From: an uncultured Burkholderiales bacterium
Lineage (GTDB): Bacteria > Pseudomonadota > Gammaproteobacteria > Burkholderiales > Burkholderiaceae_E
Assembly (NCBI GenBank): GCA_903903975.1
Contig: CAIVAS010000043.1
Location: 1 to 35,397 of the forward strand
DNA length: 35,397 bases
Reading direction: 5' to 3'
Part shown: positions 1 through 35,397 of the stretch, one piece after another
Position numbering within the stretch: position 1 is the first letter of the stretch
How the letters are laid out: every line of letters starts with the position of its first letter
Translations under genes and position numbers: made by a program
Notes under the pieces: generated by a model
The model's input: only the letters and a program-made list of their open reading frames with translations
Database searches by the model: none
What the model was told of the DNA's origin: nothing

Positions 1-551
1 ACGACGTCGAGCTTGTCCCAGGGCATGTCCATCGCGAAGACTGCCGAGGTGGCGTCGCACAGCGTCAGGCCGGCGCGATCGGCGGGGATCCAGTCGCCAT
101 TGGGCACCCGCACGCCTGAGGTCGTCCCGTTCCAGACGAACACCACATCGTTGTTGAAGTCGACGCCGGAGAGGTCGGGCAGTTCGCCGTATTCGGATTT
201 GATGACATTGACCTGCGGCAGCTTGAGCTGCTTCACGATGTCGGTCACCCATCCGGCGCTGAACGACTCCCACTCCAGCACGTCCACGCCTTTCGGTCCA
301 AGCAGTGACCACATGGCCATCTCGATGGCACCGGTGTCCGAGCCGGGTACGACGGCCACCCGATAACCCTCGGGCAGCCCGAGCAGACGGGCGCTTTCTG
401 TGCAGGCGAGTGCAAGCGCCTGCTTGCCGATCGATGAACGGTGGGATCGGCCGAGGGTGTCGAGGTTCAGGGCGCCGACGTCATAGCCGGGGCGCTTGGC
501 GCAGGGACCGGATGAGAAATTGGGGACGGTGGGCTTGACCGTGGGGTGCAT
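1..551 (-). CDS. serC: Phosphoserine aminotransferase, 3' part missing (SerC, TIGR01365-like)
   Basis: Fold-type I PLP aminotransferase that converts 3-phosphohydroxypyruvate and glutamate to phosphoserine in serine synthesis (also used in pyridoxine synthesis). The visible 183 residues start [20 protein letters not shown]. The [12 protein letters not shown] motif is typical of the SerC subgroup common in alphaproteobacteria and Methanosarcina (TIGR01365 type) rather than the E. coli type. [12 protein letters not shown] segment and a [15 protein letters not shown] segment also fit the family. The gene runs off the left edge, so the PLP-binding lysine is not seen. It lies 64 bases downstream of the aldo/keto reductase gene on the same strand, so co-transcription is possible, but a weak hairpin lies between them. 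The family call is confident; the subgroup call is from motif memory only. Confidence 0.88.
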
Positions 552-584
552 CGCTGTCTCTTGTGTGAAAGGGCGTTTGGGGAG

Positions 585-610
585 GGCCGACGCAATTCTA
601 ACGTTCGGCC
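585..610 (-). terminator. Weak hairpin between aldo/keto reductase and serC
   Basis: Arms GGCCGACG (585-592) and CGTTCGGCC (602-610) pair with one bulged T around a 9-base loop. The hairpin lies just past the reductase stop codon on the minus strand. No T-run follows, so it is at best a weak or factor-dependent terminator, or only an mRNA hairpin. Confidence 0.3.
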
Positions 611-615
611 GCGTA

Positions 616-1626
616 TCAGATAGTCGGGACGACCCGGCCCTCGATCGGATAGGCAGGATCGTTATAGCCAGGGGTAGAGGGATGGCCCGGCGCCACCATC
701 GATTCGATCAGCATTTCATCTTCAATGCCAAAGCCGTGTTGGAGAGAACCGAGGTATTCCTGCATCTGCGCAATCGTTCTCGGGCCGACGATAGCCGAAC
801 TGATCAGTCGATTATGAAGCACCCAGTTGACCGCAAATTGAGACGCCGTCATGCCGTGTGCAGCCGCATGGTCGGCAACGCGCTGGGCCAGCACCAGTGA
901 CTCGTTGCGCCATTCCGTCTGCATCATCCGTCGATCGTTGCGGGCAGCCCGCGAGTCTTCGGGCGGTGCTTCACCCGGTCGATACTTGCCAGCGAGCACG
1001 CCTCGCGCGAGCGGCGAGTAAGAGGCCACGCCGATGCCGTAATGCGCGCAGGCGGGCAATAACTCGACCTCGGGCATTCGGTTGAATGCGTTGTAGTAAG
1101 GCTGGCAGACTGCCGGCGGCGATATGCCGGCTTCGCGGCAAAGGTTGACGATCTCTGCAACCCGCCAGGCTCGGTGGTTTGACACGCCGAGATAGCGTAC
1201 TTTGCCGGCCCGCACGATATCCGCGACCGCGCCGATGGTCTCCGAAAGCGGCGTCTCGAGATCCTCGCGATGCAGATACCAGATATCCACATGATCCAGC
1301 CCCAGGCGTTCGAGCGATTCGTCGATGGCCTGAAAGAGCCAGCGTCGCGACAGTCCGCGCCGATTGGCATCCGACCCCATTGCATTGGCCACTTTGGTTG
1401 CGACCACCCAGCGGTTGCGATCCGTCGCGATCGCAGCGCCCGTGATCCGCTCGGATTCGCCTTTTGAATAGACGTCGGCGGTATCGATGAAATTGATGCC
1501 GGCATCACGGCTGGCAGCAACGATTTCGAACGATTCAGCTCGCGTGGTGCGATCGCCGAACATCATCGTGCCAAGGCAAAGGGCAGACACCCGCACGCCG
1601 CTGCGGCCCAGTGGGCGATGTTGCAT
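616..1626 (-). CDS. Aldo/keto reductase
   Basis: NAD(P)H-dependent oxidoreductase of the aldo/keto reductase superfamily, 336 residues, a normal length for a (beta/alpha)8 barrel. The catalytic tetrad is visible: Asp48 and Tyr53 in [11 protein letters not shown], Lys78 in VVATK and His119 in WYLHRED. The C-terminal [17 protein letters not shown] segment is the usual cofactor-phosphate-binding region. The start at 1626 is chosen because an AGGAGA ribosome-binding site lies a few bases upstream and the protein then begins [20 protein letters not shown], as in relatives. An in-frame upstream ATG (1674) would add 16 residues of no family likeness. The substrate cannot be told from sequence. It is divergent from the oxidoreductase-patatin gene and upstream of serC. 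Confidence 0.92.
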
Positions 1627-1936
1627 CGTCTTCTCCTGTCGGATAACCGCCTGGCTTGATCGCCGGGACGGCATTGCGTTCAGCGGGCAAGAACCAGCTT
1701 GGCCTCAATGCTTTTTCATTGAAGCGCTAGCTCTGATGCTTGTGCCCGAAGGCCTCATTGAACCGGAAGACCTGAAAATTCCGAAATCCCGGGCCGGTCG
1801 ATCTGTCGCGGGCTGCGCTGATGGTCGACGGCTCTACCCGGACACTGCGTGTGGCTGATCCACCTAACATTGAGTCCGATCATCAGCAGGGGCGGTCACA
1901 TGGCTGATCATCGGGCGCCCGTCCTGACAAACCATC
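1627..1936. other. Intergenic region between divergent genes
   Basis: This 310-base gap should hold the promoters of the aldo/keto reductase (leftward) and the oxidoreductase-patatin gene (rightward). I see no convincing -35/-10 pair. It contains a small hairpin (TCAATG 1705-1710 with CATTGA 1717-1722) and a larger imperfect inverted repeat at 1876-1914. A 25-codon reading frame (1900-1977) starts at an ATG with a good AGGGG ribosome-binding site and overlaps the start of the next gene. No larger gene is supported. Confidence 0.5.
1876..1914. repeat. Imperfect inverted repeat ahead of the oxidoreductase-patatin gene
   Basis: CCGATCATCAGC (1876-1887) and GCTGATCATCGG (1903-1914) are inverted copies with one mismatch in 12, separated by 15 bases. 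The spacer contains the AGGGG ribosome-binding-like site and the ATG at 1900. It could be an operator or an mRNA hairpin that hides that site. Confidence 0.4.
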
Positions 1937-4285
1937 GTGCCGATCGCCAAGTCCGAAAAACACGAAAATCATTCTGATTTCCTTCTGCTGGGGGGCGGTA
2001 TTGCCTGCGCCAGCGCCGCTGAGACGCTGCGCATCGAAGGGGCATCTGGCTCGATCACGATGATCTGTGGTGAGCCCTTTCTGCCGTATCAGCGCCCCGC
2101 CTTATCGACGATCCTGCGTCAGGCCGGCAATGCACGAGAGCCGCCTGCGGTGCTGGCAGCTGATTTTTATGCCAGCCATCACATTGACCTGTTACTCGAT
2201 ACGCAGGTGGTCGCCGTAAATGCGCGCAGTCAGCGTGTGACCACAAAGGCCGGCAAGGTCTGGCATTACGACCGGATGCTGATCGCGACCGGAGCCGAGG
2301 TCATTCGCCTGAAGCTGCCTGGCTCAGACCTGGCCGGCATTCACTACCTTCGTACGCTGAAGGATGCACGGGCCCTTCACTCAGAAATCCGTCCCGGTGC
2401 GCGCGCAGTGGTGATCGGTGCGAGCTTCATCGGAATGGAACTCGCTGCGAGCCTTCTGCAGTCGGGTGTGGATGTCACGATGCTGGTGCGAGAGAGCAGG
2501 GTCTTCGATACCCTTCGTGACAAGCGAGTCAGCGACTATTTCTATGAAATCTACCGCAAGCGGGGGATCCAGGTTCATTACGACGAAGCAGTGCAATTCT
2601 CGTCGAGCGATGCCAAGACCGCCGCACAACGAGGTGGCCGGGCTAGCCCGCAGGCGCGCTCAGGATCCCGCGTCAGTGGGGTCATCACTGCGACAGGACT
2701 TGAGTTGCCCTGCGATTTCGTGGCCATTGGTATCGGTGTCACGCCTGTGGTCGACTTCTTGCGCGGCAGCGGTATTGCGGTCGACGACGGCGTCGTGGTC
2801 GATGAGTTCCTGTGCAGCAACTATCGTGATGTCTATGCCGCAGGCGATGTCGCGAATTTCAATGACCTTGTTTTCAACGTCCGGCGTCGGATGGAGCATT
2901 GGGACAACGCTGTCAAACAAGGGCAGACCGCTGCAAAAAACATGCTCGGTCAGAGGCTTCGCTACGACGAGGTGTCCTATTTTTTCGGTGAACTCTTCGA
3001 TGTGAGCTACCAGTTTTTCGGTCTGCCGTTAGAGACAGACGAGAAAAGCGAAATCGGGTCACTCACGTCGCACTCGAGTGCCCTGCTTTATCTGCGAGAA
3101 GGCGTGCTGCGCGCGGTTTTCACAACCGGACGGCCCGCCAAGGAGACGCATGCCCTTCAAGCCCTGATCCGATTTCGAACGCATATCGGAAAGTGGCTGC
3201 CTCATCTGAATTTCCATGGGTTTCAGCTCAATTCGGTGCCGGCGCAGACCGTACTGATACTTCAGGGTGGCGGCGCGCTCGGCGCCTTCGAGTGGGGCGT
3301 TGTCCGCGCGCTCGAAGAAAATCGCATCTCGCCGGACATCGTTGCCGGCGTCTCGATCGGCGCCTTCAACGGCGTAATCATTGCCAGTCACCCGGGTCAG
3401 GCCACCAAGGTTCTGAAGGCATTCTGGAAAGAGCTGGCGGTGCTGACCACCGAACTTCCCGACAAGCGTGCGCAGCAGCTGATCACCTCCTGGGAGATAT
3501 TTACGCTGGGTGTGCCTGGTTTTTTCAGGCCGCGTTGGCTCAATGCCCGTTCGGTACTCAATGAATTGCCGAGTGAATGGACCTACCTCTACGATGCGGC
3601 ACCGATGAAATCGCTGCTGCTGAAATATGTCGACTTCAAAGTCCTGAAATCCAGTCCGGTTCGATTGCTGATCAGCGCGGTCGACGTCGAAACAGCCAAC
3701 TTGCGCGTGTTCGACAGCTATGTCGATGAGCTCACCCCGGAACACATCATCGCCAGTGGCAGCCTGCCGCTGGCCTTGCCCTGGACAACCATCGATGGCC
3801 GGCATTACTGGGACGGTGGCATCGTCAGCAATTCACCGCTCGATCAGGTCATCGAGCGGTGCGGGGCTTATGGCAAGCAGATCTTCATTGTCGACCTGTT
3901 CCCGCATCGCAAGCCCTTGCCAACCAGCCTGCTCGAAGTCATCGCACGTCGCGACGAGATCATTTATGCCGAGCGCTACCGCAGAGATTCCTATCAGCGC
4001 CAACTGGTGAGCGATTACCGCAAGCTCGTCGATGAAACCTTGAGTCATGTCGATCCGACGGTGGCCTCGCAGTTGCGACAGCGCCCGCGCTACATTCAGC
4101 TGATGGGTGATGACCATGATCAGAAGATCATGCGGATCATGCGCAGTGATGCCCGCGGTGAGCCGGCATCGCGAGATTACGACTTCTCGCTTGCTTCGAT
4201 CATGAGGCTGCAGCGTTCGGGATATCACGCAGCCAATCTGGTGCTCGGGGATATCTCGGGGCCTGTGACTGATGGCACGGCATGA
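1937..4285 (+). CDS. Fusion of FAD-dependent ferredoxin-reductase-type oxidoreductase and patatin-like phospholipase
   Basis: 782 residues in two parts. Residues about 12-430 match the ferredoxin reductase/AIF-like flavoprotein family: an FAD-binding LLLGGGIACASAAETLR segment, PYQRPALS, an ATGAE motif, a second Rossmann motif VVIGASFIGMELAASL near 160-175, the FAD motif YAAGDV near 300, and a Reductase_C-like end. A Ser/Arg/Gln-rich insert lies near 225-240. Residues about 436-780 are patatin-like: oxyanion-hole GGGALGAFEWG (near 444), GVSIG with nucleophile Ser473, and DGG with Asp626. The final 120 residues (ending YDFSLASIMRLQRSGYHAA) resemble DUF3734. It is expected to be a cytoplasmic flavoenzyme carrying a lipid acyl hydrolase; substrates are unknown. 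The GTG start at 1937 is the first possible start in this open frame and has no clear ribosome-binding site. No stop or shift breaks the frame between the two halves. Confidence 0.88.
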   Translation: MPIAKSEKHENHSDFLLLGGGIACASAAETLRIEGASGSITMICGEPFLPYQRPALSTILRQAGNAREPPAVLAADFYASHHIDLLLDTQVVAVNARSQRVTTKAGKVWHYDRMLIATGAEVIRLKLPGSDLAGIHYLRTLKDARALHSEIRPGARAVVIGASFIGMELAASLLQSGVDVTMLVRESRVFDTLRDKRVSDYFYEIYRKRGIQVHYDEAVQFSSSDAKTAAQRGGRASPQARSGSRVSGVITATGLELPCDFVAIGIGVTPVVDFLRGSGIAVDDGVVVDEFLCSNYRDVYAAGDVANFNDLVFNVRRRMEHWDNAVKQGQTAAKNMLGQRLRYDEVSYFFGELFDVSYQFFGLPLETDEKSEIGSLTSHSSALLYLREGVLRAVFTTGRPAKETHALQALIRFRTHIGKWLPHLNFHGFQLNSVPAQTVLILQGGGALGAFEWGVVRALEENRISPDIVAGVSIGAFNGVIIASHPGQATKVLKAFWKELAVLTTELPDKRAQQLITSWEIFTLGVPGFFRPRWLNARSVLNELPSEWTYLYDAAPMKSLLLKYVDFKVLKSSPVRLLISAVDVETANLRVFDSYVDELTPEHIIASGSLPLALPWTTIDGRHYWDGGIVSNSPLDQVIERCGAYGKQIFIVDLFPHRKPLPTSLLEVIARRDEIIYAERYRRDSYQRQLVSDYRKLVDETLSHVDPTVASQLRQRPRYIQLMGDDHDQKIMRIMRSDARGEPASRDYDFSLASIMRLQRSGYHAANLVLGDISGPVTDGTA

Positions 4286-4402
4286 GGGGTCGGCAGTCAG
4301 GGCTGAGCGATCGAGGCGCCGTCCGTATACTGCAGCGAGGCGACGCTGACTGGCCCGGATCTGGCCTGCTTGTCAGAATGGTCGATGGTGACAGGAGGGT
4401 CA

Positions 4403-4786
4403 ATGAAGCGATTTTTTTTGCTTGCGCTGCTGCTGAGTCAGCCGGCCTGGGCTGAATGGACGGCCTTTTTCGAGACAAAGGGGTCTGCGTTCTACATGGA
4501 CAGCGCGACCATCCGCAAGACTGAATCCGGCCGCAGGGTCTGGGCGCTGGTGGATTACAAAGAGGCCCAGAAGGGACCTGAGCCCTATTACTCGATCAAG
4601 TACCTGAAGGAATACGACTGCGCAGGCGAGAAAACCCGTGTGCTGCAGCTCTACCGTCATGCTGCGCGATTGGGTGAAGGCGAGGTTGTCATGTCGGATA
4701 TCAAACCGACCAGTTGGGAGGTTCCTCCTCCCGATACCGCTTCCGCGCAAACAATGAAACAGGTTTGCGCGGTCGAGTTGAAATAG
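4403..4786 (+). CDS. Exported surface-adhesin-E-like protein
   Basis: 127 residues with a clear Sec signal peptide (MKRFFLLALLLSQPAWA, cleavage before EWTAFF). The mature part has the pattern of the small 'surface-adhesin protein E' family (PF16747-like): a Trp near the mature N-terminus, VYMDS-like FYMDSATI, and RVWALVDYKEAQ, then a Cys pair (YDCAG and QVCAVEL) that may form a disulphide. The start at 4403 is chosen for its AGGAGG ribosome-binding site and the signal peptide. An upstream in-frame ATG (4370) would bury the signal. Function is unknown; members are common as stand-alone envelope proteins in betaproteobacteria. It lies 117 bases past the patatin fusion and ahead of a lipoprotein gene. 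Confidence 0.75.
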   Translation: MKRFFLLALLLSQPAWAEWTAFFETKGSAFYMDSATIRKTESGRRVWALVDYKEAQKGPEPYYSIKYLKEYDCAGEKTRVLQLYRHAARLGEGEVVMSDIKPTSWEVPPPDTASAQTMKQVCAVELK

Positions 4787-4882
4787 GGTGGGTCAACCCG
4801 ACCTGCCGGCGATCCGTTAGCGTTGGATTGGTCGCACAACATCGTGCGAAGCCGCTCAGCCTTCAAAACACAAGGGGCAGGC

Positions 4883-5122
4883 ATGAAGAAGATTGCGATG
4901 GTTCTGTGTGCCACGATGGCGCTTCACGGTTGCGCGACCTACCGCAACCCCTACACCGGTGAGTCGACCTCCTACCTCACAGAGCAGGGTCAGCAGGCAC
5001 TGATTGTTCTCGGGACGGCGCTGATCATCGGTGCTGCCGCGGTAGCGGTTTCACGGTCACAGCCCTACACCTATCAGCCTCAGCAGGTTTGCAACCAGTA
5101 CGGCTGCCGATATGTCTATTGA
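4883..5122 (+). CDS. Small lipoprotein with one hydrophobic segment
   Basis: 79 residues. A short signal peptide (MKKIAMVLCATMALHGC) ends in a lipobox with Cys17, so it should be a lipidated envelope protein. A hydrophobic stretch (ALIVLGTALIIGAAAVAV, about residues 41-58) follows, and a Tyr/Gln/Cys-rich tail (VCNQYGCRYVY) ends the protein. The start at 4883 is chosen because it gives the signal peptide; the upstream ATG at 4823 would add 20 residues ahead of it. No function recognised. It is preceded by a short inverted repeat (CGCAC/GTGCG, about 4840-4855) and stands in a run of small envelope genes. Confidence 0.7.
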   Translation: MKKIAMVLCATMALHGCATYRNPYTGESTSYLTEQGQQALIVLGTALIIGAAAVAVSRSQPYTYQPQQVCNQYGCRYVY

Positions 5123-5189
5123 GCACCTGGGAGTCGGGCTAAACCGGTTCTGACGCGCTTTTCGGCCCCACTGTTCGTATGACACTGGT

Positions 5190-5213
5190 GTTACAGTCAT
5201 TGGCGTCTGTAAC
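5190..5213. promoter_or_regulatory. Inverted repeat GTTACAG-N10-CTGTAAC upstream of the M48 protease gene
   Basis: Perfect 7-base arms at 5190-5196 and 5207-5213 with a 10-base spacer, 24 bases before the protease start codon. Just upstream, ACACTGGTGT (5182-5191) is a second small palindrome. The size and spacing fit a dimeric repressor operator, but no regulator gene is nearby and an mRNA hairpin cannot be excluded. Confidence 0.4.
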
Positions 5214-5237
5214 GCTTGGCCTGTTTACAGGAGTGTC

Positions 5238-6026
5238 ATGTCTGGCTCATCGGAAACGCTGCTTGGACGAGTGCTGATCGGTTTCGGCATGCTCCTGGCC
5301 GCAGCCGATCTTGCGGTCAGCGCCTCGGCGACGCAGCTCCTCGATATTCCGTCGGATCCTCGGCTAGGCAGCGAGGTGCGTGCGCTGCGAAGCACTTTCG
5401 TGAACGAGGAATTGGCTCGATATCGCGAGAAAGGTCAGCTGGGATGCGTGAACTACTGCCGACAGGTTCACCGAGCGTTTGATCGGATCAAGAGAGCCGC
5501 GGTCAAACAGTCGGCTGAGGCGAAGCGTCTGACACTCGTGGTGGTTCGCGATCCGGGTATCGATGCCTGGGCGTCAGCAACAGGCCACATTTTTATTTCG
5601 GAATCTTTCATCTTGCGGCATTCGCTCGTCGAGGCCGAAATTGCAATGGCCTTGGCTCACGAGGTCATGCATGTGCTGCTTGCCCATGAAGTCTTTGGCA
5701 TGACGCTTGTGAAAGCGCTGAATCCGGTTAACCGCGAGCGTCCGCTGGAGACGCTTTATGAGGATCTCGAATCCGACCTGTCGATGATGATGAATCTGTC
5801 GTCGATTCTGAAGGAGCAGGAGCACGAGGCCGACGAAGGCGGGCTGCTGCTCGCCGCGCTGGCGGGGTATGCGCCCCGCGATCAGACTCGTCTGCTCATA
5901 AAACTGAAGTCGAATGAAAAGTCAGGCTTCAATCTGACTCATCCTCTGGCGCTCGAGCGCATCGTGCGCGTCAACACCCTGATGCCGATCGCCATCAAGA
6001 TTCGCCAGCGCTACGGCGGCCAATGA
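5238..6026 (+). CDS. M48-family zinc metalloprotease, exported
   Basis: 262 residues. An N-terminal hydrophobic segment with an Ala-rich end (about residues 8-32, VSASA) suggests a signal peptide, so it should act in the periplasm. HEVMH at 141-145 is the HExxH zinc motif, and EQEHEADEGG supplies the third ligand (Glu197) as in the M48 family. The C-terminal THPLALERIVRVNTL is the 'HP...R' segment seen in M48 proteases after the active site. It lacks the multiple membrane spans of HtpX/Ste24 and has no TPR tail as in BepA, so it is a short LoiP/YggG-like member. Likely role is envelope protein quality control (inferred). The start at 5238 has AGGAG seven bases upstream. Confidence 0.85.
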   Translation: MSGSSETLLGRVLIGFGMLLAAADLAVSASATQLLDIPSDPRLGSEVRALRSTFVNEELARYREKGQLGCVNYCRQVHRAFDRIKRAAVKQSAEAKRLTLVVVRDPGIDAWASATGHIFISESFILRHSLVEAEIAMALAHEVMHVLLAHEVFGMTLVKALNPVNRERPLETLYEDLESDLSMMMNLSSILKEQEHEADEGGLLLAALAGYAPRDQTRLLIKLKSNEKSGFNLTHPLALERIVRVNTLMPIAIKIRQRYGGQ

Positions 6027-6222
6027 CGCGAGCGCAGGTGTTCGATTCCAGCGAATCGACAACCGTCACACGACATCGCGGCTCGAATTCACGATTTGTC
6101 GGTTCGCTTCACAATCATTTAACCGATTTCGTGGCCCCGTCACATTAGGCGCGACTGCCGCTCGTCGACCTGATGCGCGGCAGCAACAAGTCATTTTTGC
6201 GTCCATACAGGCGTGTAGAGTG

Positions 6223-6236
6223 CCCTCGATCGAGGG
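6223..6236. promoter_or_regulatory. 14-base perfect palindrome upstream of the T6SS operon
   Basis: CCCTCGATCGAGGG is its own reverse complement and lies 40 bases before the tssB start codon, in the 250-base gap that must hold the main promoter. I see no clear sigma-54 (-24/-12) or strong sigma-70 pair there. It may be an operator. Caution: CGATCG is common in this sequence. Confidence 0.35.
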
Positions 6237-6276
6237 AATGCCTCGAACAATCAAATCCACGACCACGAGGCTATGA

Positions 6277-6789
6277 ATGTCAGATAGTTTGCAAAAATGG
6301 GTCGGTCGCAACCGCCCGCCGCGCGTCCAAATTACTTACGACGTCGAGATCGGCAATGCAGTCGAAAAGAAAGAATTGCCGTTTGTCGTTGGCATCCTTT
6401 CAGATCTTTCCGGTCAACCGGTCAACCCGCTTCCTAAGTTGAAAGAGCGGCGTTTTGTAGAAATTGATCGGGACAACTTCGGCGACGTGATGAGCAAGAT
6501 TGCGCCGCGACTTGAGCTGTCGGTACCGGATACCTTCAAGGGTGAAGGCAATCTCAAGGTCGAACTCAACTTCACGGATATCGAAGGATTTCATCCTGAC
6601 GCGCTGGTCAAGCAGATCCCGCGTCTTGCGAAGCTTCTCGAGGCCCGTCAGCAGTTGCGTGACCTGCTTGGCAAGCTCGACGGTAATGATGAGCTCGACG
6701 CGCTGCTTGAGGAAATCGTTCAGAACTCGGAAGAGCTCAAAGCGCTGAAGGCGGGTGATACCGACCAGGCCGCTGCGCCGGCAGCCTGA
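6277..6789 (+). CDS. tssB: T6SS contractile sheath small subunit TssB (VipA)
   Basis: 170 residues. It pairs with TssC to form the contractile sheath around the Hcp tube in the cytoplasm. The N-terminal RPPRVQITYDVEIGNA and KELPFVVGILSDLSGQP are the signature segments of the family (TIGR03358). FVEIDRDNFGDVMSKIAP and LNFTDIEGFHPDALVKQIP follow in the usual order. The C-terminal acidic helix (LDALLEEIVQNSEELKAL) is also typical. It is the first gene of the T6SS unit, with a GAGG ribosome-binding site before the ATG at 6277, and lies 59 bases upstream of tssC. Confidence 0.97.
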   Translation: MSDSLQKWVGRNRPPRVQITYDVEIGNAVEKKELPFVVGILSDLSGQPVNPLPKLKERRFVEIDRDNFGDVMSKIAPRLELSVPDTFKGEGNLKVELNFTDIEGFHPDALVKQIPRLAKLLEARQQLRDLLGKLDGNDELDALLEEIVQNSEELKALKAGDTDQAAAPAA

Positions 6790-6848
6790 TCGCTGCGCCA
6801 AGCTTACCGACCACCCAATCCTTCGACGACACCAATTAGGGCATCAAC

Positions 6849-8372
6849 ATGGCTGATACAGACGAGAGCGGCGCAAACCCGGCAGCTGCCGCTCAAACCG
6901 CAAGTGCAAGTCAACCGGCGGCATCAACTGCAGATATGAGCCTGCTCGACAAGATCGTGCAGGAAGGCAAGATGGCGATCGAGCCGTCACAAAGCGCCTA
7001 TGCCAAGCAACTGCTTGGCCAGCTGGCGACACAGATTCTCGATGAGGGCATGAAGACCGCTCCCGATAAGGGCGTTGTGGCCATGATCAACGAGCGCGTC
7101 GCCGAAATCGACAAGATCCTGACCGATCAGTTGAATGCGATCATGCACGACCCGGGTTTTCAGGCGCTTGAGTCGTCCTGGCGTGGCCTGCACGATATGG
7201 TCTTTGGCACCGAGACCAGCACTCGGCTGAAGATCAGGCTCATGAATGTGAGCAAGCAGGATCTGCTGAAAGACCTCGAAACCGCTGTCGACTACGACAT
7301 GAGCGCGCTCTTCAAGAAAGTCTATGAAGAAGAGTACGGAACCTTTGGCGGCAATCCCTACTCTGTCTTGATCGGGGATTACTATTTCGGTCGCCTGCCG
7401 CAGGATATGGCGCTGCTGGAACGTATCTCCAAAGTGGCGGCCGCGGCTCACGCTCCCTTTATTGCTGCCGCTGCTCCGTCGATGTTCGACATGCGGTCTT
7501 TCCTCGATCTCGGCTTGCCCCGCGACATGTCCAAGATTTTCGAGAGCGCCGAACTGGCCACGTGGCGCAGTTTCCGCGATTCGGAAGATTCGCGGTATGT
7601 CTCGCTTGTATTGCCGAGCTATTCGGCGCGGCTGCCCTATGGCGCCAAGAACATCCCTGTCGAGAGCTTCAATTTCGAGGAAGATGTTGACGGTAAGGTT
7701 CACACGAAATACCTGTGGGCCAATACTGCCTATCAGTTGGGCCTGAGAATTACCGACGCTTTCGCCAAGTACGGCTGGACCACGGCAATTCGCGGCGTTG
7801 AAGGCGGCGGCAAGGTCGCGGACATGCTCGCCAGCACTTACAAGACCGACGAAGGTGATGTGGTCCTCAAGTGCCCGACGGAAGTGACCATCACGGATCG
7901 CCGCGAGAAGGAACTCAACGATCTTGGTTTCATCGCGGTCGTGAATTCCAAAGGGTCGAATTTCGCTGCCTTCTTCGGTGGACAGACGACCAACAAGCCG
8001 AAGGTTTACAACCTCGATGCGGCTAATGCCAATGCATCGCTGTCGGCGCGTTTGCCCTACATCCTTGCAGCGTCCCGATTCGCGCACTACCTAAAGGTCA
8101 TGATGCGCGACAAGGTTGGTGGCTTCCAGACCAAGGCTGGCGTTTCTGACTATCTGAACAAGTGGTTGGCCGACTATGTGCTGCTCAGCACGAACGCGAC
8201 CCAGGAGATCAAGGCTCGCTTGCCTTTGGCCGAAGGTCGTGTCGATGTTGTGGAAGTTCCGGGTAAGCCAGGCGTCTATCAGGCGACGGTTTTCCTCAAG
8301 CCCCACTTCCAGATGGAAGAGCTCACTGCCTCGATCCGCCTCGTCGCGCAATTACCTGCCGCTGCCGCCTGA
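6849..8372 (+). CDS. tssC: T6SS contractile sheath large subunit TssC (VipB)
   Basis: 507 residues, normal for the large sheath subunit (TIGR03355). After an Ala/Ser-rich N-terminal tail come LESSWRGLHDMVFGTE, LIGDYYFGRLPQDMALLERISKVAAAAHAPF, and WRSFRDSEDSRYVSLVLPSYSARLPYGAKN. These are the conserved core segments. The C-terminus has RLPYILAASRFAHYLKVMMRDKVG (in part) and ends with a beta strand pattern FQMEELTASIRLVAQLP that interlocks sheath rings. ClpV normally binds the TssC N-terminal helix of contracted sheaths to recycle them. It follows tssB and precedes hcp, the usual order. Confidence 0.97.
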   Translation: MADTDESGANPAAAAQTASASQPAASTADMSLLDKIVQEGKMAIEPSQSAYAKQLLGQLATQILDEGMKTAPDKGVVAMINERVAEIDKILTDQLNAIMHDPGFQALESSWRGLHDMVFGTETSTRLKIRLMNVSKQDLLKDLETAVDYDMSALFKKVYEEEYGTFGGNPYSVLIGDYYFGRLPQDMALLERISKVAAAAHAPFIAAAAPSMFDMRSFLDLGLPRDMSKIFESAELATWRSFRDSEDSRYVSLVLPSYSARLPYGAKNIPVESFNFEEDVDGKVHTKYLWANTAYQLGLRITDAFAKYGWTTAIRGVEGGGKVADMLASTYKTDEGDVVLKCPTEVTITDRREKELNDLGFIAVVNSKGSNFAAFFGGQTTNKPKVYNLDAANANASLSARLPYILAASRFAHYLKVMMRDKVGGFQTKAGVSDYLNKWLADYVLLSTNATQEIKARLPLAEGRVDVVEVPGKPGVYQATVFLKPHFQMEELTASIRLVAQLPAAAA

Positions 8373-8397
8373 TCGCCATAGTCCATCCGTTGAATCT

Positions 8398-8428
8398 GTG
8401 CTGCTCTGGTAACCCGCCGGAGCAGCAC
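8398..8428 (+). promoter_or_regulatory. Stem-loop between tssC and hcp
   Basis: GTGCTGCTCTGG (8398-8409) pairs with CCGGAGCAGCAC (8417-8428) over 12 positions (one G-T pair) around a 7-base loop. It lies 25 bases past the tssC stop and 31 bases before the hcp start. No T-run follows, so it is more like an mRNA-stabilising or processing hairpin than a strong intrinsic terminator. Confidence 0.55.
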
Positions 8429-8459
8429 GCTTTCCACAAAGATTTCTGGAGTTTTTGTA

Positions 8460-8954
8460 ATGTCCGACATCATCATTCTCGACCTTAGTACCGCAATCAA
8501 AGGCAACTGCACGGTGACCGGCTATTCCGGCAAGATCGTCCTGTTGTCGTACTCGCACAGTGTCTCGATGCCACTGCAGCGGGACCAGGCAAATACTGAA
8601 CGGACTTCGGGCCGGCCGATCATTTCCGATTTCTCCTTCTCGAAGATGACTGACCTCTCGACGACCGAGCTGTATCAGTGGTGCGTCAAGGGAACGCCGA
8701 TCACGACCGCCAATCTGTATATCGGACGGATCGAGGGCACGACTGGGGCTTATCTGCCTTTGATGCAATACGTATTCACGAATGTTCTGATTGGCAACGT
8801 CAGCACATCAGGCGGAGGCGGTGTACCGTCCGATTCATTCTCGATCAATTTTTCGGCCCTCACCTGCACCTACACGCAGCAGCTCAATACCGCAGCGAAG
8901 GCGGGTACCGCGGCATGGGGCTGGAACCTCGAGACGGTGTCGTACTCGGCCTAA
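8460..8954 (+). CDS. hcp: T6SS tube protein Hcp (TssD)
   Basis: 164 residues. Hcp forms stacked hexameric rings, the inner tube expelled with the spike. The beta-rich sequence fits Hcp1-type proteins: VTGYSGKIVLLSYSHSVSMPL, then ISDFSFSKMTDLSTTELYQWC (in part), a TTANLYIGRIEG strand, YVFTNVLIGNVSTSGGGG, and a C-terminal GWNLETVSYS. There is no C-terminal toxin extension, so it is a structural Hcp. A GGAG ribosome-binding site lies at 8447-8450. It has its own 87-base upstream gap holding a strong stem-loop, which may help it reach the high level needed for a tube protein (inference). Confidence 0.95.
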   Translation: MSDIIILDLSTAIKGNCTVTGYSGKIVLLSYSHSVSMPLQRDQANTERTSGRPIISDFSFSKMTDLSTTELYQWCVKGTPITTANLYIGRIEGTTGAYLPLMQYVFTNVLIGNVSTSGGGGVPSDSFSINFSALTCTYTQQLNTAAKAGTAAWGWNLETVSYSA

Positions 8955-9042
8955 TCTGCGGCTTTTATCGGAATCCGTCTCGGTCGTGGCGCAAATGCGA
9001 TTGTCGGCAAGCGCGAGCGACCGGGCGGTCTGGGGTTATTGA

Positions 9043-9501
9043 ATGCCCGGAAACGTCCCGGCGTACTATCTCCCGTTGTTCGATCGAATCGCTGTGTTGG
9101 ATGGCAGTGTATTGGAGGGCGATCTGATCGACGGTGCGGGTTTGAGGCAGTCAATCGGGCGGGAGCTTGGTCGGCTGTTCAATACAACCTCGCGCTTGAC
9201 GATCTCGCAGTATTTGAAGGCTGACCTCACGGTGCTTGACTATGGTTTGCCCGACTTTCGGGGTTTGGCTTTCGATTCGACCGAGGTTTTGAGCGAATTG
9301 GCGATCGTGCTCGAAAGGGCAATCCAAGTCTTCGAGCCTCGTATGAGGCAAACGGCTGTGAAGGTTTCAAGTGGCGCTGATATACGTGCTGGCGTCACTG
9401 TCGATATCATTGCGGCAGTAATCGTCGGCACGCAGCAAAGGCGGGTGCACTTCGGTCTGGATATCGCTCCGGACGCTACGCTGACGTTGACGTCATCCTG
9501 A
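9043..9501 (+). CDS. tssE: T6SS baseplate protein TssE (gp25-like)
   Basis: 152 residues, GPW/gp25 family (lysozyme-like baseplate wedge protein of phage T4). TssE joins TssF and TssG in the baseplate wedge and starts sheath polymerisation. Visible hallmarks: LFDRIAVLDG at the N-terminus, LRQSIGRELGRLFNTTSR, VLDYGLPDFRGLAF, and IQVFEPRMRQTAVKV (the conserved 'EPRL'-like motif). The start at 9043 gives a normal N-terminus; its ribosome-binding site is weak. It lies 88 bases past hcp and 27 bases before tssF. Confidence 0.94.
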   Translation: MPGNVPAYYLPLFDRIAVLDGSVLEGDLIDGAGLRQSIGRELGRLFNTTSRLTISQYLKADLTVLDYGLPDFRGLAFDSTEVLSELAIVLERAIQVFEPRMRQTAVKVSSGADIRAGVTVDIIAAVIVGTQQRRVHFGLDIAPDATLTLTSS

Positions 9502-9528
9502 TTGAAAAACTGACGCGACCGGTTCACC

Positions 9529-11283
9529 GTGGGCACCAGCGATGACATTCTTGAGTACTTCCGTCGTGAACTTTCATATTTGAGGGTTCAGGGGGCGGAT
9601 TTTGCTCGGCGAAATCCCAAGGTTGCGCAGCGCCTGAGTCTGTCTGGTGCAGAGTCGCCTGACCCTCATGTCGAACGACTCATCGAAGCTGTGGCGTTCC
9701 TCGGGGCCAGGATTCATCGGGACCTTGATCGCGAATTTCCGCAGATACCTGTTGCGCTGCTCGACAATCTTTGCCCTAGCCTGACGCAGCCGATTCCTTC
9801 GATAACCATCGCGCAGATGACGCTGGATCCGTCGCAAGGCAAGGTGACTTCAGGCATGACGGTTGCGCGTGGCGCCATGCTGCAGGCGACTGGCAGTAAT
9901 GGCGAGGTCTGCCGATTCAAAGTTGCCTGGGACATGACGCTCTGGCCTTTGACAGTGTCCAGTGTTCAGCACATCGACAGCAGGACCTTGAGGATCGAGT
10001 TCACCGGAGATCCGGGCACCGATCTGGCCGAGCTCGAGATGGACAGATTGCGACTTCACCTGAGCGGTGAACTCATGACCACCATGCCGTTGCATGAGCT
10101 TCTGATCAGTGGACTTGAATCGCTTCAGCTAGAAGCCGGCGGTTCGCTGGTCCCGCTCGGGCGTGCGTCGCTCGCAGAGTGCGGTTTCGATGAGGATCAG
10201 GACGTCATACCGAGGTCAGGACACGCTCATCCGGCCTACGGACTGCTTCAGGAATATTTTATTTTTCCCAGGAAATTCCAGTTTTTTGAACTTCGCGGTC
10301 TGCGCGGTCGGCTTGGTACTGGTTCGAGCTTTGCAATCCGACTCGTCTTCGATCGAAACGCTCGGGTACTTGCCGATGTCGGTGTCGACAATTTCAAGCT
10401 GGGTTGTACGCCGATCATCAATCTGTTTTCGATGACCAGTGAGCCGATCGTCGTAGATCACTTGCACCACGAGTATCCCCTGGTGGCGGATCGTCAGCGC
10501 GATGCAGAAACTGAGATTCATTCGATCGTTTCAGTGATTTCGTCTGATCCGAAAGCCCAGCGTCCGACGGTCATCCGCAGCCTGTACGAGGCGGAAGATG
10601 ACCGGATCGCGGTTGCAGACGTCTATTGGACGGCCCGACGTGAGACGACGATTCGCAAAGATTTTTCAGGTACCGACATGTTTGTCAGCTTCGTTGATCG
10701 GTTTGACCCGCGCGATGCGCCCGGCGAGTCGGTCGTCTATGCGGAGCTTCTGTGCACCAATCGTCGTCTGGCAGAGCAATTGCCCTCGGGTGCAAGGATG
10801 CTGGGTGTAGGCCTCTCAGGCTCTCTGAGAATCAAGACGCTCTACGATCCGAGTGCGCAGCGCGATCCGGTCCTCGGCAGTGAGGCGCTCTGGTCGCTGG
10901 TGGCCTTGATGCGCCTGAATCATCAATCGCTGGTTGATGGCACGACTGGTGTTCAGTCGTTGCGGGAGATGCTGCTGCTGTTTGCAGGCGAAAGCGCGCG
11001 TGAGCATGCTCAGGTCAGGGGCGTGAAGTCGCTGTCTGCCAGACCTGCAACAGCGCAAATCGGCGATCAGACCTGGAGGGGCTATTGTCGCGGCACTGAG
11101 GTCGCGCTCGAGTTTGATCTGGAGTCATTTGCCGGAGGTTCGCCGCTTCTGATGGCTGCTGTCCTGGCACGTTTTTTCGCTCTGTACACCACCATCAATT
11201 CGTTTGTTCGCCTGCGTGTCGAGCGTAATGGCGAGATCTGGCACGAGTGGCCCGCGATGTCAGGGCGGCAATGGGTGATCTGA
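9529..11283 (+). CDS. tssF: T6SS baseplate protein TssF (ImpG/VasA)
   Basis: 584 residues, normal for TssF (TIGR03359). TssF forms the baseplate wedge with TssE, TssG and TssK. The N-terminus has ILEYFRRELSYLRVQGADFA and the conserved DPHVERLIEAVAFLGARIH, followed by FPQIPVALLDNLCPSLTQPIPS. Mid-protein EYFIFPRKFQFFELRGL and the late LARFFALYTTINSFVRLRV are also characteristic. The start is GTG at 9529, the only start that keeps the family N-terminus. Its end overlaps the tssG start. Confidence 0.95.
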   Translation: MGTSDDILEYFRRELSYLRVQGADFARRNPKVAQRLSLSGAESPDPHVERLIEAVAFLGARIHRDLDREFPQIPVALLDNLCPSLTQPIPSITIAQMTLDPSQGKVTSGMTVARGAMLQATGSNGEVCRFKVAWDMTLWPLTVSSVQHIDSRTLRIEFTGDPGTDLAELEMDRLRLHLSGELMTTMPLHELLISGLESLQLEAGGSLVPLGRASLAECGFDEDQDVIPRSGHAHPAYGLLQEYFIFPRKFQFFELRGLRGRLGTGSSFAIRLVFDRNARVLADVGVDNFKLGCTPIINLFSMTSEPIVVDHLHHEYPLVADRQRDAETEIHSIVSVISSDPKAQRPTVIRSLYEAEDDRIAVADVYWTARRETTIRKDFSGTDMFVSFVDRFDPRDAPGESVVYAELLCTNRRLAEQLPSGARMLGVGLSGSLRIKTLYDPSAQRDPVLGSEALWSLVALMRLNHQSLVDGTTGVQSLREMLLLFAGESAREHAQVRGVKSLSARPATAQIGDQTWRGYCRGTEVALEFDLESFAGGSPLLMAAVLARFFALYTTINSFVRLRVERNGEIWHEWPAMSGRQWVI

Positions 11284-12344
11284 TCCTTGCGCTCAAAGAT
11301 GCGCCTTTTGCATTTGATCTGTTTCAGGCCTTGTATCTGATTCAGCGCAGCGAGTCTGCACGTGCGCCATTAGGCACATCGCTTGGGCTCGACGAGTCAG
11401 TGCGCCTGAGTGGCGAAGTAGGTCTTGGTTTTGCGCCGAGTGACATCGTCTCGGTCAGCCCGAGCAATCGACCAGGGCCGGCGCTGACCCTGACGAACTC
11501 AGCGATGACTCTGGCAGGTGCATCGGCGCCGTTGCCTTTGCCCTATACCGAGCTGCTGCTCGAGATGCGGCGACAAAGGGATGAGTCCGGATTTGAGCTG
11601 CTCGACATTTTCAATCAACGCATGCTCGCCTTTCTCTATTGCAGCCGTAGCAAGCATCGCCCTGCTTTATCCCATGCAGACCTCGGGCAAATACCGGTAA
11701 CGAAAGCACTCGACTCCCTATCCGAGCTTGGTTGGAGAGATGGCGTTCGAGGGCCTCGCGGCCAGCGCGCCTGGCTGAGGCATGCTGGGCTGTCGGGCGC
11801 CGCGCCACGCTCAATGACCAGTCTGCTGGCGTTATTGAACGATCGATTTGGTCTGCGATTTTCGGGCAGGCAGTTCATTGGCGGATGGTTCGAATTCGAT
11901 GCCGCCGACCGGGCCTGCCTGGCAGGCTCGACAATGCGCCGTCGTGGGTCAATGCTTGGCGCCGGAGCAACCCTTGGTCGGCGTGCCTGGGATCAGTCAT
12001 CAGCCATCGAGATAAAGAGCCCCGCCTTGCGTCGATCAGAATTCATGGCCTTCCTGCCTGGCGGTGAGTCGCATGAAATGCTTGCTTGGCTCGCGGCGAG
12101 ACATTTTCAAACCGATGTCGAAATCCGCTTCAGCGCGAAACTTCACGACGACGACTCGACGGCGTTCGCGCTCGGTAGTGAGGCGTCCCCGTCCCTGGGG
12201 ATGACCTCGTGGCTGCAAGGCGGCAAGTCTCCCGGTCGACTACGGCCTGCGTTCGATCAGCCCCGTTATCTGTTGCGCTCTCGTCCGTCACATGCCGACT
12301 TGGGCAGCCCTTCTTCGTCTGCGGGAGCCGCTGGTGGAAATTGA
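11271..12344 (+). CDS. tssG: T6SS baseplate protein TssG (ImpH/VasB)
   Basis: 357 residues from the ATG at 11271 (TIGR03347 family). It begins with APFAFDLFQALYLIQRSE, the usual 'F.FfQavRLLe' type opening. It contains LTNSAMTLAGASAPLPLPYTE (in part), the conserved membrane-less LPL.Y..LL motif, and FLDIFNQR-like LLDIFNQRMLAFLY. It binds TssF and recruits TssK. A GTG at 11247 is in frame and would add eight residues; the ATG is preferred because the protein then begins at the conserved region. The start overlaps the tssF end by 13 bases, so translation is likely coupled. Confidence 0.94.
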   Translation: MGDLILALKDAPFAFDLFQALYLIQRSESARAPLGTSLGLDESVRLSGEVGLGFAPSDIVSVSPSNRPGPALTLTNSAMTLAGASAPLPLPYTELLLEMRRQRDESGFELLDIFNQRMLAFLYCSRSKHRPALSHADLGQIPVTKALDSLSELGWRDGVRGPRGQRAWLRHAGLSGAAPRSMTSLLALLNDRFGLRFSGRQFIGGWFEFDAADRACLAGSTMRRRGSMLGAGATLGRRAWDQSSAIEIKSPALRRSEFMAFLPGGESHEMLAWLAARHFQTDVEIRFSAKLHDDDSTAFALGSEASPSLGMTSWLQGGKSPGRLRPAFDQPRYLLRSRPSHADLGSPSSSAGAAGGN

Positions 12345-15057
12345 CATCCGAACCTTGCTTGGCAAACTTAATCCCGAATGCAAGCGCGCAATGACGGCTG
12401 CGGCCGAACTCTGTGTCAGGCAGACGCATTTTAGTGTTGATATCGAACACCTGCTCTATGAGCTGGTTGATGAGTCTCCCCCGGATCTGGTTCTGATCCT
12501 GAGTCATTTTGCGATCGATCCGCAGTTGGTGATGACACAGCTGCAAGCCAGCATGGATCGTTTCAAGCGGGGCAATGGCAGGACGCCGTCCCTCGCAACG
12601 CAGTTCGGGCCGCTGTTTCAGGAGGCCTGGTTGCTCAGTTCGATGTTGCTCGGCGAGCAGCAGGTCAGATCGGGCACCATTCTTCTCGCGTTATTGGAGG
12701 TCGACAGCCTCCGGGGAATGCTGATCGATGCAGCACCTTCTCTCCTTGTCATTCCCCGAGAGTCCCTTCGCAACGCGCTGCCCACGCTTCTTGCGACGTC
12801 TGCCGAAGATGCAGGTGGCGCAAGTCGCGCAAGGCAGAACTCGCCGGCAGGGGGTGCTGAGACGTCGGGTGTTGAGGGTCCGCAAGCAGCGGGTGCCATG
12901 CCCACCGAAAGCCGCAAGGAGGCCGGGTCGACGCCATCTTTGGATCAGTACACGGTGGATATGACCGAGCTTGCCCGCCAGGGTCGCATTGATCCGATCA
13001 GGGGCCGTGACGCCGAGATTCGCCAGATCATCGATGTCCTGCTGCGCCGCCGTCAGAACAATCCGATCCTGACCGGCGAGGCTGGCGTTGGCAAAACAGC
13101 AGTCGTTGAGGGCTTCGCCCAGCGTGTTGTCGCCGGTACGGTGCCACCTGCGCTTCAGAATGTCTCGGTGAGGGCGCTTGACCTCGCCCTGCTCCAAGCT
13201 GGCGCAGGCATCAAGGGTGAGTTCGAGAACCGATTGAAGTCAGTAATCTCCGAGGTGCGATCGTCACCGACCCCGGTGGTGCTGTTCATCGACGAGGCTC
13301 ACCAGCTGATCGGTGCGGGTGGCGCGGAAGGGCAGGGCGATGCAGCCAATCTGCTCAAGCCGGCGCTGGCTCGCGGCGAGTTGAGGACCATCGCCGCGAC
13401 AACGTGGGCCGAATACAAAAAGTATGTCGAGCGTGATCCGGCCTTGGCCAGGCGCTTCCAGGTGGTCAAGATCGATGAGCCCACGCCGGATGCTGCCATC
13501 GAAATGCTCAGGGCCATGGTTGGCACGCTCGAGAAGCATCACGGCGTCGAAATTCTTGATGAAGCGGTCAGTGATGCGGTTCGCTTGTCGCATCGATACA
13601 TCACCGGCAGGCAGCTCCCCGACAAAGCGATCAGTGTTCTCGATACCGCCTGCGCGAGAGTCGCTGTTGGCCAGTCGGGATTGCCGATAGAGATCGAGCA
13701 GATCGAACGTGATCTCTTTCTTGCGCAGGAGCGGCTCAGATTGCTGCGTCACGCGCAGGCCACCGGCAAAGACAGCAGCAAGGCGATCGACGATGTCAAG
13801 AACGAGCTGGACGCCCTGAGTCGTCGTGATCGGCATCTGCGCGGCAAGCTCGAACGGGAGCGGTCCGCCGTGCAGGAGGTCGTGGCGCTGCGGCAGCGAA
13901 TCTCATCTGGCGTCAATCAGGAGATTGAACTCGACCTCGAAGAACTCGCGTCGTTGACCGCTCAGTTGCAGCGCCTTGAAAAAGGCCTCGAGGCACTGCG
14001 CGACGACGATCCGATGGTGCCGGTATGTGTTGATTCGCCAACCGTCGCTGATGTCATTTCAGGTTGGACCGGCATCCCGGTCGGAAAGATGATGGCCGAC
14101 GAGATTCATACCGTTCTGAATCTCAAGGACAAGCTCGCGGAACGGGTGGTTGGACAGAATCAGGCACTCGATGCGATTGCCCGCCGCGTCAGGACGTTTC
14201 GAGCGGACCTTGACGATCCCGGCAAGCCAGTAGGCGTTTTCATGCTGGTCGGACCTAGTGGTGTCGGCAAGACCGAGACCGCGTTCGCGCTGGCCGACAT
14301 GCTCTACGGCGGCGAGCGCAACATGGTCACGATCAACATGTCTGAATTTCAGGAGGCTCACTCGGTATCGAGCCTCAAGGGCGCACCGCCCGGTTATGTG
14401 GGCTATGGCAAGGGCGGCGTGCTGACTGAGGCAGTTCGTCGTCGCCCGTATTGCGTCGTGCTGCTCGACGAGATGGAGAAGGCCCACCCTGATGTGCTCG
14501 AACTCTTTTTCCAGGTCTTCGACAAAGGCAGCATGGAAGACGGCGAAGGCGTCACGATCGATTTCAAGAACACGCTGATCCTCTTGACCTCCAACGCGGC
14601 GCAGGATGTGATCACGCAAGCCTGCGAGGGCGGACGCAGGCCGGAACCCGATGTGTTGCTCGAGCGCTTGAGACCTGCGCTGTTACGCAAGTTCAGTCCG
14701 GCCTTTCTGGGACGGCTGGTGCTGGTGCCGTATTACCCCCTGGGCGACGGTCAGATTCGGGGGATTGTCGTACTCAAACTCGACAAATTGGCTGAGCGCT
14801 TCCGTCAAAACCACAACGCGCGCTTCACTTGGGACACTAAGGTCATCGATATCATCACGAGTCGTTGCACCGAGGTCGACAGTGGTGCGCGCAATATCGA
14901 TTTCATTCTGACGCAGTCGGTTTTGCCCGAGCTCTCATCGGTCGTGCTCGAGCGAATGTCCATCGATGATCCTTTTGTCGCGGTTCACATGACCGCCACG
15001 ACCGACGGACGCTTCAATTACAGCTTTGTCGGTTTGCCGCTTGGAGCGTCGCGTTGA
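12334..15057 (+). CDS. clpV: T6SS sheath-recycling AAA+ ATPase ClpV (TssH)
   Basis: 907 residues from GTG 12334. ClpV disassembles contracted TssB/C sheaths in the cytoplasm. An N-terminal Clp-N domain ([18 protein letters not shown]) is followed by a low-complexity linker (about 160-205). AAA1 has Walker A GEAGVGKT (248-255) and Walker [16 protein letters not shown] coiled-coil middle domain follows. AAA2 has Walker A GPSGVGKT (640-647), Walker [15 protein letters not shown] and pore-loop [10 protein letters not shown]. All parts look intact. An ATG at 12292 is in frame and would add 14 residues, but has no ribosome-binding site; the GTG has GGGAG upstream and matches where the family starts. 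It overlaps tssG by 11 bases. Confidence 0.95.
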
Positions 15058-17072
15058 GGACAGGCTTTGTTCAGCAGTCTGGCGGACTACTCACGCTGAC
15101 GACGCCACTGGGCGAGAACGCGCTTTTGCTTGATGAGATGGATGGCTCTGAAGGCATCTCCGAACTCTTCAGGTTCAACCTGCGCATGCGCGCGGGGAGC
15201 ACGACGCTCAACGCCTCACAAATAATCGGCAAGTCGGTCACGGTTGCGTTCGCTGCTGAAGGCGCCACGACTCGCTACATCAATGGCATCGTCAGTCGAT
15301 TCACTCAAAGCGGCGGAAACATCGACTTTGCGCAATACCAGGCAGAGGTGGTGCCATCACTCTGGACGCTGACCCTTAGTCGCGATCGCAAGGTCTATCA
15401 GTCGCAGTCTGTTTCCGACATCGTCAAAGCGGTGCTCGGTGAATTCAGCATCACGTTCAGCTCGAAGCTGACTGGCACCTACGCAGCGCTCGACTACGTC
15501 GTGCAGTACGACGAAACCGCCCTTGAATTCATCTCCCGCCTGATGGAGCAAGTGGGCATCTTCTATTTCTTCACTTTCGCAAACGGCACGCATACGATGG
15601 TGCTCGCCGACGGAAATTCCGCATTTCTCGATTGCGCCGGCTCGAGCGCTATGACCTTTCTTAACTCCAGCACCACGGTCAATCAGATCAACATCGTCTC
15701 CCGATTCGAGCAGGAGCACCGGCTCGTGATGAAGACCTCAACCGTGTCGGACTTTGCCTTTGCGACGCCGAGCACGTCACTGCAGGGAACCTATTCAGCG
15801 ACCACCGGAACCGGTGAAGGCTATGCATTTCCGGCCGGCAATTCGACGGCGGCTCAAGGGACGTCGTTTGCCACGATCCGCGTGCAGGCGAGTCAGGCCG
15901 ATGCCGAAATCATGCGGGGCGACAGCTATGCCTTCGGGTTCAGCGCCGGAACGAAATTCACGCTGAGCAACCATTTCGTGACCGCGCTCAACACCTCGTA
16001 TGTGCTGCGTCGCATTCGTCATCTCGTCGGTCAGGGGACTTATCAAAACGACTTTGAAGCCTTTCCGTCAACTGTGACCTTCAGGCCGCCCCTGATCACA
16101 CCGAGCCCAAGAGCGATCGGAAGCGATACCGCGCTGGTGGTCGGCTCGAGCGGTGAGGAAATCTGGAGCAACAGCAACGGTGCGGTCAAGGTGCTGTTTC
16201 ACTGGGATCGACTGGGTCAGCCGAACGATACCGCCTCCCCCTGGATCCGCGTATCGCAAAGCCTTGCCGGTAAGGGCTTCGGGACACTCTTTTTGCCAAG
16301 AGTCGGGCAGGAGGTCGTGATCACCTACATCAATGGCGATCCTGCAAGACCCTTGGTAACCGGTTGCGTCTACAACGGCGAGAACACGCCGCCGATGACC
16401 CTGCCGACCAATCAGACGCAATCGACGATCATGACCCGGTCGTCAAAAGACGGGACGGCGGGTAATCAGATTCTCTTCGAGGACAAGAAGGGTTCTGAGA
16501 GTTTTTATCTGCATGCGCAAAAAGACATGACCGTGCTGATTGAAAACGGACTGTCCACCACATTGACCAGCGGCAACGAGACCCGCACCCTGACCGCAGG
16601 CAATCTCACCGTCAATCTGAAGAAGGGAAACGAGTCGCATACCGTGGCCGGCACTCGAACGCTCAGCATCACAGGCAACGAAACGCAAACCAATTCAGGC
16701 AATTTCTCGCACACGGTCGATGGCAATTATTCGTTGACCGTGAAGGGCAATCTCAGCCTCTCGGTGACCGGAGGCATTACGATTTCCTCGGAGGGCGCGG
16801 TCAGCATCAGCGCCGGGACATCGATGACCGCCAAAGCCGGGACAGCCATGACGGTGCAAGCCGGAACGTCGCTCACCAACACTGCCGGCACGACACTGAC
16901 CGATCAGGCCGGCACGAACCTGACCAGCAAGGCCGGCGTCAACATGACCGTGCAGGCAGGCGCGCAGCTGAACGTTGCTGGCGCCATGATCACGAGCAAG
17001 GCCGATACCACTCATACCGTCCAGGGCGGCGCCATGCTGACCCTCAAGGGCGCCATGACAAGCATCAACTGA
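15054..17072 (+). CDS. vgrG: T6SS spike protein VgrG (TssI)
   Basis: 672 residues. VgrG trimers form the puncturing spike on the Hcp tube. The first 330 residues are the gp27-like part (FVQQSGGLLTLTTPLGENAL, ALEFISRLMEQVGIFYFF). A gp5-like OB fold follows (VKVLFHWDRLGQPNDTASPW, RVGQEVVITYINGDPARP, VTGCVYNGENTPP). Beyond 470 comes a beta-helix needle rich in GN-repeats, then at least six octads of the form AGTxMTxx at 587-634. The protein ends soon after, so there is no toxin extension. The start is TTG at 15054, overlapping the clpV stop as TTGA. No ATG or GTG lies before the conserved region. The downstream MORN-like and PAAR-like genes likely form its delivery module. Confidence 0.95.
   Translation: MRTGFVQQSGGLLTLTTPLGENALLLDEMDGSEGISELFRFNLRMRAGSTTLNASQIIGKSVTVAFAAEGATTRYINGIVSRFTQSGGNIDFAQYQAEVVPSLWTLTLSRDRKVYQSQSVSDIVKAVLGEFSITFSSKLTGTYAALDYVVQYDETALEFISRLMEQVGIFYFFTFANGTHTMVLADGNSAFLDCAGSSAMTFLNSSTTVNQINIVSRFEQEHRLVMKTSTVSDFAFATPSTSLQGTYSATTGTGEGYAFPAGNSTAAQGTSFATIRVQASQADAEIMRGDSYAFGFSAGTKFTLSNHFVTALNTSYVLRRIRHLVGQGTYQNDFEAFPSTVTFRPPLITPSPRAIGSDTALVVGSSGEEIWSNSNGAVKVLFHWDRLGQPNDTASPWIRVSQSLAGKGFGTLFLPRVGQEVVITYINGDPARPLVTGCVYNGENTPPMTLPTNQTQSTIMTRSSKDGTAGNQILFEDKKGSESFYLHAQKDMTVLIENGLSTTLTSGNETRTLTAGNLTVNLKKGNESHTVAGTRTLSITGNETQTNSGNFSHTVDGNYSLTVKGNLSLSVTGGITISSEGAVSISAGTSMTAKAGTAMTVQAGTSLTNTAGTTLTDQAGTNLTSKAGVNMTVQAGAQLNVAGAMITSKADTTHTVQGGAMLTLKGAMTSIN
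16812..16955 (+). repeat. 24-base tandem repeats coding the VgrG needle octads
   Basis: Six successive 24-base units code AGTSMTAK, AGTAMTVQ, AGTSLTNT, AGTTLTDQ, AGTNLTSK and AGVNMTVQ. A seventh, more divergent unit (AGAQLNVA) follows. This is an intragenic repeat, comparable with the octad repeats of the phage T4 gp5 needle. Confidence 0.8.
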
Positions 17073-17758
17073 TGGCGGCGACGATGGACCCGATTGAGGA
17101 GCGCAGCAAGACTGGGCAAGTCATTGCGAGGTACGCCATGCTGGACGGCGCGCTGCATGGCCTGATAGAGCGCTTTGGCGAAACGGGTCAGCCTTCGATG
17201 ATGGCTAATTTTCTTCACGGAAAACTCAACGGAAAGGTGTCGCTGTTTTCCGAGTCGGGTGAGTTGGTCCAGGAGTCCGAATATCTGGATGGGGTCCAGC
17301 ATGGGCCGCTCAAAATTTATTCAAACGGACGCTGCATCGCGCAGCAGCATTTCGTCTTTGGAAAGCTGTCGGGGCCGGCGGTGTCTTACGATGCTGCCGG
17401 CAATCTGTCATCCCGGATGAACTATGTCGCCGGAAAGCTCGAGGGTAAGGCGTCGTTTTTTCACGAGGGCACCGAGGTTCGCCAGGCGAACTATCGCAAC
17501 GGTGTGCTTGATGGCGAGCTGAACGACCTCGACAGTCAGGGCGCATTGGTTCAGAGCTGTCACTACAAATCAAATGTGCTCGATGGACGACTGCGTCGCT
17601 ACTGGCCTAATGGCAAAGTGATGGAAGAGGTCGACTACGCCAAGGGAAAACCGCTCGGGTTGCCTCGGCGCTACGACATCAAGGGCAAGCTCACGGATAA
17701 TCTGACCGCTGAGCCAGCGCTTTTCGATCGGATTCGTACCCTGCTGAGGGGAAGCTGA
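17072..17758 (+). CDS. MORN-like repeat protein in the VgrG module
   Basis: 228 residues built of degenerate MORN/YwqK-type repeats of about 22-24 residues: DGALHGLIERF, HGKLNGKVSLFSESGEL, DGVQHGPLKIYSNGR, FGKLSGPAVSYDAAGNL, AGKLEGKASFFHEG, NGVLDGELNDLDSQG, SNVLDGRLRRYWPNGKVMEE. There is no signal peptide and no membrane segment. Automatic annotation often names such proteins 'YwqK-family antitoxin', but nothing here shows an antitoxin role. Its place between vgrG and a PAAR-like gene, overlapping both by one base, suggests a cargo adaptor, chaperone, effector or immunity role (inference). The ATG at 17072 is used; Met5 (17084) is an alternative. The last 20 residues do not fit the repeat. 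Confidence 0.82.
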   Translation: MAATMDPIEERSKTGQVIARYAMLDGALHGLIERFGETGQPSMMANFLHGKLNGKVSLFSESGELVQESEYLDGVQHGPLKIYSNGRCIAQQHFVFGKLSGPAVSYDAAGNLSSRMNYVAGKLEGKASFFHEGTEVRQANYRNGVLDGELNDLDSQGALVQSCHYKSNVLDGRLRRYWPNGKVMEEVDYAKGKPLGLPRRYDIKGKLTDNLTAEPALFDRIRTLLRGS

Positions 17759-18144
17759 TGGGCCAGCAGGTCTGCATGGGTGCGATGCTCAAATGCACTT
17801 TTGGTGCTGCACCGAGTTCATTGATGGTGCTGCCCACTAGTATGGTCATGACAAATGTCCCTGATGCAAACATCATGGACAATGTGCCGATGCTCAACGT
17901 GCTGCCCTTCGGCACCTGTTCATCGATGGCCAATCCGATGGTGATTGCGGCAACCGCCGCTGCCATGGGGGCGCTCACACCGATGCCGTGTATTCCGGTG
18001 ACGGTGGCGCCTTGGGTACCGGGGTCTCCTACGGTGCTTCTGGGCAATATGCCGGCTTTGGACAATGCGTCGAAACTGATGTGCACCTGGGGCGGCGTCA
18101 TTGGCATCAACTCGGCCGGACAAACGTCCGTGTCGATTCCCTGA
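17758..18144 (+). CDS. PAAR-like spike-tip protein (DUF4280)
   Basis: 128 residues resembling DUF4280, a PAAR-like fold expected to cap the VgrG spike. Visible family pattern: GAMLKCTFGAAPSSLMVLP, VPMLNVLPFGTCSSMANPMV, the Pro-rich TPMPCIPVTVAPWVPG, and a final LMCTWGGVIGINSAGQ. Four Cys (in LKCTFG, FGTCSS, PMPCIP, LMCTWG) are placed where this family keeps them; metal binding is possible but not shown. It has no toxin extension, so any effector must be a separate protein. It overlaps the MORN gene by one base. It is the only PAAR-type protein in the window. Confidence 0.85.
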   Translation: MGQQVCMGAMLKCTFGAAPSSLMVLPTSMVMTNVPDANIMDNVPMLNVLPFGTCSSMANPMVIAATAAAMGALTPMPCIPVTVAPWVPGSPTVLLGNMPALDNASKLMCTWGGVIGINSAGQTSVSIP

Positions 18145-18166
18145 CCCTTTTCACTTCCAGGCCCAG

Positions 18167-18430
18167 ATGGAATATCGATTCAGCATGACCCCCCGTCTGG
18201 CAGCCCTGGCGGTCATTTGCTTTTGCGCCCTGATGGCGCTGATGTTCATGCTGGGATTTACGCTTGGTGAGAAAGAAGCCGACCGCAAGGGATCCTCGAC
18301 GATCAGCGTTGACGAAACTCGGAGGATGCGATCGACTTCAGGCGCATCACGCCCGCCAGCCAAGGCCCTCGATTCTGAAGGCGCGACAACTGCGGCGCCT
18401 GCGCCTGCGCCGGCGGCGAGCAAGCAATGA
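18167..18430 (+). CDS. Small single-pass membrane protein inside the T6SS operon
   Basis: 87 residues, not recognised. One strong membrane segment (about residues 10-33: LAALAVICFCALMALMFMLG) is followed by a charged linker and a Ser/Ala/Pro-rich tail ending PAPAPAASKQ. The short basic N-terminus suggests an N-in topology with the tail in the periplasm. Its stop overlaps the tssJ ATG (ATGA at 18427-18430), so it is probably translated with tssJ. A start at Met7 (18185) is also possible. The tail recalls the linkers that precede SPOR or OmpA domains, but no such domain follows. It could be an accessory of the TssJLM membrane complex (inference from position). Confidence 0.65.
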   Translation: MEYRFSMTPRLAALAVICFCALMALMFMLGFTLGEKEADRKGSSTISVDETRRMRSTSGASRPPAKALDSEGATTAAPAPAPAASKQ

Positions 18431-18975
18431 GCGGCCGATGCGATCGAGCGGCATGCGCCAAGCCAGCTGTCTGGCTGCTGATGTCTGTTGTCCTGTTTAT
18501 TTCCGGCTGCAGTTTGTTCAGCAAGACGCCGAGCCCGGTCACACCCGATTGGCAAAGCATCGTTGTGGCCGCTGATGAAGATGCCAATGCCAACAGTCCG
18601 GTGGCGATTGACATTGTTCTGGCACTCGATCAGAACATGGTCGAGTCGCTGCTCACGACGTCGGCCAGCAAATGGTTTGCCACCAAGGGCGATGTTCAGC
18701 GGACGTTTGCGAAGTCGATCATCGTGTTCAGCTATGAAATCGTCCCACGTCAGTCAGTCAAACTCGATCATCAAGCGCTGTCTGCCAACAAGATTCTTGG
18801 TGCCTTCGTTTTCGCGGATTATTCGACTCCCGGTGATCACCGGCAGCGCCTTGCATTGAATTCAGCAGGGTATGTCCTGCAACTCGAAACACGTGATTTC
18901 AGGGCTTTTGAAGGACAAGTGACGCGCTCTTTCTTTGGTCAGATCGAAAAAGCCATTTCGGGTGCAGCCAAGTGA
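18427..18975 (+). CDS. tssJ: T6SS outer-membrane lipoprotein TssJ (SciN)
   Basis: 182 residues. The signal peptide ends in the lipobox FISGC (Cys28), so the mature protein should be a lipoprotein. The mature part shows the beta-sandwich pattern of TssJ: SPVAIDIVLALDQNMVESLL, then KWFATKGDVQ, the SIIVFSYEIVPRQSVKL strand and KILGAFVFADYSTPG. It would anchor the TssM periplasmic domain to the outer membrane. It is more divergent from textbook TssJ than the other components, so the call leans partly on position right before tssK, tssL and tssM. The ATG overlaps the preceding stop as ATGA. Confidence 0.85.
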   Translation: MSGRCDRAACAKPAVWLLMSVVLFISGCSLFSKTPSPVTPDWQSIVVAADEDANANSPVAIDIVLALDQNMVESLLTTSASKWFATKGDVQRTFAKSIIVFSYEIVPRQSVKLDHQALSANKILGAFVFADYSTPGDHRQRLALNSAGYVLQLETRDFRAFEGQVTRSFFGQIEKAISGAAK

Positions 18976-19002
18976 CACGGTCCTTAAAACTTGTAGAGAG
19001 CC

Positions 19003-20331
19003 ATGGCGAATCCTGATTCACTTCCAGAGCGTATCCAGTGGCACGAGGGCATGATGCTCAGCCCTCAGCACTTTCAGCACGAAAGTGGGCGTGTCGATTC
19101 GTTGATTGCCTGGCAGGCATTGGCGTCGAACCCTTATGGCTGGGGAGTTCGAAAGCTCGAGATCGACGAAGCGCTCCTTTCTGCCGGGACATTGCGCATC
19201 CTGGCGCTCGAAGCAGTGATGCCGGACGGCACTGCTGTGACCTATTCGGCGCAGGATGTTGAGGGCAACGATCTTCAGTTCGATCTGTTGCCACTCGCAG
19301 AACAGCTGTCGACTTCTGAACAGGACGTGTATCTCACTGTTGCACGCTCGAGGTCGATGCGCGACCCGCGGCAGCCGTCGCGTTTCAAGGGAGTCCATTC
19401 ACTGCCACTCGAAGACGAAGTCTCTCAGGCACTGCCGGTTGATGTACCGAGGATGCGGCTGAACCTTGGTTTGTCGGTTGGTGCGGTGCCGACCTCGTTG
19501 CTGATGTTCATGAAGTTGCTCACGGTCGCGAAAGACAATGAGGTGTTCAAGCGGGGTCGGTTTATCCCCGCCATGCTTGAAGTGCCTGCTGACAATCCAA
19601 TACGAATTCGGGCCGCAGCCGTGGCCGCCGATATCCGCAGCAAGACGGTCTTCGTCTGCAAGCAGACCTCCGTTCCGTCGTCCAAACTTGAAGACCGACT
19701 AAGTATTCTCGAACAGCGCGAACGCCTGTCGAATCTCTCGGCGATGCTGCCCCTCTTCGAAGGTGTGCTGCGTTCCCCGGTTGTGACCCCCTATGCGCTG
19801 TATCTTGCGCTCTGTCTTCAGGTGGGTTCGCTGACGATGCTCAAGCCCGGCACCGTGCCTTTGATGCCGCCGCCCTGGAACCACGCCGACCCGTTGAGTT
19901 CGATTGAGCCGCTGCTGCACAGCGTTGAAGAAATGGCCGCTGAAGTCAGTCAGGACTGGCGCATTCAGGTGTTTTCTTTCGCAGGAGAGTTTTTTATTCT
20001 CAAGCTCAAGCCTGAATGGATGGGGCGACGCCTCGTCGTTGGCCTCAGAGGCCAGAGTGATCGAGATCTGATCGCCTGGATGAATGGCGCGGTCATCGGA
20101 TCGAAGACGGTCTGGCCGACTTTGAGCGACCGCCGCGTCATTGGTGCTCCACGAAATCAAATTGACGAAGCGCCTGAGCTTGGTGTCAGAGCGAGTGCCG
20201 GTTATCTGCTTTACAGCATCGAGGTTGCCGCCGATACGATCTTGCCCGATGAGGCGCTGGTGATCGGCAACCGAAACGAATCCGGTTCTGCGCAGCGGCC
20301 GCAAGAGCTGGTTCTTTTTGTCAAGGGCTGA
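19003..20331 (+). CDS. tssK: T6SS baseplate-membrane connector TssK
   Basis: 442 residues, normal length (TIGR03353). TssK trimers link the TssF/G wedges to the cytoplasmic domains of TssL and TssM. The N-terminus RIQWHEGMMLSPQHFQHES is diagnostic. It is followed by the beta-sandwich 'shoulder' (VTYSAQDVEGNDLQFDLLP), and PALLEVPADNPIRIRAAA-like FIPAMLEVPADNPIRI. The C-terminal receptor-like region ends GNRNESGSAQRPQELVLFVKG. It lies 27 bases past tssJ and 31 bases before tssL. Confidence 0.96.
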   Translation: MANPDSLPERIQWHEGMMLSPQHFQHESGRVDSLIAWQALASNPYGWGVRKLEIDEALLSAGTLRILALEAVMPDGTAVTYSAQDVEGNDLQFDLLPLAEQLSTSEQDVYLTVARSRSMRDPRQPSRFKGVHSLPLEDEVSQALPVDVPRMRLNLGLSVGAVPTSLLMFMKLLTVAKDNEVFKRGRFIPAMLEVPADNPIRIRAAAVAADIRSKTVFVCKQTSVPSSKLEDRLSILEQRERLSNLSAMLPLFEGVLRSPVVTPYALYLALCLQVGSLTMLKPGTVPLMPPPWNHADPLSSIEPLLHSVEEMAAEVSQDWRIQVFSFAGEFFILKLKPEWMGRRLVVGLRGQSDRDLIAWMNGAVIGSKTVWPTLSDRRVIGAPRNQIDEAPELGVRASAGYLLYSIEVAADTILPDEALVIGNRNESGSAQRPQELVLFVKG

Positions 20332-20362
20332 GCGGCAATGAGCGGGCAAGGGGGCGCACTCG

Positions 20363-21184
20363 ATGTCTGAGGCTGCATTGACAGGGTTGCCAAATTCGCA
20401 ATCGTATGGCGAGTCGGTTGATCTTGCGACGATGCAATTTCGTACTTTTTATGTCGAGTTGAGCAAGATGCAGCGAGTCGCCGCCAAAGCAAGCGAGGCA
20501 AATGCCGCTTCGATAGCAAGGACCGCGAGCGCCAACCTGCTCCAGTTGATCGAATTGCAGACGCTGGCAACACGGCGTCTTGGCGGCAGGAGTGGGCAGG
20601 AAATCGAAACCGACGCCCGTTTTCTGAAGGCCGCGCTGGCCGATGAGCTCATGCTCAATCTTCAATGGCCGGGCCGACGGGACTGGCATCAGGTACTTCT
20701 CGAGTCGAAATTGTTTAACAGCGGTATTTCCGGGGATAAGGTTTTTGACGATATCGATCGTTTGCTGATGGCGCGCGATCCTGGTGACCGCAATCGCGCG
20801 CGACTGTATCTGCATGTACTTGCCCTCGGTTTTCAGGGTCGATACAGGGGAAGTGCCGATGCTGGCGAGGTGCTGGCTGACTACCGGCGCGATCTGTTTC
20901 AGTTCGTGTACCAGCGTGCTGCGGACCTTAGTGCAACGGGCCGCACCGTGTCTGCGCAGGCGTACCTGAGTACGCTGTCCTACGTGTCCGCGAAGCGATT
21001 CAGGCGCTTCAGTCGCTGGACGGTCTGGCTGCTGGCGGCGGCACTGCTCCTGCTGACCCTCTCAGAGGCGCTCTGGATCTGGCAATCCTTGCGATTGAGG
21101 ATTCACATCGTTTTGCCGCAGGCCGCGTCGGTCGCCGGCCAGCCAAAAAGCGGTACTGATGCCCTCGAGCAAGGTCCGTGCTGA
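20363..21184 (+). CDS. tssL: T6SS inner-membrane protein TssL (DotU/IcmH-like)
   Basis: 273 residues. The cytoplasmic DotU domain has YVELSKMQRVAAKA, FLKAALADELMLNLQWPG (the conserved ALDE-like motif), LFNSGISGDKVFDDIDRLL and LHVLALGFQGRYRG. A tail anchor lies near residues 219-240 (WTVWLLAAALLLLTLSEALW). Only about 35 residues follow in the periplasm, so there is no OmpA-like or other peptidoglycan-binding domain. It binds TssM and TssK in the membrane complex. The gene ends seven bases into tssM. Confidence 0.94.
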   Translation: MSEAALTGLPNSQSYGESVDLATMQFRTFYVELSKMQRVAAKASEANAASIARTASANLLQLIELQTLATRRLGGRSGQEIETDARFLKAALADELMLNLQWPGRRDWHQVLLESKLFNSGISGDKVFDDIDRLLMARDPGDRNRARLYLHVLALGFQGRYRGSADAGEVLADYRRDLFQFVYQRAADLSATGRTVSAQAYLSTLSYVSAKRFRRFSRWTVWLLAAALLLLTLSEALWIWQSLRLRIHIVLPQAASVAGQPKSGTDALEQGPC

Positions 21185-24100
21185 ACATGCTGAGGGATAA
21201 CCTCCTGACCATTTTTCTGCTGGGACTGATCATTCTGGTCCTGGCGCTGCTGGGTTTCGTCGTCTGGGCGTCCCTGCGCAAGCAGACTCCTCTCGACAAG
21301 CCGGACGAGCAAAGACCTGAAAGAGTTGATGTCGAGTCGCTCAAGCAGTCGTTCAGACGCGCCGTCGAGCTGATCGAAGCCAATATTGTTTCAGGAGCCG
21401 AGCGTTACAACATTCCGTGGGTTCTTGTTCTCAATGACGGGCAGGGCCCTGCCGGGCTGCCCCTTGTTCAATCAGGATTGCACAGCGGACTGAGCGCCGA
21501 CTCGACTTTGTCTGCTGCGGCCCAGGGAATTACCTGGAACTTCTTCGACAAGGGCGTCGTGGTTCAGTTTCGGGTTGAATACCTTGGTTCGCCCGACGGA
21601 GAAAATGAAGGCAATCGAATCTGGGATGAGTTTCTGACCCTTTGCGAGGCGTATCGCCCAGAGCGTCCTTTTGATTCGGTTGTCCTGAGTCTGCCGGCAT
21701 CGGTCATGGGGCGCGACGACCCCAAGGCGCTGCTCGATGTGGCCGAGTACGCGAAGTCGATTCATCGGCGACTCTGGCGCACGCAGATCAGTCTGGCCAT
21801 GCGATTCCCGATCTACACCGTGGTTGCCGGCTGCGAAGCAATTCCTGGCTTCGCGCGCATGGCATCGGTGTTACCCGAGGGATTGCGAAACAGCATGCTC
21901 GGCTGGTCGTCGCCGTTCGATCTTTCCGCGCCCTATCAGAGCGCCTGGGTCGACTCGGCAGTCAATGCGGTGTCGGTGTCACTGTCGGATGCGTGTCAGG
22001 AGCTCAGTTCGCTCGAGTTGCCGGGGCATGACAGCGCAGACTATTTCCTGCTGCCCCTGCAGATTGAGAGTTTGCGCGCGAGCCTGAAGGTCTTTTGCGA
22101 TGAGTTGATGAAGCTGAGCAGTTACCACGAACCTTTCATGTTTCGCGGTATCTACCTGACCGGCGACTGCAGCTTTTCGGCGCAATTATTCGCAAGGCGA
22201 TTGGGTGAAGAAGTTTCAGACGCCACGGTGTCTCAGGCCGCGACTGACACTGCCAGCAGCGGTGCCGCCAGCAGTGCCGACCCGCAGACGATCAAGCCGG
22301 ATTCGCCTCTCGTGGAGGCAGCGCAGAATCCGGCATTCTTGAGGCAAATCTTCGAGAGCAAGGTTTTTGAAGAGTCAGGGTTGGCCAGGCCGACTCAAAT
22401 CCAGCGCATGCGACGCCCCCTGTTGTCGAAGACGACGCGATGGGTCGCCGTTGGTTTGCTGGTGTTCTGGGCGCTCGGGCTGGCCTTCGCAACCATCAGA
22501 ATGGACAAAGAGTTCAGGCTGATCGCTGACGTCCTGCAAAGGCTGGATAAGAATGCAAAATCGGACGCATCGGGTGGCATGGGCGGGAAAGCGCCCGCGC
22601 TTGTGGAAGCGGGCGGTGATCCGGATCCGGCCAATGTCCGATCGTTGCAGGACATCGCTGCGCTGACCGCTCTGAGCCAAGGTCAGATCAATTCGATCTT
22701 CATGCCTGGATCCTGGTCCTTGTTTGATGACCTCGGGGACCGTCTCGAAGTCATGATCGCATCCCAATTTGCCCAGAACGCCTTGATTCCGATACGTCGA
22801 GCGGTCCACCAGCAAATCAGTCAACTGACGGGCGTGCCTGTGGACCCCTCTACCGGCAACCTGATCAAGGGTGCACTGTGCAGTTTGCCGCCGAACTGGG
22901 CCAGTCAGACGCTCGATCGTTCCGGCGTTCCCAGCTTGTCGGTCAATCGCGCGCCGGAGTTCGGTGCTGCCTTGCAGTATTTGGCCAACATCGATCAGAT
23001 CGATCAGGTCATCGGTGCGATGAGACGACTGGTCGATGGCGATGCGCCACCTTCCGGCAGCGATCTGAAGCTGATCGTGAAGGCAGTCGCTGGCGTAGAT
23101 CCGAAACTTGACATGAATCGTCAGGCCGAAATCTTCCGTCGGTATGCAAAGAGCGCCTCTGAAAGCGCACCGCTCGAGCCGATGCAAGCGGCGGCGGGCT
23201 GTACCTTCAAGTTGGCTATGTCGGAGCTTGATAAGAGGCTGTTTGCCGAAAACGAGCTTTTGCTCAGTGAAAAACGCATTGCCGATCTGACGACCAAGCT
23301 GGTGACAGGCGGCGTTGGATCGGTGGACCCCGTCAAGGCGATTGATGGCTGGAAAGCCATTCAGGATGAACTTTATCGGCAGGAGGATCTTTTTGACCCG
23401 GGTCAGGGCTACTGGATCAATCGACGTTCGTTTGATGGCAACAAGGGCTATTCCGATTTGCTGCAAAGCGCGGCATCAATGTCGCTGATTGGGCCGGGGG
23501 TCGTAGCGCAAGTAAAAGGCACGACGAATGAGCGGCTTGGCGAATTTCTGAATGATTGGGATGCGGTTCAACGCACTAGTCGGTCGGCAATCGGCAAGGG
23601 GCTTGCTTGGTCCGACAAGGAAAACAAGTGGGCTTTCGCCGAAGATCGGGTCAACCTCCTCATTGGCTTGACCGAACTTCTGCTGCAGCCGTATACGAAT
23701 GTGGTGGCTCGACGAAACCGGCTTGTCGCGCCGGGCCAGCAGACGATTTCGTGGGACAAGATCAAGCTCGATCAGGCGCTCGCGATGTCGACAACGCGAA
23801 AGGACTTCTACAGCAATATCCTTCCAAAGTTTCCGGCTGTGGCGCGCGCCGAAATTGATCAGTTGACCAACGGCCTGCTGGCGAATGTCGTGACTGATCT
23901 GACTGCTCAATCGATGATTCTGAACCAGCCCGGCGTCCGGCCCCCGCCGCTTGATGACGCCGTTCGAACCCGCCTGTCGGGCCTGCAGTCCATGCTGATC
24001 GACATGGGGGCCAAGACTTCCTCAGACCAGATCACTGCAGTTCTGGCGATGGATGCACAGGTTCGCCTTCGATTGCTCGATGACGCCTTTCAGCGATCGG

Positions 24101-25383
24101 ATGTCTACGTTCCGCAGGACCGCAGTTTCAAGAACTGGACCGGTGACAAGGCACCGCTGCAGCAGGCGTTTTCGGTCAGCGACAGCCAGGGCATTGCGGC
24201 CTATGTGGCCGATCAGTCGAGCTATGTCGATGCCTTGAGTCGCGAGGCAGACAATCTTTTGCCACGACTTGACTCGACCTTTGCCTCGAGCCCGGTCGCT
24301 GTTCGGTGGCAAGGCATTGTGAATGATCTGAGTCGGTATCGACTCAAGAGTCCCAACAGCAGCCTCATGCTGCTTGAGCAGTTCGTACTCGTGACGGCAG
24401 CCGATGTCGACCGAGCCAACTGCGCCGAAAAACTGATTGCCAAGTCTGTGGCGCGTGGATCATCGGATGTGTTCAGTGAGCGTCAGCAAATGCTTCTGTC
24501 GGGACTCGCCAATCGGTGCCGCGATCTGCTGTCGACCGAGCGGCGGGATGCGTGGGATTCGTTTGCACAGCGTTTCAATCAGGATCTCGCAGGCCGCTCG
24601 CCCTTCATGTTCCTGTCCAATGCGCAGTCATGGGCTGCTCCCGGCGTGGTTGCCGGGCAGGTCAGAAATGCGGAAATCACCGCGGTCGATTCAGATACCG
24701 CAGGAATGACGCTTCGATTGTTCGACTCGGCGCACAAGCTGCTGAATGACCGATCCGCGTCGCGCCCCGGATCGACCAACCCGGGCGTGCCGGTGCTGCG
24801 CTTCGATCTGCAGATGGATCGGGTTCGAAACTTCATGGCGCCGCTCTATCCGACTGATGAGAACCAGCCTGCCGGCTACGATCTTTCAGTGGAGTTTCGC
24901 TCGAATATCGCTTTCGAAGTGGACGGCAACCAGATTGCCGAGTGGACGCTGACCGTTGGCAACCAGACGCTGCGCCAGCGCGAGCCTGCTCGCGTGCTGC
25001 GCTGGCAGCCAGGCATGCCGGTCGTGCTTGCGCTGCGCCTGGCGCGTGATGGTCCGCTTGTGCCCGCAGTCGATCCCGCGCAGCCCTGGATGTCGATTGA
25101 CAATCGGACGGCAAGCTATCGGTTCACCGATCCATGGGCGCTCTACTCGTTCATCAGCCGACACCGTGATATCGAAACCGCGCCGCGCCCCGATACCAAG
25201 TCGCAACTGCTTCGATTTGAGCTTCCCCTCGGGTCCCCGTCTGACAACTCGACCGAGATGCCGGCGGTCGCGTCGCGCGCGCGCGTCTTCATGCGATTGA
25301 CGATCACCGGCGCCGGCAAGCGAGCACCGCTTGTGTGGCCTGTGATTTTTCCGACAACAGCACCTGTTTGGGGTATCCAGTGA
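21178..25383 (+). CDS. tssM: T6SS inner-membrane scaffold TssM (IcmF), P-loop lost
   Basis: 1401 residues. TssM spans the inner membrane and periplasm and meets TssJ at the outer membrane. A membrane segment at about 9-31 and another at about 420-443 (RWVAVGLLVFWALGLAFATI) flank the cytoplasmic domain. Most family members have two N-terminal spans; only one is seen here. The site where IcmF proteins carry GxxxxGKT reads NDGQGPAGL (86-94), with no Lys, and the usual DTAGRY region is replaced near FRVEYLGSPDG. NTPase activity is therefore unlikely. The C-terminus (about 1180-1390) holds the IcmF-C domain (LRFDLQMDRVRNFMAPLYPT). The start is GTG 21178 with an AAGG site; ATG 21187 is an alternative. 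The stop overlaps the tssA ATG. Confidence 0.94.
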   Translation: MLNMLRDNLLTIFLLGLIILVLALLGFVVWASLRKQTPLDKPDEQRPERVDVESLKQSFRRAVELIEANIVSGAERYNIPWVLVLNDGQGPAGLPLVQSGLHSGLSADSTLSAAAQGITWNFFDKGVVVQFRVEYLGSPDGENEGNRIWDEFLTLCEAYRPERPFDSVVLSLPASVMGRDDPKALLDVAEYAKSIHRRLWRTQISLAMRFPIYTVVAGCEAIPGFARMASVLPEGLRNSMLGWSSPFDLSAPYQSAWVDSAVNAVSVSLSDACQELSSLELPGHDSADYFLLPLQIESLRASLKVFCDELMKLSSYHEPFMFRGIYLTGDCSFSAQLFARRLGEEVSDATVSQAATDTASSGAASSADPQTIKPDSPLVEAAQNPAFLRQIFESKVFEESGLARPTQIQRMRRPLLSKTTRWVAVGLLVFWALGLAFATIRMDKEFRLIADVLQRLDKNAKSDASGGMGGKAPALVEAGGDPDPANVRSLQDIAALTALSQGQINSIFMPGSWSLFDDLGDRLEVMIASQFAQNALIPIRRAVHQQISQLTGVPVDPSTGNLIKGALCSLPPNWASQTLDRSGVPSLSVNRAPEFGAALQYLANIDQIDQVIGAMRRLVDGDAPPSGSDLKLIVKAVAGVDPKLDMNRQAEIFRRYAKSASESAPLEPMQAAAGCTFKLAMSELDKRLFAENELLLSEKRIADLTTKLVTGGVGSVDPVKAIDGWKAIQDELYRQEDLFDPGQGYWINRRSFDGNKGYSDLLQSAASMSLIGPGVVAQVKGTTNERLGEFLNDWDAVQRTSRSAIGKGLAWSDKENKWAFAEDRVNLLIGLTELLLQPYTNVVARRNRLVAPGQQTISWDKIKLDQALAMSTTRKDFYSNILPKFPAVARAEIDQLTNGLLANVVTDLTAQSMILNQPGVRPPPLDDAVRTRLSGLQSMLIDMGAKTSSDQITAVLAMDAQVRLRLLDDAFQRSDVYVPQDRSFKNWTGDKAPLQQAFSVSDSQGIAAYVADQSSYVDALSREADNLLPRLDSTFASSPVAVRWQGIVNDLSRYRLKSPNSSLMLLEQFVLVTAADVDRANCAEKLIAKSVARGSSDVFSERQQMLLSGLANRCRDLLSTERRDAWDSFAQRFNQDLAGRSPFMFLSNAQSWAAPGVVAGQVRNAEITAVDSDTAGMTLRLFDSAHKLLNDRSASRPGSTNPGVPVLRFDLQMDRVRNFMAPLYPTDENQPAGYDLSVEFRSNIAFEVDGNQIAEWTLTVGNQTLRQREPARVLRWQPGMPVVLALRLARDGPLVPAVDPAQPWMSIDNRTASYRFTDPWALYSFISRHRDIETAPRPDTKSQLLRFELPLGSPSDNSTEMPAVASRARVFMRLTITGAGKRAPLVWPVIFPTTAPVWGIQ

Positions 25384-26546
25384 TGAAGCTTCAAGACAGC
25401 GACGAATTGCTGCTCGCATCCTTGTCTCCAGAAGCGCCCTGTGGCGTATCGATGCGAGCCGAGCAGCTCTTCACCGACATTCGTTTCCAGCGCGAAGAGG
25501 ACGACCCTTCCCTGCCGATGGGGCACTGGGAGCGCCCGCTCAAGCGAGCCGACTGGTCGACGATCGAGAAGCTGTGCACCACGGCGCTGACGACCCGCGG
25601 CAAGGATCTCCAGATTGCGGCCTGGCTGCTTGAAGCCTGGTTGCGTCAGTCGCAGCTTGACGGATTACGTCGCGGGCTGCTGTTGATCTCAGAACTGTTG
25701 AGTCGCTACTGGGACAGCGTCTATCCCCCGGTTGGCGAAGACGGTGACGTCGATGCGCGTCTGGCGCCGTTCGAATGGCTCAATGCCAGCTTGCCGGTAC
25801 CGATGAAGCTTTATGTCACGCTTATCACCCTGCCCGAGCGAAAGCCCGCCAATCTCAATCTGTCCGATTGGGACAAAATGACCATGACCGAGATTGCATC
25901 GGCGGGCAAGGAAGAAAAACCAGGCAAGAACCCGCCACAGGAAGACGAAGTAGTGCTCACGCGGTCAGATGTGATCGCTGCCTCGCACAAGTTGGGGGGC
26001 AGTCAGGCCCGCCTTACACTTGAGCATGTCCGCGCTTGCCTTGTCGCCCTGTCGGGTCTGATCGACGTACTGCGTGACAAGCTCGGTTCGCAGGCCCCGA
26101 GCATGAACAAGATCAAGGTCACTCTGGAGCAGTTCGACCGGGCACTTGTCCAATTACTGCCGCCCGCTGCCGAGTTGACCCAAGCGCCGATCAGCGAGCC
26201 GACCCGACAGACACCTTCTGAATCGAGAGCTGACATGACTTCTGAAAATTTGCCGATTTCGGCTGCGCCGACGAATGGCCAGGCATCGACCGAGGTGACG
26301 CACAGAGCTCAGTCGGTCGAAATGGGAAATTGGTCGAGCCGCGCGCAGGCCTATCGAACGCTCGAAGCGGTTGCCGACTATCTCAGCAAGACCGAACCCC
26401 ATAGTCCCACGCCCTATCTCATTCGCCGCGCAGTGAACTGGGGACGCATGCCGCTGCCCGAACTGATGGCCGAGATCATGCGTGAAGAAGGCGATTTGAA
26501 CCGGATGATTTCGGTACTCGGACTTCAGAACAAGAGTGGCGAATAA
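25383..26546 (+). CDS. tssA: T6SS cap/assembly protein TssA (ImpA domain)
   Basis: 387 residues from ATG 25383. The N-terminal ImpA_N domain is clear: LLASLSPEAPCGVSM (the PCG motif), WERPLKRADWSTIEKLCTTAL, LQIAAWLLEAWLRQSQLDGL, and YWDSVYPPVGEDGDVDAR. A linker rich in Ser/Thr/Pro (about 275-320) leads to a C-terminal domain, SRAQAYRTLEAVADYLSKTEPHSPTPYL (in part), with RRAVNWGRMPLPELM, as in ImpA-type TssA proteins. TssA primes and coordinates tube and sheath assembly. The start overlaps the tssM stop by one base. An in-frame upstream ATG at 25335 lies inside tssM and would break the family N-terminus. Its end overlaps the first glycosyltransferase gene by 11 bases. Confidence 0.93.
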   Translation: MKLQDSDELLLASLSPEAPCGVSMRAEQLFTDIRFQREEDDPSLPMGHWERPLKRADWSTIEKLCTTALTTRGKDLQIAAWLLEAWLRQSQLDGLRRGLLLISELLSRYWDSVYPPVGEDGDVDARLAPFEWLNASLPVPMKLYVTLITLPERKPANLNLSDWDKMTMTEIASAGKEEKPGKNPPQEDEVVLTRSDVIAASHKLGGSQARLTLEHVRACLVALSGLIDVLRDKLGSQAPSMNKIKVTLEQFDRALVQLLPPAAELTQAPISEPTRQTPSESRADMTSENLPISAAPTNGQASTEVTHRAQSVEMGNWSSRAQAYRTLEAVADYLSKTEPHSPTPYLIRRAVNWGRMPLPELMAEIMREEGDLNRMISVLGLQNKSGE

Positions 26547-28899
26547 CGACGGGCGCGCCGGCGTATCCAGGGCCTTTTCCCTCAAGCAGGCACTTCAGAA
26601 GGCCGCTGGCGCCTATGACGGTCACGATTGGCCGCTTGCTCAGTCGATCTGCGATGCGGTGCTGGCAAAGTTTCCGGCCAACTTTGATGCCCTCAATCTC
26701 AGCGGCATCATTGCCGCGCAGACCGGCCGCCTGACCGATGCGCGCGAGTGCCTCGAACGCGCCGCCAAGGCAAAGCCGGGCGACGCCTTCGTGCTCAACA
26801 ATCTGGGCAATGTGCTGAGTCAGCTTCAACGTCATGATGATGCCATGGCGTATTTCAATCGCGCGATCGGTATTCGACCCGACTACGCAGAGGCCTTCAA
26901 CAACCGCGGTACAGCCCTGCGCGCCCTGGGCCGTCATGACGAGGCGCTTGCCAGCTACGATCGGGCAATCACCTTGCATGCCGACTATCCTCAGGCGCTG
27001 ACCAACCGCGCGATCGTCCTGCGCGAGATCGGTCGGCTCGATGATGCAATCGCGGGGCACCGCGAGGCACTCGAAAAGGCGCCCGCCCTGGTCGAGGTCT
27101 GGATCAATCTTGGAGCGACCCTGAACGAGGCGGGTCGCATCCTCGAGTCTGTCGAATGCTTTCAGCGGGCCATCGCCATCGATCCGCAATCAGCTCAGGC
27201 CCATGTGAACCTGGGTAATGGCCTGAGAGCCCTGCACCGGCTCGATGAGGCGTTGCGGTGTTACGACCGGGCGATCGATCTGATGCCGAACGATGCTCGC
27301 GCCTACAGCAATCGCGGTTCGGTACTGGTGGAGGCGGCCAAGTTGTCTGAGGCGCTGCAGGCCTTCGATTGCGCCCTTGCGATCGACCCTGGCGATGCGC
27401 CGACCCTCGCTGCCCGCGGACATGCCCTCAGCGGTCTGGACCGTCTTGAGGAGGCGATTGCGAGCTATGACCGTGCGCTCGAGTGCGATCCCAATCTCCA
27501 GTGGCTGGCTGGTCTGCGCCAGCACAGGCGAATGCAGGCCTGCGACTGGTCTGGCTGGCCTCAGGTGTTGCAGCCGATCGTCGATGCGCTCGAGCGCGGC
27601 AGGCCGGTCGTGCCGCCATTTGCGCTGCTCGCATTGGTCGACTCGCCGGCATTGCAACTGAAGGCGGCCAGGGTATGGAGCGCCTCGCAGGCAGCCCTCA
27701 TTCCGCCTTCACAAGCACTGCCAGTCGTCGCGGCAGAGGAACGAATCCGGGTAGGCTATTTTTCCGAAGACTTCTGCAATCATCCGGTGAGTCATCTGAT
27801 GGCGGGCGTCTTCGAGCATCACGATCGTTCGCGCTTCGAATGCTTTGCCATGTCGCTTGGTTCGGACCGCACTGATCAGATGCGAGCCCGAGTTCAACGC
27901 GGGGTCGATCACTTCGTCGATCTGAGCGGCCGCTCCGACAGCGAATCGGTGGCGCTGGCAAGGCGGCTGGGCATCGAGATCGCGGTTGACCTGAGCGGCT
28001 ATACAGGCTCACCCCGCAGCGCACTCTTTGCCAGTCGGGTCGCGCCGATTCAGGTCGGCTATCTCGGCTATCTCGGGTCGATGGGAGCGGAGTATGTCGA
28101 TTATCTGATCGCTGATGACACCCTGATCGAACTCGAGCAGCGCGAGCATTATTCAGAGCGAATCGCCTGGCTGCCGAGCTACCAGCCGAATGATTCGCAT
28201 CGCCACGTCAGTGATCGACCGGTCTTGCGTGAGCACCTCGGTCTGCCCGAGACGGGCTTCGTGTTTTGCTGTTTCAACAATAACTACAAGATGACCCCGC
28301 CGACCTTTGCGTCATGGATGCGCATCCTGTTGCGGGTGAATGGCAGCGTGCTGTACCTGTTCGCGGGCAATCCGATCGCCGAGCGCAATCTGCGAGCGCA
28401 GGCGGCTTTGCAGGGCGTCGACCCCAAGCGGCTGGTGTTCGCGCCTCGCGTATCACGGGCTGACTATCTGGCACGGTTTCGAGTGACCGATCTGTTTCTC
28501 GACACCTGGCCCTATAACGCCGGCACCACCGCCAGTGATGCCTTGTGGGTTGGCGTCCCGGTACTGACTTTCGCGGGTCAGTCGATGGCGGCGCGGGTTT
28601 GCGCGAGCGTGTTGCATGCGATCGGGCTGCCCGAGCTGATTGCAAGCAGTCAGGCTGACTATGAAGACAAGGCGGTCTCGCTTGCGACACAGTCTGAGCA
28701 GATGGACGCGTTGCGACACAAGCTCGATATCCAGCGCCGCAATTCGCCGCTGTTTGATACAACAGGATTCACACGCCATCTTGAGGCGATCTATCAATCC
28801 ATGGTCGATCGATCTCGCGGCGGATTGCCGCCGGCTGATCTGCGAACCGTGCTACTGGCATCGCTGCCAGAAGGGCGCAGGGTGAGCTCGGATGACTAA
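26536..28899 (+). CDS. TPR protein with GT41 (O-GlcNAc transferase/SPINDLY) domain, copy 1
   Basis: 787 residues. Residues about 15-325 hold roughly nine TPRs (for example NNLGNVLSQLQRHDDAMAYF, NRGTALRALGRHDEALASYD). Residues about 400-770 form the GT41 glycosyltransferase: IRVGYFSEDFCNHPVSHLM with His416 (equivalent to human OGT His498), FNNNYKM with Lys585 (equivalent to Lys842), and DTWPYNAGTTASDALW from 656. The expected reaction is sugar transfer from a nucleotide sugar to Ser/Thr of cytoplasmic proteins; donor and target are unknown. Two conserved positions deviate: Gly663 in place of His in the 'HTT' motif, and Leu513 in place of Pro in 'GYPG'. The GTG start overlaps tssA by 11 bases. 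It is the first of two tandem paralogues. Confidence 0.9.
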   Translation: MANNDGRAGVSRAFSLKQALQKAAGAYDGHDWPLAQSICDAVLAKFPANFDALNLSGIIAAQTGRLTDARECLERAAKAKPGDAFVLNNLGNVLSQLQRHDDAMAYFNRAIGIRPDYAEAFNNRGTALRALGRHDEALASYDRAITLHADYPQALTNRAIVLREIGRLDDAIAGHREALEKAPALVEVWINLGATLNEAGRILESVECFQRAIAIDPQSAQAHVNLGNGLRALHRLDEALRCYDRAIDLMPNDARAYSNRGSVLVEAAKLSEALQAFDCALAIDPGDAPTLAARGHALSGLDRLEEAIASYDRALECDPNLQWLAGLRQHRRMQACDWSGWPQVLQPIVDALERGRPVVPPFALLALVDSPALQLKAARVWSASQAALIPPSQALPVVAAEERIRVGYFSEDFCNHPVSHLMAGVFEHHDRSRFECFAMSLGSDRTDQMRARVQRGVDHFVDLSGRSDSESVALARRLGIEIAVDLSGYTGSPRSALFASRVAPIQVGYLGYLGSMGAEYVDYLIADDTLIELEQREHYSERIAWLPSYQPNDSHRHVSDRPVLREHLGLPETGFVFCCFNNNYKMTPPTFASWMRILLRVNGSVLYLFAGNPIAERNLRAQAALQGVDPKRLVFAPRVSRADYLARFRVTDLFLDTWPYNAGTTASDALWVGVPVLTFAGQSMAARVCASVLHAIGLPELIASSQADYEDKAVSLATQSEQMDALRHKLDIQRRNSPLFDTTGFTRHLEAIYQSMVDRSRGGLPPADLRTVLLASLPEGRRVSSDD

Positions 28900-31249
28900 T
28901 CCGGATCGTCCGCGAGTGCCCGGTGTTCTGTCTTCGGGTGTACCCCGCCAGGCATTGATGGCGATCTTGACGCAAGCGGTCGCGGACTACCGCAAGCAGA
29001 ACTGGTCCAAAGCAGAGCAGGCTTGTCTGAAGGTGCTCAAGCTTGCGCCCGATCAGTTCGATGCGCTGAATCTGCTGGGCATTGTCGCCCTCAATACCCG
29101 CCGTTTTGACGATTCAAGCAAGTGGTTCGAGCGAGCGCTGGCGGTCAATGCCAATGACCCGCAGGTTCAATGCAACAGCGGTGCCGCTTTGCATGAACTC
29201 GGGCGCTACGACGAGGCGCTGGTCCGTTACGACCGCGCGCTGGCATTGAAACCCGACTATTCGCAGGCTTTGTGCAATCGTGCGCTCAGCCGGCAAGCAC
29301 TTGGAGAGATGGATCTTGCGCTGATCGATGTCGACCGTGCGCTGGAGGCTGAGCCGTTTTTTGCTCAGGCCTGGCATGAGCGCGGGCGACTGTTGCATCA
29401 ACTCGGCCGCTTCGAGGCGGCGCTGAGCAGTTTCGACACAGCGATCCTGCAGGGTCACGACACGGTGGAGGCTCAATTCCTGCGCGCTGCATCGCTGCAG
29501 TCGAGCCGCGAGCCGGTCTTGGCCGCACAGGGCTACGCCCGGGTTATCGAGCGTGATCCTTTGCACCTGGCGGCACTGAACAACCGTGGCGTCGTGCTTC
29601 AGGAGATCCGGCAATTCGACGCTGCCATCGAGTCCTACCACCGATCGCTGGCGCTCGAGCCCAAGCAGCCACAGACATACTGCAACCGCGGTGCCGCGAA
29701 GGCCGAACTCGGACAGTTCGAGGCTGCGATCGCGGATTTCGACCAGGCGATCGCCCTGGCACCCGAGCATGCCGAAGCGCATAACAATCGCGCCAGTGCG
29801 CTGCGCGAATGTCATCGGCTGGACGAAGCATTGATGGGCTACCTTCGCGCCCGTGAGTTGGGTTTTTCGCCCGATTGGCTCGATGGTGCGATCGCTGGTC
29901 TCAGAGGTCAGCTCTGCGATTGGCAGTCACGGCAGGCTGACGTGCAGCGGCTGGTCGACAAAATTCGAGACGGCCGCACCGCGATTACACCCTTTGCATT
30001 TTTGCCCTTCGTCGACTCCTGGCCGTTGCAGCGGCAAGCCGCCGAATCATGGGTGGCGCAGGAATGTCAGCCGCGAGATCGCCTTGGTGCGATCGGTCGT
30101 GTGCCGCACGGCGCAAAGATCAGGGTTGGCTATTTTTCGGGTGATTTTTTTGAACACGCGACGACCCAGCTGGCGGTTCGGCTTTTTGAATCCCACGATC
30201 GAAGCCGCTTCGAGATCATCGGTTTTTCGTTTGGTCCACTGATCCATGACGCCATGCACCACAGAGTCCGAGCCGCGTTCGATCAGTTCTTCGAAGTGCA
30301 GGCAATGGGCGACGCGCAGGTGGCTCTGCTTGCCCGCGAACTGAAGCTCGATATTGCCGTTGATTTGAAGGGCTTCACCCGCGACAGCCGTCCGTCCATC
30401 TTTGCGCATCGTGCCGCCACGGTTCAGGTGAGCTATCTCGGCTATCCCGGAACAACTGGCGCGCCGTTCATTGATTACCTGATCGCTGACGCGACCCTCA
30501 TCCCCGATGAAAATCTCAACGGTTACTCGGAAAAAATTGCTTTTTTGCCTGACTCCTACCAGGTCAACGACGCATTTCGCCCGATTTCGGAGCGGGTCTG
30601 GACGCGGCAGGAGTCAGGCCTGCCCGCCGAGGGATTTGTCTATTGCTGCTTTAACAACAACTACAAGATCTCGCCCGAGAGCTTCGACTGCTGGATGCGA
30701 ATCCTGGCGAAGGTTCCGGGCAGCGTGCTCTGGCTGCTGGAGGACCATCCGATTGCGGCGTCAAACTTGCGTCGGGAAGCCCGCGCCCGTGGCGTCGATT
30801 CCGACAGGCTGATCTTTGCCGGGCGTGTTCCGGCGTCGGAACACCTTGCCAGACACCGCTTGGCCGATTTGTGCCTCGACACCGTCTGCTACAACGCCCA
30901 CACCACGGCCAGCGATGCCTTGTGGGCTGGCGTGCCAATCCTCACTTGCATCGGCAGCGCCTTTGCCGCCCGAGTGGCAGCCAGCCTGCTTGTGGCGCTC
31001 GAGATGCCTGAGTTGATCACGAGCACCCTGCAGCAATTCGAAAGTCAAGCAATTGAGTTGGCGCTTCACGCCGATAGCCTTGCCAGGTTGAAAAACAAAT
31101 TGCTCAGGCACCGCGACAGCGCGCCGCTTTTCAAGACCGAGCTCTTTACGCGGCACCTCGAGGATGCCTTTGAGCAGATGGTTGATCGTGATCGCGCCGC
31201 GCTTGCGCCCGATCACATTCGGGTGGCGAAGCGATCGGATACGGCGTGA
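28892..31249 (+). CDS. TPR protein with GT41 (O-GlcNAc transferase/SPINDLY) domain, copy 2
   Basis: 785 residues with the same layout as the preceding protein. TPRs run from about 20 to 330 (WSKAEQACLKVLKLAPDQFD, NSGAALHELGRYDEALVRYD). The GT41 domain runs from about 408 to 765: IRVGYFSGDFFEHATTQLA with His422, SYLGYPGTTGAPFIDYLIAD (canonical GYPG), FNNNYKI with Lys592, and DTVCYNAHTTASDALW from 663 with His670. This copy keeps the canonical GYPG and HTT motifs that copy 1 has lost, so it is the better candidate for an active transferase. The ATG overlaps the end of copy 1 by eight bases. It is the last gene of the T6SS transcription unit. Confidence 0.9.
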   Translation: MTNPDRPRVPGVLSSGVPRQALMAILTQAVADYRKQNWSKAEQACLKVLKLAPDQFDALNLLGIVALNTRRFDDSSKWFERALAVNANDPQVQCNSGAALHELGRYDEALVRYDRALALKPDYSQALCNRALSRQALGEMDLALIDVDRALEAEPFFAQAWHERGRLLHQLGRFEAALSSFDTAILQGHDTVEAQFLRAASLQSSREPVLAAQGYARVIERDPLHLAALNNRGVVLQEIRQFDAAIESYHRSLALEPKQPQTYCNRGAAKAELGQFEAAIADFDQAIALAPEHAEAHNNRASALRECHRLDEALMGYLRARELGFSPDWLDGAIAGLRGQLCDWQSRQADVQRLVDKIRDGRTAITPFAFLPFVDSWPLQRQAAESWVAQECQPRDRLGAIGRVPHGAKIRVGYFSGDFFEHATTQLAVRLFESHDRSRFEIIGFSFGPLIHDAMHHRVRAAFDQFFEVQAMGDAQVALLARELKLDIAVDLKGFTRDSRPSIFAHRAATVQVSYLGYPGTTGAPFIDYLIADATLIPDENLNGYSEKIAFLPDSYQVNDAFRPISERVWTRQESGLPAEGFVYCCFNNNYKISPESFDCWMRILAKVPGSVLWLLEDHPIAASNLRREARARGVDSDRLIFAGRVPASEHLARHRLADLCLDTVCYNAHTTASDALWAGVPILTCIGSAFAARVAASLLVALEMPELITSTLQQFESQAIELALHADSLARLKNKLLRHRDSAPLFKTELFTRHLEDAFEQMVDRDRAALAPDHIRVAKRSDTA

Positions 31250-31272
31250 ACGCAATGGTGAGCAGTTGGCCT

Positions 31273-31329
31273 TGAAGCCGCCTGATGGCTCACGGCCTCA
31301 CGGCTCACGCCTCACCGCTCACGGCTTCA
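31273..31329. repeat. CTCAC repeat array flanked by an inverted repeat, between convergent genes
   Basis: TGAAGCCG (31273-31280) and CGGCTTCA (31322-31329) are perfect inverted 8-mers. Between them lie five 7-8-base units of the form (G/C)(G/C)CTCAC (31287-31322). The element fills the gap between the last T6SS-unit gene and the convergent reductase gene, so it may work as a two-way terminator or as a mobile-repeat remnant. There is no T-run. Confidence 0.55.
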
Positions 31330-31335
31330 GTTGGA

Positions 31336-32430
31336 TCACGGCGTCGGCAGGACTCGCTGGTTCTGCAAGATTGCAATCCAGTCGCGAAACATCCGCTCGG
31401 TATCGATGCAGTCGGCGAATCCGGCCTGGCGCAACTTGATCGTCGACACAATGACCGGCGGTGGGGCCTGACGGGCATGGGCGCCAAAGCAGAAGTCCGC
31501 ATAGTGGTGTGACTCGCCGAGCATCTGCGACAGCGCGGGTGCGACAAGGCGGTGCTCGGCAACGATCTGGTCCCAAACCGATGAGTGTTCTGGCAGATAG
31601 TGCGCAAGCCGCAAGGCTTCGTCAGGACCGCATGCGATACCGAGTGCATCGGCAATGGCCGGCCAGACGTTGCGCCATGCGAACACATCGCCGTTGGTGA
31701 TGTTGAAGGTCTGATTGCGCGCGCGCTCAGCCTCACTCGCCCAGGCCATTGCTCGAGCGACGAGCCTTGCATCGGTCGCCTCCAGGATGTTGGTGGGGCC
31801 GCCCGGATAACTGAAGGGCTGGCCTTTTGCGCGCCTGATCGCGGCATAGACGCCGATGATCGGCACCAGGTTCATCGCCACGCCGAGTGCGTCACCGAAA
31901 ATCAGCTGTGGCCGAAAGATCGTAAAGCCGAAACCTTCGCGATGAGCCATTTCACGCAGGTAGTCTTCCTGCAGCCAGTAGAAGTTTTCGTGTTGATCGC
32001 GAGGCTTGTCTTCGCGAGCCGGTACGGCCACCGGATGCAGATGCACGCCATAGGCTTTTGTTCCCTGCAGCAGGCTGACATGACGCAGGCCATGGCCGGC
32101 TTGCGTCATCGGCGTAAGCAGATTGCGCAGCATGGCCAGATTGGTTTGCATCTGATCCGGCTCACGCCAGCCCTTGACCAGGCCGGGTTTCTCGAAAAGC
32201 GCGGCATAGGCGAGGTGGGTGATCTCGCCGATTGACGCGATGGCATCCGCGCAGGCCTGAGGGTTGGTGAGATCGACACTCAAGTGCTGAGCTCGATCGG
32301 CGTGAGCGGCATCAGGACGCCGTCGTGACAGGGTGACCACGCGCCACTCGGGCATTTGCGCAAAATGGTCGAGTGCCGCACGCCCCACGACACCGGTGGC
32401 ACCAGCGATGAGAACGGTTTTTTGCGCCAT
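31336..32430 (-). CDS. NAD(P)-dependent SDR reductase, PRISE-like (progesterone 5-beta-reductase/iridoid synthase-like)
   Basis: 364 residues, extended short-chain dehydrogenase/reductase fold. The N-terminal GATGVVG (10-16) is the nucleotide-binding motif. LLQGTKAYG carries Lys125, and NFYWLQEDYL carries Tyr151; this Lys and displaced Tyr are the catalytic arrangement of the PRISE group, which reduces enones. FTIFRPQLIFG and FNITNGDVFAWRNVWPAIAD are also typical. The natural substrate in bacteria is unknown. The ATG at 32430 has an AGGAG site upstream. It is convergent with the glycosyltransferase gene and divergent from the ABC-transporter operon. Confidence 0.85.
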   Translation of the reverse strand: MAQKTVLIAGATGVVGRAALDHFAQMPEWRVVTLSRRRPDAAHADRAQHLSVDLTNPQACADAIASIGEITHLAYAALFEKPGLVKGWREPDQMQTNLAMLRNLLTPMTQAGHGLRHVSLLQGTKAYGVHLHPVAVPAREDKPRDQHENFYWLQEDYLREMAHREGFGFTIFRPQLIFGDALGVAMNLVPIIGVYAAIRRAKGQPFSYPGGPTNILEATDARLVARAMAWASEAERARNQTFNITNGDVFAWRNVWPAIADALGIACGPDEALRLAHYLPEHSSVWDQIVAEHRLVAPALSQMLGESHHYADFCFGAHARQAPPPVIVSTIKLRQAGFADCIDTERMFRDWIAILQNQRVLPTP

Positions 32431-32579
32431 TGGCGGCTCCTGTTGTCGAAAAAAGTCGAACTGAGACAGAGGGATCGCCGCGACGTTACACTTCCAGCCT
32501 GCAAAACGCGATTTGCCGAGCCATCTTCTTCAGGCGGTCGCTCACGACAACGATTCAATACCCGGAGACAAGCACGATC

Positions 32580-33719
32580 ATGCGATCAATTCACAAGACG
32601 GTATTCACGGCATTGGCAGGGCTCATGTTGGCCGGCACAGCGGCTGCGCAGCCGGTGAAGGTTGGTGCGATTTTCCCCTTGAGCGGCGGTGCGGGCCCAC
32701 AGGGCCAATACATTGTGAAATCGCTGCAGACCATGGCAACGATGATCAACGAGGCGGGTGGCGTGCTGGGCAGGCAGATCGTCATCGAAGCGCGTGATGA
32801 CGAATCGACGCCTGCGGTCGGCGTGTCGCGGGCCAATGAACTGGCATCGGCCGGTGTGTCAGTGGTGATCGAAGGCTGGAACAGCCCGGTGACACTTGCG
32901 ATGCAGCCTGTCCTGAGTCGCGCCGGCATCCTCGACATCACCGCGATCTCGAAGGCTGATCCGATTCTCTCGGGAGAGGGCAACCCGCTGGCGATTCGAC
33001 TGAACAGCTCGAACTCCCAGGATGGCGCAGTCATTGCCGACTACATTGCCAATCGTGTGAAGGCAAAGCGCATTGCGTTCATGACGCAGAACGACGCCTA
33101 CGGCAATGGTGCTCAGGCTTCGATCGAAAATGAACTCAAAAAGCTCAACTACACCTACGAGAAAGTCGCCGAAGAAAAATTTCCTTTCACGCAGGCCGAC
33201 TTTCGCGTGGCGCTGACCAACGTTCGATCGGCTAATCCGGATGCGGTGGTGGCGATCAATGCCAGCGAGGGTCTGGGCATGCCGGCACTGATCCGTCAGG
33301 CGAGGCAGGCGAAGACCCCCGGTACGCTGATCGCTGCGGTCGGCACAATCGCGCCGAGCGTGATCAACGTTGCCGGTGAGTCGGCGAATGCGGTGGTCGG
33401 TGCCGACATCTACTTCCCGGATGTCGAGCCGTTTGCGTCCAATGCGGCAAACAAGGCTTTCGTGGCGAAGTTCCAGGAGCAGCACAAACAGACGCCCGAC
33501 AAGTTCATGGCCCTGGGTGCTGCGGCGCTGCAGGTGTGGGCGATGAGCGCCAATGAGCTCAAGACGCTCGATCGCGAGGCGATTGCCAAGCGGATTCGTG
33601 GCGGAAGCTTTCGTAACACCATCATGGGTGATATGAACTTTGCCCCGAATGGTCAGCTCGCCTCACGCCATTATGTGTTCACGGTTCAGAATCAGAAGAT
33701 GGTTGTCGAGTCCAAGTGA
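32580..33719 (+). CDS. Periplasmic binding protein of a branched-chain amino acid-type ABC transporter
   Basis: 379 residues with a signal peptide (MRSIHKTVFTALAGLMLAGT then AAA, cleavage before QPVKVG). The mature part is a type I periplasmic binding protein of the Leu/Ile/Val (LivJ/LivK) family: VGAIFPLSGGAGPQGQ, INEAGGVLGRQIVIEARDD, RVKAKRIAFMTQNDAYGNG and a late TPDKFMALGAAALQVWA. The ligand could be an amino acid, amide, urea or aromatic acid; sequence alone does not decide. The start at 32580 is chosen because it gives the signal peptide. The frame is open to 32430, but that would bury the signal. It is first in the operon and overlaps the ATPase gene as GTGA. Confidence 0.92.
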   Translation: MRSIHKTVFTALAGLMLAGTAAAQPVKVGAIFPLSGGAGPQGQYIVKSLQTMATMINEAGGVLGRQIVIEARDDESTPAVGVSRANELASAGVSVVIEGWNSPVTLAMQPVLSRAGILDITAISKADPILSGEGNPLAIRLNSSNSQDGAVIADYIANRVKAKRIAFMTQNDAYGNGAQASIENELKKLNYTYEKVAEEKFPFTQADFRVALTNVRSANPDAVVAINASEGLGMPALIRQARQAKTPGTLIAAVGTIAPSVINVAGESANAVVGADIYFPDVEPFASNAANKAFVAKFQEQHKQTPDKFMALGAAALQVWAMSANELKTLDREAIAKRIRGGSFRNTIMGDMNFAPNGQLASRHYVFTVQNQKMVVESK

Positions 33720-34504
33720 GTGCAGTCCTGCAAAACAGCCCGCCGCCTGTGCTGCAGGTCGACGGGCTGGGTGTTCGCTACGGGAATCTTGTCGCACTCG
33801 ATGAGGTGAGCTGGTCGGTTGGCGCCGGAGAGCTGCTTGGCATCATCGGCCCCAACGGTGCTGGCAAGAGTTCCTGCTATGACGCGGTGACCGCAATGGT
33901 GAGCCGTGCCGGCACGGTTCGTCTGCGCGGCGAAGACGTGAGCGCTGTCGCGTCGCATCGCTTGCCTGCGCGCGGTCTGAAGCGGGCGTTTCAGCAAAAC
34001 GCGTTCTTCCATGACCTGACGGTGCTCGAGAACATGCTGGCCGTGATGAATGATGATCACGGTAGCGGCTTGCTCTCGAGCATCCTGACGCCCTGGGCTG
34101 CTGCGCGTCGGCGTGAGCAGGCTTCCGGCATGGCGGTAGCGACCCTTGAGCGCTTTGGCATCGGCCGCGATTATCACGAGCGATTGCCGACTGCCGTCCC
34201 CTATGGCACGCAGCGGATGCTGTCTGTTGCGCTCGCTTTCGGGACAGGCGCGAAAGTCCTGCTGCTCGATGAGCCGGGGGCTGGACTGGGCGGCGATGAC
34301 ATGGAGCGACTCATTCAGCTTTTGCTCTCGCTCAAGCGCGAGGGGCTCGCCCTGGTCGTGATCGAACATCACATGGATCTGATCATGGCGGTGGCCGATC
34401 GCATCGTGGTGCTCGAGCAGGGGCGCTGCATCGCCAATGGGACGCCGGCCGACGTTCAGCGCGATCCCGCCGTGCTCGAAGCCTATCTGGGGCGCACCGA
34501 ATGA
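33716..34504 (+). CDS. livG: Branched-chain amino acid-type ABC transporter ATPase, LivG-like
   Basis: 262 residues. Walker A is GPNGAGKS (45-52); Walker B is VLLLDEPGAGLGG (about 178-190). The signature region reads PYGTQRMLSVALAF, the LivG-type 'YGxQR' variant rather than LSGGQ, which is normal for this family. The C-terminal VVIEHHMDLIMAVADRIVVL contains the H-loop and the LivG-like end. The GTG start overlaps the binding-protein stop. It forms the ATPase pair with the next gene and powers uptake through the inner-membrane permeases. Confidence 0.93.
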   Translation: MSAVLQNSPPPVLQVDGLGVRYGNLVALDEVSWSVGAGELLGIIGPNGAGKSSCYDAVTAMVSRAGTVRLRGEDVSAVASHRLPARGLKRAFQQNAFFHDLTVLENMLAVMNDDHGSGLLSSILTPWAAARRREQASGMAVATLERFGIGRDYHERLPTAVPYGTQRMLSVALAFGTGAKVLLLDEPGAGLGGDDMERLIQLLLSLKREGLALVVIEHHMDLIMAVADRIVVLEQGRCIANGTPADVQRDPAVLEAYLGRTE

Positions 34505-35247
34505 GTGATGGCAACGAGTCGTTTGTGCTTCGGGCAAGCGGCCTGAAGGTGGCTTATGCCGGCAACACCGCGCTGTCGATCGATCAGATCGAAGTGCGGC
34601 GAGGCGAAGTGCTCGGGGTGGTCGGTGCCAATGGTGCCGGCAAGTCGACCCTGGTCAATGCACTGGCCGGCTGGTCGCGGGGTGCACCGCGAGTCAGTGG
34701 GCAGGTCATGCTCGATGGCGTCGACCTGAGTGCCATGCCTGCCCATGATCGGGCCCGTGCTGGACTGCTGCTGGTTCCGGAAGGCAAGCTGGTATTCGGC
34801 GAGATGACGGTCGATGAGAATCTGAGCTCGCTGGTCGGCATGAGCCAGGATGCCGATCGTCGCTTTTACGATCGCGCTGCGGTCTTCGAACTCTTTCCGC
34901 GATTGAGTGAACGTCGCAATCATCTCGGCTCGCAACTGTCGGGCGGCGAGCGTCAGATGCTGGGCATCGGTCGTGCCCTCATGCTCGGTCCGCGAGCGTT
35001 GATGCTCGACGAACCCTCCATCGGTCTGGCGCCGCGTCTGGTTTCGACGGTTTTGCAGACGATGCGCACGCTCGCTTCAACCGGTTTGGCGGTGCTGCTG
35101 GTCGAGCAGAATGTTCGCGCCGCGATCGATGTTGTCGATCGGCTGGTGCTTCTGGAGCGCGGCCGGGTGGTCGCTCAGGGACCGGCGCAAGCCATGCGAA
35201 ACGACCCGCGTATTGCGCAGGCCTATCTCGGAGCCAGCAGCACATGA
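34501..35247 (+). CDS. livF: Branched-chain amino acid-type ABC transporter ATPase, LivF-like
   Basis: 248 residues. Walker A GANGAGKS (42-49), signature LSGGERQM (about 146-153), and Walker B ALMLDEPSIGLAPRLV, the LivF-type 'EPSxGLAP' motif. LLVEQNVRAAIDVVDRLVLL near the end contains the switch region typical of LivF. The ATG overlaps the livG stop (ATGA). It pairs with LivG as the second ATPase of the transporter. Confidence 0.94.
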   Translation: MSDGNESFVLRASGLKVAYAGNTALSIDQIEVRRGEVLGVVGANGAGKSTLVNALAGWSRGAPRVSGQVMLDGVDLSAMPAHDRARAGLLLVPEGKLVFGEMTVDENLSSLVGMSQDADRRFYDRAAVFELFPRLSERRNHLGSQLSGGERQMLGIGRALMLGPRALMLDEPSIGLAPRLVSTVLQTMRTLASTGLAVLLVEQNVRAAIDVVDRLVLLERGRVVAQGPAQAMRNDPRIAQAYLGASST

Positions 35248-35397
35248 ATTTCGGACAGCAACTGATTAACGGCCTGGTGATGGGCCATGCCTTCGCGCTG
35301 GTCGCGATCGGCTGGACCGTGCTGCTCGGTGTGGCGCGTCTGGTCAATTTCGGCCACGGGCAGATGTATATGCTCGGCGCCTTCGTGACCTGGTTTG
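35244..35397 (+). CDS. livH: Branched-chain amino acid-type ABC permease, LivH-like, cut by window end
   Basis: The first 51 residues are visible, beginning MNFGQQLINGLVMGHAFALV, then LLGVARLVNFGHGQMYMLGAF. This is the conserved LivH opening, with the first membrane span and the 'NFAHGelyMlGAf' motif. The ATG overlaps the livF stop as ATGA. The rest, and presumably the partner permease gene (livM), lie beyond the window. Confidence 0.92.
   Translation, partial: MNFGQQLINGLVMGHAFALVAIGWTVLLGVARLVNFGHGQMYMLGAFVTWF

Follow-up and report, generated by a model that had tools for sequence, protein, structure and literature searches.

Cytoplasmic proteins are the targets of OGT-type glycosyltransferases. 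An experimental precedent is FlmG of Caulobacter (PMC7591256), a cytoplasmic, TPR-guided enzyme of 596 residues that carries its TPR domain at the N terminus and its GT domain at the C terminus and transfers pseudaminic acid onto flagellins before export; its isolated TPR domain has been used in two-hybrid assays. We analyzed a 35,397-nucleotide stretch of DNA from an uncultured Burkholderiales lineage (referred to here as the window) in which two genes of related architecture, GT1 and GT2, directly follow tssA in a T6SS operon.

Tandem TPR-GT41 genes close a T6SS operon

The features of the operon and its 3′ boundary are given in Table 1. Profile matches supported 12 of the 13 T6SS core genes (tssA, -B, -C, -D, -E, -F, -G, -H, -I, -K, -L, and -M); the 13th, tssJ, was assigned by position and conservation only, its candidate ORF (18427-18975) giving no profile match in Pfam and NCBIfam scans. 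TssA scored 266.7 bits against TIGR03363, above the cut-off of 160.85. TssM and TssL exceeded their Pfam cut-offs but fell under the NCBIfam ones (for TssM, 112.3 bits against TIGR03348, with a cut-off of 388.15).

Table 1. Coordinates of the T6SS operon, the GT41 genes, and the gene that bounds them
Feature	Position	Strand	Basis or remark
tssB, tssC, hcp (tssD), tssE, tssF, tssG, tssH (ClpV-like)	6277..15057	+	Pfam
vgrG (tssI), MORN-repeat gene, DUF4280 gene	15054..18144	+	Pfam
candidate tssJ, tssK, tssL	18427..21184	+	tssJ from position and conservation only
tssM (IcmF-like)	21178..25383	+	IcmF-related_N, 153.9 bits over its cut-off; tssA directly next
tssA	25383..26546	+	ATG start; longer ORF from GTG 25335; Pfam ImpA_N
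GT1, 787-aa TPR + GT41 OGT-like predicted protein O-glycosyltransferase	26536..28899	+	GTG start, 11 bases inside tssA
GT2, 785-aa TPR + GT41 OGT-like predicted protein O-glycosyltransferase	28892..31249	+	ATG start; final gene of operon
NAD-dependent epimerase/SDR gene	31336..32430	-	Convergent; bounds operon 3′ of GT2

An earlier note on this DNA had described tandem TPR-GT41 genes after tssA, the first sharing 11 bases with tssA and the second 8 bases with the first, a description that the coordinates and Pfam matches confirmed. The GT1 frame first opens at 26509, and because GTG 26536 is the sole ATG, GTG, or TTG codon ahead of residue 42, the 11-base overlap is firm; the 8 bases shared by GT1 and GT2 are 28892-28899. 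No promoter-like site was seen on the plus strand between 20000 and 33000, in a promoter and terminator scan whose counts did not depart from chance (2 found versus 2.7 expected; 10 found versus 11.6 expected). The overlaps, the shared strand, and the promoter scan support, at the level of sequence, the placement of GT1 and GT2 in the same transcription unit as the T6SS genes.

Both predicted proteins carry an N-terminal TPR array, with many Pfam TPR families above cut-off, and a GT41 domain (Glyco_transf_41, 293.7 bits for GT1 and 275.4 bits for GT2, with a cut-off of 25). Human OGT (PDB) was matched at E values of 2e-131 by GT1 and 2.4e-117 by GT2, and plant SPINDLY was matched more weakly (2.8e-76 and 1.1e-67, respectively). 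The label "OGT/SPINDLY-type" given to these genes earlier can therefore be kept in its first half; the SPINDLY-type assignment was rejected because human and Xanthomonas OGT fit better. As catalytic and donor-binding reference positions we used H558, K842 (the catalytic Lys), H920-T921-T922, and D925 of human OGT. Alignments and motifs indicated that equivalents of H558, K842, TT, and D925 are retained in both GT1 and GT2. At the H920 position, GT2 has H and GT1 has G, a residue also present in a minority of the 67 aligned rows, and we counted the GT41 catalytic and donor-binding positions as present in both proteins despite this G. Judged in this way, GT1 and GT2 are full-length, intact OGT-type GT41 proteins.

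Distribution and origin of the GT41-T6SS arrangement

The order tssM-tssA-GT1-GT2 was identical on a 10,846-base contig of a sister genome (G003, another species of the genus), at 98.7% identity. Contig CAIKZV010000712.1 (L062) matches the G003 contig in length and gene order and most probably represents that very record. Among 12 genomes of the genus, tssA was present in two (G000 and G003), and a near-identical GT1 was found in these two only, the best match elsewhere being at most 44% identical. Since both are confined to the same 2 of 12 genomes, the T6SS and GT1 appear to come and go together in the genus, maybe in one event.

The window's TssA type was represented by 34 loci, a set obtained with two short peptide patterns and covering only TssA proteins of this type that bear them. 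A GT41 gene lay beside the T6SS in one of these loci, that of the sister genome, and was missing from the available sequence of the other 33, of which 29 extend at least 4 kb beyond tssA; L065, L087, L088, and L093 stop at most 1.4 kb past tssA, and in L073 only tssA was seen. The tssK-L-M-A order was common to 30 of the 34 loci. A formyltransferase-like gene was located between tssM and tssA in 14 and directly after tssA in one more. In samples of the order and the phylum, 167 genomes carried a T6SS and 65 of these had a GT41 gene anywhere; only the window's own genome had one within 40 kb of tssA, with distances judged by eye and with fragmented assemblies that may conceal neighbors. The next-nearest pairs were ~46 kb (G334, order sample) and ~178 kb (G699, phylum sample) apart. 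A plasmid search with TssA and GT1 as a single query returned 586 matching records, none with one place covering 80% of the query; among the 40 matches listed, none started within the main part of TssA, a search that weaker pairs could escape.

The coupling of these glycosyltransferases to the T6SS proposed in the earlier note is supported for this operon by the sequence signs given above; a general GT41-T6SS link is not supported by the sequence comparisons. The link across genera that the note had asked to be tested was absent from the available sequence of the other 33 loci and from 166 of the 167 sampled genomes. Relatives with the same T6SS order have GT41 genes elsewhere or not at all, an outcome that the note itself had set against its proposal, and GT41 is by the same token not a conserved accessory part of this T6SS. 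Because the link consists of two near-identical genomes only, a T6SS role has no comparative backing beyond the sister pair.

In a tree of GT41 proteins, GT1 and GT2 fell within one clade of 11 rows (98/88), yet were not sisters, and both lay outside the two clades that the GT41 proteins of the genus's other species form. The third GT41 copy of the window's genome belonged to one of those two clades, apart from GT1 and GT2. Because GT1 and GT2 are not sisters and stand outside both genus clades, they were probably recruited rather than freshly duplicated locally; the tree placement and the 42% identity led us to reject the idea that one GT41 gene had recently been duplicated in tandem.

Candidate roles of GT1 and GT2

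Family, overlaps, active-site positions, gene order in the sister genome, and absence from the relatives examined are the sequence-based elements of our interpretation. The best explanation, which we hold tentatively and at somewhat short of even odds, is a cytoplasmic O-glycosylation pair that was recruited by one lineage, is coupled to the T6SS, and acts on an exported client. For GT1 and GT2 we infer co-transcription, activity, donor, client, and timing as follows. The two genes would have been recruited to the 3′ end of the T6SS operon in one Burkholderiales lineage and would be co-transcribed and translationally coupled with tssA. With its TPR superhelix each enzyme would hold a client protein while its GT-B domain transferred a sugar from a nucleotide donor onto Ser/Thr of the client ahead of export. 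The likeliest clients would be exported proteins, foremost the cargo or the spike and tube proteins of the same operon. We propose that the pair is an optional add-on, neither a conserved T6SS part nor a substitute for control by Thr phosphorylation.

Nearly as likely, GT1 and GT2 are a passenger cassette that merely shares the T6SS promoter and has clients, such as a pilin, flagellin, or adhesin, encoded elsewhere. The confinement of the T6SS link to the window's lineage is consistent with this reading, as is the frequency of GT41-like proteins, which 199 of 399 genomes of the order encode (with two candidates per genome scored). Genes like the window's T6SS genes were found in none of 88 loci around GT1-like matches, the window and its sister excluded; these loci partly overlap, many have 1.5-kb flanks, some entered the set through similarity to the TPR portion of GT1 alone, and any T6SS genes dissimilar to those of the window would escape the comparison. 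Several other TPR-GT41 genes lie in appendage loci, namely, near a secretin and prepilins (L127), a type IV pilin (L128), a prepilin-like gene (L139), fliS (L130), a YadA adhesin at 2.8 kb (L146), and an ALTTAQ-repeat protein with type I secretion genes (L147); these were chosen by hand, and many GT41 neighborhoods show no appendage genes. Between the sisters, the GT genes differed at 14 nonsynonymous versus 11 synonymous codons, compared with 1 versus 19 for the 3′ part of tssM plus tssA (Fisher P = 3e-4). Because protein-level changes prevail in them, the GT genes appear to be less constrained than the T6SS machine or selected differently from it, as a passenger might be. Against this reading, the tight tssA/GT1 and GT1/GT2 overlaps imply coordinated translation, the arrangement is retained in both sister species, and GT1 co-occurs with the T6SS in the genus. 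These three points, together with the appendage contexts and the FlmG precedent, speak for the favored explanation, whereas the restriction to two near-identical genomes and the codon differences speak against it.

A further reading is a T6SS with its own cytoplasmic O-glycosylation module, in which GT1 and GT2 would decorate the spike, tube, cargo, or TssA before assembly or firing; we consider this rather unlikely. Also against the favored explanation, Ser/Thr content did not make any client among the T6SS proteins stand out clearly. VgrG was slightly enriched (16 of 40 residues, versus at most 14 in 7 relatives), and the TssA linker had 12 of 40, equalled by 1 of 34 rows, and ranked fourth of 33 by linker fraction; for Hcp and for tssB to tssH, the comparison had one comparator each. 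Among the papers listed in literature searches, titles and abstract starts gave no account of GT41 in a T6SS cluster or of such glycosylation-based control or cargo protection. If the clients are T6SS proteins, O-glycosylation would join phosphorylation in controlling or protecting a contractile weapon; if they lie elsewhere, the locus would still be a clean example of TPR-GT41 enzymes entering operons of exported machines.

The earlier note had suggested that protein glycosylation could be the switch in place of control by Fha, PpkA, PppA, and TagF; on this reading, T6SS core proteins would be glycosylated. Pfam scans of 29 window ORFs agreed with its statement that none of these genes is present in the window, and the action of OGT-type enzymes on cytoplasmic proteins would suit such a switch. 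(A genome-wide search for TagF gave no match, but neither did its control, so that it carries no weight.) The argument is nevertheless weak because in G023 (probably Derxia gummosa), whose T6SS follows the window's core order, GT41 is missing next to the cluster, and the ten flanking ORFs scanned, which cover part of the cluster, include neither an Fha nor a kinase. Also against a switch, no sugar-removing enzyme was among the Pfam matches of window ORFs, and the arrangement is restricted to one lineage. We regard a replacement switch as improbable; a role limited to this lineage is possible.

It is very improbable that the T6SS delivers GT1 and GT2 as cargo into other cells, such as protists, to glycosylate proteins there. 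Their place within the operon and their resemblance to eukaryotic OGT would fit, but they come after tssA and not vgrG, their Pfam matches are of TPR and GT41 type with no effector marker, and their relatives occupy non-T6SS loci in many bacteria. An assembly or binning artefact, conceivable for a 270-contig draft and a sister MAG, was rejected as scarcely credible since the same junctions recur, each time within one contig, in two genomes whose sequences are not identical.

Comparison with known systems

T6SS clusters of Massilia, Duganella, Noviherbaspirillum, Paraburkholderia, and Derxia share the tssK-L-M-A order with the window and, unlike it, have no GT41 gene in the available sequence. 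FlmG resembles GT1 and GT2 in combining TPRs with a GT domain, and its action on a structural protein before export would correspond to the one proposed for them; it differs in its length and in putting pseudaminic acid on flagellins, for which the scanned ORFs of the window include no identified gene. SPINDLY has a GT41 domain with TPRs, as do GT1 and GT2, and is a weaker match than OGT. OGT and XcOGT share with GT1 and GT2 the TPR array, the split GT41 catalytic domain, and key positions. GT1 and GT2 differ from them in being bacterial and in lying in a T6SS operon, and GT1 in the G at the H920 position; by sequence, OGT and XcOGT are their closest structural relatives.

A tandem GT41 pair joined to the T6SS genes

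The window, one entire contig (C43 of genome G000; 35,397 bases), carries the T6SS cluster and, 3′ of it, the TPR-GT41 genes GT1 and GT2 (see table). From tssM onward each gene overlaps the preceding one, tssM by 7 bases, tssA by 1, GT1 by 11, and GT2 by 8, as the earlier note had read the two GT41 joins. The GT1 frame is open from 26509, and GTG 26536 is the sole ATG, GTG, or TTG ahead of residue 42; the overlap with tssA is therefore no artefact of start choice. A scan of 20000 to 33000, at chance level as a whole, yielded no promoter-like site on the + strand. A convergent SDR gene follows, 86 bases beyond the end of GT2.

GT1 and GT2 (42% identity) match both halves of Glyco_transf_41 and many TPR families. 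Their top sequence relative in the PDB was human OGT (E values of 2e-131 and 2.4e-117, respectively), followed by Xanthomonas OGT (best E values of 7.5e-85 and 7.9e-81), while SPINDLY matched more weakly (2.8e-76 and 1.1e-67). The positions compared were H558, K842, H920, T921-T922, and D925 of human OGT. In alignments, both proteins keep equivalents of all except H920, which is kept in GT2 alone; GT1 reads NAGTT there, a form found in a minority of 67 rows.

Elsewhere in the window, one ORF combines two domains, the first of the pyridine nucleotide-disulphide oxidoreductase type and the second of the patatin-like phospholipase type. The vgrG/MORN/DUF4280 trio also occurs in 6 of 34 related loci (L072, L075, L087, L088, L091, and L093), and Pfam revealed no toxin domain in the MORN-repeat and DUF4280 genes.

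Features of the window and of fetched loci (L)
Locus	Position	Strand	Feature
Window	1937-4285		Oxidoreductase-patatin ORF
Window		+	T6SS cluster: tssB, tssC, hcp, tssE, tssF, tssG, tssH, vgrG, MORN-repeat gene, DUF4280 gene, candidate tssJ, tssK, tssL, tssM, tssA
Window	17072-18144		MORN-repeat and DUF4280 genes, 3′ of vgrG
Window	26536-28899	+	GT1, immediately 3′ of tssA
Window	28892-31249	+	GT2, immediately 3′ of GT1
L064	9108-9776		Formyltransferase-like gene
L078	3537-4220		Formyltransferase-like gene, directly 3′ of tssA
L073	10001-11005		Related tssA, Massilia MAG
L049	8567-10198		C(I/L)VQPxGY(V/I)H-type protein (own genome, contig C131)
L053	8356-9990		C(I/L)VQPxGY(V/I)H-type protein
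L056	7375-8997		C(I/L)VQPxGY(V/I)H-type protein
L138	6250-7749		C(I/L)VQPxGY(V/I)H-type protein
L141	12888-14531		C(I/L)VQPxGY(V/I)H-type protein
L127			Secretin and prepilin genes near GT41
L128			Type IV pilin near GT41
L139			Prepilin-like gene near GT41
L130			fliS near GT41
L146			Collimonas plasmid; YadA adhesin 2.8 kb from GT41
L147	596-14324		Pseudomonas asturiensis plasmid; TPR-GT41 gene between ALTTAQ-repeat protein and type I secretion genes

Distribution of the arrangement

The sister species (G003) has the same gene order, with 98.7% DNA identity across 10,846 bases. Within the genus (12 genomes), these were the only two in which tssA was found, and likewise a near-identical GT1. 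When genome_contigs was scanned for TssA (two-row alignment, two peptide patterns), 34 loci resulted, 30 with a visible tssK-L-M-A order; GT41 adjoined tssA in one, the sister genome, and 29 of the remaining 33 had at least 4 kb of sequence beyond tssA. Of 399 genomes of the order, 92 carried tssA and 53 of these a GT41 gene somewhere (28/46 and 25/46 by subset), within 40 kb of tssA in G000 only. A phylum sample contained tssA in 87 of 398 genomes; 12 were already in the order set, and the 75 others included 12 with GT41, none near tssA. With 1/34 loci and 1/167 genomes for the combined samples, a general GT41-T6SS link, which the earlier note suggested testing across genera, is not supported. 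Conversely, GT1-like proteins occurred in 199/399 order genomes (scoring two candidates per genome, at E ≤ 1e-40), and 88 loci fetched around such matches showed no genes like the window's T6SS save its own and the sister's (L017 and L018). GT41 tandems are present outside the window too.

A gene resembling sugar N-formyltransferases (Formyl_trans_N) separates tssM from tssA in 14 of the 34 T6SS loci (L063 to L065, L067 to L071, L074, L076, L077, L083, L086, and L094); in one further locus, L078, it comes directly 3′ of tssA. The closest solved structure to this gene's product is GDP-4-amino-4,6-dideoxymannose formyltransferase (E value of 5e-6). At E ≤ 1e-20 it was found in 2/399 order genomes, once between tssM and tssA (G079, L149); the other 2.8-kb locus (L150) has no window-like T6SS gene. 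A literature search, judged by titles and abstract openings, yielded no report of such a gene beside tssA in a T6SS. The tssA of L073, with no other window-like T6SS gene within 10 kb on either side, is possibly an orphan.

Origin and selection

A tree of 67 catalytic domains places GT1 and GT2 within a single clade of 11 rows (98/88), where they are not sisters; each pairs with its own counterpart from G003, on long branches (0.83 and 0.63). The pair thus brings together diverged copies. This genome also has a third GT41, on contig C131, which clusters with copies from congeneric species (100/99), and another same-genus clade lies elsewhere; derivation of the pair from the GT41 genes seen in those species is rejected by this placement in separate clades.

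In the sister comparison, tssA plus the 3′ portion of tssM differs at 19 synonymous codons and 1 nonsynonymous codon, GT1 at 8 and 6, and GT2 at 3 and 8 (both GTs jointly versus tssM/tssA, Fisher P value of 3e-4), placing the GT genes under looser or different selection than this part of the machine.

Possible clients and known systems

Glycosylation had been proposed as a T6SS switch standing in for Fha/PpkA/PppA/TagF. Scans of the window ORFs likewise showed none of this set. However, the cluster of G023, probably Derxia gummosa, shares the core order with no GT41 alongside and no Fha or kinase in ten ORFs scanned around it, which weakens the case that absence of the control set calls for a replacement. 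Ser/Thr content of the T6SS proteins indicated no clear client.

Other contexts came from extended GT41 neighbourhoods and three plasmid matches, the first without annotation. Several include genes for exported structures. The L147 repeat protein (1,032 residues, 30 ALTTAQ-repeat matches) would be, with its Thr-rich repeat, a natural client of the adjacent TPR-GT41. Many other neighbourhoods have no such neighbour, so the association is a tendency, not a count. TPR-GT41 genes are also repeatedly accompanied by a protein of ~500 to 545 residues that carries a C(I/L)VQPxGY(V/I)H-like motif close to the N terminus; scans of the L049, L138, and L141 copies gave weak methyltransferase matches only.

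Literature searches, judged from titles and abstract openings, turned up no mention of GT41 genes within T6SS clusters. The best-supported reading of the sequence is lineage-specific recruitment of two cytoplasmic O-glycosylation enzymes, predicted to be active, whose expression is coupled to that of the T6SS and which act on an exported client that may be a T6SS protein. That GT1 and GT2 are pure passengers is nearly as likely. The pair may decorate T6SS proteins before firing. According to PMC7591256, the cytoplasmic enzyme FlmG binds flagellins through its TPR domain and modifies them, an experimental precedent for TPR-guided cytoplasmic modification of an exported protein.
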